Part shown: positions 1 to 64,000 of the stretch, piece by piece | Numbering within the stretch: the stretch's first letter is position 1 | Layout of the letters: each line of letters begins with the position of its first letter | Assembly: GCF_003012935.1 (NCBI RefSeq) | Contig: NZ_PUDR01000001.1 | Span: forward strand, 1-64,000 | Reading direction: 5' to 3' | Length of the DNA stretch: 64,000 bases | Source: Pannonibacter carbonis | GTDB taxonomy: Bacteria > Pseudomonadota > Alphaproteobacteria > Rhizobiales > Stappiaceae | Program-made: the position numbers and the translations under genes | The notes under the pieces: generated by a model | Database searches by the model: none | Seen by the model: only the letters and a program-made list of their open reading frames with translations | What the model was told of the DNA's origin: nothing

Positions 1-110
1 TTGCTTCTTACAGAAGTCTGCGTACCTGCGTAACCCTTGCTTCATGCCGAACTCTCTCAAGTCCGACCGCGCAAGAACAACGCCGACCACGCTTCCCTTC
101 CTTCAAAACA

Positions 111-127
111 TAAATTGTCAAAGAACC
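111..127 (-). promoter_or_regulatory. boxA-like antitermination element of rRNA leader
   Basis: The minus strand reads GGTTCTTTGACAATTTA, which matches the boxA consensus (core like TGCTCTTTAACA) bound by NusB/S10 in rRNA leaders. The roughly 110 bases between it and the window edge hold no coding frame and would be the rest of the 16S leader. Confidence 0.6.
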
Positions 128-167
128 TAACCACTTGACTGGTTAGCTGTCCGAAAGAACGAGGCCG

Positions 168-196
168 CTTATCCGGTACTAGGCACCGGCTGTCAA
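168..196 (-). promoter_or_regulatory. rRNA operon promoter (minus strand)
   Basis: Reading the minus strand, a perfect -35 TTGACA (191-196) is followed after 17 bases by GATAAG (168-173). It lies about 40 bases upstream of a boxA-like element and points out of the left edge. The arrangement of strong promoter, boxA and untranslated leader is that of alphaproteobacterial rRNA operons. The 16S gene itself is not in the window, so the assignment rests on the leader alone. Confidence 0.6.
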
Positions 197-648
197 GCCG
201 CATTTTTCAGAATTTTCAGGAAGCAACTTCCCGTCGCCGGCGACGTTGCCGCCGTCGTTGAGCCAGCTTATAGGGGGCCAAACACCCAACCGTCAATCAA
301 CAATTTTGAAAAACTTCGACTTTTGGCGCACCGTTTCCGGCCCCTCTGTGGATAAGCTTCAGGCAAGCTCCGCATGCGCCGCAGATTTCCGCCAGTTTTT
401 CCATTTCTCCAATATCAACAGGGTGTTAGGCTGAATTTTCGTTAACCATATTTGGTTGGCTGGCTTAGGTGGTCAGGCAGCCTTGGCTGATGTTTGGGCA
501 GGCTTTGCCCATTTCAGAGGCAGCCGAATGCCGTCCTTCCGCTCTGTCGTCACCCAAGCGTCACGGCACGTCCACAAAACTGCAGCGCAGTCAGACTATG
601 ACCCCGGCATCTCGAACCGCCGTGCATCGGCAACCGGGGAGCAGCACC
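197..648. other. Intergenic region between rRNA promoter and ABC operon
   Basis: About 450 bases without a convincing gene. Two short plus-strand open frames here have no Shine-Dalgarno sequence or family resemblance and were not called. The region should carry the promoter of the plus-strand ABC operon that starts at 649, but no clear -35/-10 pair was recognised. Confidence 0.4.
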
Positions 649-1806
649 ATGAACCGCCGCGAATTCCTTTCCCTCAGCAGCATGACCCTTGGCACCACTC
701 TTCTGGGTGGGCTGAGCCTGCCGCAGTTTGCCTTCGCCGCTGATGGCACTGTCTTTGTCTATACGGGGTCGGACCAGAACATCTCCGACTTCTGGACCAA
801 CCTGGTCTTCCCGCGCTTCACTGCCGCCCATGGCGGCACGGTCAAGATGGTGGACGCTGGCGACAACGCTGGCCTGCGCGCCATTGCCGATCGCACGCTG
901 GCGGCCAAGGCCACCAAGACCGATCCGCAGGTCGAGATCTTCGAAGCCTTCGATCCGCGCTTCCCCGCAGACGGCATCGCCCAGAACCTGTGGGTGAACT
1001 TCAAGGAAGCCGGCCTTGCCAACTATGGCAAGATCAACCCCGCTGCCTTCGACAGCGACTTCTCCCTGCCCTATCGCGGCAGCCAGGTGCTGCTCGCCTA
1101 TGATGCGACCAAGCTGAAGGCCGCTGACGCTCCCACCACCTGGGCCGACCTCGTCACCTGGATCAAGGCCAACCCGGGCCAGTTCATCTACAACCGTCCC
1201 GACAAGGGCGGTTCGGGCGGCAATTTCGTCCGCCGCGCCATTCATGAAGTGAACGGCCGCGACCCCAAGGCCTTCACCATCTCCAACTACACCGCCGAAG
1301 CGGGCGAAAAGATGCTGGTGCCAGCCTGGGACGCGCTGAAGGACATTGCACCGCATCTCTATGAAAAGGGCGCCTACACCGGCGGCAACAGCCAGTCGCT
1401 GCAGATGCTCGGCCAGGGCGTTGTCACAATGGTTCCTGTCTGGTCCGACCAGGTGCTGCAGGCTATTGCTCAGGGCGTTCTGCCGGAGACCACCGGTCTG
1501 GTTCAGCTCAAGGACCTGGCCTTCTGCGGTGGCTTCTCCGCCATGACCATCCCGACCAACGCCGCCCAGCTCGACCGCGCCATGCTGCTGGCCAACTTCA
1601 TGCTGTCGGAAGAGATCCAGTCGCTGATCATTTCCGACCTCGGCGGCTTCCCCGGCGTTTCCTGGGACCATGTTGCCCCGGCACTGCGCGAGAAGTATGC
1701 CGCCGTCGTTCCGAACGAGATCCCGGTGTTCCCGTCGGGCGACTGGGCAACCGCCATCAACGATGGCTGGTATCGCAATGTCGCCCCGACACTGACACGC
1801 GGCTGA
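649..1806 (+). CDS. ABC transporter substrate-binding protein (family 1), Tat-type signal
   Basis: Periplasmic binding protein of 385 residues. The frame is open further upstream, but ATG 649 is preceded by GGGGAG at good spacing and gives a proper export signal: RR at residues 3-4 in NRREFL, a hydrophobic stretch, and a likely cleavage after AFA near residue 30. The twin-arginine motif suggests Tat export. The mature part resembles the AfuA/FbpA/PotD-like extracellular solute-binding family. It is the first gene of an operon with two permeases and an ATPase, so it sets the transporter's specificity. The substrate is not readable from sequence; the glycerophosphodiesterase and inositol-phosphatase-family neighbours point to a phosphorylated polyol (inference). 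Confidence 0.85.
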   Translation: MNRREFLSLSSMTLGTTLLGGLSLPQFAFAADGTVFVYTGSDQNISDFWTNLVFPRFTAAHGGTVKMVDAGDNAGLRAIADRTLAAKATKTDPQVEIFEAFDPRFPADGIAQNLWVNFKEAGLANYGKINPAAFDSDFSLPYRGSQVLLAYDATKLKAADAPTTWADLVTWIKANPGQFIYNRPDKGGSGGNFVRRAIHEVNGRDPKAFTISNYTAEAGEKMLVPAWDALKDIAPHLYEKGAYTGGNSQSLQMLGQGVVTMVPVWSDQVLQAIAQGVLPETTGLVQLKDLAFCGGFSAMTIPTNAAQLDRAMLLANFMLSEEIQSLIISDLGGFPGVSWDHVAPALREKYAAVVPNEIPVFPSGDWATAINDGWYRNVAPTLTRG

Positions 1807-1810
1807 TCAG

Positions 1811-2689
1811 ATGACCGACGCCGTCACCACGGCGCCGGTCCGCATGTCCATCCAGAGGAGGGGGCTGACAGGTCTCCTCCTCGTCCTCTTTCCGGTTGGA
1901 CTGTTGGGCTGGCTCATTCTCTATCCGATCCTCAATGCACTGGTGACGACGCTGACGCTTCGGACGGACCAGGGCCTCGTCCTGTCCCTCGACAGCTATG
2001 CCTCGTTCTTCTCCGACCCCTACAGCCTCAACAACCTTGCCCTCACCTTCTGGACGACGGCTGTCTGTGCCGTGCTCCTCCTGGTGATCTGCCTGCCGAT
2101 CGCGCTCTATCTGCGTTTCTCGCGTGGGCCGTTGTCGGCCTATGTCCAGGCTCTGGCCATCTTCCCGCTGTTCGTGCCTTCGGTCATTCTCGCTTATGCG
2201 CTCATCCGAACGCTTGGGCCCAATGGCCTTGTCGACATTCTGCTGAACGCCGCCGGCCTGCCGAAACTGCCCAGCCCCTATCTCACCCCCTGGGGGCCGG
2301 TCATCGGCCTCGTCTGGGACAACATTCCGCTGACGGTGCTGATGCTCACGGCCGGTCTTGGCCAGGTGTCGGACAATGCCGTCGAGGCCGCACGGGATGC
2401 AGGGGCAAGACCCCGTCACCTGCTCCTTCACATCATCCTGCCGCAGATCATCAACGCGCTGCTCGTCGCGCTGGCGTTTGCGGTGCTCGGGATCTTCTCG
2501 TCCTTCACCCTGCCCTATGTGCTCGGCCCCGCTTCGCCGGAAATGATGGGCCCCTACATGCAGCGTACCTTTGCCGATCTGATGCAGCCGCGCATGGCCA
2601 TCACCCAGGCGGTCATCACCTTTGCCATTTGTGCCGTGTTTGGCGCCTTCTACGTGCGCTCCGTCATCCGCAGCCGGGAGGTGCGCTGA
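1811..2689 (+). CDS. ABC transporter permease (binding-protein-dependent, first subunit)
   Basis: Inner-membrane permease of 292 residues with about six hydrophobic helices. The cytoplasmic EAA loop that docks on the ATPase is visible around residues 190-215 (EAARDAGARP...ILPQ). It starts 4 bases after the binding-protein stop, and its TGA overlaps the ATG of the second permease. It belongs to the same permease group as PotB/FbpB-N/AfuB types and works as a heterodimer with the next gene. Confidence 0.9.
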   Translation: MTDAVTTAPVRMSIQRRGLTGLLLVLFPVGLLGWLILYPILNALVTTLTLRTDQGLVLSLDSYASFFSDPYSLNNLALTFWTTAVCAVLLLVICLPIALYLRFSRGPLSAYVQALAIFPLFVPSVILAYALIRTLGPNGLVDILLNAAGLPKLPSPYLTPWGPVIGLVWDNIPLTVLMLTAGLGQVSDNAVEAARDAGARPRHLLLHIILPQIINALLVALAFAVLGIFSSFTLPYVLGPASPEMMGPYMQRTFADLMQPRMAITQAVITFAICAVFGAFYVRSVIRSREVR

Positions 2690-3519
2690 TGCAGCCCCAG
2701 CCCGCCTCCCGGCCGAGGCCGCACACGGACTGGACCGGGATCGGTTTTGCCGTGCTCCTGTCCATCGTCATCCTGGTGCCGCTGATCGTCGTGGCCATCT
2801 GGGCCTTCACCGAGGTCTGGCGTTACCCCGCTTTGCTGCCGCAGAGCTTCGGCCTGCGCTATTGGCAGGCGACGCTATCGCGCCAGGATGTCTGGAACGC
2901 CCTGTTCCTGTCCCTGCGCCTCTCGGCAACGGTCACGTTCCTGTCCGCTCTGATCTGCCTGCCGGCCGCCTATGCCTTCGCCCGCATGGACTTCCCCGGC
3001 CGCCAGACCTTGCTCCTGTCCTTCCTCGCCACCCAGGCCTTCCCGAAGTTCGGCCTCCTGATCGCGGTCGCCGGCATCTTCCTCAGCCTCGGGCTGATCG
3101 CCACCTTCTGGGGCGTTGTGCTGATCCAGCTGGTCAACACCCTGATGCTGATGATCTGGGTGCCCGTCGCCGCGTTCCAGGCGGTTGACCGGCGGATGGA
3201 GGAGGCGGCACGGGACGCTGGCGCCGGACCCTTGCGCGTGTTCTGGTCCATCACTCTGCCCCAGGCCGGGTCGACGCTGTTTGCCGCCGTCCTGCTCACC
3301 TTCATCAACACCTTCTACGAGACCGAAGGCGCCTGGCTGATCGGCGCGCCGATGCTCCAGACCATGCCGGTGCTGATGATCATCTTCATCAACAACCAGA
3401 TGGTGATCCAGTATGGCGCGGTGCTGTCCGTGCTGCTCTGGGTCCCCTCCTTCCTTGTGCTGCTGTTCTCTCGCCGCCTGATCGGCTCGCAGAGCTTCGC
3501 CAAGGGCTTCGGCGTTTGA
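2689..3519 (+). CDS. ABC transporter permease (second subunit)
   Basis: Permease of 276 residues. ATG 2689 overlaps the previous stop (ATGA), which fixes the start although the frame is open 20 codons upstream. EAA loop near residues 170-195 (EAARDAGAGP...LPQ). It has a short hydrophilic N-terminus, then hydrophobic helices typical of PotC-like permeases. Partner of the preceding permease and of the ATPase that follows after 13 bases. Confidence 0.9.
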   Translation: MQPQPASRPRPHTDWTGIGFAVLLSIVILVPLIVVAIWAFTEVWRYPALLPQSFGLRYWQATLSRQDVWNALFLSLRLSATVTFLSALICLPAAYAFARMDFPGRQTLLLSFLATQAFPKFGLLIAVAGIFLSLGLIATFWGVVLIQLVNTLMLMIWVPVAAFQAVDRRMEEAARDAGAGPLRVFWSITLPQAGSTLFAAVLLTFINTFYETEGAWLIGAPMLQTMPVLMIIFINNQMVIQYGAVLSVLLWVPSFLVLLFSRRLIGSQSFAKGFGV

Positions 3520-3532
3520 CAGGAGACGTTGC

Positions 3533-4591
3533 ATGGCACGATTGACCTTATCCGGGCTGACCAAGTCCTTCGGCGGGCTCGACGTGGTGAAGGCGGTGGA
3601 CCTTGAGGTCACCGACGGCGAACTGGTCTGCCTTCTCGGCCCCTCGGGGTCGGGCAAGTCCACAATCCTGCGCATGATTGGCGGCTTCGAGGTTCCGAGC
3701 GGCGGCGCGATCCGCATCGACGGCGAGGACGTCACCGCCGTGCCGCCGGAACGCCGGCCCACCGGCATGGTGTTCCAGTCACATGCGCTGTGGTCGCATA
3801 TGGATGTCTTCGCCAACATCGCCTTCGGCCTGAAACTGCGGCACCTGTCGCGCGCCGAGATCCGCAGCAAGGTCGAGGCCGTGCTTGAGCTGGTCGGCCT
3901 TGCCGGCTACGGCAGCCGGCGGGTCTGGCAGCTCTCGGGCGGTCAGCAGCAGCGCGTCGCCATCGCCCGCTCGCTGGTGCTGGAGCCGAAGATCCTGCTC
4001 CTCGACGAACCCTTCGCCAGCCTCGACCAGCATCTGCGCGAAAGGCTGCGCGAGGAGGTCCGCGACATCCAGCAACGCCTCGGCATCACAACCCTGTTCG
4101 TCACCCACGGCCAGGACGAGGCGCTGGCGCTCGCCGACCGCATCGTGGTGCTGAAGGACGGCGCCATCGAGCAGACCGACCGCCCGTCCGCGCTCTACCG
4201 CCGCCCGGCGACGCGCTTCGTTGCCGGCTTCATCGGCCACATGAACCTGGTACCGACCGCGTTCCAGGCCGGCCGCTCGACCCGGCCGGAGTTCGCCCTT
4301 GCCGTCGAGGTCAGCGACGGACCGGCGGAGATTGCCTTCCGCCCCGAGGCAACCGGCGTGCGGCCCGCGCAAGGGGCTGGCCATGCGCTGGTCTACCGCG
4401 TCACCGATTTCGGCACCCACCTGACCCTCGACCTGGACCTTGAGGACGGCACACGGATCAAGGCGCATGGCGCGGGCTCCATCGCCTGGGCGCCCGGACA
4501 GCGGGTGGAGGTGACCCCGGCCGAGGTGCTGCTATACCGCGACGGCGTGCTGCTCTCCACCGAACCCCGAACGGCAGCGGCAGCCGCGTGA
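3533..4591 (+). CDS. ABC transporter ATP-binding protein (PotA/UgpC/FbpC-like)
   Basis: Cytoplasmic ATPase of 352 residues that powers the importer. Walker [10 protein letters not shown] lies near residue 36, signature LSGGQQQR near 134, Walker B ILLLDEP near 154 and the H-loop VTHGQDEA near 190. A C-terminal region of about 110 residues fits the TOBE domain found in MalK/PotA-type ATPases. SD-like AGGAG lies just upstream of the ATG. Last transporter gene of the operon; the glycerophosphodiesterase follows after 28 bases and is probably cotranscribed. Confidence 0.92.
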   Translation: MARLTLSGLTKSFGGLDVVKAVDLEVTDGELVCLLGPSGSGKSTILRMIGGFEVPSGGAIRIDGEDVTAVPPERRPTGMVFQSHALWSHMDVFANIAFGLKLRHLSRAEIRSKVEAVLELVGLAGYGSRRVWQLSGGQQQRVAIARSLVLEPKILLLDEPFASLDQHLRERLREEVRDIQQRLGITTLFVTHGQDEALALADRIVVLKDGAIEQTDRPSALYRRPATRFVAGFIGHMNLVPTAFQAGRSTRPEFALAVEVSDGPAEIAFRPEATGVRPAQGAGHALVYRVTDFGTHLTLDLDLEDGTRIKAHGAGSIAWAPGQRVEVTPAEVLLYRDGVLLSTEPRTAAAAA

Positions 4592-4619
4592 CTGCCTGCA
4601 TTACGAGAAGACGCTCATC

Positions 4620-5507
4620 GTGACTGACGACACACTCGACACCCTCGACACGGGCATCAGCCTCACCGCCGCACGGGCGGCCGTGGCGCTGGAGCGGAAC
4701 GGACACCGCACCTGGCTGAAGTGGCACCGCGGCCGTATCCAGCCGCGCGACGCCGAGTTCGGCCCGGCGCGCATCAGCCTCGGCATGCGCCTCGGGGCGA
4801 GCGTGGAGATCGACCTCACCGCCCATGCCGGCGGCGGCTTTGCCGTGCTGCATGACGAGACACTGGAGCGCAGCACCACTGGCTCCGGCCGCGTCCGCGA
4901 CACGCAACCCGACGCCCTGCGAGAACTGATCCTGCGCGACGGCAATGGAGCTGCCACCGACCAGCACGTCATGCTGCTGTCGGATCTTGCGGCGCTGGTC
5001 GCCGGCGAAACGGCCCATCCCGACGCGGTGCTGCAGCTGGACATGAAGGACACCTCGGCGACGATCACGCGCGCCGACATCGACGCCTTCGTGCGCGACG
5101 TGGCCCCTGTCGCAAGACATATGCTCTTGTCAGGTGGCGATCCGGTTGCCATTGCCGCGCTGAGCGAGGCGATCCCGGAGCTCGGCATCGGCCACGATCC
5201 CTGCCATGACGCGGTCATGCTGGATCTGCTCCGGGGCGGCGACTATCGCCGCTTCGTGGCTGACGCGCTTGCAGCCAGCCCGCGCTCGACCATGATCTAT
5301 CTCGACCACCGTCTGGTGCTGGCCGCCGCCGACCGGGGCGAGAACCTCGCCACCCGGTTCCAGGACGCCGGCCGCAAGGTCGATGCCTACACGATCCGCG
5401 AGATCGGCCCGGACACCCGTCCGCTGGTGGACCGGCTGCTGGCCCTCAAGGTGGACCAGATCACCACCGACGACGCGCTTGCCCTGTCGGCGGCCTTTGC
5501 CGGCTGA
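4620..5507 (+). CDS. Glycerophosphodiester phosphodiesterase family protein
   Basis: A 295-residue protein with the GDPD fold signatures: HRG at residues 36-38, E63 and D65 in VEIDLT, and H78-D79 in VLHDETLERST. In this family these residues bind the divalent metal and act in hydrolysis of glycerophosphodiesters to glycerol-3-phosphate and an alcohol. No signal peptide is visible, so it should act in the cytosol on imported substrate. The start is GTG 4620. Its place directly behind an ABC importer suggests that the transporter delivers its substrate. The C-terminal half is more divergent than the motif region, so exact specificity is open. Confidence 0.82.
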   Translation: MTDDTLDTLDTGISLTAARAAVALERNGHRTWLKWHRGRIQPRDAEFGPARISLGMRLGASVEIDLTAHAGGGFAVLHDETLERSTTGSGRVRDTQPDALRELILRDGNGAATDQHVMLLSDLAALVAGETAHPDAVLQLDMKDTSATITRADIDAFVRDVAPVARHMLLSGGDPVAIAALSEAIPELGIGHDPCHDAVMLDLLRGGDYRRFVADALAASPRSTMIYLDHRLVLAAADRGENLATRFQDAGRKVDAYTIREIGPDTRPLVDRLLALKVDQITTDDALALSAAFAG

Positions 5508-5512
5508 ACCGG

Positions 5513-6358
5513 CTACTCGGCCAGCCCCTCGCGCAGCCAGCCGGCAAGCCACGGCGTTGCCACCAGCACATCGCCGGCCGGGCCGACAGGCCCGCCGGCA
5601 AAGCCGCCGGTCACGCCGCCTGCCTCCCGCACCAGCAGGGCGGCCGCGCCATAGTCATGCAGCGACAGGCCATCCTCGAAGAACCCGTCAAGCCGGCCGC
5701 AAGCGACGTAGCTGACAGACAGGGACGCGGAACCCAGGCGGCGAACGCCGGCCGTCGTCGCCATCGCCCGGCGCAGCGCGGCGTGGTAGGTCTCCTCGCG
5801 CACGCTCTTCACCTGTCCCGGCACGGGGAGGCCCGCGCCGATCAGCGCGTTTTCCAGCTCGGCTGCCGGGGCAACCGCCAGCCGCTCGCCGTTGAGATAG
5901 GCCCCCTGCCCGGCCTCGCCCGCGAAGAGTTCCCCCTGCATGCAGTCGAAGACGACACCGCAGGTCACCTCACCCACCTCGACAATCGCCAGCGCGATGC
6001 CGAAATGCGGGATGCCCCAGGCATAGTTGGTGGTGCCATCGATGGGGTCGATGAGGATGCGCGGCCGGCCCTCGACGCCGGCCCGGTCGGCAGCCTGTTC
6101 CTCTCCGGAGATGGCGTAGTCGGGGAAACTGGCGGCCAGACGCCCGGCGATCTCGGCCTCCACGGCCACATCGACCTCGGTCTGATAATCGCGCGGCCCC
6201 TTCAGCACCATTTCAGCGGCGGACCGCCGGCGCAGGCGGGTGCGGGCAATCACGCCGCCGGCAAGGGCGGCCATCGCCAGCGCACGCAGGTGGGGCGAGG
6301 CCGTTCCCGGCAACAGGGCATCAAGCGACGCATCGGTGGCATCAAACGAAAGGGACAT
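5513..6358 (-). CDS. Inositol monophosphatase family protein
   Basis: A 281-residue member of the IMPase/CysQ/FBPase superfamily. Metal-binding motifs are present: GEE at 85-87, DPIDGTTNYAW at 104-114, and the C-terminal D-x-G-A-A...EAGG segment near 232-245. It hydrolyses a phosphate monoester such as inositol-1-phosphate with Mg2+. It is convergent with the GDPD gene, with five bases between the stops, so it is under separate control. With the GDPD and the ABC importer it could complete breakdown of glycerophosphoinositol, though the family also covers other sugar and nucleotide phosphates. Confidence 0.85.
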   Translation of the reverse strand: MSLSFDATDASLDALLPGTASPHLRALAMAALAGGVIARTRLRRRSAAEMVLKGPRDYQTEVDVAVEAEIAGRLAASFPDYAISGEEQAADRAGVEGRPRILIDPIDGTTNYAWGIPHFGIALAIVEVGEVTCGVVFDCMQGELFAGEAGQGAYLNGERLAVAPAAELENALIGAGLPVPGQVKSVREETYHAALRRAMATTAGVRRLGSASLSVSYVACGRLDGFFEDGLSLHDYGAAALLVREAGGVTGGFAGGPVGPAGDVLVATPWLAGWLREGLAE

Positions 6359-6466
6359 GGCTGGCTCCGGACCTGACTGGACGCCTGCCTAGTCCCGTTT
6401 CATGAGCCGAACATGACAGTCAGGCGAAACACCCGGATTTTTCGCCGGACCGGAGCCCATGGCGCT

Positions 6467-7915
6467 TCAGGCCTTCGGCGTCCAGGTCGCGGGCGCGACC
6501 GGGCGCATCGCCGGACTGACATCCATCACCACCCGGCGCCCGCGCCCCGGCGTGCCGACAACCTGGCCCTCGTCGACGATCACCTCGCCGCGCGCGATCA
6601 CCGTCTTCGGCCAGCCGACGACCTCCCGGCCGGCGAAGGGGTTGTAGCCGCAGTTGTCGTGCAGGTCGTTCGTCCCGAACACCCGCCGCGCCGCCGGGTC
6701 CCACAGCACCACGTCGGCATCGCCCCCCGGATCGAGCCGGCCCTTGCCCGTCAGGCCGAACAGCCGCGCGGGTGCGGTCGAGGTGACCTCGACGAACTTC
6801 TCCGGTCCCAGCCGCCCCTTCGACACCATGGCGTCAAACATCAGCGGCAGCCGCACCTCCAGCCCCGGCAGGCCGTTGGCAATGCGGTTGAAGGGCGCGG
6901 CGTCGCCATTCGCGAACTTGCCGCTTGCGTCCATGCGGTAGGGCGCATGGTCCGAGGTGACGAGCTGCAGGTCGCCGCGCTGAAGGCCGGCCCACAGGGC
7001 CTCCTGATCGGCCGGCTGGCGCTGCGGCGGGCTGCACATCACGGCGGCCCCTGACATGCCGGGCTGGTCCAGCACCTCTTCGGTCATGAACAGGTAATGC
7101 GGGCAGGTCTCGGCAAAGACCGGCGCCCCGCGGCCCCGCGCGGCACGCACGATCTCAACGCCCTCGCGGGTGGAGATGTGGAACAGCATCACCGGCTGGC
7201 CGGTCGCCTCGGCGAAGCGGCACATGCGCTCCAGCGCCTCCAGCTCGGCAAGGCGCGGATGCGACGGCGCATGGTAGCGCGGCGCGGTCAGCCCTGCGGC
7301 CAGCAGCTTCTCCACCGACCAGCGGATCAGCCCGTCGTTCTCCGCGTGGAAGCAGACCAGCGCACCATTATCCCGCGCCGTGTCCAGCACCTTCAGGATC
7401 GACAGGTCGTCGAGGCGCACCTTGTCATAGGTCGTGAAGATCTTGGCCGAGCGGTGCCCGGCGCGCATCAGCGCCGCCAGCTCGTCGAGGTTCGTGCCGG
7501 AAATGTCGGCGACGATGATGTGATAGGCGTGGTCGATCAGCGCTCCGCGGTCGGCCAGCACGGTGTAGTCGGCCATGACCTTGGCGAGCGACATGCCCGG
7601 ATGCTGCGCGGCGAAGGACACGGTCGTGGTGGTGCCGCCGAAGGCCGCCGAGCGGGTGGCCGTCTCGAACGTGTCGGCGTTCATGATGCCGGCGCCCGAC
7701 AGCTGCTCGATGTGGCAGTGGGTGTCGACGCCGCCGGGCATGACCAGAAGCCCGCTGGCGTCGATTTCCTTGCGCCCTTGCGCCAGGCCGCTGCCCAGCG
7801 CGGCGATGCGGCCGTCCCGGATGGCGATGTCGCCGGAGAAGCGCGCCTGCGCCGTGACGATCTCCCCGCCGCGAATGACAAGATCAAAGCCCGTGCCGGT
7901 GCCCATATCGGTCAT
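6467..7915 (-). CDS. Dihydropyrimidinase / D-hydantoinase family amidohydrolase
   Basis: A 482-residue cyclic-amide hydrolase of the amidohydrolase superfamily, close to the usual length of dihydropyrimidinases. The binuclear metal ligands can all be placed: H66 and H68 (THCH), carboxylated lysine K158 (SAKIF), H190 (FHAEN), H246 (FHISTREG) and D322 (SDHAPYR). It opens a hydantoin or dihydropyrimidine ring to an N-carbamoyl amino acid. The start is ATG 7915; an ATG nine bases inside is possible. It is transcribed away from the GntR regulator, and a perfect palindrome sits 31 bases upstream of its start. Confidence 0.88.
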   Translation of the reverse strand: MTDMGTGTGFDLVIRGGEIVTAQARFSGDIAIRDGRIAALGSGLAQGRKEIDASGLLVMPGGVDTHCHIEQLSGAGIMNADTFETATRSAAFGGTTTTVSFAAQHPGMSLAKVMADYTVLADRGALIDHAYHIIVADISGTNLDELAALMRAGHRSAKIFTTYDKVRLDDLSILKVLDTARDNGALVCFHAENDGLIRWSVEKLLAAGLTAPRYHAPSHPRLAELEALERMCRFAEATGQPVMLFHISTREGVEIVRAARGRGAPVFAETCPHYLFMTEEVLDQPGMSGAAVMCSPPQRQPADQEALWAGLQRGDLQLVTSDHAPYRMDASGKFANGDAAPFNRIANGLPGLEVRLPLMFDAMVSKGRLGPEKFVEVTSTAPARLFGLTGKGRLDPGGDADVVLWDPAARRVFGTNDLHDNCGYNPFAGREVVGWPKTVIARGEVIVDEGQVVGTPGRGRRVVMDVSPAMRPVAPATWTPKA

Positions 7916-7945
7916 GCCTCATGTCCCCGTTTGTTGTCGATCTGA

Positions 7946-7960
7946 TATACACAGTGTATA
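7946..7960. promoter_or_regulatory. Perfect palindrome, probable GntR operator
   Basis: TATACAC-A-GTGTATA has 7-base perfect arms around one central base. It lies between the hydantoinase start (7915, minus) and the FCD-type GntR gene (8190, plus). Short AT-rich palindromes with arms of this size are typical operators of FadR/GntR proteins. The continuation to the right, GTATACC, recurs in front of the VOC gene near 8923. Binding is inferred. Confidence 0.55.
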
Positions 7961-8189
7961 CCGTAGATGACAACGGCGCGTTTGCCTGCGCATCGCCCCG
8001 GACCGGACCCGCAACCGCAGGCGGTTCGATCCGCGGCTCCCGGATCCGTGACGGCCGGTGAAACGCATGAAAACGCGACGGAAAGTCACGTTCCGCCTTC
8101 AACAGCGGGCGCGCTTGACGTAAACACTTGGGCGCGTCCGGCAGCCGGACGCAAGGCCGAACTTGGGCAAGCAAGCCGGAAGGCGACGA

Positions 8190-8843
8190 ATGACACTGCA
8201 GGACCAGACCCAGACGCTTGGCGAAAGCACCTACGAGCAACTGCGCCGCATGATCGTCAGCGGCGAGCTGTCGGCAGGCACCCGGCTGCAGGAAAAGCCC
8301 TTTGCCGACCGTCTCGGCGTGTCGCGCACGCCGGTGCGCGAGGCAATCGCCCGGCTGGTCTCGGAGGGGCTCGTGACCCGCGCGCAGGGCGGCGTGCCGG
8401 TCGTCAACAAGGTCTCCATCTCGGAAATCATTGAAATCCTTCACGTTCGCCGCCTGCTTGAATGCGAGACCGCCCGTCAGGCCGCAACAGGGCACGCCCC
8501 GGTCGAAGTGCTGTTGTCCCTGCGCGCCCGCACCGAACAGCTGTTGCAGCGCGGCCGCTCATCGATCTCCGAACACGCCGATCTGGACGAGGAGTTCCAC
8601 ATCACCATCGCCCGGATTGCCGGTTCCAAGCTGCTTGCAGACCTGGTGCAAAACCTGAAGCAGAAGACCCGGATCTTCGACAAGGGCTTCATCCCGGACC
8701 GGTTCGAGCCCGGCCTCAACGAGCATATCGAGATCCTCGACGCCATCCTCGCCCGTGACCCTGCCCGGGCCGAGGCCGGCATGCGCCGCCATCTCGACAA
8801 TGTGCGCGAGTCGATTCTCGCCTCGATCCACCGCCTCTACTGA
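8190..8843 (+). CDS. GntR family transcriptional regulator (FCD domain)
   Basis: A 217-residue regulator. An N-terminal winged helix occupies about residues 10-75, with the recognition region in DRLGVSRTPVREAI, which is characteristic of the FadR subfamily. An all-helical FCD ligand domain follows to the end. ATG 8190 was chosen because GGAAGG precedes it at ideal distance; the frame is open nine codons further. It sits between the divergent hydantoinase and the VOC/Opp operon, so it probably represses both and responds to a pathway intermediate. Confidence 0.88.
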   Translation: MTLQDQTQTLGESTYEQLRRMIVSGELSAGTRLQEKPFADRLGVSRTPVREAIARLVSEGLVTRAQGGVPVVNKVSISEIIEILHVRRLLECETARQAATGHAPVEVLLSLRARTEQLLQRGRSSISEHADLDEEFHITIARIAGSKLLADLVQNLKQKTRIFDKGFIPDRFEPGLNEHIEILDAILARDPARAEAGMRRHLDNVRESILASIHRLY

Positions 8844-8884
8844 TCCCGTCACTGCCTCGCACCCTGAGCCGGCGCATTTCGGCG

Positions 8885-8929
8885 CTGTGATCACAGTTGC
8901 CCGTTGACTCTGCATTCTGACGGTATACC
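8885..8929. promoter_or_regulatory. Two palindromes upstream of the VOC/Opp operon
   Basis: CTGTGATCACAG (8885-8896) and GGTATACC (8922-8929) are perfect palindromes in the 120 bases before the VOC gene. The second shares the heptamer GTATACC with the site near 7946-7962, which supports a common GntR regulator. A TTGACT (8904-8909) between them could be a -35 element. The first palindrome resembles a contracted CRP-type site. All roles are inferred. Confidence 0.4.
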
Positions 8930-8963
8930 ATCGGCATGCATTCAAGCGGGAGACTTCCCCTCC

Positions 8964-9362
8964 ATGACCGAACCGACTGCCGTGCGGCGCCCCGAGGGCG
9001 ACCCGCTGCTGACCGTGACCTTTCTGTATTACCGCGACCTGCCCAAGGCGATGGCCTTCTACGAGCAAGTGCTCGGCGTCGAGCTGGCCATTGATCAGGG
9101 CTGGTCGAAGATCTACCGCCTCGGCGGGACCGCCCATGTCGGCCTCGTCGACGAGACCCGCGGCTCGCATCGCGCCGCCGACCCGAAGCCGGTGCAGGTC
9201 TGCCTGCGGGTGAGCGATGTCGACGCCTGGCATGCCTGGGCCGCGAGCTGCAACGTCACCTGCCTCAGCGCCCCGAAGGACAGCCCCTCGCTCGGCATCC
9301 GCGCCTTCGTCTTCAACGATCCGGAAGGTTACCAGATCGAGATCCAGTCGGTTCTCGCCTGA
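8964..9362 (+). CDS. VOC superfamily (glyoxalase/dioxygenase-fold) protein
   Basis: A 132-residue single VOC-fold protein. It shows the two beta-alpha-beta-beta-beta modules: TFLYYRDLPKAMAFYEQVLG near residues 17-36, and the typical terminal FVFNDPEGYQIEIQS. ATG 8964 has GGGAGA upstream. Metal-binding residues cannot be assigned with certainty, so enzyme or binding function is open. It is the first gene after the operator region and is followed by the Opp-type importer, which suggests a role in handling the imported compound. Confidence 0.75.
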   Translation: MTEPTAVRRPEGDPLLTVTFLYYRDLPKAMAFYEQVLGVELAIDQGWSKIYRLGGTAHVGLVDETRGSHRAADPKPVQVCLRVSDVDAWHAWAASCNVTCLSAPKDSPSLGIRAFVFNDPEGYQIEIQSVLA

Positions 9363-9465
9363 CGCCTTGCGTTTGTCCCGGCCCCGCGCGGGCCGGGCAC
9401 CTGGCCCCCGCCAGACCCAGAACGAGGGCACCAACCGCCCCGCACCCACCAGTGGAGATCAGCCA

Positions 9466-11013
9466 ATGACCATCAATGCCAACATCCGGAGGCTGCTTGC
9501 CTCCGCCGCCATGATCGCGCTCGCCAGCTCGGGCGCGCTCGCCAAGGACATCACCATCGGCCTGACGTCGGACGCCGTTCACATGGACCCGCAGGCCGGC
9601 GAGGAGCTCAGCTCCAACATCATGTACTACCACCTCTACGATCCGCTGGTGCGCCGCAGCGCGGATCTGGAGTTCGGTCCGGGCCTCGCCGAGAGCTGGA
9701 AGCTGGCCGATGACACAACCTGGGTCTTCACCCTGCGCGACGGCGTGAAGTTCCATGACGGCGACACGCTGAAGGCCTCCGACGTGGTCTTCACGCTCGA
9801 GCGCCTGAAGAAGTCGCTGATGGCGAACCTTGCCGCCAACATCGAGAGCTTCCGCGCCATCGACGACCGCACGGTCGAGATCAAGACCTTCCGCCCCTAT
9901 GCCGCGCTTCCCAATGATCTCGCCGCGATCCTGATCATGTCGGAAGACCATGTGAAGAAGGTCGGCGACGCCATCGACATGCAGCCCGTCGGCACCGGCC
10001 CCTACAAGCTCGGCGAGTGGGTCAAGGAAGACCGCATCGTGCTGGAAGCCTTTGACGGCTACTACATGGGCGAAGCCAAGGTCGACAAGGTCACCTTCCG
10101 CCCGATCACCAACCCGGCCACCCGCACGGCGGCGCTCCTGACCGGCGAGCTGGACATCGTGCAGGATCTGGCCGTGCGCGACGTCGCCCGCGTCAAGGAA
10201 ACCAAGGGCTTCGAGGTCGTGACCCGTCCGAGCCTCCTGAACCTGGTGCTGGCCCTCGACATGCGCGAGAAGAGCCCGACCATCGAGGGCAAGAACCCGA
10301 TGACGGACCAGCGCGTGCGTGAGGCGATGGCCCGCGCCATCGACGTCACCACCCTGTCGCGCGCCATCATGAACGGCCTGTCGACGCCCTCGGCCCAGTA
10401 TGTGCCGGCGAGCCACATCGGCCATCTCGACGGCGCCGACTTCCGCCAGATGTATCCCTTCGACGTGGAGAAGGCCAAGGCGCTGATGGCCGAGGCCGGC
10501 TATCCGAACGGCTTCACGCTGACGTTGGACGCCACCAACAACCGCTATGTCAACGATGCCCAGATCGCCCAGGCGCTGGCCTCGATGCTCGCCAAGATCA
10601 ACGTCACGGTGAAGCTGAACCTGATGCCGAAGTCCAACTTCTTCGGCTACATCCGCGTGCCGTCCGACAACTCCAGCTTCATCATGTCCGGCTGGGATGT
10701 GCCGTCGGGCGATGCCGGCTCGATGTATGGCGTCATGTTCTACAGCCGCGGCAAGAAGGAAGGCTACGGCCAGGTCAACCGCGGCTCCTACTCCAATCCG
10801 GAGGTGGATGCCCTCATCGACAAGGCCGACAGCACCCCGCGCGTCGAGGAACGTGATGCTCACCTGCAGAAGGTGACAGAGATCCTGATGAAGGACATTC
10901 CGATGATCCCGGTCCACTACGAGCAGGACATCTACGCCGCGCGCGACGGCGTCGACTTCAAGCCCCGGACGGACAAGTTCATCTGGGCCTACGAGCTCGA
11001 CGTGAAGGAATAA
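9466..11013 (+). CDS. Opp/Dpp-type ABC substrate-binding protein (SBP family 5)
   Basis: Periplasmic binding protein of 515 residues. ATG 9466 follows a GTGGAG Shine-Dalgarno sequence and yields a Sec signal peptide with cleavage after ALA near residue 26; the frame itself is open far upstream. Family marks include the early DAVHMDPQ segment, GLAESW, WVFTLRDGVKFHDGD and the GTGPYKL loop. Proteins of this family bind peptides but also opines, nickel, glutathione and other small molecules. It heads a complete importer, and a strong hairpin separates it from the first permease. Confidence 0.92.
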   Translation: MTINANIRRLLASAAMIALASSGALAKDITIGLTSDAVHMDPQAGEELSSNIMYYHLYDPLVRRSADLEFGPGLAESWKLADDTTWVFTLRDGVKFHDGDTLKASDVVFTLERLKKSLMANLAANIESFRAIDDRTVEIKTFRPYAALPNDLAAILIMSEDHVKKVGDAIDMQPVGTGPYKLGEWVKEDRIVLEAFDGYYMGEAKVDKVTFRPITNPATRTAALLTGELDIVQDLAVRDVARVKETKGFEVVTRPSLLNLVLALDMREKSPTIEGKNPMTDQRVREAMARAIDVTTLSRAIMNGLSTPSAQYVPASHIGHLDGADFRQMYPFDVEKAKALMAEAGYPNGFTLTLDATNNRYVNDAQIAQALASMLAKINVTVKLNLMPKSNFFGYIRVPSDNSSFIMSGWDVPSGDAGSMYGVMFYSRGKKEGYGQVNRGSYSNPEVDALIDKADSTPRVEERDAHLQKVTEILMKDIPMIPVHYEQDIYAARDGVDFKPRTDKFIWAYELDVKE

Positions 11014-11037
11014 GCCTCATCAGGCTTTTCCGGTCCG

Positions 11038-11065
11038 GCAGGAGGCGTCTCCTCACGCCTCCTGC
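11038..11065 (+). terminator. Intercistronic hairpin between binding protein and permease
   Basis: Perfect 10-base arms GCAGGAGGCG (11038-11047) and CGCCTCCTGC (11056-11065) with an 8-base loop. No strong T-tract follows, so it may act as a partial terminator or 3' mRNA stabiliser. Such elements commonly allow more binding protein than permease to be made. Confidence 0.5.
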
Positions 11066-11115
11066 TCTGCCCTTCCCTGCCCTCCCGGCGTCCTGCCGGA
11101 TGAAGGAACTGGCGC

Positions 11116-12081
11116 GTGCTTGGCTACACAATCAAACGTCTGCTGCAGATGATCTTCGTGCTGTGGATCGTCTCGGTGATCGTGTTCCTGATGATGAGCT
11201 TCACCGGTGATCCGGTGTTCATGGTCATCCCGATCGACTCCACCGAGGCTGAAATCGCCCAGGCGCGGGAAATCCTCGGCCTCAACAATTCCCTCATCGA
11301 GCAATATGCCGTGTTCCTGAAAGGCATCCTGCAAGGGGACTTCGGCCGCTCCTATGTCTATCGCCAGCCCGCGCTGGACCTGATCCTCGAGCGTCTGCCG
11401 GCCACCTTCGAGATCGTGCTGGTCGCCATCGTCCTGGCCGCCGTCGTCGCCATTCCGCTCGGCGTCTACGCCGGGGCCAATCCGAACCGCGCCAGCTCGC
11501 GGGCGATCATGTCGGCCTCGCTCCTCGGCATTTCGCTGCCCAGCTTCTGGGTCGGCATGATGCTGATCTTCCTGCTCGCCGTGCAGTGGCAGATGTTCCC
11601 CTCCTCCGGAAGGGGCGACACGGTCGATCTCGGCTGGTTCCGCACCTCGCTTCTGACCGCAGACGGCTGGCATCACATCCTTCTGCCCGCCCTCACCCTG
11701 TCGCTCGGCACCATGGCCATCATCCTGCGCATGACGCGCGCCGGCATGATGGAAGTGATGCGGCAGGACTACATCAAGTTCGCCCGGGCGAAGGGCGTGT
11801 CGCGGCGCGGTATGCTCTACGGCCATGGCCTGCGAAATGCGATGATCCCGGTCGTCACCATCTTCGGCCTGCAGCTCGGCGACCTGATTGCCTTCGCCAC
11901 CATCACGGAAACGATCTTCGCCTGGCCGGGCCTCGGCAAGCTGCTGATCGATTCCATCTACCGCGCCGACCGGCCCGTCATCGTCGTCTACCTGATGCTC
12001 GTGGCCGTGCTCTTCGTCGTCATCAACTTCCTGGTCGACATCATCTACACGTGGATCGACCCGCGCATCACGGTGAAATGA
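11116..12081 (+). CDS. Opp/Dpp-type ABC permease (DppB-like)
   Basis: Inner-membrane permease of 321 residues starting at GTG 11116. The N-terminal helix is followed by the periplasmic segment with FTGDPVFMV, typical of DppB/OppB proteins. The family segments YGHGLRNAMIPVVT and TETIFAWPGLG are present near residues 235-275. It pairs with the DppC-like permease that begins two bases after its stop. Confidence 0.93.
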   Translation: MLGYTIKRLLQMIFVLWIVSVIVFLMMSFTGDPVFMVIPIDSTEAEIAQAREILGLNNSLIEQYAVFLKGILQGDFGRSYVYRQPALDLILERLPATFEIVLVAIVLAAVVAIPLGVYAGANPNRASSRAIMSASLLGISLPSFWVGMMLIFLLAVQWQMFPSSGRGDTVDLGWFRTSLLTADGWHHILLPALTLSLGTMAIILRMTRAGMMEVMRQDYIKFARAKGVSRRGMLYGHGLRNAMIPVVTIFGLQLGDLIAFATITETIFAWPGLGKLLIDSIYRADRPVIVVYLMLVAVLFVVINFLVDIIYTWIDPRITVK

Positions 12082-12082
12082 C

Positions 12083-12958
12083 ATGGCAGCGGGCTTCCTC
12101 TCCTCCGAATTCGTTCACAACTACAAGCGCAACGCCTCCGCCATCGCCGGCAGCCTGATCCTCGTCGTCTTCGCGCTAATCGTCGTCGCCGGGCCGCTGA
12201 TGGTCTGGCAGAACCCTTATGACATCGCCCAGCTCGACCTGATGGATGCCTTCAAGCCGCCCATGTGGCTGGAGGGCGGCGAGGCCCGCTTTCCTTTCGG
12301 CACCGACGGCCAGGGCCGCGACGTGCTCGCCGGCGTTCTCTATGGCACCCGCGTGTCGGTGCTGATCGGCCTCAGCGCCATGGCCATGTCCTGCGTCATC
12401 GGCACCACCCTGGGGCTGCTCGCCGGCTTCTACGGCGGCCGGCTCGATGCGGTCATCATGCGCATCGCCGACATCCAGCTGTCGTTTCCCTCGATGCTCA
12501 TCGCCCTGTTCCTGATGTCGGCCTTCGGCACGGGCATCGACAAGGTGCTGATCTCGCTCACCGCCGTCGGCTGGGTCGTCTATGCCCGCACCGTGCGCGG
12601 CTCGACCCTGTCCGAGGTGCAGAAGGAATACATCCAGGCCGCCCGCGTCGCCGGCCTGCGCGACGGCAAGATTATCCGCCGCCACATCCTGCCCAATGTC
12701 ATGACGCCGCTGATCGTGGTGGCAACCGTCCAGGTCGGCACCTTCATCCTGATCGAGGCCAGCCTGTCCTTCCTCGGCGTCGGCGTGCCGATCACCGAAC
12801 CCTCGCTCGGCCTCCTGATCAAGAACGGCTTCGACGTGCTGTTCTCCGGCCTGTGGTGGACCTCCGTCTTCCCCGGCATCGTCATCATGGCCCTTGTCTT
12901 CGGCATCAACCTGTTCGGCGACTTCCTGCGCGACGAGCTCAATCCGAGGCTGAAATGA
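12083..12958 (+). CDS. Opp/Dpp-type ABC permease (DppC-like)
   Basis: Permease of 291 residues with the DppC/OppC marks FGTDGQGRDVLAGVLYG near residue 73 and IEASLSFLGVGVP in the C-terminal third. It forms the translocation pore with the preceding DppB-like subunit. Its TGA overlaps the ATG of the first ATPase. Confidence 0.93.
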   Translation: MAAGFLSSEFVHNYKRNASAIAGSLILVVFALIVVAGPLMVWQNPYDIAQLDLMDAFKPPMWLEGGEARFPFGTDGQGRDVLAGVLYGTRVSVLIGLSAMAMSCVIGTTLGLLAGFYGGRLDAVIMRIADIQLSFPSMLIALFLMSAFGTGIDKVLISLTAVGWVVYARTVRGSTLSEVQKEYIQAARVAGLRDGKIIRRHILPNVMTPLIVVATVQVGTFILIEASLSFLGVGVPITEPSLGLLIKNGFDVLFSGLWWTSVFPGIVIMALVFGINLFGDFLRDELNPRLK

Positions 12959-13989
12959 CCGCAACACCTGCACTTGAAGCGGTCTCTCCCAAAGAGATCC
13001 CCGCAAAGACCGGCGCCCCGCTGCTGGCCGTCGAGGGCCTGCGCACCTGGTTCCATACCTTCTCCGGCACGGTGAAGGCCGTCGATGGCGTCAGCTTTGC
13101 CCTCCGCCCCGGCGAGATCATGGGGCTCGTCGGCGAGAGCGGCGGCGGCAAGTCGGTCGTCGGCTTCTCGATCCTCGGCCTGATCGACCCGCCGGGCCGT
13201 ATCGAGGATGGCCGCATCCTGTTCGAGGGCCGCAACCTTGCCGGCCTGTCCGAGGCCGAGCTGCGCCAGATCCGGGGCCGGGACATCGCCATGGTGTTCC
13301 AGGACCCGATGACCTCGCTCAATCCGCTGCACACGGTCGGCCGGCAGATGGACGAGATGCTGCAGCTGCATACGGATCTCGACGCTGCCGGCCGCCGAGC
13401 CCGCTGCATCGAGATGCTGGAAAGCGTCGGGATTTCGCGCGCGGCCGACCGTCTGTCGGCCTATCCGCACCAGTTCTCCGGCGGCATGCGCCAGCGGGTG
13501 GTGATCGCCATCGCCATGCTGGCCCGGCCGAAGCTCGTCATCGCCGACGAGCCGACCACGGCGCTCGACGTCACCATCCAGGCCCAGATCCTGAAGCTCA
13601 TGCGCCGGCAGATCCGCGACAACGGCACGGCGATGATCCTCGTCACCCATGACCTTGCCGTCGTCTCCGAAATGGCGGACCACATCACGGTCCTCTACTG
13701 CGGCAAGGTGGTGGAACGCGGCCCGACCGATGACGTCATCCGCCGGCCGGCGCATCCCTACACGCGCGGCCTGATCGATTCCATTCCCGACCCTGCCCAT
13801 CGCCAGCCGCGGCTGAAGCAGATCCCCGGGGCGGTGCCGGACATCCGCAAGCTGCCGAAGGGCTGCAGCTTCAAGGACCGCTGCTTCCGCGCTGAGGCCC
13901 TGTGCGGCGAGCGGGTACCGGAGCTGGTCGTTCAGGGCGACCGCGCCCATGCCTGCCACTATCCCCTGACCGAGGGAGACAGCCGATGA
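12955..13989 (+). CDS. Opp/Dpp-type ABC ATPase (DppD-like)
   Basis: ATPase of 344 residues. Walker A is GESGGGKS near residue 60, the signature is FSGGMRQR and Walker B is LVIADEPTTALD. The C-terminal oligopeptide-transporter extension carries HPYTRGL and the cysteine-rich GCSFKDRC segment. The start at 12955 is fixed by the ATGA overlap with the permease stop, although the frame is open for 230 codons upstream as antisense-type noise. Confidence 0.93.
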   Translation: MTATPALEAVSPKEIPAKTGAPLLAVEGLRTWFHTFSGTVKAVDGVSFALRPGEIMGLVGESGGGKSVVGFSILGLIDPPGRIEDGRILFEGRNLAGLSEAELRQIRGRDIAMVFQDPMTSLNPLHTVGRQMDEMLQLHTDLDAAGRRARCIEMLESVGISRAADRLSAYPHQFSGGMRQRVVIAIAMLARPKLVIADEPTTALDVTIQAQILKLMRRQIRDNGTAMILVTHDLAVVSEMADHITVLYCGKVVERGPTDDVIRRPAHPYTRGLIDSIPDPAHRQPRLKQIPGAVPDIRKLPKGCSFKDRCFRAEALCGERVPELVVQGDRAHACHYPLTEGDSR

Positions 13990-15008
13990 CGGCGATGCTC
14001 GAGGTCGAGAACCTCACCCAGGAATTCCGGCTCGGCGGCTCGCTGCTGGAGCGCATGCGCTTCGACAAGGGGCGCCTCTCCTTCCCCGACAAGCGGGTGA
14101 AGGCCGTCAACGGCGTCAGCTTCCGCATCGCCAGGGGCGAGGTGATGGCGCTGGTGGGCGAGTCCGGTTGCGGCAAGTCCACCGTCGCCAAGACCATCGC
14201 CCGCATCTACCGCCCGACCGGCGGCAAGATCCGCATCGAGGGCGAGGACATCGCCGGCTACGGCGTCCGCGAGCTTTTGCCCGTGCGCTCGCGCATGCAG
14301 ATGATCTTCCAGGACCCTTACGCCTCGCTGAACCCGCGCCAGCGCGTGCGCGACATCGTTGCCGAACCGCTTCTGGAACAGACGACCGGCACCGCGGCCC
14401 GCCGCGAGGTGGCCGAGCGCACGCTGGCGCTACTGGCCAAGGTGGGCCTCAACACCGAACACGCCGGCCGCTATCCGCACCAGTTCTCCGGCGGCCAACG
14501 CCAGCGCATCGGCATTGCCCGGGCGCTGTCGGTCAACCCGGGCCTCATCATCGCCGACGAACCGGTCTCCGCCCTCGACGTGTCGATCCAGGCGCAGATC
14601 CTCAACCTGATGATGGACCTGCGTGACGAGTTCGGGCTCGCCTATCTCTTCATCAGCCATGACCTGTCGGTGGTGCATCACATCGCCGACCGCGTCGGTG
14701 TCATGTATCTCGGCTTTCTTGTCGAGACTGGCCCGCGCGAGCACATCTTCTCCGCCCCGCGCCATCCCTACACGCGGGCGCTGCTCTCGGCCGCGCCGTC
14801 CATCGAGAAGACGCGCAGCCGGCCGGAGATCGAGCTGAAGGGCGAGGTGCCCTCGGCCCTCGACCTGCCCTCGGGCTGCTGCTTCCGCACCCGCTGCCCG
14901 CTCGCCTTCGAGCGCTGCCGCCTCGAGCGGCCAACCCTGAAGCCCGTCGGCGGGGGCGCAGAGGTTGCCTGCCATCTCACCGACGAACCGGATCGCGACA
15001 GAGCCTGA
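13986..15008 (+). CDS. Opp/Dpp-type ABC ATPase (DppF-like)
   Basis: Second ATPase, 340 residues, ATGA-overlapping the first. Walker A GESGCGKST, signature FSGGQRQR and Walker B LIIADEPVSALD are intact. HPYTRAL and the cysteine-containing GCCFRTRCP lie in the C-terminal extension. It forms the heterodimeric motor with the DppD-like protein. A second binding-protein gene begins one base after its stop, which places uptake and catabolic genes in one transcript. Confidence 0.93.
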   Translation: MTAMLEVENLTQEFRLGGSLLERMRFDKGRLSFPDKRVKAVNGVSFRIARGEVMALVGESGCGKSTVAKTIARIYRPTGGKIRIEGEDIAGYGVRELLPVRSRMQMIFQDPYASLNPRQRVRDIVAEPLLEQTTGTAARREVAERTLALLAKVGLNTEHAGRYPHQFSGGQRQRIGIARALSVNPGLIIADEPVSALDVSIQAQILNLMMDLRDEFGLAYLFISHDLSVVHHIADRVGVMYLGFLVETGPREHIFSAPRHPYTRALLSAAPSIEKTRSRPEIELKGEVPSALDLPSGCCFRTRCPLAFERCRLERPTLKPVGGGAEVACHLTDEPDRDRA

Positions 15009-15009
15009 C

Positions 15010-16461
15010 ATGACCACGACCATCGCCCTTCCCCGCCTGCCGCTCGGCGACCCGCACGACTGCACCGACGCCAACGACGAGCTGACGCTCTATCAGGCCT
15101 TCTACGACACGCTGATCCGCCGCACGGACACAGGCTATGTCCCGCATCTGGCCGAAACCTGGTCCGTGGAGCCGGATGCGCGCACCTGGACCTTCATCAT
15201 CCGCCCCGGCGTCCGCTTTCACGACGGCAGCCCCTGCGACGCGGCGGTCGTCGCCGCCTCACTGGAGCGCATGGCCCGCGAGGACAAGGGCTACACGCTG
15301 GGCTCGCCCGCTGTCTGGCGGCAATATCTGGGCGGCGCACGCCTTCACGCCGAGGGCCAGATCCTGACCGTGCATCTTTCGCGCCCGATGGCCGACCTTC
15401 TCGATGTGCTGGTGCAGGGCTTCATCGTCGCGCCCTCGGCCTTCCCGCGTCTGGATGCCGGGGACCGCACCGCGATCTGCGGCACCGGCGCCTATATCTG
15501 CGAGAGCATCGGCGAAGGCGAGGTGATCGCCCGCCGCAATCCCGACTGGTTCGGAACGCCGGCGAAAAACGCGACCCTGCGCTTCCGGCTGGAGGCGGAT
15601 CCCGTGCGCCGGCTGGCCATGGTGGCCGATGGCCGGGCCGCGCTTGCCAATTCCATTCCGCAGCCGCTGGTCAATGCCGGGCCTCCGGCGGGCGTGCAGT
15701 TCAAGCGCTTCACGATCCCCGTCTGCATCATCTATCTGCTCAATGCCGCCAAAGGCCCGCTGGCCGACGCAAGGGTGCGGCGCGCCCTGTCGCTGGCCAT
15801 CGACCGCACCCGGATCATCCGCGAGGTGGTGCCCGATGCGGCCACGCCCCTCGCCGGCTTCGTCAGCCCCTTGCATTTCGGTGCCGGCCGCTCGCCGGTC
15901 GAGGGGCCGGATCTGGCAACGGCAAAGGCTCTGCTGGCGGAGGCCGGCCACGCCGACGGGCTGACGCTCGCCGTCGATTGCCCGACGCGCCTGCCCGATG
16001 AAGCCGAGCGGCTGACCGCGATCCTGGGGAGCGAACTTGCCCCGCTCGGCGTGCGGCTTGACGTGCACTATCACAGGGATCGCGAGGCCTATGCCCACAT
16101 GGTGCGGCGCAAGGAGATCCGCGATCTCTGCGTCTTCGATTCCAGTCCGCTCTCCACCTTCCGCATCCTCTACGAGAAGATCGACAGCCGCGTTGCCGGC
16201 GCCTGGTGGGAGGGCTACCGCAACCCGGCCGTGGAGCGCCTGATCGACGCCGCGCGCACCGAGACCGATGATCGCCGCCGCCAGCACATCCTCGAAGAGG
16301 CCTATGCCGAGCTGCAGCGCGACCCGCCCTGGCTCACGCTCTACAACCCGATCCGCACCATAGCGCTGCGCGGCGCGCACCCCGGCTTCGTCATGCCCGT
16401 GGACGGCGTGATCGACCCGGCCACCCTGCCGCTGCTGCCGGAAGACGGAGCGCCGGCATGA
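15010..16461 (+). CDS. SBP family 5 protein without a signal peptide
   Basis: A 483-residue homologue of Opp/Dpp binding proteins. Family features are clear (TWTFIIRPGVRFHDGSPC near residue 58, CGTGAYIC near 157, a C-terminal LQRDPPWLTLYNP segment). Yet the mature fold begins almost at once (IALPRLPLGDPHDCTDAND from about residue 5). No hydrophobic export signal exists at this ATG or in the 15 codons open upstream. It should therefore stay in the cytosol unless the true start was lost. It sits between the DppF-like ATPase and the amidohydrolase, with ATGA overlap to the latter. A role as a cytosolic binding or sensing protein is speculative. Confidence 0.8.
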   Translation: MTTTIALPRLPLGDPHDCTDANDELTLYQAFYDTLIRRTDTGYVPHLAETWSVEPDARTWTFIIRPGVRFHDGSPCDAAVVAASLERMAREDKGYTLGSPAVWRQYLGGARLHAEGQILTVHLSRPMADLLDVLVQGFIVAPSAFPRLDAGDRTAICGTGAYICESIGEGEVIARRNPDWFGTPAKNATLRFRLEADPVRRLAMVADGRAALANSIPQPLVNAGPPAGVQFKRFTIPVCIIYLLNAAKGPLADARVRRALSLAIDRTRIIREVVPDAATPLAGFVSPLHFGAGRSPVEGPDLATAKALLAEAGHADGLTLAVDCPTRLPDEAERLTAILGSELAPLGVRLDVHYHRDREAYAHMVRRKEIRDLCVFDSSPLSTFRILYEKIDSRVAGAWWEGYRNPAVERLIDAARTETDDRRRQHILEEAYAELQRDPPWLTLYNPIRTIALRGAHPGFVMPVDGVIDPATLPLLPEDGAPA

Positions 16462-17933
16462 GCAGGACCATGACCGGGGGCAGCGTGGCCGACCTGATCC
16501 TGACCGGCGGCTGGGTGATCCCGATGGACCCGGCCCGCCAGATCATCGAGAACGGTGCCGTTGCGGTCCGTGACGGCCGCGTGCTGGCCGTCGGCACCGC
16601 CGCCGACATCGCCGCGGCCTATAGGGCAGAGCGGATCATCGACACCACCGGCAAGGCCGTTCTGCCCGGCTTCATCGACGCCCACGCCCATGCCGGCCAC
16701 GGCCTGATCAAGACCATGGCCATGGATGGCGGCGACCGCTGGGAGGAGATCTGCGGCGAGGTCTACACCACGGGCTCGACGCCGGAGTTCTGGTATGCCG
16801 AGGCGCGGCTGGCTGCGCTCGAGCGCCTGCGCTTCGGCGTCACCACCGGCGTCTCGCTGCTGGGCGGCGGTGACACGATCCTGCGCAGCGACGATCCCGT
16901 CTATGGCAGCGCCCACATCGAGGGCGTGCTGGAGGTCGGCACCCGCTCCATCGTCGCCGTCGGGCCGACCCGCGCCCCGCATCCGCGCCTCTATGCCAAT
17001 GGTGGCCAGGATCCGAAATCCGTCGACTTCGCCACCCAGCTCACCACGTCGGAGACCTTGCTGGCCCGCTGGCACGGCGCGGGTGACGGCCGCATCCGGC
17101 TGGCCCTGATCTATCCGGTGCTGCGCGACGAGCATGCGGACAAGATGTCAGCGGCCGACTTTGCGGACGCCTGCACTCAGGCACAGCGCACCCGGGCCCT
17201 GTCGCGCGAGGCCGGGGTTCTCTTCACCCAGGATGGCTACACCCGGGGCGCGGTCCTGCGCGCCGAGGCACTTGGCCTCCTCGGCCCGGATGCGCTCCTC
17301 TCCCACGCCACCAACCTCACGGACGAGGAAATCGCCATCGTCGCGGCGACCGACAGCCGGATCGCCCACAACCCCTCGGCCATCGCCTCGATCCTTGGCC
17401 GCTGCCCTGCCATCGAACTGATGCAGGCCGGTGCTACGGTTGCCATCGCGTCGGATGCGACCGCCCCGGACCGCTCCGGCGACATGTTCCGCCACATGCA
17501 GCAGGCCATGCACTATCATCGCCGCCATTTCCGTGATCCGCTCGTCCTGCCGCAGGGCAAGGCGCTGGAGATGGTTACCATCGACGCCGCGCGCGCTGTC
17601 GGCATGGAGGCCGAAATCGGCTCGCTCGAGCCCGGCAAGCGCGCCGACATCATCACCGTCAACCTCGACCGCCCGCATCTGGCCCCCGCCAACATGGTTG
17701 TTCACCGTCTCGTGTGCTTCGCCAATGGCAATGATGTGGACACGGTCATCGTCGGTGGTGAACTCTGCCTTTCGGGTGGCAAGCCGCTCAAGGTGAGCGA
17801 GGAAGCGATCATCGCTGACGCCAACCGCGAGGCCGAGGCCATGATCGACCGCATCGGCGCGCATGCCGATCTGGCCCTGCCCGCCCATTTCTGGGGCACC
17901 CCGCGCCCCGCCATGCCGGAGACCGTCGCATGA
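16458..17933 (+). CDS. Amidohydrolase family protein (Atz/Trz deaminase-like)
   Basis: A 491-residue metal-dependent hydrolase of the cytosine-deaminase/atrazine-chlorohydrolase group. The N-terminal composite domain leads to the metal motif H76-x-H78 in GFIDAHAHAGHG. A later His lies in SHATNL and an Asp in IASDATAPDR. The strand-5 position, where a metal-ligand His is normally expected, reads FTQDG, so the site may be atypical. Probable reaction: hydrolytic deamination or ring opening of an N-heterocycle. Both ends overlap the neighbours by ATGA, so it is translationally coupled to the binding protein and the racemase. Confidence 0.82.
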   Translation: MSRTMTGGSVADLILTGGWVIPMDPARQIIENGAVAVRDGRVLAVGTAADIAAAYRAERIIDTTGKAVLPGFIDAHAHAGHGLIKTMAMDGGDRWEEICGEVYTTGSTPEFWYAEARLAALERLRFGVTTGVSLLGGGDTILRSDDPVYGSAHIEGVLEVGTRSIVAVGPTRAPHPRLYANGGQDPKSVDFATQLTTSETLLARWHGAGDGRIRLALIYPVLRDEHADKMSAADFADACTQAQRTRALSREAGVLFTQDGYTRGAVLRAEALGLLGPDALLSHATNLTDEEIAIVAATDSRIAHNPSAIASILGRCPAIELMQAGATVAIASDATAPDRSGDMFRHMQQAMHYHRRHFRDPLVLPQGKALEMVTIDAARAVGMEAEIGSLEPGKRADIITVNLDRPHLAPANMVVHRLVCFANGNDVDTVIVGGELCLSGGKPLKVSEEAIIADANREAEAMIDRIGAHADLALPAHFWGTPRPAMPETVA

Positions 17934-18589
17934 CGCTGCATATCCTCAATCCCAACTCGTCGCGGGTGGTCACTGACGGCATCGACGCCGCCATCGACCC
18001 GATGCGCGCCGTCAGCCCGGTGGAGATCCGCTGCCACCTGCTCGCCGAAGGTCCGGGCGGCATCGAGACCCAGGCGCATGTCGACGGGGTCGTGCTGCCG
18101 CTGCTTGCCCAGGCCCGCGCATTGGAGGACGGCGCCTCCGCCTTCGTCGTCGCCTGCTTCTCCGATCCCGGCCTTGCCGCCCTGCGCGAGCAGAGCCGCA
18201 AGCCCGTGCTCGGCATCGGCGAAAGCGCCTATCTGACCGCGCTGACGCTCGGCCAGCGCTTCGGCATCCTGTCGATCAAACGCGGTTCCGTGGCCCGCCA
18301 CATCAAGACCCTCGGCGCGATGGGCCTTCTCGACCGGCTGGCGGCCGACCGTCCGATTGACCTCGGCGTCGCCGAACTCAATGACAGCGACCGCACCTTT
18401 GCTCGGCTCACCGCCGTCGGCACGCGGCTGCGCGACGATGACAGCGCCGACGTCTTGATCCTCGGCTGCGCCGGGATGGCGCGCTATCGCCTTGACCTTG
18501 AAAACACCCTCGGGATACCGGTGGTCGACCCATGCCAGGCGGCCACCGCCATGGCCATTGGCCGCATCGCCCTTGCCCGTTGTTCCTGA
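17930..18589 (+). CDS. Asp/Glu/hydantoin racemase family protein
   Basis: A 219-residue protein of the HyuE/aspartate racemase superfamily. It opens with the characteristic NPNSS loop (residues 7-11). The two catalytic cysteines are visible in VACFSDPG (about residue 85) and GCAGMA (about residue 183). It would racemise a hydantoin or related substrate, so that a stereospecific hydantoinase can use both enantiomers. This fits the hydantoinase at 6467-7915. Confidence 0.85.
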   Translation: MTLHILNPNSSRVVTDGIDAAIDPMRAVSPVEIRCHLLAEGPGGIETQAHVDGVVLPLLAQARALEDGASAFVVACFSDPGLAALREQSRKPVLGIGESAYLTALTLGQRFGILSIKRGSVARHIKTLGAMGLLDRLAADRPIDLGVAELNDSDRTFARLTAVGTRLRDDDSADVLILGCAGMARYRLDLENTLGIPVVDPCQAATAMAIGRIALARCS

Positions 18590-18610
18590 TCCTGAACCGG
18601 AAGCCTGAAA

Positions 18611-19534
18611 ATGACCCGACTGACTGAAACGGCCCGTGGCGTCTATGTCATTGCCGCCACCCCCTTCACCGACAGCGGCGAGATCGACTTCGACAGCTGC
18701 GACCGCATGGTCGACTTCTACCTCGACGCCGGCGCGACGGGCCTCACCGTCCTCGGCATCATGGGCGAAGCGCCGAAGCTGACGACGGACGAGTCCTCGA
18801 CCATCGTCGCGCGCATCCTGAAGCGCGTGAACGGCCGCGTGCCGATCGTCGTCGGCGCCTCCGCGCCGGGCTTCGCCCAGATGCAGGACCTCACCCGCCG
18901 GGTGATGGATGCCGGCGCGGCCGGCGTCATGGTCGCCCCTCCCGGCTCCCTGCGCACCGACGACCAGATCGTCACCTACTACACCCAGGTGGCCGAATTC
19001 CTCGGCGACACGCCCTTCGTCGTGCAGGACTTCCCGCTGACCACCGGCGTGCAGATGGCCGTTCCCGCGCTTGCCCGCATCTTCAACAGCCTGCCGACCG
19101 CCGTCTGCCTGAAGCACGAGGACTGGCCGGGCCTTGCCAAGATCACGGCGCTGCGCAAGGAAGGCACGCTGAACCGCCGCATCTCGATCCTCTGCGGCAA
19201 CGGCGGCGTCTTCCTGCCGGAGGAGATGGAGCGCGGCGCCGATGGCGCGATGACCGGCTTTGCCTATCCGGAGATGATGGTCTCCGTGGTCGAGCACCAC
19301 GGCAAGGGGGACATGGAGCGCGCCCGCGACCTGTTCGATGCCTATCTGCCGCTCGCCCGCATGGAACAGCAGCCCGGCGCCGGCCTTGCCATCCGCAAGT
19401 ACATCATGTTCAAGCGCGGCATCATCGCGAGCCCGGCGCAGCGCAAGCCCGGCGCCAACCTCGATGCCCTGTCCCGCGCTGAAATCGACACGCTGATGGC
19501 CCGTCTCGACCGCCGTCTCAAGGAACTCGCATAA
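18611..19534 (+). CDS. DapA superfamily lyase/aldolase (dihydrodipicolinate synthase-like)
   Basis: A 307-residue TIM-barrel protein of the N-acetylneuraminate lyase/DapA superfamily. The Schiff-base lysine is probably in VCLKHEDW near residue 173. The DapA hallmark GTTGE is replaced by GIMGE, and the PYYN tyrosine region reads APPGS, so it is not a lysine-biosynthesis enzyme. Expected chemistry is retro-aldol cleavage or hydration of a 2-oxo acid within this catabolic operon. The actual substrate is unknown. Confidence 0.8.
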   Translation: MTRLTETARGVYVIAATPFTDSGEIDFDSCDRMVDFYLDAGATGLTVLGIMGEAPKLTTDESSTIVARILKRVNGRVPIVVGASAPGFAQMQDLTRRVMDAGAAGVMVAPPGSLRTDDQIVTYYTQVAEFLGDTPFVVQDFPLTTGVQMAVPALARIFNSLPTAVCLKHEDWPGLAKITALRKEGTLNRRISILCGNGGVFLPEEMERGADGAMTGFAYPEMMVSVVEHHGKGDMERARDLFDAYLPLARMEQQPGAGLAIRKYIMFKRGIIASPAQRKPGANLDALSRAEIDTLMARLDRRLKELA

Positions 19535-19546
19535 GGAACCGCTCCC

Positions 19547-20323
19547 ATGGATCTCGGACTGAATGGCAAGCGCGCCCTGGTGCTGGGCGCCAGCCGCGGC
19601 CTCGGCCGCGCCATTGCCGAAGTGCTGGCGCGTGAAGGCGCGCATGTTGTTGCCGCCGCCCGCACGGCCTCGGCCATCGACGAATGGGCCGCGGCCCTGC
19701 CCGGCGCGAAGGTCACCGCCCTGCCGCTTGACCTGACCAACCTTGCCGCCATCGACGCAGCGCTCGACAAGCTGCTCGCGGAAGGCGGCGTCGACATCCT
19801 CGTCAACAACATCGGCGGCCCGCCCCCGGGCCCCGCACTCACCACCGACCGCGCGCTCTGGATCGCCCAGTTCGAGGCGATGGCCGCCAACCTCTTCCAC
19901 CTGAGCGGCCGGCTGATCCCGGCGATGCAGGCGAAGAAATGGGGCCGCGTCATCACCATTGCCTCGTCGGGCGTCGAACTGCCGATCCCCAATCTGGCCC
20001 TGTCGAACGGCATCCGCTCCGCCGTCGTCGGCTGGTCGAAGACGCTGGCGTCCGAGGTTGCCCGCGACGGCGTCACCGTCAACGTGGTGCTGCCCGGCCG
20101 CATCCACACCACCCGCATCGACGAACTGGACGCCGCCGCCGCCAAGCGCAGCGGCAAGACCGTCGAGGAAACCGCGAAGGCCTCGGCCGAGTCGATCCCG
20201 ATGGGCCGTTATGGCCGCCCGGAGGAATTTGCCGACATGGTCGCATTCCTCGCCTCGGAACGGGCCGGCTACGTCACCGGCAGCATGATCCGCATCGACG
20301 GCGGCGCCACCCGCAGCCACTGA
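19547..20323 (+). CDS. SDR family protein with degenerate active site
   Basis: A 258-residue Rossmann-fold protein. The nucleotide-binding loop GASRGLG is near residues 14-20, NNIGG near 88 and the C-terminal RIDGGATRSH is present. The expected catalytic YxxxK is not seen: the corresponding segment reads SNGIR. This fits the known BKR-like SDR subgroup whose tetrad is imperfect. AAGGAAC lies at good distance before the ATG. Last gene of the plus-strand catabolic operon; either a divergent reductase or a non-catalytic binder. Confidence 0.85.
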   Translation: MDLGLNGKRALVLGASRGLGRAIAEVLAREGAHVVAAARTASAIDEWAAALPGAKVTALPLDLTNLAAIDAALDKLLAEGGVDILVNNIGGPPPGPALTTDRALWIAQFEAMAANLFHLSGRLIPAMQAKKWGRVITIASSGVELPIPNLALSNGIRSAVVGWSKTLASEVARDGVTVNVVLPGRIHTTRIDELDAAAAKRSGKTVEETAKASAESIPMGRYGRPEEFADMVAFLASERAGYVTGSMIRIDGGATRSH

Positions 20324-20750
20324 CGGGTTGGCGGCCAGGCTGATCGGTCCAGAAGGCCCTCCCTTGCCGCAGTCCCCTCTCCCCCCTTGAGGGCCTGTTG
20401 CGTACTTGGCCAGACGGCTTTCGTGGCCTTTCCGCTCCCCTCCCCCTTGTGGGGAGGGGTGGGGGGCACGGGCCACCGTCAGATCGCAAAGTGTGCGCAG
20501 TGCGTCTGGTAAGAAACGAGTAGCCTGGATTTAAGTCCGCTCCCCCCACCCCCAAACCCCTCCCCACAAGGGGGAGGGGGGGCGGAGAGGCTCCGACAGT
20601 GTTAGACCAGCCCGGCACGGTCTGTCACATCGAACATGGTGCAGACCGGATCTCAGCCGGGAGTGCCTTGCTGTGGCGAGAGGGGCTCCAGTTACCCGGC
20701 TCGGCGCTTCGCTTGGCAGGGATGACGAACACTGGATGCCGCTTCGGTCA
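20324..20750. other. Intergenic region with G/C-rich inverted repeats
   Basis: About 430 bases between the SDR stop and the minus-strand ABC operon. It holds two inverted copies of a G/C-rich hairpin element, listed separately, and no supported gene. Short open frames on both strands are compositional noise. Confidence 0.5.
20432..20587. repeat. Inverted pair of G/C-rich palindromic elements
   Basis: The 21-mer CCTCCCCCTTGTGGGGAGGGG lies at about 20439-20459, and its inverted copy at about 20558-20578, each flanked by further C- or G-runs. Each copy is itself hairpin-forming, and the two together can form a long stem around 100 bases of loop. Elements of this look are common as dispersed intergenic repeats in alphaproteobacteria. 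They could also act as transcription stop between the converging operons. Confidence 0.6.
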
Positions 20751-20784
20751 AAGAAAAAAGCCCCGCCGGTTCGCCCGGCGGGGC
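20751..20784 (-). terminator. Rho-independent terminator of the minus-strand Opp operon
   Basis: Stem of perfect 10-base arms GCCCCGCCGG (20760-20769) and CCGGCGGGGC (20775-20784) with a 5-base loop. On the minus strand it is followed by TTTTTTCTT. It lies 27 bases after the stop of the DppF-like gene. Confidence 0.8.
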
Positions 20785-20811
20785 CTTTCGTGTTCAGCAA
20801 TCCGCGACCGG

Positions 20812-21801
20812 TCAGGCCGGCTGCATCTCGAGGGCGAAGCAGGCGGCGCGGCCGATTGGCGTGTCGCGGTCCTTCGGCGCTTCCACCTTGCAGCGGTCCA
20901 TGGCAACCGGGCAGCGCGGATGAAAGGCGCAGCCGGAGGGCGGGTTGATCGGGTTCGGGATCTCGCCCTCCACCGGCTTGCGGCGCCGGCCCGACATGGC
21001 AAGGTCCGGCACCGCGTCGAGCAGCATCCGCGTGTAGGGATGCTGCGGCTGGCGGAACAGCGACTTGCCCTCCGACACCTCGACGAGGCGGCCGAGATAG
21101 AGCACGCCGATCCGGTTGGCCATGTGGCGCACCACCGACAGATCGTGGCTGATGAACAGGTAGGTCAGCCCCAGTTCATCCTGCAGGTCGCGCATCAGGT
21201 TGAGGATCTGCGCCTGGACGGACACGTCCAGCGCCGAGGTCGGTTCGTCGCAGACGATGAACTCCGGCCGCGACGACAGCGCGCGCGCGATGGCGATACG
21301 CTGGCGCTGGCCGCCTGAGAACTCGTGCGGGTATTTCTCCGCATCCTTCGCCGACAGGCCCACCGTGTCGAGCAGCTTGCCGACCTGATTGGCCGCATCC
21401 GCCCCGCTCGCCAGACCGAAGGTATGGATCGGCTCGGCGATGATGTCACCCACATGCCAGCGTGGATTGAGGCTCGCGAACGGGTCCTGGAAGATCATCT
21501 GGAACCGGCGGCGGATCGCGCGCATATCCGCACCGACGGTCCCGGTCATGGGCGTGCCGTCAAAGAGGATGCGCCCGGAGGACGCCGGGATCAGCCCGAC
21601 CACCATCTTGGCGATGGTCGACTTGCCCGAGCCCGATTCGCCCACGAGGGCAAAGGTTTCGCCCTTGCGGATCTCGAAATTGACATCGGCAACGGCGGTT
21701 AGGAACTGACGCTCTTCCCGCTCGATGACGCGGTTCAGCCAGGGCTTGGAGACATCGAAGCGCCGCCACAGGTTTTCAACGCGGATCAGGGCCTCAGACA
21801 T
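20812..21801 (-). CDS. Opp/Dpp-type ABC ATPase (DppF-like), second system
   Basis: ATPase of 329 residues. The start at 21801 (MSEALIRVEN...) overlaps the preceding gene's stop by 8 bases and was preferred to a 60-codon upstream extension. Walker A GESGSGKST, signature FSGGQRQR, Walker B FIVCDEPTSALD and the C-terminal GCAFHPRCP cysteine segment are present. Last gene of the five-component minus-strand importer and followed by a good terminator. Confidence 0.92.
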   Translation of the reverse strand: MSEALIRVENLWRRFDVSKPWLNRVIEREERQFLTAVADVNFEIRKGETFALVGESGSGKSTIAKMVVGLIPASSGRILFDGTPMTGTVGADMRAIRRRFQMIFQDPFASLNPRWHVGDIIAEPIHTFGLASGADAANQVGKLLDTVGLSAKDAEKYPHEFSGGQRQRIAIARALSSRPEFIVCDEPTSALDVSVQAQILNLMRDLQDELGLTYLFISHDLSVVRHMANRIGVLYLGRLVEVSEGKSLFRQPQHPYTRMLLDAVPDLAMSGRRRKPVEGEIPNPINPPSGCAFHPRCPVAMDRCKVEAPKDRDTPIGRAACFALEMQPA

Positions 21802-22777
21802 TGGCCATCTCCTTCTGGTACAGCCAGCAGGCCACCTGCCGCCCGCCGGGACGATCAATTGGATCCGGTCGCTCCGTATGGCAACGGGCAAACACTTGGT
21901 CGCAGCGCGGATTGAAAGCGCAACCCTTCGGGATCGACGTGAGACGCGGCATCGCCCCGGGGATCTGGACCAGCCGGTCACTGTCCTGGGTCAAGGTCGG
22001 GATCGAGCCCATCAGACCGCGTGTGTAGGGATGCTCGGCGCGCGTGATCACGTCATGCACCGGGCCGATCTCGGCCAGGCGTCCGGCGTAGAGCACCGCC
22101 ACCCGGTCCGCCGTCTCGGCAATCACGCCCATGTCGTGGGTGATCAGCATGACGGCCGCTCCGCGTTCGCTGCACATCTCCTTGATTAGGTCGATAATCT
22201 GCGCCTGCACCGACACATCCAGCGCCGTTGTCGGCTCGTCGGCGATGACCAGTTCCGGCTCGGCCGCCAGCGCCAGCGCAATCACCACGCGTTGGCGCAT
22301 GCCGCCGGAGAAGTGATGCGGGTAGTCGTCGATGCGCCGGGCCGCAGCCGGAATGCCGACGCGGTCAAGCAGGGCAATCGCCCGCTGGCGCGCCTCGACC
22401 TTGGACACCGGCATATGCGTCAGGATGGTCTCCGTCAGCTGCTGCGCGATGGTGTAGAGCGGATTGAGGCTGGTCAGCGGATCCTGGAACACCATGCCGA
22501 TGCGGCGGCCGCGGATCTTGCGCATGCCCTCCGGCGGCAGGTTGTCAATCCGCTCGCCCTTCAGGCGGATCTCGCCGCCGGCCACACGGCCCGGCGGTTC
22601 GAGCAGACCGATGATGGCCGCCCCGGTCAGTGATTTGCCAGCCCCGGACTCACCGACGACGCCAAGCACCTCGCCGGCGTGGATGTCGAAGGAGACCTTG
22701 TTGATGGCGGTCAGGATGCCGCGACGGGTGGGAAACTCCACGACCAGATCGCGGACGGACAGAAGAACGTCAGCCAT
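21794..22777 (-). CDS. Opp/Dpp-type ABC ATPase (DppD-like), second system
   Basis: ATPase of 327 residues with Walker A GESGAGKS near residue 40, signature FSGGMRQR and Walker B LVIADEPTTALD. HPYTRGL and the GCAFNPRCD segment lie in the C-terminal extension. GAGGTGA precedes the ATG. Pairs with the DppF-like ATPase to drive the second Opp-type importer. Confidence 0.93.
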   Translation of the reverse strand: MADVLLSVRDLVVEFPTRRGILTAINKVSFDIHAGEVLGVVGESGAGKSLTGAAIIGLLEPPGRVAGGEIRLKGERIDNLPPEGMRKIRGRRIGMVFQDPLTSLNPLYTIAQQLTETILTHMPVSKVEARQRAIALLDRVGIPAAARRIDDYPHHFSGGMRQRVVIALALAAEPELVIADEPTTALDVSVQAQIIDLIKEMCSERGAAVMLITHDMGVIAETADRVAVLYAGRLAEIGPVHDVITRAEHPYTRGLMGSIPTLTQDSDRLVQIPGAMPRLTSIPKGCAFNPRCDQVFARCHTERPDPIDRPGGRQVACWLYQKEMANV

Positions 22778-22780
22778 GGC

Positions 22781-23695
22781 TCACCTCAGGCGCGGGTTGA
22801 GCGCATCGCGCAGCCAGTCACCGAGCAGGTTGACCGAAAGCGCCAGCGCCAGAAGGGTGACAGCCGGGAACAGCAGGATCCACCATTCACCGGAGAACAG
22901 GAAGCCCTGGCCGATGCGGATCAGGGTGCCCAGCGAGGGCTGGGTCGGCGGCACGCCGACACCGAGGAAGGACAGCGTCGCCTCGGCAATGATCGCCAGC
23001 GCAAGGTGAATGGTGGCGATCACCAGCACCGGTCCCAGCACGTTTGGCAGGATGTGCGTGGAAACGATACGGGCAGGATGCACGCCGATCACACGCGCGG
23101 CCTGCACATATTCCTTGTTCTTCTCCACCATGGTGGAACCGCGCACGACACGGGCGAAGGGCACCCATTCCGAAAGACCAATGGAGACGATCAACACCCA
23201 GATCGCCAGTTCCTCGCGCATGTCCTGCGGAATGAAGCCGCGCGCCACGCCGAAGATCAGCAGCGCGATCAGGATCGAGGGGAAGGACATCTGCACATCG
23301 GCGATGCGCATCAGCAGACTGTCGACCCAGCCGCCACGCCAGCCGGCCAGCAGGCCCAGCGTGATACCCAGCACCATGCCGAACAGCACCGCCGAGAAAC
23401 CGACAAACAGAGAGATCCGCGCGCCATAGAGAATGGCGGAGAGAATGTCGCGACCCTGGTTGTCGGTACCGAGAAGAAAGACGTTGCCGGTAAAGGCATT
23501 CGGCTCCCCCGGAGGGGTAAACCCGTCCATCAGGTTGAGGCTTGCCGGGTTGAACGGATCATAAGGGGCGAGCAGCGGCGCAAAGATCGCCGGCAGGATG
23601 ATCGCCAGGGAGACAAGTGTCGCAAGGATGGCGACGGGTGAGCGGCGGAAGGAATAGGCGATATCGCTATCCCAGGCACGGGCGAAACTGTTCAT
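22781..23695 (-). CDS. Opp/Dpp-type ABC permease (DppC-like), second system
   Basis: Permease of 304 residues. LGTDNQGRDILSAILYG near residue 92 and IAEATLSFLGVGVP mark it as DppC/OppC type. Its ATG (23695) overlaps the stop of a 38-codon open frame, and the GGGAGGAC Shine-Dalgarno sequence lies inside that frame, so translation may be coupled. Confidence 0.93.
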   Translation of the reverse strand: MNSFARAWDSDIAYSFRRSPVAILATLVSLAIILPAIFAPLLAPYDPFNPASLNLMDGFTPPGEPNAFTGNVFLLGTDNQGRDILSAILYGARISLFVGFSAVLFGMVLGITLGLLAGWRGGWVDSLLMRIADVQMSFPSILIALLIFGVARGFIPQDMREELAIWVLIVSIGLSEWVPFARVVRGSTMVEKNKEYVQAARVIGVHPARIVSTHILPNVLGPVLVIATIHLALAIIAEATLSFLGVGVPPTQPSLGTLIRIGQGFLFSGEWWILLFPAVTLLALALSVNLLGDWLRDALNPRLR

Positions 23696-23808
23696 CTGCG
23701 TCCTCCCAACGGCAAGGCCACAGCCGGGGCAAGGTCGTTGAAGACCATATGCCGGCGGGCGTCGCTGGAATTCGGAATTGCGGGGGCGGGTTTCGGGCTG
23801 TCGGTCAT
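23692..23808 (-). CDS. Small open frame between dppB-like and dppC-like genes
   Basis: A 38-codon frame (begins MTDSPKPAPAIPNSS, ends LGGRR) in the 128-base gap between the two permeases. GAGG lies about 8 bases before its ATG, and its stop overlaps the ATG of the DppC-like gene (ATGA). The proline/alanine-rich start resembles the soluble N-terminal tails of many DppC proteins. It may thus be a leader for translational coupling or the detached remnant of such a tail. No family recognised. Confidence 0.45.
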   Translation of the reverse strand: MTDSPKPAPAIPNSSDARRHMVFNDLAPAVALPLGGRR

Positions 23809-23823
23809 CACATCAGCCTCGTC

Positions 23824-24807
23824 TCAATGACGCGCCGACGCGCGGTCAACGCGCAGCCGCGGATCAACCACGTAATAGAGCAGGTCGACGATCAGGTTGA
23901 TCACCACGAAGATGAAGGAGATCAACAAAAGATAGGCAGCCATCACCGGCACATCGACAAACTGCACCGAATTGATGAACAGCGCGCCGACCCCCGGCCA
24001 CTGGAACACGGTCTCGGTGATGATGGCGAAGGCAATGATCGAGCCGAGCTGCAGGCCGGCAATGGTGATCACCGGAACCAGCGTGTTCTTCAGCGCATGG
24101 CCAAAGTTGACGGCCCGGTTGCTGAGCCCACGGGCCCGCGCGAACTTGATGTAGTCGGTGCGCAGCACTTCCAGCATCTCGGCCCGGACCAACCGCATGA
24201 TAAGGGTCATCTGGTAGAGGCCCAGCGTAATCACCGGAAGGACCAGAGAGGCGCGGCCGGAGCCTGTCAGAAAGCCTGTTGTCCAACCTCCGACAGTGAC
24301 CGTTTCCCCTCGACCGAAACTAGGCAACCACTGGAGTTCGACTGCAAAAACCCAGATCAGCAAGACACCGATCAGAAAGGTCGGCAAGGACACGCCGATC
24401 AAAGAAGTCGACATGATGGTCGCCGCAGCCACACCGCGCCGATTGAGTGCTGTATAGACCCCCAGGGCGACGCCCGCCACGAAGGCGACGACACCGGAGA
24501 CCAACGCTAGCTCCAGTGTTGCGGGCAACCGCGACAGGATCAGTTCCATCACGGGCTGCTGCAGCCGGTAAGAGATGCCGAAGTCCCCCTGGACCACGCG
24601 CCCTATGAAACCGAGGAACTGCATGAGAACGGGATCGTTGAGGCCAAGATGCTCGCGCAGCGTTTCGCGATCGGCAATAGAGGTCTCCTGCCCGACGATT
24701 GCGGCAATCGGGTCCCCGACAAAGCGGAACATGACGAAGGAAACCAATGAGACGACGAGCATCACGAGAACGGACTGGACCAGCCGCCTCAGAATGAATG
24801 CAATCAT
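23824..24807 (-). CDS. Opp/Dpp-type ABC permease (DppB-like), second system
   Basis: Permease of 327 residues. It starts with the N-terminal helix typical of DppB and the periplasmic segment FVGDPIAAIVGQE; the family segments FGHALKNTLVPVIT and TETVFQWPGVG are near residues 240-280. GGGGAC precedes the ATG. It is separated from the upstream binding-protein gene by a hairpin. Confidence 0.93.
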   Translation of the reverse strand: MIAFILRRLVQSVLVMLVVSLVSFVMFRFVGDPIAAIVGQETSIADRETLREHLGLNDPVLMQFLGFIGRVVQGDFGISYRLQQPVMELILSRLPATLELALVSGVVAFVAGVALGVYTALNRRGVAAATIMSTSLIGVSLPTFLIGVLLIWVFAVELQWLPSFGRGETVTVGGWTTGFLTGSGRASLVLPVITLGLYQMTLIMRLVRAEMLEVLRTDYIKFARARGLSNRAVNFGHALKNTLVPVITIAGLQLGSIIAFAIITETVFQWPGVGALFINSVQFVDVPVMAAYLLLISFIFVVINLIVDLLYYVVDPRLRVDRASARH

Positions 24808-24827
24808 GTTATGTCCCCGGAAAAGCA

Positions 24828-24858
24828 GCCGGAGCCCCCTTCTGCGTGGGGCTCCGGC
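24828..24858 (-). terminator. Intercistronic hairpin between binding protein and DppB-like permease
   Basis: Perfect 11-base arms GCCGGAGCCCC and GGGGCTCCGGC with a 9-base loop. On the minus strand a short TTTT follows. It sits 16 bases after the binding-protein stop and 20 before the permease start. The position matches that of the hairpin at 11038-11065 in the other Opp-type operon, so partial termination is likely. Confidence 0.55.
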
Positions 24859-24874
24859 ATCATTCAGGTCAAGA

Positions 24875-26476
24875 TCACTTGAACTTGACGTCGGTCATCT
24901 TCGGCTGGTTTTCCGGATGCACGGCGATGCCGATGTTGTCGCGCGTCGCATAAGCCAGCAGCTGGTTGTGCACCGACAAGAGCACGCGGTCCTTCTGTAC
25001 CTGGTCCCAGATCTTCGTCACGGTCGAGTTGCGGACGTTGGTGTCGATCTCGGTCGCAAGCGACTTGATCATCGCATCGACTTCCGGGTTCAGGTACTTG
25101 GTCGCATTCCAGCCACCACGAGCGCCTTCCGGCGAGTGGATGAGGAAGTCGAAGACGTAGGCGCTATCGAAGGTCGGCACACCCCAGCCGAGGAGGTAGA
25201 AGTCGGTTTCGAACTTCTGGATCAGCGGGAAATGCAGCGTGCGGGACTGCGACACCAGGTTTGCCTTGATGCCGATACGGCCGAGCATGCCGACATAGGC
25301 CTGGCAGATCGCTTCGTCGTTCAGATAGCGGTCATTGGGGCAATTCAGATCGACCGAGAAACCTTCCGGGTAACCAGCCTCAGCAAGCAGGGCCTTGCCC
25401 TTTTCGTAGTCAGGCTCCGGGTAGGCGTCCAGATCCGGGGTCCAGCCGTTGACGAAGGGAGGCATTGCGACGCCAGACGGCAGAGACTGCCCGCGCATCA
25501 CGACCTTCATGATTGCATCGCGGTCCATGGCAAGCGCCATGGCTTCGCGCACTTCCGGCTTCTTGAACGGGTTGTCCGGGGTATTCGCCGAACGCAGCTT
25601 GTCAGAGCCCTGATCATACCCAAAGAAGATCGAACGGTTCTCTGGACCAGTGGTCACGGCGACGCCAGGCGTATTCAGCAGGCGCGAGATATCCTGCACC
25701 GGCACGTCCTGAACGAAGTCGACTTCACCCGACAGAAGAGCGGCAACGCGGGTCGCAGCTTCCTTGATCGGGGTGTAGACAATCTCGGTCACATCCGGCT
25801 TGGTGTCCCAGTGACCGTCGAAATAGGTCAGAACTGTGCGCACTTCCGGATCACGTAACGTCACCTTGTAAGGGCCGGTGCCATTTGCGTTGCGCACCGT
25901 GAACTTTTCTTCAGCGTTCTTGCGGTCCTGCGGCATCTCGACACCGTTCGCCGCAATCCAGTCCTTGTCCATGATGAAGAAGTTGGTCAGGTTCTGGACG
26001 TAGAGCGGGGACGGGCCGTCCATCTTGATGCGCACGGTATAGTCGCCGTCCGCCTCAGCGCCGACAACGCCGGAATGCAGGCCCTTGAAGTCTGAGGTTT
26101 CCTTGCGCACGCGTTCCATGGACGCAACGACGTCCTCGGCGGTGAGCGCCGCGCCATCGTGGAACTTCACGCCTTCACGCAGCTTGAAGACCCAAACCGT
26201 CGGATCAAGCGGATCAATGTTCCACTCGGTCGCCAGGCCCGGCATCAGCGTACCGTCGACCGCACGGGTGACCAGCGTTTCATACACGTGATGCAGCAGG
26301 GTCGACGTCGGGCCTTCGTTGGCCGAGTGCGGGTCCAGCGTCAGCGCGTCGCCGACACGTGCCCAGCGCAAGGTCTTGGCCTCGGCCGGGGCAAAGGTCA
26401 GCGCCAGCGCGGCACCAGCGAGCAAGGCGGCGGTCGTCCGGCGCAACAGCGCCGACCGCATCAATCCGAAACTCAT
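24875..26476 (-). CDS. Opp/Dpp-type ABC substrate-binding protein, second system
   Basis: Periplasmic binding protein of 533 residues. AAGGAGAA lies 6-8 bases before the ATG. A Sec signal peptide covers about residues 1-33 (arginine-rich start, alanine/leucine core, cleavage after AEA). Family marks: LDPHSANEG, GLATEW, WVFKLREGVKFHDG and NGTGPYKV. First gene of the minus-strand importer and the determinant of its specificity. The ligand cannot be inferred from neighbours, because no enzyme gene lies in this operon. Confidence 0.92.
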   Translation of the reverse strand: MSFGLMRSALLRRTTAALLAGAALALTFAPAEAKTLRWARVGDALTLDPHSANEGPTSTLLHHVYETLVTRAVDGTLMPGLATEWNIDPLDPTVWVFKLREGVKFHDGAALTAEDVVASMERVRKETSDFKGLHSGVVGAEADGDYTVRIKMDGPSPLYVQNLTNFFIMDKDWIAANGVEMPQDRKNAEEKFTVRNANGTGPYKVTLRDPEVRTVLTYFDGHWDTKPDVTEIVYTPIKEAATRVAALLSGEVDFVQDVPVQDISRLLNTPGVAVTTGPENRSIFFGYDQGSDKLRSANTPDNPFKKPEVREAMALAMDRDAIMKVVMRGQSLPSGVAMPPFVNGWTPDLDAYPEPDYEKGKALLAEAGYPEGFSVDLNCPNDRYLNDEAICQAYVGMLGRIGIKANLVSQSRTLHFPLIQKFETDFYLLGWGVPTFDSAYVFDFLIHSPEGARGGWNATKYLNPEVDAMIKSLATEIDTNVRNSTVTKIWDQVQKDRVLLSVHNQLLAYATRDNIGIAVHPENQPKMTDVKFK

Positions 26477-26959
26477 GGAGTTCTCCTTCCACTTTTCCTG
26501 TTGTTGCTGACCCCGAGGATCAAGCAGCCAGATTTTGTTCCCCTTAGCTGACCCAGGAGGAATTTTCTTCCTCTCTCAACGGACACACAACAATGTGCAT
26601 CCCCGTTGGGGTCAAACTTAGGCGATACTACCTATGGAAACCGGAACTTCAAGCTTCAATAGAAAAAGAATTCACGCCTTCCCGAGATGTGCTTGCACAC
26701 TGGGCCGGAAGACTCCCGCACACCGGACAAATCAAGGTTTTCCTTGGATTTGACTTGAACCGCAGCGCCACCAACCACGGTGAGGACATGCAGTATACCC
26801 GTCAAAAATAACAACATCCGGCCGGTTCGTTGCATTTGGCGGCTAGCAGGCCCGGCACTTCATTTCCGAATTTTTCCGGACCTGATTCTGTCTGGCGGGT
26901 GATCCAGTCCTTCTGCCGCAACGTTTGTCTCCCGAACATGTCTTTGCCCAGGACGTGCC
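26477..26959. other. Divergent intergenic region
   Basis: About 480 bases, more AT-rich than the surroundings, between the second Opp operon (minus) and the histidine phosphatase (plus). It must hold promoters for both. A 12-base palindrome TGTGC-TT-GCACA lies at 26688-26699 and could be a regulator site. No supported gene; short frames here have no Shine-Dalgarno sequence or family resemblance. Confidence 0.4.
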
Positions 26960-27529
26960 ATGCCGATAACGCGCCGCGCCATGCTAGCCCTGCCGCTGTT
27001 TCTGGCCATCCGGCCCGCAACAGCGCAGGAGCCGCTTTCCTGGCTACCGGCCGTAAAACGCGGCGAGGTAGTGGCCCTGCTGCGTCATGCCTTGGCGCCT
27101 GGAACCGGCGATCCGGAGGGGTTCCGGCTTGGGGATTGCAGCACACAGCGCAACTTGTCGCCCGCCGGGCGGGATCAGGCCCGCGCTATCGGTGCCCGGT
27201 TGCGCGACATTGGACTTGAAAAGGCGGGGGTTTTCTCCAGCCAGTGGTGCCGTTGCCTTGACACAGCGCGGCTGCTGGACCTTGGCGAAGTCAAGGAACT
27301 GCCCGCGTTGAACTCGTTCTTCGCCGATCCTGGCCGGAGATCTGTTCAGACCCGCGAGTTGGACACCTGGCTCGCCGCGCAGACCTCTGCCAAGCCGCGA
27401 ATTCTCGTGACCCATCAGGTCAACATCACGGCGCTGACAGGCATCGTCCCGGCCAGCGGCGAGCTTGTCATAGTCAGCCGGCTTTCAGGTGCGTCACCCC
27501 GCTTGGTCGGCACGGCACGCCTTGCCTGA
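26960..27529 (+). CDS. Exported histidine phosphatase family protein
   Basis: A 189-residue member of the histidine phosphatase (phosphoglycerate mutase-like) superfamily. A signal sequence with RR at residues 5-6 and cleavage after TAQ or ATA near residue 22 predicts export. The catalytic motif reads LLRHA (His near residue 43) instead of the usual RHG. The second catalytic His is in VTHQVNITALTG near residue 151, and the CxxARxLL-type segment (CLDTARLL) is present. A phosphomonoesterase role is likely; the substrate is unknown. Confidence 0.8.
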   Translation: MPITRRAMLALPLFLAIRPATAQEPLSWLPAVKRGEVVALLRHALAPGTGDPEGFRLGDCSTQRNLSPAGRDQARAIGARLRDIGLEKAGVFSSQWCRCLDTARLLDLGEVKELPALNSFFADPGRRSVQTRELDTWLAAQTSAKPRILVTHQVNITALTGIVPASGELVIVSRLSGASPRLVGTARLA

Positions 27530-27540
27530 ACGCCCGACGC

Positions 27541-28440
27541 TCAGGTGGCTCGCTCAGTGTCTTCCAACATGGCAGTGACGATCCACTGCCGGAAGGCCTT
27601 GATCTTGGGGCTGTTGCGCCGTGCCGGCGGATAGCACAGCCAGTAGCCGCTGCCATCGTCACAGGTCAGCGGAAAAGGTTGCACGAGACGGCCGCGCTCG
27701 ATCTCGTCGCGATAGAACCAGGGTGTCAGGATCGCGACCCCCTGCCCAGCTGCCGCCGCATTGGCCTCCAGGATCTGCGCGCCCAGCCGCGTCTGTGTTC
27801 GACTGCCAAGGTCGGTGCAAGTTACCCCGGCCGCCTCGAACCACAGTTGCCACCAGGGATCCGACGGATCAATGATCTTCAGCTTGAGAAGATCCGCCGG
27901 CTCCCGAAGTCCACCAATTCCCTGCGCCAGATCTGGATGCAGCATCGGCGTGAAGGTTGCGGGCAAGAGAAGTTCCGACGTCAGTCCCGGCCAGTCCCCC
28001 TTGCCGGAGCGGATCGCGACATCGACCGGATCACGGCCGAAATCTGTCAGCTGGCCGGAAGTTTCAACCCGGACCGCGAGTTTCGGCTGCAACAGCTGGA
28101 ATGTCCCCAGATGCCGGGCGAGCCACTGGGTGGCGAAGGTCGGAACGCAGCTGATGGTCAAAGCCCCCTCCGCCTGCGCCCGCACCCCCGCAAAGGCATC
28201 ACGGATCAGATCGAACGCGTCATGCACAGCCGGCGCCAGCTGACGGCCAAGATCGGTCAGCTCAACGTGCCGCGCCGCCCGCCGAAACAACGGACCGCCG
28301 CTGCGCTCCTCAAGCAGCTTGATCTGATAGCTCACCGCCGCCTGTGTCATGCCCAGCTCCTCGGCCGCGCGGGTGAAATTGCCGCGCCGCGCGGCGGCTT
28401 CGAAGACACGGAGCGCTGCCATCGGGGGCAAATCAGTCAT
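27541..28440 (-). CDS. LysR family transcriptional regulator (GcvA-like)
   Basis: A 299-residue LysR protein. The N-terminal helix-turn-helix lies at about residues 20-40 (NFTRAAEELGMTQAAVSYQIKLLEE, given here in part as TRAAEELGMTQ), followed by a periplasmic-binding-protein-like sensor domain. AAGGTGG precedes the ATG. It is divergent from the DUF1127-like small gene and convergent with the histidine phosphatase. Targets are unknown. Confidence 0.9.
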   Translation of the reverse strand: MTDLPPMAALRVFEAAARRGNFTRAAEELGMTQAAVSYQIKLLEERSGGPLFRRAARHVELTDLGRQLAPAVHDAFDLIRDAFAGVRAQAEGALTISCVPTFATQWLARHLGTFQLLQPKLAVRVETSGQLTDFGRDPVDVAIRSGKGDWPGLTSELLLPATFTPMLHPDLAQGIGGLREPADLLKLKIIDPSDPWWQLWFEAAGVTCTDLGSRTQTRLGAQILEANAAAAGQGVAILTPWFYRDEIERGRLVQPFPLTCDDGSGYWLCYPPARRNSPKIKAFRQWIVTAMLEDTERAT

Positions 28441-28582
28441 TAAACCACCTTATGTCTCTGGTTGGTCGTTTGATTGGTTTTTACCCCGGTTTGCGGACTA
28501 AGTACGCTGCAGACATAGCAGCACGAAAACCTCTCCCATGACAAGCATCGCCGTATATCTCTGGAAGAACGGAGTTTTCTCA

Positions 28583-28735
28583 ATGTTCAGGGCCATATTC
28601 ACCAATCCACACCGTACCTTGGACGACGCCGAACGAAGCGAACGGCTCCGTGCGATCGATACAAGGAACTTATCAGTCGATTTGCAGCAGGACATTGGCC
28701 TGCGTGACGGCCGCCCCTTCCGCAAGGGCCCCTGA
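28583..28735 (+). CDS. DUF1127-like small protein
   Basis: A 50-residue basic protein. The C-terminal half (RLRAIDTRNLSVDLQQDIGL) fits the DUF1127/YjiS pattern of conserved Leu, Asp, Arg and a terminal D-I-G-L. ATG 28583 was chosen because GGAG lies eight bases upstream; the frame is open 15 codons further from 28538 without a good Shine-Dalgarno sequence. DUF1127 proteins are small, often stress- or stationary-phase-induced, and in some bacteria bind RNA or affect phosphate and carbon metabolism. Divergent pairing with a LysR regulator is common. Confidence 0.65.
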   Translation: MFRAIFTNPHRTLDDAERSERLRAIDTRNLSVDLQQDIGLRDGRPFRKGP

Positions 28736-28798
28736 GGCCTCGCCGCCATCGCAGCATCGCTCCGGTAGCACCCCTTGACCCTGCCGCCGGAACGCAAA

Positions 28799-28827
28799 CG
28801 GCCGCCCCCTTTGCCCGGGGGCGGCCG
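28799..28827. terminator. Strong hairpin, probable bidirectional terminator
   Basis: Perfect 11-base arms CGGCCGCCCCC and GGGGGCGGCCG with a 7-base loop. Short T-rich stretches follow in both directions (GTGTTT to the right; GTTTGC on the minus strand). It lies between the DUF1127-like gene and the end of the Liv operon, 24 bases after the binding-protein stop on the minus strand. Confidence 0.7.
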
Positions 28828-28850
28828 TGTTTCATTGCCTGTCGGACTGC

Positions 28851-30122
28851 TTATTTCATCGAGGCAACGAACGCATCCACCTCTTCCAGCGGAATGTAGG
28901 TGTCTTCCTTGGTGCCCTCGTTGGTGAAGCTCCACACCACGGCCGGTGCCGAGACGTCGCCGTTGGCATCGAACTTCACGTTGCCGGTCGCGCCCTGGTA
29001 GAGCACGGTGCCGCCGCCCGCGAGGATCTTGGTAGCCTCGGCAAAGCCGGCCGCATCCGCCGTCACCGGCGTGCCCTTGGGATCGGTCACCTTGGCGACC
29101 ATCGCCGCGATCTGCGGACCCTTGGCGTCCTTGCCGGCCGCCTGCATTGCCAGGAGCGCGATCATGGTCGCGTCATAGCTGTTGGCGAGACCGGGACCAT
29201 TCGGCTGGCCGCCGAACTTCTCGACATAGCGCTTCACGAAGGCTTCAGCGGAGGGCGTGCGCGGCGAGGACGTGTCGGTGCCCACTGCATTGCCGAGATA
29301 CTCGATTCCGACATTCTTGCGGAAGTCGTCAGACTTCAGCGAGTTGGCCATGATCATGTTCTGCGTGCCGCCGAGCGACAGCCATTCGCGCACGGCCGCC
29401 GTCCCTTCGGTCGGGTAAAGCGCCAGGTAGACCGCTTCCGGTTGGCCGGCCAGCGCCTCGGCCACTTCCGCCCGGTAGGAGGGCTGGGCATCGTTCAGCG
29501 CCACCTGCGCGGTCACCTTGATGCCGAGCTTCTCCAGATTGGCGGCAACGATCTTGCCGATGTCCTGGCCCCAGTCGTCGTTCTTGTAGAGGATGGCGAC
29601 CGACTTGTAGCCCTTGTCGCGTGCCACCATGGCGCCGACGGCCGCCTGCACGCGCGAGGTGGCGAAGGTGCGGAACCACAGGCCGTCGGTCTTGCCCTGT
29701 TCGGCGAGCTTGGTGAAGGCGGTCGAGGACGAGCAGCAGGACATCTGCATCACCTTGCCCGGCACGGTCACCGAGGTCAGGATCGGCATCGACACGCCGC
29801 TCGACACCGATCCGAGCAGCACCGGCACCTGGTCGATGTCGACGAGCGCCTTGGCCGCGTCCACACCCACCTTCGGGTCGGTCTGGTCGTCGCGCAGCAC
29901 CAGCTCGATGTTGCAGCCGGCAACGCCGCCGACCGAATTGACCTGCTCGACCACGAACTTCGCCGTCTCGGCGATGGGTCGGCCCCAGTCGACCGAGATC
30001 GGCAGCACCGCGCCGATCTTCTGCGTGCAGGACTGTGCCATGGCCTCTCCCGCCACGGGCACCAGCCCCAGTCCGAGAACCAGCCCAAGCCCGGCTGTGT
30101 GAACACTCCGCTTCATCGTCAT
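28851..30122 (-). CDS. Branched-chain amino acid-type ABC substrate-binding protein (LivJ-like)
   Basis: Periplasmic binding protein of 423 residues (Peripla_BP_6 type). Signal peptide about residues 1-29, cleaved after AMA. Family marks: IGAVLPISVDWG, VNSVGGVAG, LRDDQTDP and the SVSSGVSMP/CCSSS region that contacts the ligand carboxylate and amino group. Liv-type systems also carry amides, aromatic acids and urea. It is the last gene of the operon, 17 bases after the LivM-like permease. The upstream aldo/keto reductase and small CPDPxC protein suggest a ligand other than a simple amino acid. Confidence 0.92.
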   Translation of the reverse strand: MTMKRSVHTAGLGLVLGLGLVPVAGEAMAQSCTQKIGAVLPISVDWGRPIAETAKFVVEQVNSVGGVAGCNIELVLRDDQTDPKVGVDAAKALVDIDQVPVLLGSVSSGVSMPILTSVTVPGKVMQMSCCSSSTAFTKLAEQGKTDGLWFRTFATSRVQAAVGAMVARDKGYKSVAILYKNDDWGQDIGKIVAANLEKLGIKVTAQVALNDAQPSYRAEVAEALAGQPEAVYLALYPTEGTAAVREWLSLGGTQNMIMANSLKSDDFRKNVGIEYLGNAVGTDTSSPRTPSAEAFVKRYVEKFGGQPNGPGLANSYDATMIALLAMQAAGKDAKGPQIAAMVAKVTDPKGTPVTADAAGFAEATKILAGGGTVLYQGATGNVKFDANGDVSAPAVVWSFTNEGTKEDTYIPLEEVDAFVASMK

Positions 30123-30139
30123 CTTCTAGTCCCCTCTGC

Positions 30140-31093
30140 TCAATGTCCGGGTTTTCCCGATTGCGATACGACCAGCCGTTCCGGAAACAGTCCCTGCGGA
30201 CGCCAGAGCAGCATGCCGACGATGACCAGACCGATCAGGATGAACTGGATCGAACCGGTATAGAGTTGCGCCTCGACGGGCGCGAAACGGGAGAGGGCCC
30301 AGCCGCTGGCGGTCCAGGCGCCCCAGATCAGGAAGGCCCCCGCAATGGCGCCCCGGTTGTTGCCCGCGCCGCCGACGATCAGCATGGCCCAGATCTGGAA
30401 GGTCAGCGTGGGGAGCACGTCCTGCGGGCTGACGAAGGCATAGAAAGTTCCATAGAGGCCGCCGGCCAGCCCCATGATCGCCGAGCCGGTAACAAAAGCG
30501 GTGAGACGGATCCGCGCCGGCATCTTGCCGAGCGAGCGGGCCGCGTCCTCGTCCTCGCGGATCGCCCGGAGCAGCCGGCCAAAGGGCGAGCCGGCCAGTC
30601 GCTGCAGCACTCCATAGACCAGCAGCAGAAGCACGAGCACGAAAGCCAGGAACACGGAGTTATAGTTCAAGCCATCGCCGAGCAGGTCCCGCATGGGGCG
30701 CTCGAAGCCCCGCAGGCCCTGCGCGCCGCCGGTCAGCCACAGCGCATTGCGCATGACATTTTCAAAGGCCACCGCCACGCCGAAAGTGGCAATCGCCAGA
30801 TAATCATGCCTGAGTTTCAGCGTCAGACGGCCGACGATCCAGGCCAGCAGCGCCGCCGCCGCGATGCCGCCGGCGAGCGCCACAAGATAGGGCAAGGCAA
30901 AGCCGCCCAGATGCTCGTCCTGCGGCTGGCCGCCGAGGATCAGCGTGACATAGGCCCCGGCCCCGAAGAAAGCCGCGACCCCGCCGTTGAAGAGGCCCGT
31001 GTTGCCCCACTGCAGGTTCAGCCCCAGCACGGCGATGGCCAGGATCGAGGCCAGCGTGGCGAAAAAGACCAGATAGGACAGGATCCCGATCAT
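30140..31093 (-). CDS. Branched-chain amino acid-type ABC permease (LivM-like)
   Basis: Permease of 317 residues with about nine hydrophobic helices. LivM marks are present: GLNLQWGNTGLFNGGVAAFFG near residue 22, ATFGVAVAFENV near 145 and a GGAGNNRGAIAG loop near residue 245. It overlaps the LivH-like gene by 4 bases. It forms the membrane channel together with LivH. Confidence 0.92.
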   Translation of the reverse strand: MIGILSYLVFFATLASILAIAVLGLNLQWGNTGLFNGGVAAFFGAGAYVTLILGGQPQDEHLGGFALPYLVALAGGIAAAALLAWIVGRLTLKLRHDYLAIATFGVAVAFENVMRNALWLTGGAQGLRGFERPMRDLLGDGLNYNSVFLAFVLVLLLLVYGVLQRLAGSPFGRLLRAIREDEDAARSLGKMPARIRLTAFVTGSAIMGLAGGLYGTFYAFVSPQDVLPTLTFQIWAMLIVGGAGNNRGAIAGAFLIWGAWTASGWALSRFAPVEAQLYTGSIQFILIGLVIVGMLLWRPQGLFPERLVVSQSGKPGH

Positions 31094-32004
31094 GCGCGCA
31101 CCTCGCCGAAGAGACCGTTCGGGCGCACCAGGAGCACCGCGAGAATGATGAGGAAGGGAACCGAGGGCGAATAGCCGGAGGGCAGGATCAGCAGCGCGAG
31201 GCTCGAGGCGATGCCGACGATCATGCCGCCCAGCGCCGCGCCGTAGATGCTGCCGATGCCGCCGACGATGGCCGCGGCAAAGATCGGCAGCACCAGGTCG
31301 CGGCCCATCACCGGCGACAGGTGGTTGGTGAGGCCGTAGAAGATACCGGCCGTAGCCGCCAGGCCGCCGCCGATCACCCAGATCAGCACGATCATCCGCT
31401 TCAGCGGAATGCCGTTGACCTGCGCCAGCGACGGGTTCTCCGCCACGGCGCGCAACGCATAGCCGAGCGTCGTGCGCGACAGCACAAGATGCAGCACCAG
31501 CATGATGACCAGCGTTGCCGCCAGCACGAACACCTGATCCGGCTTGATCAGCAGCAGCGGATCCCGGCTGACCACCACGGCAAAGGCGATGCCCTTGGAA
31601 TAGAGTTCCGTGTGCAGCCCGAAAATGAGCCCGATGACATTGCGCACGATCAGCGCGACACCGAAGGAGGCAAAGACCATCGACAGTTCGCCGCCCTTCT
31701 CCCGCACCCGGCGGAAGACGAACCGGTCGATCAGCACGGCGGAGGCGCCGGTGATCGCCATGGCAATGGCCATCGCCACGACAAGCGATCCGGTCAGGGT
31801 CAGCGGCGCGAGCTTTGCCCCCAGCGTGGCATTCACGCCCTGGAAGACCCGGTCGAACACCAGCGCCGCATAGGCGCCGATGGTCAGAAGCTCCGCATGG
31901 GCAAAATTGGCAAAGCGCAGCATGTGCATGACCATCGTCAGCCCGATTGCGCCCAGCGACAGGACCGCACCCACGAGAATGCCGTCGGCAAGCGATTGGA
32001 TCAT
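31090..32004 (-). CDS. Branched-chain amino acid-type ABC permease (LivH-like)
   Basis: Permease of 304 residues. The N-terminal GILVGAVLSLGAIGLTMV segment and FANFAHAELLTIGAYAA near residue 31 are typical of LivH. The conserved loop NPSLAQVNGI lies near residue 186, and GGIGSIYGAALGG in the last third. It overlaps both neighbours by 4 bases, which shows tight operon coupling. Confidence 0.92.
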   Translation of the reverse strand: MIQSLADGILVGAVLSLGAIGLTMVMHMLRFANFAHAELLTIGAYAALVFDRVFQGVNATLGAKLAPLTLTGSLVVAMAIAMAITGASAVLIDRFVFRRVREKGGELSMVFASFGVALIVRNVIGLIFGLHTELYSKGIAFAVVVSRDPLLLIKPDQVFVLAATLVIMLVLHLVLSRTTLGYALRAVAENPSLAQVNGIPLKRMIVLIWVIGGGLAATAGIFYGLTNHLSPVMGRDLVLPIFAAAIVGGIGSIYGAALGGMIVGIASSLALLILPSGYSPSVPFLIILAVLLVRPNGLFGEVRA

Positions 32005-32747
32005 GATGCCCTCAGCCTCTTGCCGCCCAGATAGATCTCGCCCACCACCGGATCGGCAATCAGCGCGGCGGCCGATCCGTCGATCTGGTTGCGCCCGTCG
32101 GCGAGGATGTAGCAGTGGTCGGCGATGCGCAGCGCCTGCTTCACGTTCTGCTCGACCAGCAGGATGGTGGTGCCCTGCGCCGTCAGTCCGCGCGCGAGCG
32201 CCAGGACTTCTTCCGCCGCCTTCGGCGACAGGCCGGCGGAGGGCTCGTCCATCAGGATCAGCGACGGCTTCACCGCCAGCGCCATGGCAACCGCCAGGAA
32301 CTGCCGCTGGCCGCCCGACAGCGCCCCGGCCCTTTCCTTCTGTTTGGCCGCCAGCGGCGGAAACCGGGTGAACAGCTCGTCGAGCCGCGCTCTGGCCTCG
32401 CCGCCCGCCTTGCGCAGGGCCAGGTCCAGGTTCTGGCGGATGGTCAGCGTGCGGAAGATGTTGTCGGTCTGCGGCACATAGGCGATGCCCTCGCCCGCCA
32501 TCCGGTCCGGTGCGATGCCGGTGATGGCCCGGCCTGCCAGCGTCACCGATCCCCCGCTCACCGGCACCAGCCCGGCAATCGCCTTGATCAGCGTCGACTT
32601 GCCGGCGCCGTTCGGCCCGATGATGACGGTCACGCTCTGCGGCGCGACCGTCACCGACACGTCCTTCAGGATCGGCAGGTCCGGGATATAGCCGGCCACC
32701 AGCCCGCGCACCTCAAGTCCCGCCCCGGTGGGTCCCGTCTCAGGCAT
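32001..32747 (-). CDS. Branched-chain amino acid-type ABC ATPase (LivF-like)
   Basis: ATPase of 248 residues. ATG 32747 was chosen over one eight codons upstream: GGGGAG lies 8 bases before it and it overlaps the LivG stop by 8 bases. Walker A GPNGAGKST, signature LSGGQRQFL and Walker B LILMDEPSAGL are intact. LivF-type length and a short C-terminus separate it from LivG. Confidence 0.92.
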   Translation of the reverse strand: MPETGPTGAGLEVRGLVAGYIPDLPILKDVSVTVAPQSVTVIIGPNGAGKSTLIKAIAGLVPVSGGSVTLAGRAITGIAPDRMAGEGIAYVPQTDNIFRTLTIRQNLDLALRKAGGEARARLDELFTRFPPLAAKQKERAGALSGGQRQFLAVAMALAVKPSLILMDEPSAGLSPKAAEEVLALARGLTAQGTTILLVEQNVKQALRIADHCYILADGRNQIDGSAAALIADPVVGEIYLGGKRLRAS

Positions 32748-33513
32748 CGGCCATGCTCCCCAGATAGGCATCCAGCAGCACCGGATTGGCCTGCGCCTCG
32801 GCGGCGCTGCCCTCGAAGACGACGCGGCCTTCGGCGAGCGCGATCACCGGGTCGCAGTGGCGCATGACGAAATCCATGTCGTGCTCGATGATGACGAAGG
32901 TCTTGCCCTGCCGGTTCAGCTCCTCGATCTTCTCGATCAGGATACCCGTCAGCGTCGGGTTGACGCCGGCCGCCGGCTCGTCGAGCAGGATGATCGCCGG
33001 ATCGCCCATCAAGACGCGCGCCAGCTCCAGCAGTTTCATCTGCCCGCCGGAGATCTTGCCGGCCGGATGGTCGGCCAGCTTGGCGAGGGTCACGAACTCC
33101 AGCACCGCCATGGCGCGCTCGCGGTTGCGCTTCTCCTCGGCGGCGACCCGCGCGGGGAACAGCAGCGGCCCGAGGAGGCTTTCCCCGGACTGCGCCACCG
33201 GCGCCATCATCACGTTTTCCAGCACGCTCATCCGGGCAAAGGGCCGCGGGATCTGGAATGTCCGCCCCAGCCCCTTGCGGAACAGCGCATCCGGCGCAAG
33301 TCCGGTCACGTCGGCCCCCTTCAGGGTGACGCGGCCGGAACTCGGCCGCAGCATGCCGGTGAGCAGGTTGAACAGCGTCGACTTGCCGGCGCCGTTCGGG
33401 CCGATCAGGCCGGTGATGGTGCCGGCGCGGATGTCCAGCGACACGTCGTCGACGGCCCGGAAGCCGTTGAAGTCGCGCGACAGGCCTCGGGTCGACAGCA
33501 GGATCTCAGCCAT
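32740..33513 (-). CDS. Branched-chain amino acid-type ABC ATPase (LivG-like)
   Basis: ATPase of 257 residues. The start at 33513 overlaps the aldo/keto reductase stop by 8 bases and has GAGG upstream. Walker A GPNGAGKST, signature ISGGQMKLL and Walker B IILLDEPAAGVNP are present. The long insertion before the signature and the C-terminal EGSAAEAQANPVLLDAYLG are typical of LivG. Confidence 0.92.
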   Translation of the reverse strand: MAEILLSTRGLSRDFNGFRAVDDVSLDIRAGTITGLIGPNGAGKSTLFNLLTGMLRPSSGRVTLKGADVTGLAPDALFRKGLGRTFQIPRPFARMSVLENVMMAPVAQSGESLLGPLLFPARVAAEEKRNRERAMAVLEFVTLAKLADHPAGKISGGQMKLLELARVLMGDPAIILLDEPAAGVNPTLTGILIEKIEELNRQGKTFVIIEHDMDFVMRHCDPVIALAEGRVVFEGSAAEAQANPVLLDAYLGSMADA

Positions 33514-34594
33514 GGCTCGCCGCCTCGAGAACCTGATCATCCGGCCGGGTGTTGAGGTTGTATTTCATGATGCGGCCGTGCCGGCTGGTCCGGTCGCCTT
33601 CAAGGCCGTAGACGGGACCGCTCGGGCCCTTCGCCTGCGCAATCACGGCGGCAATCCGCGCCCGGTCGGCCTCATCCAGCGTCAGGCGGAACACCTCCAG
33701 CGTCTTCGGCAGATGCCGGGCGTAGCGTGCGCCGACGATGGCGGCGGCGACCTGCGGCTGGTCCAGCACCCAGCGCGTTGCCACGCTCGACAGCGACACG
33801 CCGTGCCGGTCGCCGACGGCCTTCAGCGTTTCCAGCAGCGTCTGGAACAGGTCCCAGGAGCCGAACTCGTCGATGATCAGCCGGTACTTCACCAGCGACC
33901 GGTTGTCGAAGGCAAAGCCCGGATCGGGCTGGCCCAGCCAGGCCTCCGTCAGGAAGCCGCCGGCCAGGGTGCCGTAGCACAGCAACTGCATGTCCTGCGC
34001 CCTCGCCCAGGAGGCGAGGCCTGTGGCCGGGCGCCGGTCGAGGATCGAATACTGCACCTGCGCCGAGACCACGTCGAAGCCCGCATCCGTAAAGCGAGCC
34101 ATCTGCATCTCGTTCCAGTTGGTCGTGCCGAGACTGCCGATCTTGCCCTTCTCCTGGCAGCGCTTCAGCACCTCGAAGGCAGAGACTGCATCGCCGATGC
34201 TGAGATCCCACCAGAAGAACTGCACCAGATGCAGCCGGTCGATCTGCAGCCGCTTCAGCGACCGGTCGACAATGGCTTCCACCTCGTCGGGGCGGATGTC
34301 GGCCAGCCGCGACAGGTCCGGCACCAGCTTGGTGTGCACGACCGCGCGCTCGGTCACCTCGGCGCCCCGGCGCTTGCGCACATCCTCAATGAAGCTGCCG
34401 ATCATCTCCTCCACGCCGGTGTAGATGTCGGCGCAGTCAAAGGTCGTGATGCCCGCATCGAGGAAGGCTTCCATGTCGGCGATCGCGGCCTCGCGCTCGA
34501 CCGAGCCATGGTCGCCGGCCAGCTGCCAGCCGCCCTTGATGACGCGGGAAATCCTGTGGCCGGGACGCAGGTCCGCGGTTTCGACTTGGGTCAT
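33506..34594 (-). CDS. Aldo/keto reductase
   Basis: A 362-residue TIM-barrel NADPH oxidoreductase. The catalytic tyrosine is in DCADIYTG near residue 58 and the lysine in HTKLVP near residue 89. The TNWNEMQM, YGTLAGGFL and C-terminal IVGARY segments fit the family. It overlaps the small upstream gene by 4 bases and LivG by 8, so it is embedded in the transporter operon. It is clearly related to the N-terminal part of the RidA fusion at 35920-37416 (shared WLGQP, WVLDQ/WVLEQ and VGAR/IGAR segments). Substrate unknown. Confidence 0.88.
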   Translation of the reverse strand: MTQVETADLRPGHRISRVIKGGWQLAGDHGSVEREAAIADMEAFLDAGITTFDCADIYTGVEEMIGSFIEDVRKRRGAEVTERAVVHTKLVPDLSRLADIRPDEVEAIVDRSLKRLQIDRLHLVQFFWWDLSIGDAVSAFEVLKRCQEKGKIGSLGTTNWNEMQMARFTDAGFDVVSAQVQYSILDRRPATGLASWARAQDMQLLCYGTLAGGFLTEAWLGQPDPGFAFDNRSLVKYRLIIDEFGSWDLFQTLLETLKAVGDRHGVSLSSVATRWVLDQPQVAAAIVGARYARHLPKTLEVFRLTLDEADRARIAAVIAQAKGPSGPVYGLEGDRTSRHGRIMKYNLNTRPDDQVLEAASHG

Positions 34595-35046
34595 TCGTCA
34601 GGGCCTCCCTCGGCCTTCTTCCAGTAAGGGGTCTCGCGCGCCTCCGGCAGGCCGGTGGTCTCGCTGTGGCTGAACCGGCGCTTGCCCGTCCGGGTGATGC
34701 GGAAACGGCCGCCGCAATGGGGATCCGGACAAGCCACTTCCGCGTCCGTGGACATCCAGTCATACGGCGAGGTCTCGCGCTGCTTGGCCGGCAACAGCGG
34801 CAGCACGGCGGCGAGCGCATACATCGACACGCGCTGCCCGGGCTCGAACACCAGCGCCTCGCCCTCGACGCGAAAACTCTCGCCCTCGATGTGGCGACAG
34901 ACCGGCGTGCGGCCGTCAAGGACCGTCTCGACCTTCAGGTCATAGAGCCAGAAGCCGTCGTCGGCTGCCGGCCGAGCAGGTTCGGCTCCTGCGCTCCCGC
35001 CGTTGCGCTCTGTACCCCCAACTGCCCCTGCCTTGTTGTCGGCCAC
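34591..35046 (-). CDS. Small conserved protein with CPDPxC motif (TIGR04076-like)
   Basis: A 151-residue protein. After a disordered Gly/Ala-rich start, it has the segments YDLKVETV, SMYALAAVLPLLPAKQRET, DWMSTDAEVACPDPHC and FRITRTGKRRFSH. This pattern recalls the uncharacterised TIGR04076 family from memory, which is tentative. The cysteine pair in CPDPHC could bind a metal or cofactor. First gene of the Liv operon, coupled by 4-base overlap to the aldo/keto reductase, which argues for joint action. No function is assigned. Confidence 0.7.
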   Translation of the reverse strand: MADNKAGAVGGTERNGGSAGAEPARPAADDGFWLYDLKVETVLDGRTPVCRHIEGESFRVEGEALVFEPGQRVSMYALAAVLPLLPAKQRETSPYDWMSTDAEVACPDPHCGGRFRITRTGKRRFSHSETTGLPEARETPYWKKAEGGPDE

Positions 35047-35075
35047 TCCGTGAGCCCTCCCCTATCGGCGTCCGG

Positions 35076-35121
35076 ATATCTGTGATATTTGATCTTAGGT
35101 ATGGGATCTTGAGATTGTCAA
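35076..35121 (-). promoter_or_regulatory. Promoter of the minus-strand Liv operon with overlapping palindrome
   Basis: On the minus strand TTGACA (35116-35121) is followed after 18 bases by TAAGAT (35092-35097). A palindrome ATATC-TGT-GATAT (35076-35088) covers the expected transcription start, a repressor position. A direct repeat GATCTT at 35091 and 35105 overlaps the promoter core. The divergent FCD-GntR gene at 35222 is the likely binder. Confidence 0.55.
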
Positions 35122-35221
35122 TCGACCGCGCATGGTTAAACTTCAGGCAGGTCAGCCAGTGGCTGTAGCGGTCCTGAACCGAGACAAACCGCAGCCGGGC
35201 GAGACATTCGGGGAGCAGCAC

Positions 35222-35875
35222 ATGAGCGCACCGCGCATCGCGAGGATCGACCAGTCAAAACTCAGGGAGAACGTCTATTTCGCGCTGCGCGACGCCTTTA
35301 CACGCGGCGAGTTCGCCCCCGGCGACACGGTCAGCCTGCGTGATCTGGCCGAACAGCTCGGCACCTCGATGACCCCGGTGCGCGAGGCCGTCCGCCGTCT
35401 CGTGGCCGAGGGCGCGCTCATCGACACGCCAAGCCGCACTCTGCAGGTGCCCGCCTTTGATGCACGCCGCATGCAGGATCTGAAGCAGGCGCGGCTGGCG
35501 CTCGAGGCTCTCGTGCTCGATCTCGCCATGGACCGCATGACGCCGGAGATCATCGCGGCGATGGAGGCGGTCCTGACCACGCACTCGGACCCCGGGATCA
35601 CCGGCCCCGACTTGCAGCAGAATTACGACTTCCACTTCACGCTCTACCGCGCCAGCGAGTCCGAGGTGCTGCTGCCGCTCGTCGAAGCGCTCTGGCTGCA
35701 GTACGGCGCCTATCTCAACCTCATCATCAAGCATGAGGAAGCCTTGCGCATGCCGGAGCACAAGCACCACCAGGAGATCATCGCCGCCCTGAAGGCGGGC
35801 GACCGGGCCGCCGCCCATGCCGCGCTTGCCAATGACATCGAGCGCAGCTTCCGCGTGCTGGTGCCGACAGCCTGA
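35222..35875 (+). CDS. GntR family transcriptional regulator (FCD domain)
   Basis: A 217-residue FadR-subfamily regulator. ATG 35222 has GGGGAG at good spacing; the longer upstream frame lacks support. The winged helix contains AEQLGTSMTPVREAVRRL near residues 44-61, followed by the helical FCD domain with the metal/ligand residues D-x-x-x-H (NYDFHFTLY) near residue 137 and a late His cluster (HKHHQEI) near 180. It stands between the minus-strand Liv operon and the AKR-RidA fusion and probably controls both. Confidence 0.9.
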   Translation: MSAPRIARIDQSKLRENVYFALRDAFTRGEFAPGDTVSLRDLAEQLGTSMTPVREAVRRLVAEGALIDTPSRTLQVPAFDARRMQDLKQARLALEALVLDLAMDRMTPEIIAAMEAVLTTHSDPGITGPDLQQNYDFHFTLYRASESEVLLPLVEALWLQYGAYLNLIIKHEEALRMPEHKHHQEIIAALKAGDRAAAHAALANDIERSFRVLVPTA

Positions 35876-35919
35876 CCGTTTCCTTTCGCCGTTATCGACA
35901 TCGACACAAGAGACCGTTC

Positions 35920-37416
35920 ATGACCCGTCACCCGGCTTCGCCGCTCACGCCCGCTCGTCCCGACCGTTTCCCGCTGGCTCCGGGGCTGGAGATCAGCCGC
36001 GCCCTCACGGGCCTGTGGCAGGTGGCCGACATCGAACGCAAGTCCGGCCCGATCGACCCTGATCTTGGCGCGGACTGGCTGGAGGCCTATGTCCGCGACG
36101 GCTTCACCACCTTCGACATGGCCGACCATTACGGCACCTCCGAGCTGATCACCGGCCGCCTGCTGTCGCGCTTTGCAAACGGCAGCGCCGACCGGCCGCT
36201 TGCCTTCACCAAATGGTGCCCCGAACCCGGCCCGATGACCGCCGACGTGGTGCGCGCGGGCGTCGAGGAGCGGCTGGCGCGCCTCGGCACCGACTGCATC
36301 GACCTGCTGCAGTTCCATTGGTGGAGCTTCGAGCATCCGGGCTGGCTCGACGCCCTGCACGAGCTGACGCGCCTGCGGGCCGAGGGACTGATCCGCGAGA
36401 TCGGCGTCACCAATTTCGATGCCGCCCACCTGCATCTGGCACTGGCCGACGGCATTCCGCTCGCCACCAACCAGGTCTCCTTCTCGCTGGTGGACCGGCG
36501 CGCGGCGGGCCAGCTGGCCGAGGTCTGCAGCGCCCACGGCGTGCATCTTCTGGCCTATGGCACGCTCTGCGGCGGCTTCCTGTCCGGCCGCTGGCTCGGC
36601 CAGCCGGAGCCGCACGACATCGAGGACTGGAGCAAGATGAAGTACAAGCGCTTCATCGACACCATCGGTGGCTGGACTGCCTTCCAGGGCATCCTTGCGG
36701 CTGCCGGCGCCATCGCCACGAAGCACGGCGTCTCGATTTCCAACGTCGCCACCCGCTGGGTCCTCGAGCAGACGGCAGTCGCCGGCGTCATCATCGGCGC
36801 ACGCCTCGGCGAGGCCATGCACACCGCCGACAATCTCAAGCTCTTCGGCTTCAGGCTGGACGCGGAGGACCACGCTCGTCTCGATGCGGCCTTTGCCGCG
36901 ACACAGCCCGTGCCGGGCGACTGCGGCGATGAATACCGCAAGCCCCCCTTCCTCACCGCCTCGGGGGATCTCAGCCATCACCTCAGCGAGATGCCGCGCG
37001 CCAGCACCACCGAACTGACGCCGCACCGCCCCGGCGGCCTGCGCGTGCTGACCGGCTCGGAGTGGGAGGACATCGCCGGCTATTGCCGCGCCCAGCGCAT
37101 CGGCGACCGCATCCTCGTCTCCGGCACCACGGCCACGGCCGGCGCCAGCCGCCCCGTCGCCCCGCAGGATGCCGCCGCCCAGACCACCTATATCCTCGAC
37201 AAGATCCAGTCGGCCCTGACCGCGCTCGGCGCCAGCGCCGAGGACGTGGTCCGCACCCGCGTCTATCTCACTGACCCGGAGGATGCCTTGCCGGTGTCGC
37301 GGGCCCATGGCCGCGTCTTCGGCGAGATCAAGCCCGCCAACACCCTCCTCGCCGTCGCCCGCCTGATCGGCGACTACAAGGTGGAAATCGAGGCCGAGGC
37401 GATCATCCGGCCGTAA
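35920..37416 (+). CDS. Aldo/keto reductase fused to a RidA-like domain
   Basis: A 498-residue two-domain protein. Residues 1 to about 345 form an aldo/keto reductase barrel (catalytic Tyr in MADHYG near residue 69, Lys in AFTKW near 97, IIGARLG near the domain end). Residues about 365-498 are a complete RidA/YjgF domain (ILVSGTTAT, VVRTRVYLTDPED, VARLIGDYKVEIEAEAI). In RidA enamine/imine deaminases the motif PAR supplies the carboxylate-binding arginine; here it reads PAN (Asn474), so classic deaminase activity is doubtful. It follows the GntR gene after 44 bases. The N-terminal half is a paralogue of the reductase in the divergent operon. Confidence 0.9.
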   Translation: MTRHPASPLTPARPDRFPLAPGLEISRALTGLWQVADIERKSGPIDPDLGADWLEAYVRDGFTTFDMADHYGTSELITGRLLSRFANGSADRPLAFTKWCPEPGPMTADVVRAGVEERLARLGTDCIDLLQFHWWSFEHPGWLDALHELTRLRAEGLIREIGVTNFDAAHLHLALADGIPLATNQVSFSLVDRRAAGQLAEVCSAHGVHLLAYGTLCGGFLSGRWLGQPEPHDIEDWSKMKYKRFIDTIGGWTAFQGILAAAGAIATKHGVSISNVATRWVLEQTAVAGVIIGARLGEAMHTADNLKLFGFRLDAEDHARLDAAFAATQPVPGDCGDEYRKPPFLTASGDLSHHLSEMPRASTTELTPHRPGGLRVLTGSEWEDIAGYCRAQRIGDRILVSGTTATAGASRPVAPQDAAAQTTYILDKIQSALTALGASAEDVVRTRVYLTDPEDALPVSRAHGRVFGEIKPANTLLAVARLIGDYKVEIEAEAIIRP

Positions 37417-37449
37417 GTCCGCTCGATCCCGAAAAGGACGCCGGACGCC

Positions 37450-39180
37450 TCACGCGTCTAGCGTCTGGGCCGCGTGCAGGTCGGCATAGAGGCCGCCGCG
37501 TGCCACCAGCTCGGCATGGGTGCCGCTCTCGGCGATGCCGCCCTCGGCCACCACGACGATGCGGTCGGCGTTGCGGATGGTGGCGAGCCGGTGGGCGATC
37601 ACCAGCGTCGTGCGCCCATGCGACAGGCTGGCGAGGGACCGCTGGATCTCCCGTTCCGTCTGGCTGTCCAGCGCCGAGGTCGCCTCGTCCAGGATCAGGA
37701 TCGGCGGGTTCTTGAGGAAGATCCGAGCGATCGACAGGCGCTGCTTTTGCCCGCCGGAGAGCTTCACCCCGCGCTCGCCGATGATGGTATCGAGCCCGTC
37801 CGGCATCGAGGTGATGAGGTCGGCCAGATGCGCCCGCCGGGCCGCGTCCCAGATCTCGTGCTCGCTCGCCCCCAGCCGCCCATAGGCGATGTTCTCGCGG
37901 ATCGAGCCACCGAACAGGAACACGTCCTGCTGCACGATGCCAATCTGGCTGCGCAGGGACGTCATGGTGTAGTCGCGGATGTCCGTGCCATCGACAAGAA
38001 TGGCTCCCTGTGTCGGCTCGTAAAAGCGCGGCAGCAAGGACAACAGCGTCGTCTTGCCAGCACCCGACGGCCCGACAAAGGCGATGGTCTGTCCGGCACG
38101 GATCTCCAGGTTCACATGGCTCAGCACGGGCCTTTCGCCGGAATGGGCACCGGAATAGCCGAACGAGACATCCTCGAAGCGGATGTCACCCTTCAAAGGA
38201 GGGGCTACCCGGGCCGTCGGGGCATCGGTGATGTCCGGAGCGGTGCCGATCAGGTCGAGATAGCGGCGGAAGCCAGCGATGCCCTTCGGATAGGTCTCGA
38301 TCACCGAATTGATCTTCTCGATCGGCCGGAAGAACACGTTGACCAGCAGCAGGAAGCCGACGAAGCCGCCATAGGTCAGCTCGCCGCGCAGCACCAAATA
38401 GCTGCCCGCCAGCATGACGAGAAGCTGCACGATGCGCATGCTCATGTAGCTGAGCGTCGTGGAGGCGGCCATGATCTTGTAGGCATCGAGCTTGGTGGTG
38501 CGGTACTTCTGGTTGTCCGCCTCGAACAGGCGCTTTTCATGCGCCTCGTTGGCAAAGGCCTGCACCGTGCGCATGCCTCCGACATTCTCCTCGATGCGCA
38601 CGTTGAAGTCGCCGATTCGGCCATAGATGCGGCGCCAGTTCTGCGTCATCTGCCCGCCGTAGCGGCTCGTCACCCACATCACCAGCGGCACGATGAGCCC
38701 GGTCATCAGCGCCAGATGCACATTCACCCAGAGCATCAGCGCAAAGGCACCGAGGAAGGTCATCACCGCGATGAACAGATCCTCCGGCCCGTGATGCGCC
38801 ACCTCGCCGATCTCTTCCAGATCCTTGGTGATCCGCGCGATCAGATGGCCGGTCTTGTGGTTGTCATAGAAGCGGAACGACAGTTTCTGCAGGTGCTCGA
38901 AGGCCTTGCGCCGCATGTCGGTCTCGATGTTGATCCCGAGCATGTGCCCCCAATAGACCACCACCGCATTGAGGCCGCCGGTCACGAGATACATGACAAA
39001 CAGCCCCGCCCCGGCCAGAAGGATCAGCGAGACGCTCTGCTGCGGCAGCAGCTGGTCGACAAACATCGTCACCGCAATCGGGAACGCCAGTTCCAGCAGA
39101 CCCGCAACAACGGCACAGCCAAAGTCGAGAAGAAACAGCCCCCGATAGGGAGCGTAATAGGCAAAAAATCTGGAAAGCAT
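37450..39180 (-). CDS. ABC exporter, fused membrane and ATPase domains (MsbA-like)
   Basis: A 576-residue half-transporter. Six membrane helices occupy about residues 1-310, then a nucleotide-binding domain with Walker A GPSGAGKTT, signature LSGGQKQR and Walker B ILILDEATSALD. ATG 39180 opens with a short amphipathic stretch (MLSRFFAYYAPYRG) typical of the family; the frame extends 47 codons further without a domain. It would act as a homodimer exporting lipids or hydrophobic compounds. It is a single gene, convergent with the AKR-RidA gene, and its substrate is not indicated by context. Confidence 0.9.
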   Translation of the reverse strand: MLSRFFAYYAPYRGLFLLDFGCAVVAGLLELAFPIAVTMFVDQLLPQQSVSLILLAGAGLFVMYLVTGGLNAVVVYWGHMLGINIETDMRRKAFEHLQKLSFRFYDNHKTGHLIARITKDLEEIGEVAHHGPEDLFIAVMTFLGAFALMLWVNVHLALMTGLIVPLVMWVTSRYGGQMTQNWRRIYGRIGDFNVRIEENVGGMRTVQAFANEAHEKRLFEADNQKYRTTKLDAYKIMAASTTLSYMSMRIVQLLVMLAGSYLVLRGELTYGGFVGFLLLVNVFFRPIEKINSVIETYPKGIAGFRRYLDLIGTAPDITDAPTARVAPPLKGDIRFEDVSFGYSGAHSGERPVLSHVNLEIRAGQTIAFVGPSGAGKTTLLSLLPRFYEPTQGAILVDGTDIRDYTMTSLRSQIGIVQQDVFLFGGSIRENIAYGRLGASEHEIWDAARRAHLADLITSMPDGLDTIIGERGVKLSGGQKQRLSIARIFLKNPPILILDEATSALDSQTEREIQRSLASLSHGRTTLVIAHRLATIRNADRIVVVAEGGIAESGTHAELVARGGLYADLHAAQTLDA

Positions 39181-39354
39181 GGGACCGTCCGGCGGGGAAC
39201 GAGGCAGGAGCAACCCTGCGTAGCGCCTTTCGCGGTCGGTCGAAAGGTCGCTGTCCCCTGAGAATGCCTGTTTGCCGCGCGCTGTAACCCTGTCGACACA
39301 GCTGAGTTCGACCTCTTGCAACCGGGCCTCCCGGTCATCCTGCGCCGTTCCGCA

Positions 39355-39382
39355 CGCAAAAACCCCCGCGCGGCGGCGCGGG
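39355..39382 (-). terminator. Terminator after amino acid-binding protein gene
   Basis: Arms CCCGCGC (39365-39371) and GCGCGGG (39376-39382) with a 4-base loop. On the minus strand it is followed by GGTTTTTG. It lies 37 bases after the stop of the binding protein, which therefore ends its own transcript. Confidence 0.65.
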
Positions 39383-39418
39383 AGTTTTCTGTCATCAGCC
39401 GGGAGATCGTGCCTGAGA

Positions 39419-40243
39419 TCAGCCGCCGAAGCCGAAGCCGACCGGCATGTCCGTCAGCGTGATGCCAAAGGGCTCGAGGCTCTTGACGATCCAGGTCTGG
39501 TTGTTGCCGATGCGGCGGTTGTATTCCGCCCAAGCCGAAACGAAGCTCTTGAAGGTCTCGTCGGCACCATAGTTGAGGGCAACCACCGAAGGCGTGGACA
39601 AGACCGGCGTCGGCACTTTCACGGCACCGATGTTCGGCGCCTTCTTGGAAATGACGAGACCGTTCAGCATCGTGTTGACGAGACCATCGGCCTTGCCCGT
39701 TGTCACCGCAATGATGGCTTCATCGCGGGTCTTGAAGCGCAGGATGTTGGCTTTCGGCAGGTATTGCTGCGTGATGAGATCCTGGGCCGATCCCATGTCG
39801 ACGGCAAATGTGTACTTGGGATCGTTGAGTTCGCCCCAGGTCTTGCCTGTCAGCTCATCCTTGGCCGAGACGATGATGAAGCTGTTGTAGTAGGTCGGAT
39901 CGGAGAAGGAGACCGACATGGCGCGAACCGGCGTCGCAGTCACGGCGAAGGCCATGTCGACCTTGCCGCTCTGAACGTCGAGGATCGCATTGGCCCAGCT
40001 GGATTCAACGATTTCCAGCTTCACATCCAGCGTCTTGGCGATGTCCGAGGCCATGTCGATGACGAAGCCCTGCCATTCCCCGGTCCGCGGATCCTTGTTG
40101 AAATACGGTACCTCGTTGAGGATGGCCGGAATGCGCAGGACGCCGCGCGCGCGGATGTCCTCGATCGTGCCCGCACTGGCGGCGCTTGCGCCGATTGACA
40201 GGGCCATGGCGGCAACGCCGCAGAGTTTGGCGAAGAAATTCAT
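39419..40243 (-). CDS. Polar amino acid ABC substrate-binding protein (SBP family 3)
   Basis: Periplasmic binding protein of 274 residues. ATG 40243 has GGGAGGTC upstream and starts a Sec signal peptide cleaved after ASA near residue 23. Family 3 marks: IRARGVLRI, QGFVIDMASDIAKTL and the MAFAVTATPVRAMSVSFSDPTYY segment that binds amino acids. The only fitting permease and ATPase are at 47604-49053 on the other strand, in the divergent operon, so the three probably form one HAAT-type importer. Homologues bind glutamate, glutamine, arginine, cystine or opines. Confidence 0.9.
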   Translation of the reverse strand: MNFFAKLCGVAAMALSIGASAASAGTIEDIRARGVLRIPAILNEVPYFNKDPRTGEWQGFVIDMASDIAKTLDVKLEIVESSWANAILDVQSGKVDMAFAVTATPVRAMSVSFSDPTYYNSFIIVSAKDELTGKTWGELNDPKYTFAVDMGSAQDLITQQYLPKANILRFKTRDEAIIAVTTGKADGLVNTMLNGLVISKKAPNIGAVKVPTPVLSTPSVVALNYGADETFKSFVSAWAEYNRRIGNNQTWIVKSLEPFGITLTDMPVGFGFGG

Positions 40244-40380
40244 GGGTCTGATGACCTCCCTTGTTCCCCTGGGATAGCTGGCGGACCGGCCATGCTGCCG
40301 GCCTCTCTTGGCCGCCCTCAAGCCTAGAGCCCGTGCTAGGCGGAACAATGCTAGAGACGCCGATGCTCTTATGGCGTTTT

Positions 40381-41301
40381 TTATATGTTGCTGTCGCCGC
40401 CACGCGGCGGATCCAGTACCGGGCCCACCAGTTCGCGCTGGCAGTCTTCGTAGAGACGCTGCACCATCGGGTGCTTCTGCAGGAAGCCGGCCGTGCCGAA
40501 GTAGACCCGGACTTCAGGCAGGTTCTCCAGCCGCAGACTGCTGATCACCACGTCCTCAGGCGACACGCACCAGGACGGAATGATGGAAAAGCCGAGCCCC
40601 TCCTCGACGCAGCGCTTGACCGACGAACTGCCCGAGGTGGAAATCGACGGCAGGACCGTGGCGCCGTTGCGCCCGAGGAAATCGACCGCGAGATTGCGCA
40701 GCGTCTGGCCAGGCTCATAGGTGATGAAGGGGCGCCCCTGCGCCCACAAGGGCACATCCGCAGGCGCAGGCGCGGCACCCCATGAGCGTGGATAGACAAG
40801 GCTCAGCCGGTAGCTGCCCAGAAGCCGTTGCGGCACCACAGGATCGCCGAAGAACCGCTCCGAAATGCAAACATCCAGGCTCCCGTTCTTGACCAGTTCG
40901 GCGAGCACCGTGTCACGCTCATAGACCGCGAATTCCATGTCCGGAAACTCTTCCCGGAACCGCGTCAGCACCTTCGGAAACAGATAGAAGAAGATCGCCT
41001 GGGGCATGCCGACCCGCAGCGCTGACCGCTGGTTTTCGATCAGCTTGGTCAGCCGCTCGAGCATGATGTCGAGTTCGGGATGCAGCAGGCTGTAGAGCGC
41101 CCGGCCGCGCGGCGTCAGTGCGATCCGTTTGGCACCTTGTTCGGAATCGATCAGCTTGCCATTGAGGATCTGTTCCAGCCGGCGTACGTGGTTGGCCGCA
41201 GACTGATAGCTGAGGTTCAGCTCGCGCGCCGCTCCGGAGAACGAGCCATGCCGGGCGACCTGATAGAAGGTCTGGATGAGCGTGAGGCTGATCTTGGCCA
41301 T
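40381..41301 (-). CDS. LysR family transcriptional regulator
   Basis: A 306-residue LysR protein. ATG 41301 has GGGAGAC at good distance; the upstream extension of 75 codons lacks support. The helix-turn-helix contains SFSGAARELNLSYQSAANHV near residues 20-39, then a substrate-binding domain. It is divergent from the dehydrogenase operon and upstream of the binding protein, so it is the obvious local regulator. The C-terminal half has the usual FSIIPSW segment of the sensor domain. Confidence 0.9.
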   Translation of the reverse strand: MAKISLTLIQTFYQVARHGSFSGAARELNLSYQSAANHVRRLEQILNGKLIDSEQGAKRIALTPRGRALYSLLHPELDIMLERLTKLIENQRSALRVGMPQAIFFYLFPKVLTRFREEFPDMEFAVYERDTVLAELVKNGSLDVCISERFFGDPVVPQRLLGSYRLSLVYPRSWGAAPAPADVPLWAQGRPFITYEPGQTLRNLAVDFLGRNGATVLPSISTSGSSSVKRCVEEGLGFSIIPSWCVSPEDVVISSLRLENLPEVRVYFGTAGFLQKHPMVQRLYEDCQRELVGPVLDPPRGGDSNI

Positions 41302-41347
41302 GCGTGTCTCCCTGCCGCACCGCCATAAGGCGCAAGGCTTGCTTAGC

Positions 41348-41390
41348 CGATACAAAAATTCGCAGCAAGCAAGGCCGTCATCTTGTATCG
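41348..41390. promoter_or_regulatory. Inverted repeat in the LysR/dehydrogenase intergenic region
   Basis: CGATACAA (41348-41355) and TTGTATCG (41383-41390) are perfect 8-base inverted copies 35 bases apart centre to centre. They lie between the divergent LysR gene and the amino acid dehydrogenase operon. The spacing suits a LysR tetramer contacting recognition and activation sites. The role is inferred from position and symmetry. Confidence 0.5.
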
Positions 41391-41497
41391 ACGGTTCCGG
41401 CCCCGCCCCGCCACACTCCCCCCATTCCAGCCCGCAAGGGCCATCACCTGCAATCGAAGGGGCCGGGTCGACCGTGGCTGCTACGCCTTCCTCCCGC

Positions 41498-42670
41498 ATG
41501 ACCGTGATCGTCGCCGGCGCCGGCATCGTCGGCAGTGCCTGCGCCTATTTCCTCGGCCAGGCCGGCGCGCAGGTCCATCTGCTGGACGCCAGCGCTCCGG
41601 CGGCAGAGGCCTCGGGTGCTGCGGACGGGGCCGTATCAGTTGCTTCCAAGCGCCCCGGCCCGCTGATGACCGCCGCGCTTTCGGGCATTGCGCTGTATCG
41701 CGAGCTTGAGGAAAGCGGACCGCTGTCCGGCCTGTTCCACCGCCGCTCGACCTTCATCGTCGCGGCGAGCGAGGACGAGCAGAAGGTGCTGGAGACCCAC
41801 GCCACCGCGCTTGCCGATGCCGGCGTCGTCATCACCGCCATTGCAGGCGACGACATCCCCAGGCGTTTCCCGGCCCTGTCCAGGGCCGCCAGCCTGATCA
41901 TTGAAGTGCAAGGCGAAGGCCATGCCATCGGCTATCAGGTGGTCCACCGGCTCATCGCCGCATCGGGGGCAACAGTCCACCGGTCGACGCCTGTCACCCG
42001 CCTCGTCCCGGATCGGTCGGGAACACGTCTTGCCGGGGTCGAGACCCCCGCGGGCTTCCTCGGCGCGGATGCGGTGGTGCTGGCGACCGGCAATGGCAGC
42101 TCCGCCCTGCTTGGCCTTGCAGATGTACTGACACCACGCAAGGGACAGCTTCTCATTACCGAGCGTGATCCGGCTCTCAACGCCGCCATGCCAGGCTCGA
42201 TCATGTCGGGCCGGTATCTCCTGTCAAAGGGTAGCCAGAAGACGGCAAGCGCAGCCCCCGCTCCGGCAGGTCCGGCACGCGGTTTCGGCCTTGTGATCGA
42301 TCCCCTGCGCACCGGCCAGTTCCTTATTGGCGGCACCCGCGAGGATCACGGCAACAAGCAGGAAACGGATCTCTCCGCCGTCTCCCGTATCCTCGCCGAT
42401 GCGGTTGCGCTGGTCCCCGACCTTGCCCGCCTGCGGCTCTTGCGCAGTTTCGCCGGAGCCCGCGCCGCCGTGCGGGACGGCCTGCCACTGGTTGGCCGGC
42501 TTCCCGGCCTCAGCAATGCCGTTGTCGCCACCGGCTTCGAGGGGGATGGCATCTGCCTCGGTCCGGTGATGGGCCGCGCCGTCGCCCGTCTTCTGCTGGA
42601 CAAGGAACCAGGCCTGGATCTGGCGCCTTTTGCCCCGAACCGGTTTCAGTCCAGCGGAGATGCTGCATGA
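41498..42670 (+). CDS. FAD-dependent amino acid/opine dehydrogenase, DadA/HcnC-like subunit
   Basis: A 390-residue flavoprotein of the glycine/D-amino acid oxidase (DAO) family. The FAD loop GAGIVGSACAYFL lies at residues 6-18, and the C-terminal GFEGDGICLGPVMG matches the DAO flavin segment. The start is uncertain: ATG 41498 lacks a clear Shine-Dalgarno sequence, whereas GTG 41474, eight codons upstream, has AAGGGG before it. It is followed by a small ferredoxin-like and a second FAD subunit, the arrangement of heterotrimeric HcnABC, opine oxidases and D-hydroxyproline dehydrogenase. It should oxidise the alpha C-N bond of an amino or N-alkylated amino acid. First gene of the operon. Confidence 0.85.
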   Translation: MTVIVAGAGIVGSACAYFLGQAGAQVHLLDASAPAAEASGAADGAVSVASKRPGPLMTAALSGIALYRELEESGPLSGLFHRRSTFIVAASEDEQKVLETHATALADAGVVITAIAGDDIPRRFPALSRAASLIIEVQGEGHAIGYQVVHRLIAASGATVHRSTPVTRLVPDRSGTRLAGVETPAGFLGADAVVLATGNGSSALLGLADVLTPRKGQLLITERDPALNAAMPGSIMSGRYLLSKGSQKTASAAPAPAGPARGFGLVIDPLRTGQFLIGGTREDHGNKQETDLSAVSRILADAVALVPDLARLRLLRSFAGARAAVRDGLPLVGRLPGLSNAVVATGFEGDGICLGPVMGRAVARLLLDKEPGLDLAPFAPNRFQSSGDAA

Positions 42671-42921
42671 CCCCTGCAACCTTCCGCTGGATGTCGCAAG
42701 ATGTGCCCTTCCGCCCGGGAGAGACCATCGCTGCAGCCCTGTCTGCCGCAGGCGTCGTTTCCTACGGGCGAGATCAGGCCGGCGCCCCGTCCCGGTATTT
42801 CTGCGGCGTCGGCGCGTGCCAGTGCTGTCTTGTCAACGTCGACGGCCGCCCCATCGAGGCCTGCCTGACTTTGGCCCGTCCCGGCCTTTCGGTCACGCCG
42901 CTGGAGCTTGACCATGCCTGA
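42667..42921 (+). CDS. [2Fe-2S] ferredoxin-like subunit of dehydrogenase (HcnA-like)
   Basis: An 84-residue protein with cysteine pattern FCGVGACQCC plus a later Cys in IEACLT, that is C-x4-C-x2-C...C of a plant-type [2Fe-2S] cluster (Fer2_4 class). Its ATG overlaps the previous stop and its stop overlaps the next start. In HcnABC-like dehydrogenases this small subunit passes electrons between the two flavin subunits. Confidence 0.88.
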   Translation: MTPATFRWMSQDVPFRPGETIAAALSAAGVVSYGRDQAGAPSRYFCGVGACQCCLVNVDGRPIEACLTLARPGLSVTPLELDHA

Positions 42922-44326
42922 CATCACGCCGGACACATTAAACCTGACACCGGATGTTCTGATCATCGGCGGCGGCCCGGCCGGAATGTCGGTCGCCATC
43001 GAATGCGCCCGCGCAGGCCTTGTCGTTACATTGGTGGAACAACGTCCCCGCCTTGGCGGCGCGATCTTTCGTCAGCCGGTCAACGGGGTCGCTCCGCTCG
43101 CACTCGCAGCTGGCCCCGAACGTCTGAAGGCAAGGCTGTTCAAGGACTTTGCTGCACAGGTAGCCCGAATTCACTGTGTCTACGGCGCCCTGTTCGCCGG
43201 CCTCGACGCGGATGGGTTGGCCATCGTGGAGGACCGGCAGACCTCGCGCGTCCTGCCGTTCCGCCCACGTGCGCTGGTCCTGGCGACTGGCGCTGTCGAA
43301 GCCGTTCTGCCCCGCCCGGGCTGGACCCTGCCCGGCGTCACGACAGCCGGTGGCCTGCAGGTCCTGATGAAGGAAACGGGCCGCGCGCCGCAGGGCCGTG
43401 TTGTCCTCGCCGGCTCGGGGCCTTTGCTCCTTGCGCTGGCCGCCCAGCTCATCCGCCTTGGCCGCCCGCCGCTTGCGGTTCTGGAGGCAGGGGATCCGAT
43501 CCGCCGGCCCGGCGCGAGCCTCGCCCTGCTGGCCCACCCCTCGCTTGTCAGTGAAGCTGCTTCGTATCTCGCGACGATTGCTCTTGCCCGCGTGCCTTGG
43601 CATCGCGGAGCACAGTTCGAGCGGATCGATCCCTGCGACCAGGCCCTGATCGTGACCTGGCGCGATCACAAGGGGCACCTCGCAAGCCTTGCAGCCGACC
43701 ATGTCAGCCTGCACGACGGGCTGGCACCCAACAACTTCGGTCTCCCGGCCGAAGCACGGGGCGGCGTCAAATCTTCTGCAGGCAATCCTCTGGTCATCCG
43801 GGTCGGCGATTGCCGCGAGGCCCTTGGTGCCGCTGCCGCCGTCGCTGGAGGCGAGGCCACGGGACGCAATCTCGCTGCTCATCTTCTCACCGGAGGAGAG
43901 GTCATTGCGGCCGAAGCAACGCTCGCCCGGCATCGCTCTGCCCAGCATCACATCGCCCGTGCCTTTGCACCGCGCCGGGGACAAGAGCTGGCAACGCAAC
44001 TGCCCGATGACACCGTGATCTGCCGCTGCGAAGGACGCACTCTCGCGGACCTGAAGAAACTGGTGGCCGAGTCACCAGGCCTGTCGGCGCGCGAACTGAA
44101 GCTCAATGGCCGCTTCGCCATGGGCGCCTGTCAGGGCCGCTTCTGTGCCAGCAACGCCGCAAGGCTCCTTGGCGAACTCTCGCACAGCGCGGATCAGGTA
44201 CCTGTCTCCGCCCTCACGGGCCAGCGCTGGCCCTTGCGCCCCGTTTCCATTGCCGCCCTCGCCGCCGCCGTCGCCGATGCGCCGCAGCCGGGCTCCTCCA
44301 CCAAAGACGACAAGGACATCAGATGA
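42914..44326 (+). CDS. FAD/NAD(P)-type oxidoreductase subunit with C-terminal [2Fe-2S] (HcnB/OoxA-like)
   Basis: A 470-residue flavoprotein. FAD-binding GGGPAGMSVA lies near residue 18, a second Rossmann segment near 155, and at the C-terminus a BFD-like cluster with CRCEG and GACQGRFC cysteines (about 375-420). ATG 42914 has GGAG seven bases upstream and was preferred to a TTG six bases before. Together with the two preceding genes it forms a three-subunit membrane-linked dehydrogenase. Homologues act on octopine, nopaline, glycine (to cyanide) or D-hydroxyproline; the substrate here is not fixed by motif. Confidence 0.88.
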   Translation: MPDITPDTLNLTPDVLIIGGGPAGMSVAIECARAGLVVTLVEQRPRLGGAIFRQPVNGVAPLALAAGPERLKARLFKDFAAQVARIHCVYGALFAGLDADGLAIVEDRQTSRVLPFRPRALVLATGAVEAVLPRPGWTLPGVTTAGGLQVLMKETGRAPQGRVVLAGSGPLLLALAAQLIRLGRPPLAVLEAGDPIRRPGASLALLAHPSLVSEAASYLATIALARVPWHRGAQFERIDPCDQALIVTWRDHKGHLASLAADHVSLHDGLAPNNFGLPAEARGGVKSSAGNPLVIRVGDCREALGAAAAVAGGEATGRNLAAHLLTGGEVIAAEATLARHRSAQHHIARAFAPRRGQELATQLPDDTVICRCEGRTLADLKKLVAESPGLSARELKLNGRFAMGACQGRFCASNAARLLGELSHSADQVPVSALTGQRWPLRPVSIAALAAAVADAPQPGSSTKDDKDIR

Positions 44327-45720
44327 CCCAGCTCAGCACTGCAGCCGTCTTGCGACACGACGAAATCGTCGTCCGCAATCCGTTCGACGGCGTCGAGGCC
44401 GGTCGCGTGGCAGAAAGCACGTCGTCGGAGATCGTCGCAGCGCTAACCCGCGCCCGCAAGGCACAAGCCGAGTTCCGCCACTCCACGCCGGCCCGGCGAC
44501 GGGCTCTTTTGAATGCCCTGGCAGCAGAAATTGCCACCGACGCCGATGCACTCGCCACCCTCATCTGCGCCGAGATGGGAAAGACCATCTGCGAGGCGCG
44601 CAATGAGGTGCGCCGGGCCGAGAACACCCTGAAGCTCTCCGGCGACGCAGCCACGTTCCTTGATGGCGAGGCCTTGCACTGCGCCATTGTGGAAGGCGGC
44701 GTCGACCGCCTGGCCACCGTGACCTATCAGCCGGTCGGCGTCATCGGAGCGATCACCCCGTTCAACTACCCGCTCAATCTGCTGTGCCACAAGCTTGGCC
44801 CCGCCATCGCCGCAGGCAATGCCGTCGTTGCCAAGCCCTCCCCCAAGGCCCCGCTCGCTGCAGCCCGGCTCTGCGAGCTGGCCGTCCGCGCTGGCTGGCC
44901 GCGCGACCTCTTCCAGGTCGTGCATGGCGGTGCAGACGCTGCGCTGACCCTCGCCCGCGCGCCCATCGACCTGCTCTCCTTTACGGGCGGCCCCGCTGCC
45001 GGTCTCGCCCTGAAGAACGCCAGCGGACTTGTCCGTTGCCTCATGGAGCTGGGCGGAAATGATCCGCTGTTCGTCCTTGCAGATGCCGATCTCGAACGCG
45101 CCGTCGCCACGGCCATCGGCCATCGTTTCGAGATCGCCGGCCAGAGCTGCGCTGCGGTGAAGAAGCTGTACCTGCATCACTCCATCGCGGCCGAGTTCAC
45201 CGAACGGCTTCTTGCAGCCGTTGCGGCGGTCACGACCGGCGATCCGCGAGACTTGGCAACCGATATGGGGCCGGTCATTGATGAGCCCGGTGCCCGCCTC
45301 GTTCAGGACCGGATCCTGGCGACGATTGCCGGCGGTGCCAGCCTGCTGGCTGGCGGCACACGTGAGGGTACACTGGTCGCCCCGACGGTCCTTGCCAATG
45401 TGGCGGCAGACGCCCCGGTCATTGCCGACGAGACCTTTGGTCCGGTCATTGCCATCCGCACCTTCACCGATGCGCAGGCCGCCATCGCGGAAGTCAACGC
45501 AGGCGCCTACGGCCTGCAGGCCGGCGTGTTCACCAACGACCACGCCATGGTGAAGCTGTTCTCGCGCGAGCTCATCGTCGGCGGCGTCATGATCAACGAA
45601 GGCCCCGACTTCCGGGCCGAACACGTGCCCTTTGGCGGCGTCAAGCGCAGCGGCCTCGGTCGCGAGGGCGTGCGCATCACCTTGCGCGAAATGAGCGAGC
45701 CAAAGGTCGTTATCGACTGA
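44323..45720 (+). CDS. NAD(P)-dependent aldehyde dehydrogenase
   Basis: A 465-residue ALDH-superfamily enzyme. General base E242 lies in MELGGNDPL and the nucleophile C276 in AGQSCAAVKK. TPFNYPLNLL, GNAVVAKPSP and the C-terminal PFGGVKRSGLGREG segment are all present. The CxAVKK context resembles the lactaldehyde/phosphonoacetaldehyde/semialdehyde branch. It oxidises an aldehyde made by this operon, plausibly an amino acid semialdehyde. It ATGA-overlaps the flavoprotein and is followed after 11 bases by the DapB-like gene. Confidence 0.9.
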   Translation: MTQLSTAAVLRHDEIVVRNPFDGVEAGRVAESTSSEIVAALTRARKAQAEFRHSTPARRRALLNALAAEIATDADALATLICAEMGKTICEARNEVRRAENTLKLSGDAATFLDGEALHCAIVEGGVDRLATVTYQPVGVIGAITPFNYPLNLLCHKLGPAIAAGNAVVAKPSPKAPLAAARLCELAVRAGWPRDLFQVVHGGADAALTLARAPIDLLSFTGGPAAGLALKNASGLVRCLMELGGNDPLFVLADADLERAVATAIGHRFEIAGQSCAAVKKLYLHHSIAAEFTERLLAAVAAVTTGDPRDLATDMGPVIDEPGARLVQDRILATIAGGASLLAGGTREGTLVAPTVLANVAADAPVIADETFGPVIAIRTFTDAQAAIAEVNAGAYGLQAGVFTNDHAMVKLFSRELIVGGVMINEGPDFRAEHVPFGGVKRSGLGREGVRITLREMSEPKVVID

Positions 45721-45731
45721 AGGAGACCACC

Positions 45732-46475
45732 ATGCGCATTGCCATCATGGGGGCGTCCGGCCGCGTCGGCACCCGGCTCGTGGAACTGGTCCTCGCCAAT
45801 CCCGGCCTGGAACTCGCTGCTGCCCTCGTCTCACCGCGCTCAGTGCTCGTCGGCACGCCGGTCGCCGGCGGCAGCATCGAGTATCGGCCAGCCGAAGCGG
45901 CGATGAACAGCCATTGCGACCTATTGATCGACTTCTCCTCGCCAGCCGCCTCGCTCGCCCTCCAGCAGCAGGTCGGCCTGAAGCCCATGCCGATGGTGAT
46001 CGGCACGACCGGCTTCACAGCTGAAGAAGATGCGGCCCTGACCGGTTTTGCGGCCCATCGTCCGATGGTGGTGAGCGCGAACTTCGCCCTCGGTTTCGAG
46101 GCCTTCCGGCAGGCGGCGGAACATTTCGCGCGTTTGATGCCGGGCGGCGAAGCCAGCGTCGGCGAGGTCTATCACGCCCGCAAGAAGGTTGATCCCTCCG
46201 GCACATCCCGCTGGCTTGCAAGCACGGTCCGCGATGCCCGCTCGGCGGTGATGGGCTTTGCAGCCCCGACCCCGGAGATCCATGTGGAACGCGAAGGCGA
46301 TACCGTCGGGATCAACGAGGTTCGCTTCGATCTCGGGTCGGCTGAGCTCCTGATGTCCTACCGTGTCCACACGCTAGCTGCCTACGCCGAAGGCGCACTG
46401 GCGGCGGCCGATTGGCTGCACACCCGTCGCCCGGCCCATGGCCGCTATTCCCTCGCAGACACAAAGACCGTCTGA
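45732..46475 (+). CDS. DapB-like (dihydrodipicolinate reductase family) protein
   Basis: A 247-residue homologue of 4-hydroxy-tetrahydrodipicolinate reductase. The nucleotide loop GASGRVG (residues 7-13), IGTTGF (90-95) and the substrate segment ending DPSGTS (154-159) match DapB. In E. coli DapB the catalytic pair is His159/Lys163 within EAHHRHK. Here the aligned stretch reads EVYHARK, so Tyr147 stands at the His159 position and Lys151 is kept. AAGGAGACC precedes the ATG. Presence in an operon with an amino acid dehydrogenase, an ALDH and a DapA argues for a catabolic or side role rather than lysine synthesis. Confidence 0.85.
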   Translation: MRIAIMGASGRVGTRLVELVLANPGLELAAALVSPRSVLVGTPVAGGSIEYRPAEAAMNSHCDLLIDFSSPAASLALQQQVGLKPMPMVIGTTGFTAEEDAALTGFAAHRPMVVSANFALGFEAFRQAAEHFARLMPGGEASVGEVYHARKKVDPSGTSRWLASTVRDARSAVMGFAAPTPEIHVEREGDTVGINEVRFDLGSAELLMSYRVHTLAAYAEGALAAADWLHTRRPAHGRYSLADTKTV

Positions 46476-46495
46476 CCACTCCGGAGACCTTTCCG

Positions 46496-47413
46496 ATGAC
46501 CGATCTGACCAGCCATTTCCGCGGCGTCTTCACAGCCCTCATCACCCCGTTCCGCGATGGCGCCGTTGATCATGTCGCCTTTGCCGAGCTTGTCGAACGC
46601 CAGCTGGAAGCGGGCGTTTCCGGCCTCGTCCCAGTAGGCACAACCGGGGAGGCGGCAACCCTGTCGGAGGAAGAGGCCGAGGATCTCATCGCCCGCACCG
46701 TGAAGCTCGCGGCAGGGCGCGCCATGGTCCTTGCTGGCGCCGGGGCCAATGACACGCGCAAGACCATCGAGAAGGTCCAGCGCGCCGAAGACGCCGGCGC
46801 TGACGCCGTCCTCGTCGTCACCCCCTACTACAACAAGCCGACCCAGGCCGGACTGGTCGCGCATTACAGCGCGGTGGCCGAGGCGACAAGGCTCCCTGTC
46901 GTGCTCTACTCCGTGCCGGGGCGCTGCGGGGTCGAAATAGCGCCGGAAACATGCGCCACTCTTGCGGAACGCCATTCCAACATCGTCGCCATCAAGGAAG
47001 CTGGCGGCACGGCCACCCGCGTCACCCAGATCCGCCAGGCCTGCGGCGACCGGCTCATCATCCACTCCGGCGACGACGGACTGACCCTGCCTTTCCTGTC
47101 TGTTGGAGCTATCGGCGTCACGTCGGTGGTATCCAATGTTGCCCCCCGCGAGATGGTCCAGCTGGTCAGGGCCTGGGAAGCCGGCGACACAGCCCGGGCG
47201 CTTGAGCTGCACGAACTCATTGCCGAACTCACGGATGGCATGTTCATTGAGTCCAATCCGGGCCCGGTGAAGGCAGCGCTTGCCTTGTCCAACCTGGCTG
47301 GACCGGAACTTCGCCTGCCGATGGTGCCGGTCAGCGACGCCAGCCGCCAGAAGATTGCAGCGATCCTCGGCCGCTTCACCCATGCGGCCGCAGCCTTCCA
47401 AGAAATGCGCTAA
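46496..47413 (+). CDS. dapA: 4-hydroxy-tetrahydrodipicolinate synthase (DapA family)
   Basis: A 305-residue TIM-barrel aldolase with the full DapA active site: GTTGE (T49, T50), PYYNKPT (Y111, Y112), LYSVPGR (Y138, R143) and the Schiff-base lysine K167 in AIKEAG. DapA condenses pyruvate with aspartate semialdehyde, and the reaction is reversible in principle. ATG 46496 has GGAG upstream. It follows the DapB-like gene within the dehydrogenase operon and precedes transporter genes. It may be a second catabolic copy; related DapA-family members also act as deaminases of pyrroline-4-hydroxy-2-carboxylate, so the symbol reflects motif match, not proven role. Confidence 0.85.
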   Translation: MTDLTSHFRGVFTALITPFRDGAVDHVAFAELVERQLEAGVSGLVPVGTTGEAATLSEEEAEDLIARTVKLAAGRAMVLAGAGANDTRKTIEKVQRAEDAGADAVLVVTPYYNKPTQAGLVAHYSAVAEATRLPVVLYSVPGRCGVEIAPETCATLAERHSNIVAIKEAGGTATRVTQIRQACGDRLIIHSGDDGLTLPFLSVGAIGVTSVVSNVAPREMVQLVRAWEAGDTARALELHELIAELTDGMFIESNPGPVKAALALSNLAGPELRLPMVPVSDASRQKIAAILGRFTHAAAAFQEMR

Positions 47414-47553
47414 GGCCCCGTCCTTGCTTTGCATTGCAGCAGAGCGAGACGGCATGAAACAGTCAGACTGCCCGTCCGTGCCCGCTGCGGCCGGGCCAAT
47501 ATCAAGGATCCCTCACGTGCCTGACGCGTGAGCCAGAATCCAGGGGAACAGCA

Positions 47554-47607
47554 ATGCGAACAATGACAGTGGCCAGAGGTCACCAGGCGCGGGGAGGCAC
47601 CTCGTGA
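47554..47607 (+). CDS. 17-codon leader frame upstream of amino acid permease
   Basis: A short frame ([17 protein letters not shown]) starts at ATG 47554 with GGGGA six bases upstream. It ends in a TGA that overlaps the GTG start of the permease (GTGA). The gap before it (47414-47553) holds a small hairpin, CTCACG...CGTGAG at 47512-47532, and no other gene. The geometry suggests a translated leader coupled to the permease. No homology can be claimed. Confidence 0.4.
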   Translation: MRTMTVARGHQARGGTS

Positions 47608-48269
47608 CATACACTTGGGATTTTCACTCGGTCTGGCAATACCGCGACCTGTTCATGTGGGGGCTCTGGATCAGCGTCGTCTACACCGTCGGGTCAATCG
47701 TGCTTGGCATCCTGATCGGCTTCCTGACCTGCGCCATGCGGCTATCCGGATGGCGGATCCTGAGCTTCATCGCCAGGGTCTATCAGGAGATTTTCCGCTG
47801 CACCCCGCTTCTGGTGCAGTTGCTGTGGTTCTACTACGCCTTCCCGCTGCTGATCGGCGCGTCCATCGACAACCGCGTCGCGGCGCTGCTCACCCTGTCG
47901 CTCTATGTCGGCGCCTTCTACGCCGAGATCTTCCGGGGCGGGATCGTCTCTATCGACAAGGGACAACGCGAGGCCGCAGCTGCCATCGGGATGAGTTCCT
48001 GGCAGGCCATGCATCGCATCATCCTGCCGCAGGCGTTGAAGCGGATGCTGCCGTCCTTCATCAACCAGTCGGTGATCCAGTTCAAGAACACATCTCTGGT
48101 CTCGGTCATCTCGGTCGCGGACCTCGCCTACATGGCGGCCGTGGTCAACGGCCAGACCTACCGGCCGCTGGAATCCTACACCTTCATGGCCGTGCTCTAC
48201 ATCGCCCTGCTGCTTCCCATGACGCAGATCGCCGACTGGGTGGAAAAGCGCCTGCGGGTCAGTGATTGA
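47604..48269 (+). CDS. Polar amino acid ABC permease (HAAT type)
   Basis: A 221-residue permease starting at GTG 47604, preceded by GGGGAGG. The conserved motif [20 protein letters not shown] lies near residues 58-77, and the EAA-like loop [13 protein letters not shown]...[11 protein letters not shown] near 119-150. Members form dimers and serve glutamine, arginine, histidine, cystine or opine uptake. Its ATPase follows, and its binding protein is probably the minus-strand gene at 39419-40243. Confidence 0.92.
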
Positions 48270-48279
48270 GGAGATCCAG

Positions 48280-49053
48280 ATGACCACCACATCCACGGCC
48301 ACCGCACCTGTCATCGAGGCAATCGGCCTGCGCAAGACGTTTGGCACCCATGAGGTGCTGAAAGGCCTCAACCTCGGTCTCGCTCGCGGCGAGGTCGTCG
48401 CCCTCATTGGTCCGTCCGGCTCGGGCAAGTCGACCTTCATCCGGTGCCTGAACCGGATGGAGCACCCGACCGGCGGCGAGATCCGTTTCCGTGACAAGCC
48501 GGTAGGCGAATCCTTTCGCGACAGCGAAGCTGCAATCGGCATCGGCACATTGCGGCGTCACGTCGGCATGGTATTCCAGCACTTCAACCTGTTCCCGCAC
48601 AAGACCGTGCTGCAGAACGTCACTGAAGGGCCAATTGTCGTCTGCAAGCGCCCGCGTCGGGAAACAGAAGAGCTGGCCAAGGACCTCCTGGCCCAGGTCG
48701 GTCTTTCCGACAAGCATGCAGCCTTCCCCAATCACCTGTCAGGTGGCCAGAAGCAGCGCGTCGCCATTGCCCGGGCGCTTGCCATGCAGCCGGATGTCCT
48801 GCTCCTCGATGAGGTGACAAGTGCGCTCGATCCGGAACTGGTCGGTGAGGTGCTGGCGGTCATTCGCTCGCTCGCCGAGGCTGGCATGACCATGGCCATC
48901 GTCACCCACGAAATGGCCTTTGCCGCCGAGGTCGCAAGCCGCGTGCTTTTTCTGGACCAGGGCGTCATCGCCGAGGAAGGCAGTCCGGCCGAGGTCATTC
49001 TCAATCCCGCCAATCCGCGCCTGCAGGCCTTTGTTGCCCGTTTCAAGGCCTGA
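48280..49053 (+). CDS. Polar amino acid ABC ATPase (GlnQ/HisP-like)
   Basis: A 257-residue ATPase. ATG 48280 has GAGGAG at ideal spacing; a GTG 18 bases upstream is less likely. Walker [19 protein letters not shown] (near residue 41), signature LSGGQKQR and Walker [21 protein letters not shown] are the standard GlnQ/HisP forms. The H-loop is VTHEM. Completes the HAAT importer with the preceding permease. Confidence 0.93.
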
Positions 49054-49167
49054 GCTCGGACCCCGGTGCAATCCAGCCATCGGGATCCGGTCGGACCTGC
49101 GCGATGCACAAGCATTTTCAAGGCGGGATGCAGCCGCGTCCGCAAGCCTTGGTACGAGGACACCGGA

Positions 49168-50244
49168 ATGACCCTCAAGCGCATTACCATTTTCGGAGCC
49201 GGCAACATCGGCAGCGCCCTTGCCACACTCCTTGCCCGCACCGGCCGTTTTGAACTGACCGTCTGCGATGTTTCCGAGGACGCGCTTGAGCCCTTGCGGG
49301 CGCACTCCCCGGCGGTTCGGCTGCTGCGATTGCCGCGCGGGGAAGAGCATCAGGCGCTCGCCCCCGGCTGTGACCTCGTCATTGGGGCAGTTCCCGACCA
49401 GGCACTCCCCATGGTCGCCTCGGCGGCTCTCAAGGCTTGCTGCCACTATCTCGACTTCGTCTCGACACCCGACCCGCTAAAACCGATTCTCGCCGATCTT
49501 GCGCGCACACGAACCGTTCTTCCGGCGAGCGGTGTGTCGCCCGGGTTCGTCGGTGCACTGGCCGCCTCCCTGCTTCAGGGCTTTTCACCGGTCGGCGATC
49601 TGATCATTCGGGTCGGCGCCATCCCGCGCTACCCGACCAACCGGCTCGGCTACGGCCAGATCTGGAATGTTGACGGCTTGATCGAGGAATACACCCGTCC
49701 GAGCGCCGCGATCCGCGATAGCCAACGGGTGAACGTCAGTCCGCTCGAGGACTATGAGCGCCTCACCGTCGACGGCATGGCGCTGGAGGCCTTCACCACC
49801 TCCGGCGGCATGTGCGACCTCGACGTCTTTGCCCCCTTTGCGCCGCGCAACGTCACGGTGAAGACCATACGTTACCCCGGTCATCTCGATTACATGCGCT
49901 TCCTGCTGGATGACCTGGGCCTGCGCCATCGCCGGGACATGCTGCGGTCTCTGCTGATGAACGGGTTGCCGGTGATCGAGGACGATGTGCTGCATGTTCT
50001 GTTGACCGCTCGCGGGACACGGGGGCGACAGCCAAGTGAGCGAACCCTCCGCTACAGCTTTGCCCCCAACCCCGATGTTGGCCCGTTCAATGCGCTGACA
50101 TCACTTGCAACAGGCTATGCGACCAGCCTTATCTGCGCGCTCGCAGACGGTCTCTTGCCTGCAGCAGGCATGGTGACACCGCAGATGCTCGATGCGGGCA
50201 CACTGCTTGCCTCGCCCTTCATCGCGCCCCTGCTTGAAGCCTGA
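49168..50244 (+). CDS. Saccharopine dehydrogenase / lysine 6-dehydrogenase family protein
   Basis: A 358-residue NAD(P)-dependent enzyme. The Rossmann loop GAGNIGS lies near residue 9. The mid-protein segments EAFTTSGGMCDL and TIRYPGHLDYM are the hallmark of the saccharopine reductase and L-lysine 6-dehydrogenase group. These enzymes act at a terminal C-N bond and give or use amino-adipate semialdehyde-type products that cyclise to imines. ATG 49168 has GAGGA upstream. Last gene of the operon. On diaminopimelate such an enzyme would give tetrahydrodipicolinate, which would link it to the DapB- and DapA-like proteins (inference). Confidence 0.85.
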   Translation: MTLKRITIFGAGNIGSALATLLARTGRFELTVCDVSEDALEPLRAHSPAVRLLRLPRGEEHQALAPGCDLVIGAVPDQALPMVASAALKACCHYLDFVSTPDPLKPILADLARTRTVLPASGVSPGFVGALAASLLQGFSPVGDLIIRVGAIPRYPTNRLGYGQIWNVDGLIEEYTRPSAAIRDSQRVNVSPLEDYERLTVDGMALEAFTTSGGMCDLDVFAPFAPRNVTVKTIRYPGHLDYMRFLLDDLGLRHRRDMLRSLLMNGLPVIEDDVLHVLLTARGTRGRQPSERTLRYSFAPNPDVGPFNALTSLATGYATSLICALADGLLPAAGMVTPQMLDAGTLLASPFIAPLLEA

Positions 50245-50251
50245 GGCTGCT

Positions 50252-50776
50252 TCACACAGCCTCGGGCCGATCCAGCAGCTCAAGCAACTGCTGGAACCGC
50301 AGGCCCGCCATGGACACTCCGTCCAGCACCATGTCGTCCAGTTCGTCCTCGGCCGGCGCGCTGCCGCCCTTGCCGCGCAGCGTCGTCGTGCGCAAGCGGT
50401 CGGCAAGGAAAATAGCCAGGGCCTTGTAGAACCGCGCCGCAAAGGCCGGTGTCTCGGCGAGGCGCTTCTCGATCAGCGCCTTCTCCAGCGCCAGCACGCG
50501 GGTTTCGCGCGCCGCCTCGACCGTTGCCGAGGGCGGGGCCTTGTCGACGAAGGACATTTCACCCAGGATCTCACCGCTCGACAGGCTCGCCACCACGCCG
50601 ACGCCGCTGACGCGCACATCCACCTGCCCGTCCAGCACGATGAACAGATGCGCCGTCGCGCGCCCTTCCTCGATCAGCACCTGGCCCGGCTTGAGGCTCA
50701 CCCGCCGGCCGGCCTGCCCCATCCAGGCGATGTCCGCATCATCGAGCTGACCAAGGATGTAAAGCACCTTGCGCAT
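50252..50776 (-). CDS. Cyclic nucleotide-binding domain protein
   Basis: A 174-residue protein made of one cNMP/CAP effector domain. The beta-roll segment ATAHLFIVLDGQVDVRVSG lies near residues 40-58, and the phosphate-binding-cassette region GEILGEMSFVDKAPPSATVEA near 68-88, where PPSATV replaces the PRSATV seen in cAMP binders. No DNA-binding helix-turn-helix follows. GAGGGAG precedes the ATG. It lies 22 bases after the NHLM-type ABC gene and is probably the last gene of that export operon; it may sense a nucleotide to control export. Confidence 0.8.
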   Translation of the reverse strand: MRKVLYILGQLDDADIAWMGQAGRRVSLKPGQVLIEEGRATAHLFIVLDGQVDVRVSGVGVVASLSSGEILGEMSFVDKAPPSATVEAARETRVLALEKALIEKRLAETPAFAARFYKALAIFLADRLRTTTLRGKGGSAPAEDELDDMVLDGVSMAGLRFQQLLELLDRPEAV

Positions 50777-50798
50777 GAAATAACTCCCTCAAAAAATC

Positions 50799-53093
50799 TC
50801 AGACGAGCTGCCGGCGGGCATGGGCGGCAAAGGCCCCGTTCGCCTGCATCAGCTCCGTGAATGATCCGGTCTCGACCACCCGGCCACGGTCCAGCATGAC
50901 AATCCGGTCCACCTTCTCGATGGTGCTGAGCCGGTGCGCGATGACGACGCGCGTGACGGGCAGGTTCGCCAGCGTCTCGGTGACGATGGCCTGCGTGCGG
51001 TTGTCGAGCGCGCTGGTGGCCTCGTCCAGCAGCAGGATCGCAGGCTTGCTGACCAGCGCGCGCGCGATCAGGATGCGTTGCCGCTGTCCGCCGGACAGGG
51101 TGCCACCGCCATCGAGCAGCACCGTATGCATGCCCATCGGCATCTGCTCTATATCCCGGTCCAGCCCCACCAGCCGCGCCGCCTCCAGCGCCTCATCAAG
51201 GCCGAGGCCGCTTTCGCCGGCGATGTTGGCGTGAATGCTGCCGGCCATGATCCGGCCATGCTGCAGCACCACGCCGATCTGGCGGCGCAGGTCCGACAGG
51301 TCGAGCCGGTTTAGCGAATGCCCGTCATAGAAGATGTCGCCCAGCTCCGGCCGGTCAAAGCCCAGGAGCAGGCGCAGCAGCGTCGACTTGCCCGAGCCCG
51401 AGGCCCCGACGATGGCGACGAATTCCCCCCGCTCGATCTTCACCGTCAGTTCGCTGAGCGCGCGCGGTGCCATCTCGCTGTAGCGGAACGACACGTTGCG
51501 GATATCGATGGCCCCGGCGAGCGTCACCGGACGGCTGTCGACCGGCGGGGTATCCGGCACGGCCGAGATGATCGGCTCAGCACGCTCGATCAGCGGAATG
51601 GCCGTCAGCGATTGCGTCAGCGCTCCCGCCAGCGCCGAGATTGCCGCCAGAACCTGCGCGAAGGCCGTTGTCACGGTGACGAAGTCTGCCAGCGAGAACG
51701 CCGGCGCGGTGCCGCCTTTCAGCGCATCCGCCTTCATCAGATAGACGATGGTGGCATAAAGGGTCAGCGTCGCCAGTTGCGGCAGCAAGGCATCCAGCGT
51801 CGCCTGCCAGTTCGCCCAGCGCCCAGCGGCGACCGTATGGCCGATGTTGCGCGAAAACAGGCTGGCCCAGCGGGCAAAGCCCATTCGTTCGCTGGCCGAG
51901 GCGCGCAGCTTGCCGAGCCCCATCAGCATCTGCACGACGAAGCTGTCGAGCCGTCCTTTCTCGGTCAGGCGCCGGCGCTCGTGCAACAGGCCCCGGTAGC
52001 TGACAAAACCATTCGCAGCCCCCAGAACCAGCGCCAGTCCCAGCGCCAGCAGCGCCAGCCGCCAGTCGACCGTCAGGATCGGAATGAGGCTGATCAGGCT
52101 GAAGACGCTGCTCGCCGCAGCGCTCGAAAAGCTCTGGGTGATCACCTGGCGCGCGCTCTGGATACCCAGCACACGGTCCGTGATATCGCCCACGGAGAAA
52201 GCGCGGAAAAACGCCGGCGGCATGCGCAGGAGCCGCAGCAGCAGCGCCGGCTGCAGCCGGCCCTCGAAGCCAAGTTCCGACCGCAACATGGTCAGCGCCT
52301 TGCCGGCCTCGAACACGGTGCGCGCCAGTGCCGCCGCCACCAGCCCGCCGACGATGACACCGGTCAGCCCGATGTCGCCATAGGGAATGGCATTGCTGAT
52401 CAGGAAGCGGGAGCCATAGGGCACGAGCATGGCCAGCAAGGCCGCTGCCAGCATCAAGGCCACCAGACGCACCCGGTCGGCCCCGAGCGTCGCAAATCCG
52501 AAGAAGAACAGGTCCCGGAACCGCAGCGGATGGGAGGGCAGCGCCGGATAGAGCTGCAGCGCATCGGCCGCAAGTCCGCCTTCGCCGCTGCCTTCCATGG
52601 CGTCGCGCGCGACGGGGCGGGCAACGCCCCGGTCACGCATCACCCACTGCCCCTTGATGCAGATCAGCGCCACAGGCCGCCGTTCCGGCCCGAGATAGCC
52701 GAGCATCGGCGGTCCCGGCTGGCGCGTCCAGCCCGGCCGCAGCAGGACACTGCGCGAGATCATCTGGTGCCGCGCCAGCACAGCCTGCAGCCGTGCGCCC
52801 GCGTCACGGGTCTCCGCAGCCATCTCGAAGGCCTCAAGCCGCGGCGTCACGGCCATGGCCGAGAGCACGCAGACGAGCGCGGATTTCAGCGGATCAGTGC
52901 CGGCGGTCAGGGCGAGCGCGCTGCCCCTTGCGGCCGCTCCTCCGCGCTCGGCCAGTTCAGCCAGCGCGTCGGTCGTGATCGCCTCACCACGCCGGCGGCG
53001 GCGCTCGCGCCAGTCCTCGCCGCCCGAGGCTGCAAGGGGCGCAAGGCCGGCGTCAGCGCCGTTCTCATCGGGGGATGGCCGGGTCTCATGCAT
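50799..53093 (-). CDS. NHLM/NHLP-type peptide export ABC transporter without peptidase (ABC2-like)
   Basis: A 764-residue protein. About 210 N-terminal soluble residues carry no recognisable peptidase; then six membrane helices (about 220-470) and a nucleotide-binding domain with Walker A GASGSGKST, signature LSGGQRQR and Walker B ILLLDEATSALD. The architecture and pairing with a C39-containing ABC protein fit the ABC2 component of NHLM/NHLP bacteriocin-type systems. It probably forms a heterodimer with the next upstream gene. Confidence 0.85.
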   Translation of the reverse strand: MHETRPSPDENGADAGLAPLAASGGEDWRERRRRRGEAITTDALAELAERGGAAARGSALALTAGTDPLKSALVCVLSAMAVTPRLEAFEMAAETRDAGARLQAVLARHQMISRSVLLRPGWTRQPGPPMLGYLGPERRPVALICIKGQWVMRDRGVARPVARDAMEGSGEGGLAADALQLYPALPSHPLRFRDLFFFGFATLGADRVRLVALMLAAALLAMLVPYGSRFLISNAIPYGDIGLTGVIVGGLVAAALARTVFEAGKALTMLRSELGFEGRLQPALLLRLLRMPPAFFRAFSVGDITDRVLGIQSARQVITQSFSSAAASSVFSLISLIPILTVDWRLALLALGLALVLGAANGFVSYRGLLHERRRLTEKGRLDSFVVQMLMGLGKLRASASERMGFARWASLFSRNIGHTVAAGRWANWQATLDALLPQLATLTLYATIVYLMKADALKGGTAPAFSLADFVTVTTAFAQVLAAISALAGALTQSLTAIPLIERAEPIISAVPDTPPVDSRPVTLAGAIDIRNVSFRYSEMAPRALSELTVKIERGEFVAIVGASGSGKSTLLRLLLGFDRPELGDIFYDGHSLNRLDLSDLRRQIGVVLQHGRIMAGSIHANIAGESGLGLDEALEAARLVGLDRDIEQMPMGMHTVLLDGGGTLSGGQRQRILIARALVSKPAILLLDEATSALDNRTQAIVTETLANLPVTRVVIAHRLSTIEKVDRIVMLDRGRVVETGSFTELMQANGAFAAHARRQLV

Positions 53094-53105
53094 CGTCCCG
53101 CCTCC

Positions 53106-55292
53106 TCAATGTCCGCCCGAGCGGATCAGCTCGGCGTAGTCGCCGTCTGCCGCCATCAGGCTGTCATGGGTTCCGCGCTCGACGATGCGTCCCGTGTCCA
53201 TGACGATGATCTCGCTGCAGTCGCGCACGGTGCTGAGCCTGTGCGCGATGATGATGGTGGTGCAGCCACGCCGGCGCAGATTGTCGTCGATCAGCTTTTC
53301 CGTCTGCGGATCCAGCGCCGCCGTCGCCTCGTCGAGGATCAGCACCGCCGGGTCGCCGACCAGTGCCCTTGCAATTTCCAGCCGCTGCCTCTGACCGCCA
53401 GAGAAATTGCGCCCGCCTTCCTCGACATGCGCGTCCAACTCACCGGACCGCGCCACGATGTCATCAAGGATCGCCGCATCCTCCAGCGCCCGCGTGATAA
53501 CATTGTCCGGCACATCCGGATTCCAGAGCGTGAGGTTCTCCCGCACCGTTCCCTCGAACAGGAAAATTTCCTGGTCGACATAAGCAATATTCGCCGCACG
53601 CCGGTACTGGTCGAGATCGTTGAGGGGAATGCCGTCGATGCGCACATCGCCGGACCACGGCGCGACAAGGCCGCAGATGATGCGGCCGAGCGAAGACTTG
53701 CCGCAGCCCGATCGCCCCACCAGCCCGATCCTCTCGCCCGGCGCCGCAAACAGGGAAATCCCGTCAAACAGCGGTTCGTCCAGCGGATTGTAGCCATAGC
53801 GGATCGCGTTGACCTCGAGCTGCCCACCGAGCAGCACCGGCCCGCCGACCCCTCCGTCCGCCGGCGGTTCGGTCAGCGGATCCGGCGGATTGCGCATGGC
53901 GTCATCCACCCGGTTGAGATCGGCGCGGATACTGGCGAGTTTCGGCGACAATTCGACCAGGCTGACCAGCGGTGCGGTAAAGCTCGCCGCCAGCAGCTGG
54001 AACGCCACCAGATCGCCGATCGTCAGCCCGCCCTGCATCACCCGCATTGCCCCGACACCAAGGATCGCCGCATCGATCAGGCCGCTCAGCAGCGTGGGCG
54101 CAAGCGAGGTGATCATCGACTTGGCCCCCAGCGCCTGCGATGTGTTGAGCATTCGCGCGTGGATGCCGGCCCAGCGCCCGAACGAGCTGGTTTCCAGCCC
54201 CGACGCCTTGATGGTCTCGATGTTGTAGATGATCCCGACAGTCGCCCCGCCGAGCTTGCCCTGCTCCACCGACAGGCGGATCGAATCCTGCCGCAGCCGC
54301 TTCTGCACAAGGCGCAGCACGAACAGGTTCGGCAGTCCGAGGGCAACGGTCATGAGGCCGAGCGCCGGATCGTAGCCGATCAGGACCAGGGCAAAGAACA
54401 CCAGCGTGCCCCAGTTCAGGATGGCATTGGCCATGTCCGACGAGATCACCTCGGCCACCCGGCCGCTCGCCTCGATGCGTTCGGCAATTTCGCCGGGACT
54501 TCGCTGCGAGAAAAATGCCATCGGCAGGTGCAGCACCCGCCAGATGAAGGCGCTCGCCCCGGTGATGGTCAGCTTGGTCTGCAGCCTCAGGATCAGCGAG
54601 GCCCGCAGATGGGTCAGCGCAGCCCGGATCACCGCCGTTGCAGCCAGCGCGATGAACAGCGGTTTTACCCAGTGCTCCTGCTGCATCATCAAGACGCCGT
54701 CGACGAACAGCTTGGCATAGACCGGCAGGACAACGCCCGGGATCACCATGGCAAGGCTGAGCAGCGCAATCAGCCCCAGCCCCTTCTTGGAATTGGCAAC
54801 CCGGCTGCGGAAGGCAGCCAGAAGACCGGCGGGCTTGGCCGTGCGGCGGAACTCCGGCGTCCGCTCGAAGGTCAGCACCACGCCGGTGAAGGCTTCCGAC
54901 AGTTCCTCGCGCGTGATCATGCGCGGGCCGGTCGCCGGGTCATTGATGAAGGCATGCGTCGCGTTCATGCCCTCGAACACCACATAGTGGTTGAAGTTCC
55001 AGTGCAGGATCGCCGGCCAGGGCAGGTCAACCAGACCCTCCGGTTCCTTGCGGTATCCCTTGGCGGTCATCCCGTAACGGCGGGCGGCCTTCAGCACGTT
55101 GCTGGCCTTGGAGCCGTCGCGCGAGACGCCGCAGGCGATGCGCAGTTCCTCCAGCGGGATCCACGCGCCATAATGCGCCAGGATCATCGCAAGGCTCGCC
55201 GCGCCGCATTCCACCGCTTCCATCTGCAGGATGGACGGGGTCTGCTTGCGCCGGCGATGCTGCGGCTTGATCGGGGTTTTCTGCTCGCTCAT
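53106..55292 (-). CDS. NHLM/NHLP-type peptide export ABC transporter with C39 peptidase (ABC1-like)
   Basis: A 728-residue protein. An N-terminal C39 peptidase domain shows the catalytic set Q23, C29 (MEAVECGAASLAMIL), H102 (NHYVVFEG) and D118 (INDPATG). Six membrane helices follow, then a nucleotide-binding domain with GRSGCGKSS, FSGGQRQR and ILDEATAALD. C39 domains cut leader peptides after a double-glycine motif during export. Together with the ABC2-like protein, the HlyD-like adaptor and the TolC-like factor it makes a complete envelope-spanning export machine. The intact catalytic residues predict that a cleavable precursor exists elsewhere. Confidence 0.9.
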   Translation of the reverse strand: MSEQKTPIKPQHRRRKQTPSILQMEAVECGAASLAMILAHYGAWIPLEELRIACGVSRDGSKASNVLKAARRYGMTAKGYRKEPEGLVDLPWPAILHWNFNHYVVFEGMNATHAFINDPATGPRMITREELSEAFTGVVLTFERTPEFRRTAKPAGLLAAFRSRVANSKKGLGLIALLSLAMVIPGVVLPVYAKLFVDGVLMMQQEHWVKPLFIALAATAVIRAALTHLRASLILRLQTKLTITGASAFIWRVLHLPMAFFSQRSPGEIAERIEASGRVAEVISSDMANAILNWGTLVFFALVLIGYDPALGLMTVALGLPNLFVLRLVQKRLRQDSIRLSVEQGKLGGATVGIIYNIETIKASGLETSSFGRWAGIHARMLNTSQALGAKSMITSLAPTLLSGLIDAAILGVGAMRVMQGGLTIGDLVAFQLLAASFTAPLVSLVELSPKLASIRADLNRVDDAMRNPPDPLTEPPADGGVGGPVLLGGQLEVNAIRYGYNPLDEPLFDGISLFAAPGERIGLVGRSGCGKSSLGRIICGLVAPWSGDVRIDGIPLNDLDQYRRAANIAYVDQEIFLFEGTVRENLTLWNPDVPDNVITRALEDAAILDDIVARSGELDAHVEEGGRNFSGGQRQRLEIARALVGDPAVLILDEATAALDPQTEKLIDDNLRRRGCTTIIIAHRLSTVRDCSEIIVMDTGRIVERGTHDSLMAADGDYAELIRSGGH

Positions 55293-55299
55293 GACGCGC

Positions 55300-56622
55300 T
55301 CACCCGGCCAGACCCGTCAGCTTGCGCAGCCAGGGAATGACGTAGCTGATCGGCCGGCGCCAGGCCACGGTCACCTCGGCAGCGGCCAGCGACCCGCTGG
55401 TGAACTGCTGCGACGGCCCGGACCCGCCCGACCAGGCAAAGCCGCTCGGCGTTGCCGGATCCCGCGTCAGGGCAATGCGTGCGGCATAAGGCGCCCCCTT
55501 CTCCGAGAAGCTCTGGACCAGCTGGTCATTGCGCAGCACCGCCTGCATCGCCTGCGCCGTTGACGGGAAGTCCGACACGTCGCTGACCTGACCTTCCATC
55601 ATCCCGTATTCCTCGCGGCGCACGGTGGACGGGGCAATCTGCACACTCATGCCAGGCTTCACCCGCTTGCCGTCGTTGGGCGGCAGATACAGCAGCAGCT
55701 CCAGTCCGCTCGCCCCGCTCTCGACACTGATCAGCGGCTGTCCCGGCGCAATGCGCGTGCCCGGAATGGCCTTCCATTCTGTCACACGGCCGGAGGCGGG
55801 GCTCACGATGGTCTCCTGCTGGCGCAGCTGGATCTCGACTTCAGCCATCTGGCGGCGTGCATCAGCCAGCCGCTCCTCGGCGCTGCGGATATCGCGCAGG
55901 TTGGCATTGCGCTGGGTGATGTCCTCGCTTTCCAGCTGCGATATCTGGCTGCGTGCCTCGAGCTCGGTCTGGCGCGCCTGCGCCAGGGCCTGACGCGTCT
56001 CGTTGAGCTGCTGCCAGGTGATGAGACGGCGATCAAACAGCGAGGCATCCTGCGCTGCCTGCTTTTCCAGCACCGACACCCGCTCCAGCGCGTCCTTGAC
56101 CCGCAGGTCGAGCATCTTCGCGCGGGCTTCCAGCGTGTCTTTCGTCGCCCGGCTGCCTTCGTCGATCTGGCCCCGAAGGATTTCCAGCTGGCCGCTGCGC
56201 TCGGCAACCACCGCCCGGATGTTCTCCAACTGCTGGCGCAAGCCGGGCTGGATCACACGGGCAACTTCCTCGCCCTGCGTCACACGCCCGCCGACCGGCA
56301 CCAGAATTTCCGCCAGCGTTCCCTCACCTGTTGCCACGGCATCGACAACACGGCCGCCGGACGTAATGAGGATGCCTGACCCCTTAACCCGCTCCGGCAC
56401 CCGGCCGAGGAAGGACCACGTCACCGCGAGCCCGATCAAGAGCAGAACGACGAGCGTTGCCACCCAGTCGCGTGGCCGGGTGAGCCGGATCAACTGGTCC
56501 AGCTGCTCGGGCGAGGACAACCGGTCGAGCGCGGACTTGCGGAACAGGCGGGCCGCCTGGTTTTCGACCGGCGGCTGCGATGCGGATGGGGAGGAGCTGG
56601 AGGCGTTGGCGTCAGTCGACAT
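55300..56622 (-). CDS. HlyD-family periplasmic adaptor of NHLM/NHLP-type exporter
   Basis: A 440-residue membrane fusion protein. One membrane helix lies near residues 54-72, then a beta-barrel/lipoyl segment (GEGTLAEILVPVGGRVTQGEEV). Long coiled coil follows from about 125 to 270, rich in Glu, Arg and Ala heptads. The second lipoyl half (IVSPASGRVTEWKAIPGTRIAPGQPL) comes after it. It links the inner-membrane ABC pair to the outer-membrane factor. The gene starts 18 bases downstream of the TolC-like stop and ends 7 bases before the C39-ABC gene. Confidence 0.88.
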   Translation of the reverse strand: MSTDANASSSSPSASQPPVENQAARLFRKSALDRLSSPEQLDQLIRLTRPRDWVATLVVLLLIGLAVTWSFLGRVPERVKGSGILITSGGRVVDAVATGEGTLAEILVPVGGRVTQGEEVARVIQPGLRQQLENIRAVVAERSGQLEILRGQIDEGSRATKDTLEARAKMLDLRVKDALERVSVLEKQAAQDASLFDRRLITWQQLNETRQALAQARQTELEARSQISQLESEDITQRNANLRDIRSAEERLADARRQMAEVEIQLRQQETIVSPASGRVTEWKAIPGTRIAPGQPLISVESGASGLELLLYLPPNDGKRVKPGMSVQIAPSTVRREEYGMMEGQVSDVSDFPSTAQAMQAVLRNDQLVQSFSEKGAPYAARIALTRDPATPSGFAWSGGSGPSQQFTSGSLAAAEVTVAWRRPISYVIPWLRKLTGLAG

Positions 56623-56640
56623 CTACGGTCTTTCGAAAGG

Positions 56641-58185
56641 TCAATTCACCGCCCCGGCAGATCCAGGGGCAATGGCCACCGTCTTGCTGGCGGGCGCGGC
56701 CGCCGCGTCGATGGCCTCACGTTCGGCAATCAGTCTGGCGACGTCCTCGTCGGTCCAGCCGCCACCGAGCGCACGATAGAGTGCGATCGCGGACTGGAAC
56801 CGCGCCAGACGCACCTGCTGCAGGCTGTCGACAGCGGTGAAATAGTCGCGCTGGGTGTTGAGCACGGTGGTCATGTCCACTTGCCCTGCATCCAGCTGTT
56901 CAAGCGTCAGTTCATAGGCGCGGCGCGCAGCTGCGGTGGCCCGTCCGGCGACTTTCTCCTCCCGGGCCAGTCCGCCATAGGCAATCAGCGCCTTCTCGAC
57001 ATCGGACAGCGAGGTCATCACCGCCTGCTGATAGGTGGCGATCAGCTCCTGCCGCCGCGCCTGCGTCCCCTCAAGCTGCGCCAGAAGGCGCGGCGCGTCG
57101 AAGATCGGCTGCGTCAGTTGTCCGGCCACCGAAAAGACACCGGCCGCGCCGGAGAACAGGGCCCCCGTGGTCAGGCTTTCGAAGCCCTTCTGCAACGACA
57201 GCGTCAGGCTCGGCAACATCGCCGCCCGGGCGCTGGCGACATTGTTCGCCGAAGCCGCGACAAACTCTTCTGCCTGCCGCACATCAGGCCTGCGGCGCAG
57301 AAGATCAGCCGGAGTTCCCACCCCAAGCTTCGGAATCGCGAGCTTGCCGAGGCTGCCGCGCGTGATCCTGACCTCGCCGGGCGTTGCCCCGATCAACAGG
57401 CCAAGCGTCACCTCTTCCTGCGCCAGGGTCCGCTGCAGGCGCAACACCGTGGCCTCCTGCTGCAAAACAACCGTTTCCTGCTGCGCCAGCATGATCTGCG
57501 TCGCAGATCCCGCCTCGACCCGTGCCTTGACGTTGTCCTGCACCTTGCGCGCCAAGGTCAGGTTCTCGCGCCCCAGCGCCAGCCGGTCGCGCAGGGACAG
57601 GATCTGGACATAGGACAAGGCCGTTTCAGAGGTCACCGCCAGCCGGGTCGCGGCAACGGCAAAGGCCGCAGCATCGGCGCGGTTGCTGGCGGCCTCGAAG
57701 TTCGAGCTGGCCTTGCCCCAGAAGTCCAGCTCCCAGCTGGCGTTGAGACCGACCTTGCGCTGCTGGCGCACCGGCATGCTGACGCCGGCTGGCAAGCCCG
57801 CCGTGTTTGCCGATGCCTTGAATGTGGTCTGGGTGCCGCCAAGACCGCCGCTCGGCAGCAACCCGCCGAAGGCTTCGTCTGCCCCCGCCTCTGCCTGTCG
57901 CAAGCGCGCGATCGCAACGGTAATGTCCCGGCTACCCAGCTCCGCGCGGCGGATCAAGTCGGTAAGGTCGGGAGACCGGAACGCGGTCCAGAACTCGGGC
58001 GAGGTCATGCTGGCTTGCGCCAGTCCGCCTGCATGGACAAAACGCTCTGGCAACGCAACTGCGCCCGGCGTTTCCGGCGTCAAGGCTTCGCCCATTGCAG
58101 CACAGCCGGCCAAAGTGCCGACCAGAAACATAGCCGCGACATTGCGCCCCAAATCGCGAACACGGGCAAACGACACTCGACACAT
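56641..58185 (-). CDS. TolC-like outer membrane efflux lipoprotein (NodT family)
   Basis: A 514-residue outer-membrane factor. ATG 58185 opens a lipoprotein signal with lipobox LAGC (Cys near residue 28). Two homologous halves of long helices follow, with family segments LRQAEAGADEAFGGLLPS, ASWELDFWGKASSNFEA and GVGTPADLLRRRPDVRQAEE. A TTG start ten codons upstream is less likely. It provides the outer-membrane channel for the exporter encoded downstream and is the first gene of that operon. Confidence 0.9.
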   Translation of the reverse strand: MCRVSFARVRDLGRNVAAMFLVGTLAGCAAMGEALTPETPGAVALPERFVHAGGLAQASMTSPEFWTAFRSPDLTDLIRRAELGSRDITVAIARLRQAEAGADEAFGGLLPSGGLGGTQTTFKASANTAGLPAGVSMPVRQQRKVGLNASWELDFWGKASSNFEAASNRADAAAFAVAATRLAVTSETALSYVQILSLRDRLALGRENLTLARKVQDNVKARVEAGSATQIMLAQQETVVLQQEATVLRLQRTLAQEEVTLGLLIGATPGEVRITRGSLGKLAIPKLGVGTPADLLRRRPDVRQAEEFVAASANNVASARAAMLPSLTLSLQKGFESLTTGALFSGAAGVFSVAGQLTQPIFDAPRLLAQLEGTQARRQELIATYQQAVMTSLSDVEKALIAYGGLAREEKVAGRATAAARRAYELTLEQLDAGQVDMTTVLNTQRDYFTAVDSLQQVRLARFQSAIALYRALGGGWTDEDVARLIAEREAIDAAAAPASKTVAIAPGSAGAVN

Positions 58186-58726
58186 GACCTGAATTACGCC
58201 CGCGCTTGCCGGCAAACCTGCCGCCCCATTTCCCCTGTTACGCCCTGTCTGTCCGGTTATCTCGGATAGACCCCGTTTTTGTCATCGCCTGCCGATGATC
58301 TCTCCGGCCCGGCTTGACAGGTTTGCACTTGCCCACTCAAGCAACCCCTCGATGCATTTTAAAGAAAGTAAACGACTATCTTTTCCAACCACCAACAAAA
58401 CTCACCGAACAAAAGGCCAAGAATCCTCCTGACCAGCAATCATTCACAGAAATGAATATTGAAAATAAACTCGCTCATCAAACCACCGGGACAATAGTCG
58501 ACCCGCGCAAGTGAGTGCATCAACGCCCGTTGATGGTTCACATCTTTATATGATCCGCCGGCGTGGTAAGTATCGTTCAGGGTTCGTCGTCGGACCTCGA
58601 CAAAACGCAGCTCGCAAGCCGACACGACAAGCTTCAGGCAAGAACGGGCAACACCTGAACCGCCCCGGCGCCAGTCTCGATCCATTCGAGCGAGCAAGTC
58701 GCCGCAAGCCGAAATGAAGGACCTGC
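58186..58726. other. Divergent, AT-rich intergenic region
   Basis: About 540 bases between the TolC-like gene (minus) and the winged-helix-like gene (plus). Positions 58340-58480 are clearly AT-richer than the rest of the window. Perfect TTGACA at 58314-58319 has no good -10 at 17 bases. Open frames on both strands were checked for a double-glycine leader peptide; none is convincing. Confidence 0.4.
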
Positions 58727-59758
58727 ATGAACGCCCTGGTTCAGCGACCGGACAGACTGGATACGACTGCACAGCCGGCCAAGCCCGCCGGCGGGTGCAT
58801 CGCGACCGGCAGCACCGCGCGCCCGGACCGGACGGCGGTCATGGCGAACCTGTTGGCCCATCCAGCCTTCAGCGACGCGCGCAAGGCCATCATCGCCAAC
58901 CTGACCCAGCTGTTTCGCGGCGACTATCTTCTGAGCCGGCTGCTGCTGGAGGAAGGCCGCTACCTGACAATCCAGACGCTGCTGCATCTGGCTGCCGGCC
59001 AGCAGGCCGAAGAGCGTGAGACGTGGCTGACCCTTGGGCGGCTGCAGGCAAGACTTGCAGGATCAGAACTGGCAAGCCGCAACCGGATAGAAGCGCTCGT
59101 CGCGATCCTGGAGCGCTACAGCTTTCTGGAACGCCGCAAGGCGGAGGAAGACCTGCGCGTCACGCTGCTGCTGCCGACACCCCGGCTCTGGGGCTGCGAT
59201 GCGGTGCTGGCCGAGGCGATGGTCCAACCGCTGGCCCTGTTCCGCGATATTCATCAACCGGGCCCCGCGCTTTGCAGCCTCCTGACCCGGACCCGCGTCG
59301 GCGGATCGGCGTTTGTCGCCCCCCCTGACACGGGGCCAGGCTTTGATCCGCAAGTTCCCGCCTGGTCCAACAGGGATCTTGCAACCGCAGGCGCCGGCCA
59401 TCGTGCCTGGCATCGGGCGCTTTCGCCGCATATCGACACATACTTTGCGCTGCGCGCAGCTCATCCTCAGATCCAGGGTCTTGCCGCGCGTGACGGGGGC
59501 TACCTCACCTTCCTGCTGCTGCTCGGCGAGGTCGAGCAGACTGGCTGCGCCCGGCTTTGCCTGCCCTTCGAGACCTTGTCCAGCCACACCGGCGTCTCGC
59601 GCACCCATGCGCGCTTGCTGATGGAACAGGCCGAAGCCAGCGGCTTCATCAAGCTCCACGCCAAAGGTGGCCGCGACGTCGAGGTCCTTCCGGCGCTGCA
59701 TCAGGCTGCCGATGCCTGGTTCGCCGATCTCATGGCATTCGTCCTTACCCTTGACTGA
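58727..59758 (+). CDS. Hypothetical protein with C-terminal winged-helix-like segment
   Basis: A 343-residue protein that I do not recognise. AAGGA lies at good distance before the ATG. The N-terminal 110 residues look helical. Near residues 280-325 a helix-turn-helix-like stretch (FETLSSHTGVSRTHARLLM) is followed by SGFIKLHAKGGRDVEVLP, which resembles a winged helix with its beta-wing. It sits directly before CheR and is divergent from the exporter operon, so it could regulate either. Regulator status is inferred from that segment only. Confidence 0.7.
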   Translation: MNALVQRPDRLDTTAQPAKPAGGCIATGSTARPDRTAVMANLLAHPAFSDARKAIIANLTQLFRGDYLLSRLLLEEGRYLTIQTLLHLAAGQQAEERETWLTLGRLQARLAGSELASRNRIEALVAILERYSFLERRKAEEDLRVTLLLPTPRLWGCDAVLAEAMVQPLALFRDIHQPGPALCSLLTRTRVGGSAFVAPPDTGPGFDPQVPAWSNRDLATAGAGHRAWHRALSPHIDTYFALRAAHPQIQGLAARDGGYLTFLLLLGEVEQTGCARLCLPFETLSSHTGVSRTHARLLMEQAEASGFIKLHAKGGRDVEVLPALHQAADAWFADLMAFVLTLD

Positions 59759-60560
59759 GGTCGCGCCCACCCGGCCAGGCACTCCATCCCTGATCGAGCG
59801 CCTTTCGCGGCAAACCGGCATCGCCCCGTCCTACATCGGCGCACGGCTCGGCACGCACCAGTTGTTTCCGTTCCAGAACACCCCGGCAGATCTCATCGAA
59901 CGCCTTTTGGTGCAGGAAACCTCCTTCTTCCGGCATGCAGGTCAGTGGACGATGTTGCGCAACATGCTGCGCGAAGACCCCGTGCTTTCAGCATCGGCGC
60001 TGCGGGTCTGGAGCACGGCCTGTGCCACCGGCGAGGAGGCCTGGTCACTGGCTTTCCTGCTCCAGTCCGAAGGCAAGGGCAGGTCGCGGGTGATCGGATC
60101 GGACATCAGCCCGTCGGCCATCGCGGCAGCGACCCTCGGCCGTTACACGCGGCTGGAGGCCATGGGCAGTTTTCGCGATCTGCCGGAGTTTGCGCGTCCG
60201 GCGTTCCCGCTTGCCAGCGGCGAGGTCTGGGACGCGCCAAGCAACTTGCGCAGCATGACGAGATTTTGCGTGCACAATGTGCTGGATCCGATGTTGTCCT
60301 CCGAACTCGGTGGTCCAGCTGACCTTGTGTTCTGCCGCAACATGCTGATCTACTTCACCGAAGATGCCGTCAACAGGGCCCTCGCCAACATCGCAAGCGC
60401 GATGCGGACCGGGGGAATCCTCGTTCTTGGAGCCTCGGAAACCATGCGCGATAATGGCCTGTTCGAGCCAGTGGAGACCGCAAGCGCCATTTTCTGGCGC
60501 CGCACCGGCCGGCCCGCCGTCACGGCTACACCGATGGCAGGAGCCATGCCACGCCCGTGA
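59712..60560 (+). CDS. cheR: CheR-type chemoreceptor methyltransferase
   Basis: About 282 residues. Recognised by the N-terminal helical segment LIERLSRQTGIAPSYIG, the receptor-interacting LVQETSFFRHAGQW, the SAM-binding RVWSTACATGEEAWSLAF, the GSDISPSAIAAA segment and the CRNMLIYF loop. It transfers methyl groups from SAM to glutamates of chemoreceptors. The start is uncertain: GTG 59667, ATG 59712 and TTG 59751 are all possible and none has a strong Shine-Dalgarno sequence; the domain begins near the last. It overlaps CheB by GTGA, so the two are coupled. Confidence 0.85.
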   Translation: MPGSPISWHSSLPLTEVAPTRPGTPSLIERLSRQTGIAPSYIGARLGTHQLFPFQNTPADLIERLLVQETSFFRHAGQWTMLRNMLREDPVLSASALRVWSTACATGEEAWSLAFLLQSEGKGRSRVIGSDISPSAIAAATLGRYTRLEAMGSFRDLPEFARPAFPLASGEVWDAPSNLRSMTRFCVHNVLDPMLSSELGGPADLVFCRNMLIYFTEDAVNRALANIASAMRTGGILVLGASETMRDNGLFEPVETASAIFWRRTGRPAVTATPMAGAMPRP

Positions 60561-61558
60561 AACGCCCGATCCTCATCGCCGCCCCTGGTGCCTTCGAACG
60601 ATCCGCCCTGCACCGTATCCTGGCCGAAGCCTTCCCGGCATCGCCGCTCAGCCAGTGCATCACGGCGGCTGATCTGCAACAGCGGCTGGAAGCGCGGTTT
60701 TCCGGCCTTCTGGTGCTTGATGAGGCCCTGACAGCGGCCGCCATGCCAACGCCAGCCCTGCAGACCGGCCTTGCCCGGCTGGGCCCTCGGCTGATTGCGC
60801 TCACACGCGATACATCCGTCCCCGGCCCCCCTGTCGGCACATGGGCCCGGGACCTGCCGGATCGTGTCAGACGGGCCGTTGCTGACCAGGCACTCGCCGT
60901 CGGAGCCACTACGGATCCGGCCGAGCTGCCAGCATCGCCGGCGCTTGCCTCACTTGCAGCCGCAACGAAACACGCAACGCCGGCCTGCCTGCTGGTGGCC
61001 AGCAGCACCGGCGGCCCGGGTGCCCTGGCGCGCCTGTTGCAGCACATCCCCGTCGGGGCCTTGCCCTGGATCATCGCCCAGCACATGCCGGACCACGGCA
61101 CGCAGGCCTTCGCAGCTCATCTTGCCGATGTCAGCGGTCATGCGGTCAGCGAAATCGGCAGCCAGACCCGCCTCGCATCCGGCGGCATCTATGTCCTCAA
61201 GGGCGGACAGGACTTCACCCTGTCGCATACACCAGCTGGAATGCTCACCCTGCGCCCTTGCCCGGCTGTGGCAAGCCCCTTCCATCCCAATGCCGATCAC
61301 CTGATGCAATCGGCTGCGGCTGCCGGAATTCCGGCCATGGCCCTGGTGCTCAGCGGCATGGGCGAGGACGGCGCGAGGGGAGCCGCAGCTCTGGGGCAAG
61401 CGCAGAATCCGGTTTATGTACAGGAGCCCGCCACCTGCATAGTCCCGGGAATGCCGGGCGCAGCGCTCACCCGGTTTCCGTCCGCGCTGCGGCTGGATCC
61501 CTCGGCCCCGCCTCCGTCTTTCGTCAGACTGTGCTCGCGCCGGCCAGGAGAAGACTGA
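60557..61558 (+). CDS. cheB: CheB-type chemoreceptor methylesterase with degenerate receiver domain
   Basis: A 333-residue protein. The C-terminal methylesterase domain has the catalytic triad S150 (ASSTGGPGAL), H176 (AQHMPDHG) and D271 (SGMGEDGARG). The N-terminal 120 residues look like a receiver fold with a candidate aspartate D55 (VLDEAL). The acidic pair normally near residues 8-10 is replaced by AAP, so phosphorylation by CheA is doubtful. It removes methyl groups from receptor glutamates. It starts at GTG 60557, overlapping the CheR stop. Confidence 0.87.
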   Translation: MKRPILIAAPGAFERSALHRILAEAFPASPLSQCITAADLQQRLEARFSGLLVLDEALTAAAMPTPALQTGLARLGPRLIALTRDTSVPGPPVGTWARDLPDRVRRAVADQALAVGATTDPAELPASPALASLAAATKHATPACLLVASSTGGPGALARLLQHIPVGALPWIIAQHMPDHGTQAFAAHLADVSGHAVSEIGSQTRLASGGIYVLKGGQDFTLSHTPAGMLTLRPCPAVASPFHPNADHLMQSAAAAGIPAMALVLSGMGEDGARGAAALGQAQNPVYVQEPATCIVPGMPGAALTRFPSALRLDPSAPPPSFVRLCSRRPGED

Positions 61559-61925
61559 ACCCGAAATGGGTCAAATGATGCAGGCTCTGGTCCAGTCCCA
61601 GCAGCCACCAGAAAGACGCCCGCGCCGGCGTCGCCCCAATGGCCCGCACCGCCCCTGCCTTGCCCCGGTCAATGCAGAAATGCACGGCAAAATCCACAAG
61701 AGCGAGCCAGACCAGCCAGGGTGCGAACCAGAGGCAGACAAGGCCGGTCAGGACCGCATGAATGCCCGCATGGACTGAAAGCGGGACCAACCAGTGCCGC
61801 GCCTTTTCCTTGCCGGCGGCCATCCAGTAGGTTTGCAGCAGGAAATCCGCCAGAAAATGCTTGGCCAGAAACGCAAGAAACAGGGCGCTCAAAAGCCCGA
61901 CGGGAACTTGATCCGGTATCGCCAC
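61524..61925 (-). CDS. DUF3307 family membrane protein
   Basis: About 133 residues with several hydrophobic helices. It shows the DUF3307 pattern: HFLADFLLQTYWMAAGK near the N-terminus, a central His-containing helix (VHAGIHAVLTG), HFCIDRGK and the terminal LDQSLHHLTHF. GTG 61925 was chosen because GGGGGA lies just upstream; an ATG 14 codons earlier has no Shine-Dalgarno sequence. Function unknown. It overlaps the 3' end of cheB on the opposite strand by 35 bases. Confidence 0.7.
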   Translation of the reverse strand: MAIPDQVPVGLLSALFLAFLAKHFLADFLLQTYWMAAGKEKARHWLVPLSVHAGIHAVLTGLVCLWFAPWLVWLALVDFAVHFCIDRGKAGAVRAIGATPARASFWWLLGLDQSLHHLTHFGFSLLLAGASTV

Positions 61926-62138
61926 TGTTTCCCCCGGAACTGTGAAGCATCTGCAATGGCTAGTCATTAGCCACGCGCGGGTGACCTTGCCACCCGTCTC
62001 GGCACCAGTTCCAGCCCTTGCCCTGGAACATTCCGGGTGGATCGGTCGCGGTCGCGCGCGCGAAGGCTAAAGACCGCACGTGCTTGTAAATTTCCGTCGA
62101 TGCGATTGGCATCCGTCGGTCTTCCTCCGGGGGGCAAC

Positions 62139-64000
62139 TTGAAGAACATTACTCTGTCGACCCGCATCTACGGCCTTGCCGCCGTTCTGCTTGTTCTCCT
62201 CGGCCTGCTGTCTGCGGTGGGATACACGTCGGTCCGTGATCTTTCCCGGCTGTCTTCCGAGATGGACCGCTTCTATCGCGCCGTCGGCGAGATGTTTCTT
62301 GCAGACCGGAACTTCACAGGCTTCCGTCTGCGCACCAATGCCGTCCTGTCCTTTGGCCGCACTGCGGATTTCGACCGATCCCAGGCCCAGGCCAAACTGA
62401 TCGAGCAGTCCATCTCCCGCGCGGAGGAACTGATTGCCGGTCATCCCGAAGCCGGGCTTGTCTCGGACATCCGCCAGAACCTCGACGCCTTCCGCAAGCG
62501 GGCCGAAAGCTTGATGCAGGAGCGTCTCGCCATCGTCGCCAGCAGCGGCGAACTTTCCGAAGCGCTCAAGGCCGGCAACGCCCAGTTTGCAATTCCCCCG
62601 ACGGTGGCCGATGCCGTGGCTGCAAGCGTTCTTGCCTCCGGGACTTTCTCTCCCGAAACGGTCTCGGCCGCATCCACCGCTCTTTCGAAGCTCCAGTCTC
62701 TTTCGCTGACACTGCGGGAACAGTCGCTCGTTGAAGCCGCCCGCAGCTTGGTCGCGCGGCAAGAAGCCTTGATCGCTGCCGCTGGCCTTGGCGGCCCTGA
62801 CGTCATCACCCCCGAGGAACGCGGGCTGCTGGACAGCATCGCAGCTTTCCGCGACCGTCTGCAGGAGCGCATCGCCGAGTTGAGCACGACTGTCGCCTCC
62901 CAGACGGCAAGCGCACAGCAGTTGCTCGCCATGCTTGCCGGCGGTGGCATCCTGTTCGGTCTCTTCATCGCCGTCGTCATCGCCCGCGGCATCATCTCGC
63001 CGTTGAAGCAGATGACGCATGCCATGACGCGCCTCGCCCAGGGCGATGGCAACGTCACCATTCCTGGCCTCGGCTCCACCAACGAGATCGGCCAGATGGC
63101 TGCTGCGGTGGACGTGTTCAAGCAGAACGCCGACCAGATTGCGGCCATGCTGAAGGCGGAAGAAACCACCCGCGAGATCGGCGAGGTCATCTCGAAGGCT
63201 GCGGCCGGTGACCTGACCCTGCGCGTGAGCCTTGAGGGCAAGACCGGCTTCCTGCGCGACATCGGCGAGCAGGTCAACCGGCTGCTGGACGTCTCGCATT
63301 CCTCGTTCCGCGACTTCGGCGAGAAGGCCCGCAGCACGGCACTGTCCGTGGGTGAAGCCAGCATGGCCGTGTCCCAGGTGGCGGACGGTGCCCGCATGCA
63401 GAACTCATCGCTGGCCCAGGTGGCGACGGCGGTCAAGGAAGCAATGCTCGCCATTCGCGAGGTCTCCGACAACACAAGACTTGCCAGTGAAAAGGCGGAT
63501 AACGCGACAGGTCTGGTCGAAAAAGGTCTCGCCTCGGTTGAAGCCATGGGAACGCTGGTCGACCGCATCGCCCAGAACAGCCGCAAGGTGAACCAGATCA
63601 CCCAGGTAATTGCCCAGATCGCCAACCGCACGCACATCCTCTCGCTCAACGCCGCCATCGAGGCAGCCCGCGCCGGGGAACACGGCAAGGGCTTCGTCGT
63701 GGTGGCGCAGGAAGTCGGCAAGCTCGCAGAAAGCGCCGGCCAGAATGCCAACCAGATCGCCGAGATCGTCGAGCAGGCCAGCGAGGACAGCCTCGCAGGC
63801 AAGCAGGCGGCCGACACCGTTCGCGCAGCCATCGTGGGCATCTCGGGCGAGGCACGCCAGACCACCCAGATGATCCACGCCTCGGTTGCGGCGATCGAGC
63901 AGCAGCGCGCCTCGATCACCCAGATCGACGGCACCGTCAGCGAACTGAAGTCCATCGCCACGTCAAACTCGGCCGCCGCGGAGGAAATCACCGCGACCAT
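62139..64000 (+). CDS. Methyl-accepting chemotaxis protein (partial, cut by right window edge)
   Basis: About 620 residues are visible. The start is TTG 62139 with a GGGGGG run five bases upstream. Membrane helix 1 spans about residues 8-29; a helical periplasmic domain of some 230 residues follows (size fits a helical-bundle sensor such as HBM); helix 2 is near 262-286. A HAMP domain comes next, then the cytoplasmic coiled coil with the signalling tip [21 protein letters not shown] near residue 495 (quoted in part: [14 protein letters not shown]). The ligand is unknown. With CheR and CheB upstream it forms a small chemosensory locus; no CheA or CheW is in the window. Confidence 0.92.

Follow-up and report, generated by a model that had tools for sequence, protein, structure and literature searches.

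Judged by sequence comparison, the aldo/keto reductase (AKR)–Rid fusion of Pannonibacter carbonis belongs to a transport/redox cassette of nine genes that is conserved in alphaproteobacteria. It lies in the window, by which we mean the whole stretch of 64,000 nucleotides that was analysed. That the fusion belongs to such a cassette is the main point beyond an earlier note on this DNA.

Table 1. Features of the fusion gene and its cassette in the window; counts of loci refer to the 88 fusion loci
Feature	Position	Strand	Evidence
AKR–Rid fusion gene, 498 aa	35920..37416	+	ATG start, no internal stop; 120 distinct full-length homologues
Aldo_ket_red domain, residues 31–324	36010..36891	+	Pfam PF00248, E 7.8e-58, model 5–289 of 291
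AKR tetrad Asp66, Tyr71, Lys98, His133	inside Aldo_ket_red domain	+	invariant, 120/120
C-terminal AKR cap GDCGDEYRKPPFLTASGDLSHHL, residues 331–356	36910..36987	+	91% mean pairwise identity
Variable linker, residues 357–378	36988..37053	+	44% mean identity
Rid domain (Ribonuc_L-PSP), residues 383–495	37066..37404	+	Pfam PF01042, E 7e-21, model 6–120 of 121
Asn474 codon, RidA Arg105 position	37339..37341	+	alignment with RidA
GntR/FCD regulator	35132..35875 (true start probably 35222)	+	Pfam GntR and FCD; 58/88 loci
Divergent promoter-like pair, gap between TIGR04076 and GntR genes	35092..35142		2 found, 0.1 expected; consensus match only
TIGR04076 family protein	34591..35046	-	NCBIfam E 3.1e-15; 75/88 loci
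AKR2, second aldo/keto reductase	33506..34594	-	38% identical to the fusion's AKR; 72/88 loci
LivG-type ABC ATPase	32740..33540	-	domain searches; 76/88 loci
LivF-type ABC ATPase	32001..32771	-	76/88 loci
LivH-type permease	31090..32004	-	76/88 loci; L038 counterpart annotated as branched-chain amino acid permease
LivM-type permease	30140..31093	-	78/88 loci
Periplasmic solute-binding protein, Leu/Ile/Val-binding-protein type	28851..30122	-	PDB best hit 3td9, E 8.8e-13; 72/88 loci

Architecture and conservation of the fusion

The domain searches agree with the earlier note that a full-length AKR and a complete RidA-like domain share one chain, as both Pfam models are matched over nearly their full length. 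The N-terminal part has the full-length barrel domain and the Asp-Tyr-Lys-His tetrad of the AKR superfamily. The C-terminal part is a complete domain of the Rid (YjgF/YER057c/UK114) family, with a match to the structure 3i7t at E 1.3e-18. Residues 472–474 read Pro-Ala-Asn (PAN), and the alignment places Asn474 at the site of RidA Arg105, as had been proposed, and Glu489 at the site of RidA Glu120, with an identical spacing of 15 residues. The RidA pocket residues Tyr388, Ser401, Gly402 and Glu489 are present. Structural modelling, which had been recommended as a check, gave an AlphaFold monomer of high confidence from 54 aligned homologues (mean pLDDT 89.6, pTM 0.91). A fold search with the full model returned AKR11 and related AKR structures with VIA Z values of about 28–30; the list contains AKR matches only, as the larger domain fills it. 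With AKR11-like enzymes (4xk2, 3n2t AKR11B4, 1pyf, E. coli Tas) the fusion shares the fold, at Z of about 29–30, and the full tetrad. In contrast to the solved AKRs, to which it is only about 25–28% identical, the fusion's AKR has its own conserved cap with an insert and is followed by a C-terminal Rid domain.

The same architecture, which the earlier note had suggested looking for in other genomes, is present in 33 of the 297 genomes that were sampled from the order, the own genome counted, and in 120 distinct full-length copies, of which the identified ones are all from Alphaproteobacteria. Matches to the fusion occur in at least 80 named contigs, and among the matches listed the names are nearly all alphaproteobacterial. 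Plasmids of Rhizobium, Pannonibacter, Thioclava, Microvirga and others carry it, and Pannonibacter sp. SL95 has a copy that is 99% identical. Among 299 genomes sampled across the phylum, those Rid matches in long fused frames that were strongest all fall within the class of Pannonibacter. A copy filed under 'Mycobacterium sp. KBS0706' groups near Inquilinus in the trees, so this label is probably wrong. Recovery in this number of genomes and sequences, with Asn474 in 120/120 copies, means that the join is due neither to chance nor to sequencing. The sequencing-derived fusion that the earlier note had held against its own proposal is thus ruled out by independent homologues. That the gene is a sequencing or assembly artefact or is decaying has a negligible probability in view of the independent assemblies and the distinct sequences, which come from several orders and from chromosomes as well as plasmids.

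Besides Asn474, the AKR tetrad and Gly402 are invariant in all full-length copies. Ser401 and Tyr/Phe388 are each found in 118/120, and Glu489 in 117/117 of the copies aligned there. Mean pairwise identity is 69.9% for the AKR core and 68.5% for the Rid domain. Since the two domains are about equally conserved while the linker drifts, both are under selection. The most conserved segment is the AKR cap, above either catalytic domain; it follows the ground plan of the AKR2 C-terminus with an insert of 8 residues. The AKR parts of the fusions form one clade in the trees and the Rid parts form one clade, which is consistent with one fusion event having given rise to the AKR–Rid proteins. One row inside the fusion Rid clade (L129) is itself a piece of a fusion-length frame.

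The missing arginine

The absence of the RidA arginine extends beyond the fusion. None of 27 tabulated non-fused Rid relatives has Arg at this site (9 Ala, 7 Thr, 3 Ser, 3 Gly, 2 Asn, 2 Cys, 1 Met), and all 27 keep the Glu at the RidA Glu120 position. The nearest solved relative, 3i7t (M. tuberculosis Rv2704), has Thr at the Arg site. The genome's own archetypal RidA (L008), in contrast, has Arg. The idea that Arg was lost specially in the fusion therefore fails, and a recent loss is ruled out because the relatives lack Arg as well. From these comparisons, Asn is a property of this Rid lineage and not damage.

RidA and Rid1–3 are recognised by Arg at position 105, where the fusion has Asn. In Niehaus et al. 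2015 (PMC4433059), Rid4–7 are described as keeping the Glu and lacking the Arg, with Trp in its place in Rid4 and Rid7 and a variable residue, next to the kept Glu and Tyr/Phe, in Rid5 and Rid6; the functions of Rid4–7 are there called completely unknown. As the fusion's Rid domain keeps Glu, lacks Arg and has no Trp at the site, it fits Rid5/6 and not RidA, and by these residues it is an Arg-less, Rid5/6-like type. It resembles the Arg-less Rids, of which 3i7t is the nearest solved one, in the kept Glu and Tyr/Phe, the variable, non-Trp Arg position and the common SGSxxE..GY(S/C)RA motif. It differs from them in its place behind an AKR and in its strict Asn.

The conserved cassette

Neighbours were counted at 88 fusion loci, with loci cut at contig ends included. 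In the window, the GntR gene precedes the fusion on the plus strand, with 45 bp between the two, and the operon of the TIGR04076, AKR2, Liv and solute-binding-protein genes is divergent from GntR and the fusion. The fusion loci have two gene orders, that of the window and one with the fusion directly after LivM (e.g. L040, L041, L045). The cassette is also found on plasmids of two orders. An AKR2-type match is present in 30 of the 33 order-sample genomes that bear the fusion. The fusion is absent from two of four other sampled Pannonibacter genomes, which have no long match across the cassette, and in P. phragmitetus 31801 the cassette is on a plasmid; the cassette is thus accessory. Beyond it, the fusion loci have no common extra neighbours, the most widespread cluster being found at 7 of the 88. 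For the ligand of the binding protein, the sequence gave generic Leu/Ile/Val-type hits only. A terminator scan found none.

On a plasmid of Antarctobacter (L044), the fusion is not part of the cassette; its neighbours there are polyamine/amino acid ABC transporters, a glutamine-synthetase-like gene, an N-formylglutamate amidohydrolase and an isochorismatase-family hydrolase. Two cassettes of Rhodobacterales MAGs have the fusion together with a free Asn-type Rid (L111:8980-9381, L095:4977-5375) and a small gene between the two (L111:9378-9809).

Cassettes without the fusion

Searches with AKR2 gave cassettes that lack the fusion. At L158, L163, L164, L165, L167 and L168, a DAO-family FAD oxidase gene follows LivM, which is the slot of the fusion in the second arrangement. 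The best NCBIfam hit of the L165 oxidase is the L-pipecolate oxidase AmaA, at E 5.7e-91 and below the model's own cut-off. The cassettes L158, L165, L167 and L168 share the transporter, AKR2, TIGR04076 and GntR genes with the fusion cassettes; they differ in that the L-pipecolate-oxidase-like FAD oxidase replaces the fusion and in often having extra DUF3830 and SnoaL-like genes. At L166 (with an Asp/Glu racemase), L173 and L176, a DAO gene lies near the binding protein, while L156 has an aspartate-dehydrogenase-like gene and L169 a hydantoinase B neighbour. Counting non-identical cassettes, a DAO gene is nearby in 11 of 20 without the fusion versus 2 of 85 with it (Fisher p 4e-8), a value that overstates independence because the loci with a DAO gene are in part related to one another, with about half coming from Mesorhizobium/Rhizobium-like genomes. 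The 20 include a contig fragment (L205) from a genome that has the fusion on another contig. A few fusion loci additionally carry a DAO or Asp-dehydrogenase-like gene.

Four fusion-less cassettes (L181, L183, L186, L187) contain a free Rid whose residue at the Arg site is Asn, and in two of them it adjoins a DAO gene. The free Rids of the fusion-less cassettes form a clade separate from the fusion's Rid, which argues for parallel recruitment and not for an unfused ancestor; an origin of the fusion by joining of such a free Rid is therefore not supported. A third AKR found in some of the fusion-less cassettes (L181:5255-6292, L183:9770-10792, L186:6903-7916, L187:9290-10303, L182:5567-6601) has Arg for the tetrad Lys and Gln for the His. 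With its degenerate tetrad and its own clade, this AKR beside the free Rid is not supported as the source of the fusion's AKR.

In AKR2 of the window, Phe replaces the catalytic His of AKRs (LVQFFWW); members of the AKR2 family have His, Phe, Tyr or Cys at this position. Given this variability, some AKR2s may not be ordinary reductases. AKR2 and TIGR04076 genes are paired far beyond the cassette (L157, L169, L170, L174), haloarchaea included, in the company of gamma-glutamyltransferase in haloarchaea and of hydantoinase B. A molybdopterin oxidoreductase of about 1130 residues, fused to NAD- and 2Fe-2S-binding domains, adjoins AKR2 cassettes at L161:5338-8727, L162:9545-12931 and L156:1487-5002. 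No informative literature on TIGR04076 was found among the papers searched.

Discussion

The architecture, its conservation, the linkage to the cassette and the exchange pattern with DAO can be read directly from the sequences. What the cassette does is a matter of graded likelihood. We tentatively favour, at not quite an even chance, a self-contained cassette that takes up and transforms a compound resembling an amine or amino acid; the fusion would be its dedicated enzyme, and the Rid cleft would hold an intermediate. The Liv-type transporter and its binding protein would import this nitrogen-bearing compound. The step of the AKR domain, and its redox direction with it, we infer: it would be NAD(P)(H)-dependent and act on an intermediate with a C=O or C=N bond. 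The Rid part presumably trimerises like other Rids and would so form inter-subunit clefts, in which the intermediate may be bound and hydrolysed, tautomerised or handed over. Channelling of the intermediate within the fusion is possible. Asn474 would stand in for the carboxylate-binding Arg, and because of this replacement the ligand is probably neutral or without an alpha-carboxylate. Together, the AKR chemistry and the Rid cleft would do the job for which the sister cassettes use a flavin oxidase, at times along with a free Rid.

The substrate is probably a nitrogen compound. Its assignment to amines or imines comes from the fusion-less cassettes, which have an L-pipecolate-oxidase-related DAO, and some of them a free Asn-type Rid, instead. 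Liv-type transporters also carry non-amine compounds, and this counts against the amine reading. RidA/Rid3 genes cluster with FAD amine oxidases, according to Niehaus et al. 2015 (PMC4433059). By analogy, an AKR that is part of a fusion is able to reduce a C=N bond: in the P450–AKR fusion REPI/STORR of opium poppy, the AKR domain reduces the iminium 1,2-dehydroreticuline (PMC10813097). The likeness lies in an AKR that is fused to the provider of a C=N intermediate. The partner there is a cytochrome P450 and the organism a plant, so that this is an analogy only, with no homology of the system.

The chief rival, which we consider somewhat unlikely, is that the Rid domain is non-catalytic and serves to hold the AKR in a trimer, to sense a ligand allosterically, or both, with all chemistry done by the AKR. 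Trimerisation of Rid domains (PMC4433059, PMC6742747) and the inactivity on imines of S. enterica Rid7, the Arg-less Rid tested to date (PMC4433059), would suit such a role. The retention of Tyr/Phe388, Ser401, Gly402, Glu489 and Asn474 in nearly all of the 120 copies, however, exceeds the needs of a scaffold, and the fusion-less cassettes contain free Asn-type Rids. It is highly improbable that the Rid domain works as a normal enamine/imine deaminase in spite of Asn474. This reading could appeal to the retained Glu489, Ser401 and Tyr388 and to the varied imines accepted by other Rids (PMC5619798), but the counterpart of Arg105, reported in PMC4433059 and PMC5619798 as the determinant of deaminase activity, is missing in all copies. 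From the absence of this Arg, we predict that the fusion's Rid lacks standard imine hydrolysis; neither of the two papers reports imine hydrolysis by an Arg-less Rid. Unlikely, too, is a new step of the Arg-less Asn Rid on a carboxylate-free imine or enamine, carried out with the AKR, so that the two together would replace a flavin amine oxidase in a catabolic cassette that is unaltered in other respects.

It is quite unlikely that the cassette is unrelated to amines and serves to process a carbonyl or sugar-like compound. The structurally nearest AKR folds are glycerol, aldehyde and keto reductases and the neighbours outside the cassette vary, both of which would agree with such a substrate. 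Against it stand the slot shared with DAO oxidases, the aspartate-dehydrogenase-like, Asp/Glu/hydantoin racemase and hydantoinase B genes that adjoin AKR2, and the amino-acid-type transporter with its binding protein.

Both kinds of domain and Arg-less Rids are already known. A literature search, outside which most subscription journals lie, found no description of the AKR–Rid architecture or of the cassette, and annotated public records name the fusion protein 'aldo/keto reductase' only. The Rid fusions mentioned in the available part of Niehaus 2015 (PMC4433059) are tandem Rids only. Here an Arg-less Rid shares a chain with a redox enzyme and is firmly linked to a nine-gene cassette that brings along a transporter, a binding protein and a regulator. 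Ligand screening with the binding protein and a knock-out could therefore reveal the substrate, and with it a function of this Rid class. The conserved system thus makes the function of Arg-less Rids testable and is not a strange lone mutation, and the exchange with an L-pipecolate-oxidase-like gene provides a first guess at the chemistry. If the step of the Asn-type Rid together with the AKR is real, it would be the first defined function of the Rid4–7 type and would represent an undescribed class of two-domain enzymes.

Follow-up and report, generated by a model that had tools for sequence, protein, structure and literature searches.

The 64,000-nucleotide window analysed here, positions 1–64,000 of contig NZ_PUDR01000001.1 (assembly GCF_003012935.1) of Pannonibacter carbonis, carries at 39419–50244 a module of 11 genes, which profile searches resolve into a LysR regulator and a binding protein on the minus strand and nine genes on the plus strand, in the order three-subunit FAD/2Fe-2S dehydrogenase, aldehyde dehydrogenase, DapB-like protein, DapA, permease, ATPase and an enzyme of the saccharopine/lysine-6-dehydrogenase (SDH) family. 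Family searches and reading of the ORFs confirmed every gene named in a preliminary description of the locus, and the catabolic layout proposed there is supported; Pfam matches of the operon genes exceed the curated cut-offs. Since all 11 genes occur in one order in 22 of the 25 related loci retrieved via the SDH protein (L040, which is labelled Arenimonas and resembles a misbinned Ciceribacter-type contig, was still included), chance clustering can be ruled out. Shared flanking genes gave no useful hint of the substrate: with crude ORF calling, the flank families found in at least three loci were an antisense ORF over the SDH gene and others confined to a group of four loci that resemble one another (L039, L040, L041 and L050). 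Outside this group the flanks are not shared, a point that, like the fixed gene order, favours the reading given below. The smpB and phosphoglycerate mutase genes were assigned by eye, without a family search.

The LysR-family regulator (40381–41301, minus strand; HTH_1/LysR_substrate Pfam match) is divergent from the operon, and a conserved inverted repeat, GATACAA-N27-TTGTATC (41349–41389), was present in 23/23 LysR–DAO intergenic regions compared and formed a single site per genome in seven of ten genomes searched. This repeat is probably the LysR operator, private to the module. The plus-strand genes open with a presumed three-subunit amino/imino acid dehydrogenase, comprising a FAD-dependent DAO-family subunit (41498–42670; PF01266, 164.6 bits), for which the ATG at 41498 is a more likely start than the first start of the ORF at 41276, a 2Fe-2S small subunit (42667–42921; Fer2_4, PF13510, 52.4 bits), whose gene overlaps both neighbours, and a second FAD subunit (42914–44326) with the C-terminal Cys cluster CRCEG...GACQGRFC. 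The aldehyde dehydrogenase follows on the same strand (44323–45720; Aldedh, PF00171, 438.5 bits). No specific NCBIfam model reaches its cut-off with this protein, the top models being those for sulfoacetaldehyde, lactaldehyde and phosphonoacetaldehyde, and a comparison with solved structures gave no match at 1e-90, too strict a threshold; we propose that it acts on aspartate semialdehyde.

The DapA paralogue (46496–47413, plus strand; DHDPS, 303.6 bits) scores 324.4 bits on the dapA equivalog TIGR00674 (NCBIfam; cut-off 206.15). In E. coli numbering, and with the active-site and lysine-feedback roles that we take its residues to have, Thr44, Thr45, Tyr107, Tyr133, Arg138 and Lys161 are kept in 27/27 orthologues, so that its description as a DapA with a full active site was correct. 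Three feedback-site positions (53, 56 and 84) are altered in 27/27; housekeeping DapA retains His53, His56 and Glu84. We consider it likely, and not certain, that operon DapA is free of lysine feedback, because the other feedback residues, Asn80, Tyr106 and Ala49, are retained. For these and the DapB residue counts, L009 and L010, which coincide with L038 and L048, were removed and L011, from the family search, was retained, giving 27 DapA and 25 DapB proteins with the window included. At the level of sequence, DapA chemistry at the pyruvate and aspartate-semialdehyde node is supported.

A search for separate canonical dapA and dapB genes found both elsewhere in the genome; the operon pair is extra, not housekeeping, and does not represent the sole, essential copies. 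A role in lysine biosynthesis was rejected on this ground, and a back-up module for lysine synthesis with DapA and DapB running forward, for which the complete DapA active site might speak, appears very improbable, given the housekeeping pair, the importer, FAD trimer and aldehyde dehydrogenase that suit breakdown, and a DapB that is altered or absent. The genome also has a hydroxyproline-type locus, with two proline-racemase-family genes, an aldehyde dehydrogenase and a DapA-like protein without TPYYNKP and Arg138. Both genomic PF05544 matches lie at C1:98301–101425, outside the window, and none falls in the operon; operon DapA shares 43% identity with its housekeeping counterpart and 31% with the DapA-like protein from the hydroxyproline-type locus, and is not of the HypD type. 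Hydroxyproline operons combine a D-hydroxyproline dehydrogenase, a DapA-like deaminase, an aldehyde dehydrogenase, an ABC importer and a proline-racemase-family epimerase. A hydroxyproline pathway in which a DapA-like enzyme deaminates Pyr4H2C would have four components in common with the operon, namely an ABC importer, an aldehyde dehydrogenase, a DapA-family protein and a D-amino acid dehydrogenase, but the separate locus and the lack of a proline-racemase-family gene make this substrate, put forward earlier as an alternative, exceedingly improbable, and we rejected it.

The divergent DapB-like oxidoreductase (45732–46475, plus strand) passes both Pfam cut-offs (DapB_N/DapB_C, 87.5/50.9 bits) and stays under that of the dapB equivalog TIGR00036 (109.7 vs 122 bits). 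In E. coli DapB numbering, with residue roles that we presume to apply, catalytic His159 is replaced by Tyr in 24/25 proteins, the window's among them, and Tyr159 also occurs in five further loci; His159 is kept only in Aminobacter L046, where the motif is otherwise destroyed. Lys163 and the SGT substrate-binding motif are each found in 24/25, and Arg39 of the NADPH site is Ser in 23/25, which would fit NAD use; the window protein has Ser for Arg39 and Leu for Arg240. The designation ‘DapB-like’ is weakened by Tyr at position 159. The operons of L061, L062, L089/L119 and L156 have no DapB gene (L156 starts at a contig edge, with its first operon genes out of view), and in four genomes a search outside the operon revealed no operon-type DapB copy. 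Aminobacter and Bosea genomes encode additional DapB-like proteins; the surroundings of these genes are unrelated, and we rejected the idea that they are relocated operon genes. With His159 replaced and the gene absent or degenerate in several operons, the DapB-type oxidation step of the original proposal looks shaky. That DapB-less operons retain the other genes (as far as the contig edge lets L156 be read) speaks for a rival reading, in which the substrate is a different amino or imino acid hydroxylated at position 4 (4-hydroxypipecolate, say, or something of the 4-hydroxylysine type) and is broken down by a retro-aldol route. The FAD trimer would give a 4-hydroxy-2-keto acid or cyclic imine, DapA would release pyruvate together with an aldehyde for the aldehyde dehydrogenase to oxidise, and DapB would be accessory. 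Such a route is unlikely, if by no means negligible: the retention of Arg138 and other DapA residues, together with a score far above the dapA cut-off, points to aspartate semialdehyde, and the SDH enzyme and the DapB-fold partner of most operons would be left unexplained.

The SDH-like enzyme (49168–50244, plus strand, start ATG 49168) scores above the Pfam cut-offs for PF16653 and PF03435 (Sacchrp_dh_C/NADP, 52.0/38.8 bits). Its AlphaFold model (pLDDT 90.6) has as best PDB match the Pyrococcus L-lysine dehydrogenase 3abi (Z 36.5, rmsd 2.6, 336 aligned), with carboxyspermidine and saccharopine dehydrogenases at Z 33.6 and 33.5. Arg159 is present in all 34 operon copies read (window, L038–L062, L067, L089, L119, L122, L123, L154, L155 and L156, where L089 and L119 are apparently one operon). 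As comparison we took 43 paralogues (L070–L073, L075–L088 and L129–L153), classed as non-operon because no operon-like ATPase gene lies nearby, operon ATPase genes being 62% or more identical among operons. Their N-Ala-L-x-Y motif was readable in 42, with 40 Ala, one Gly and one Arg (L151); L153 does not match the pattern. An Lrp gene lies near 35/43 of these paralogues within short, 1.5 kb flanks, and an aldehyde dehydrogenase gene adjoins 3 of the 19 viewed more widely (L103, L104 and L106), neighbours that lysine catabolism would predict. The sequence and model evidence supports a substrate that resembles lysine but bears an additional acid group, which Arg159 may serve to bind. An opine-type pathway, in which the FAD trimer or SDH would split a secondary amine that links an amino acid to either a keto acid or aspartate semialdehyde, the latter then being oxidised or recycled via DapA, could draw on the weaker SDH matches and on a trimer architecture that we take to be reminiscent of opine oxidases and D-hydroxyproline dehydrogenases. 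We hold it to be improbable, since it would leave the DapA of every operon unexplained, SDH is structurally closest to a lysine dehydrogenase and Lrp genes lie near most of the paralogues.

The importer comprises a polar amino acid type solute-binding protein (SBP; 39419–40243, minus strand; SBP_bac_3, 69.1 bits), a polar amino acid ABC permease encoded by one gene (47604–48269, plus strand; profile search) and an ATPase (48280–49053, plus strand). On the cystine SBP model the binding protein scores 48.1 against a cut-off of 312. Assuming the residue roles of arginine-binding relatives, it retains the carboxylate-binding Arg; in 26/26, the Asp that holds the alpha-amino group is replaced by Thr and the side-chain-site Asp by Ile. 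With both Asp replaced, the SBP appears ill-suited to a standard alpha-amino acid, and the earlier suggestion that free meso-diaminopimelate (DAP) is imported is unsupported. Loss of the amino-group Asp is what a cyclic imino acid of the retro-aldol route might want, and a site not built around a free alpha-amino group could also suit an opine. By sequence, the solved structures closest to it are AncCDT-1 and further chains of the CDT clade; PMC7683729 describes AncCDT-2 as having an unidentified natural ligand.

Considering these features together, we tentatively favour, at slightly short of an even chance, conversion of a C7 diamino- or imino-dicarboxylate via (hydroxy)tetrahydrodipicolinate and reverse DapA to pyruvate and aspartate semialdehyde, and on to aspartate; the substrate, direction, order of oxidation and cofactors are our inference. 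The operon would be an inducible catabolic module for a DAP-type compound (free DAP, a cyclic imine/imino or a hydroxylated form) taken up by the ABC importer. The FAD/2Fe-2S trimer or the NAD-dependent SDH, a lysine 6-dehydrogenase possibly refitted with Arg for an additional carboxylate, would oxidise one amino or imino centre to give tetrahydrodipicolinate, which the DapB-like protein, or housekeeping DapB in operons without one, would convert to 4-hydroxytetrahydrodipicolinate. Feedback-free DapA would split this into pyruvate and aspartate semialdehyde, and irreversible formation of aspartate by the aldehyde dehydrogenase would draw the pathway forward. Against this reading, two amine oxidoreductases are one more than a simple DAP scheme needs, and the Arg of operon SDH also occurs in L151, a paralogue outside the operon. 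Of the idea that lysine steps run backwards, the DapA node and a lysine-like diacid for SDH hold up, while the DapB-type step is doubtful and import of free meso-DAP is unsupported.

DAP is a large carbon and nitrogen pool in bacterial cell walls. Literature searches that covered the starts of abstracts, on catabolism of DAP, on 4-hydroxypipecolate, on lysine 6-dehydrogenase and on operons combining DapA, DapB and SDH, returned neither this operon, nor DAP growth or induction data, nor a dedicated genetic route for breakdown of the DAP carbon skeleton. The operon would, if our reading is true, be such a route and a natural case of reverse DapA activity, and would offer a ligand candidate for binding proteins related to cyclohexadienyl dehydratase. 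The fuller claim, that a patchy dedicated pathway takes DAP-type compounds to pyruvate and aspartate via reversed DapB/DapA and an Ala-to-Arg DAP 6-dehydrogenase, with an SBP that names a ligand class for orphan CDT-clade proteins, is possible but somewhat less than evenly probable.

Finally, the module resembles several known systems in part. Hydroxyproline degradation operons are similar in layout and families, but the present operon has a biosynthetic-type DapA, DapB-like and SDH genes and no proline-racemase-family gene. The DAP branch of lysine biosynthesis, in which DapA and DapB convert pyruvate and aspartate semialdehyde into tetrahydrodipicolinate, likewise pairs a DapB-fold protein with a DapA whose active site is complete, the two genes being adjacent here; in the operon, however, DapA is minus three feedback residues, the DapB His is replaced, and an importer, FAD trimer and aldehyde dehydrogenase are added. 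L-Lysine 6-dehydrogenase/saccharopine dehydrogenase family members have the fold and family of operon SDH, which differs from the non-operon paralogues in having Arg159 for Ala and an operon setting instead of one beside Lrp. Among CDT-clade SBPs (AncCDT-1, AncCDT-2 and Pu1068), the nearest solved relatives of the operon SBP, 5kkw (presumably Pu1068) has a one-residue deletion and Asp loss in common with it, whereas, from the gene context, the ligand of the operon SBP may be a cyclic dicarboxylate or resemble DAP.

Our comparisons establish that the eleven genes which gene calling and family searches place at window positions 39419–50244 form a real module: scanning a genome collection with the protein of its last gene, a saccharopine/lysine-6-dehydrogenase family enzyme (SDH), yielded 25 loci, 22 of which have all eleven genes in the same order. 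In locus L060 all eleven are present but rearranged, and the Bosea loci L061 and L062 are without DapB and have the binding protein gene inside the operon. Two genes lie on the minus strand, one for a LysR regulator, transcribed divergently from the operon, and beyond it one for an SBP_bac_3 binding protein (39419–40243). The nine plus-strand genes encode, in order, two FAD subunits (the first of the DAO family) with a 2Fe-2S small subunit between them, then an aldehyde dehydrogenase, a DapB-like protein, DapA, a single permease, a single ATPase and SDH. Successive genes among the first four of the plus strand overlap by 4–8 bases, as in translationally coupled genes. Since flanks are not generally shared (families common to at least three loci come, an antisense ORF excepted, from four similar loci only), the module seems to span binding protein to SDH. 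An NHLP-type bacteriocin export set adjoins it (50252–58215, minus strand; a cyclic-nucleotide-binding protein, two NHLM ABC subunits, one with a C39 peptidase, an NHLM HlyD-type protein and a NodT-type outer membrane protein), and at 35920–37416 (plus strand) a single ORF carries an aldo/keto reductase domain (PF00248) fused to one of RidA type (PF01042).

The module is patchily distributed. Of 87 genomes in the family, 4 have operon-type DapB (71 % identity or more), as do 2 of 5 in the genus; in a sample of 385 genomes of the class, a search at E ≤ 1e-30 found it in 2, including the window's own. It was also found in five plasmid records, and the two checked whole (L122 and L123) hold the entire operon. 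The window's DapB is closer to a Stappia copy (85 % identity) than to the same-genus copy (71 %), which suggests horizontal transfer. Locus L040, a MAG labelled Arenimonas, has flanks in common with Ciceribacter L039 and is probably a misbinned contig.

A pattern search identified an inverted repeat, GATACAA-N27-TTGTATC, between LysR and the DAO gene (41349–41389), with a single match in the window, none in 100 shuffles, and a counterpart in all 23 LysR–DAO intergenic regions compared (22 loci and the window). Among ten whole genomes searched, seven have exactly one site each, always within about 5.2 kb of their own operon DapB, and no site was found in G126, G492 or G493, which are more distant. 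We infer that the repeat is a LysR-binding site.

The preliminary description considered DapA and DapB unexpected here for lysine synthesis, and a separate canonical dapA and dapB were indeed both found elsewhere in the genome; the operon copies are not the housekeeping ones. Of the five DHDPS-family genes revealed by family search, the one whose neighbour reads as smpB is taken as housekeeping dapA; the other dapB, adjoining a gene that reads as phosphoglycerate mutase, scores 151.7 bits on DapB_C vs 52.7 for the operon gene. Moreover, a DapB of at least 140 bits, besides lower-scoring ones, is present in 25 of 25 genomes searched (those of 24 loci, L051 being left out, and G126). The contig also has a locus of hydroxyproline type, which starts about 48 kb downstream of the operon and includes two genes of the proline-racemase family. 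Another DHDPS-family gene (18635–19492, plus strand; 107.9 bits) sits well away from the operon, within the window's first third.

With 324.4 bits, operon DapA clears the cut-off of the dapA equivalog model (206.15); it is 43 % identical to housekeeping DapA. Its active site, described beforehand as full, proved complete in 27 of 27 sequences (Thr44, Thr45, Tyr107, Tyr133, Arg138 and Lys161). At what we take to be the lysine-feedback positions (Ser48, Ala49, His53, His56, Asn80, Glu84 and Tyr106), Ala49, Asn80 and Tyr106 are retained; all 27 have Ala for Ser48, Asp or Glu for His53 and Ala or Ser for His56, and none has Glu84. Housekeeping DapA retains His53, His56 and Glu84. Operon DapA is thus probably insensitive to lysine, which together with the complete active site would suit a route running at any lysine level.

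We suggest, with confidence somewhat short of even, that 4-hydroxytetrahydrodipicolinate is the intermediate that best accounts for the operon's parts: it would arise by oxidation of a C7 diamino or imino diacid, DapA would split it to pyruvate and aspartate semialdehyde, and the aldehyde dehydrogenase would drain the latter. That dehydrogenase scores best on models for sulfoacetaldehyde and other small aldehydes, in no case above the model's cut-off. Searches of open-licence PubMed Central papers brought up no description of the operon or of diaminopimelate (DAP) carbon-skeleton catabolism.

The DapB-like protein retains Lys163 and SGT in 24 of 25 sequences, yet His159 is Tyr in 24 (as in five further loci) and Arg240 is Leu in 23, which weakens the case for ordinary DapB chemistry; replacement of Arg39, presumably the holder of the NADPH phosphate, by Ser (23 of 25) fits NAD(H) use. 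In Aminobacter carboxidus (L046) the frame is open and the active-site motif destroyed, with the rest of the operon kept, as if the gene were decaying. The gene is absent from operons L061, L062, L089/L119 and L156, and genomes G493, G494, G609 and G926 have no operon-type DapB elsewhere, only proteins of 28–33 % identity. Such repeated loss can be read as housekeeping DapB being able to stand in, or as the DapB step lying off the main line. In Bosea and Chelatococcus an Asp/Glu-racemase-like gene directly follows SDH, ending the DapB-less operon (L061:11110–11847 and L119:12083–12793, respectively; two Cys motifs by eye); the Bosea gene falls under the Pfam cut-off and above that of NCBIfam NF005679. 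Chelatococcus has a second racemase-family gene past LysR (L119:1099–1773). The main rival, a 4-hydroxy imino acid route, we consider less likely than the scheme above.

The binding protein is nearest by sequence to AncCDT-1 and other CDT-clade chains. We take its Arg to hold a carboxylate and one Asp to hold the alpha-amino group in arginine-binding relatives; in 26 of 26 sequences the Arg is retained, the alpha-amino-site Asp is Thr and the side-chain-site Asp is Ile. According to Kaczmarski et al. (PMC7683729), AncCDT-2, from which Pu1068 descends, has lost arginine binding, and no natural ligand was identified for it. These losses and that record argue against an ordinary L-amino acid being bound; the ligand may be a cyclic or N-substituted dicarboxylate. 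Opine-type cleavage, the next rival, appears less probable still.

Returning to the favoured DAP-type substrate, DAP is lysine with one more carboxylate, on the carbon that lysine-6-dehydrogenase-type enzymes oxidise. The operon SDH copies read, 34 in number, all carry Arg159; at this position 42 readable non-operon paralogues have Ala (40), Gly (1) or Arg (1). An Lrp gene lies near 35 of 43 such paralogues, and of 19 viewed in a wider context 3 have an adjoining aldehyde dehydrogenase gene, so many of them resemble lysine 6-dehydrogenases. Plasmid pRiA4b carries a lysine-6-dehydrogenase-like gene (L120:10007–11110) and, divergent from it, an Lrp gene, close to iaaH and a gene of the RolB family. 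By sequence and structure alike, the nearest solved relative of operon SDH is Pyrococcus L-lysine dehydrogenase (Z 36.5, rmsd 2.6, 336 aligned residues, for a predicted model of pLDDT 90.6), followed in structure by carboxyspermidine and saccharopine dehydrogenases (Z 33 to 34), with meso-DAP dehydrogenases at Z 15.6 to 15.7.
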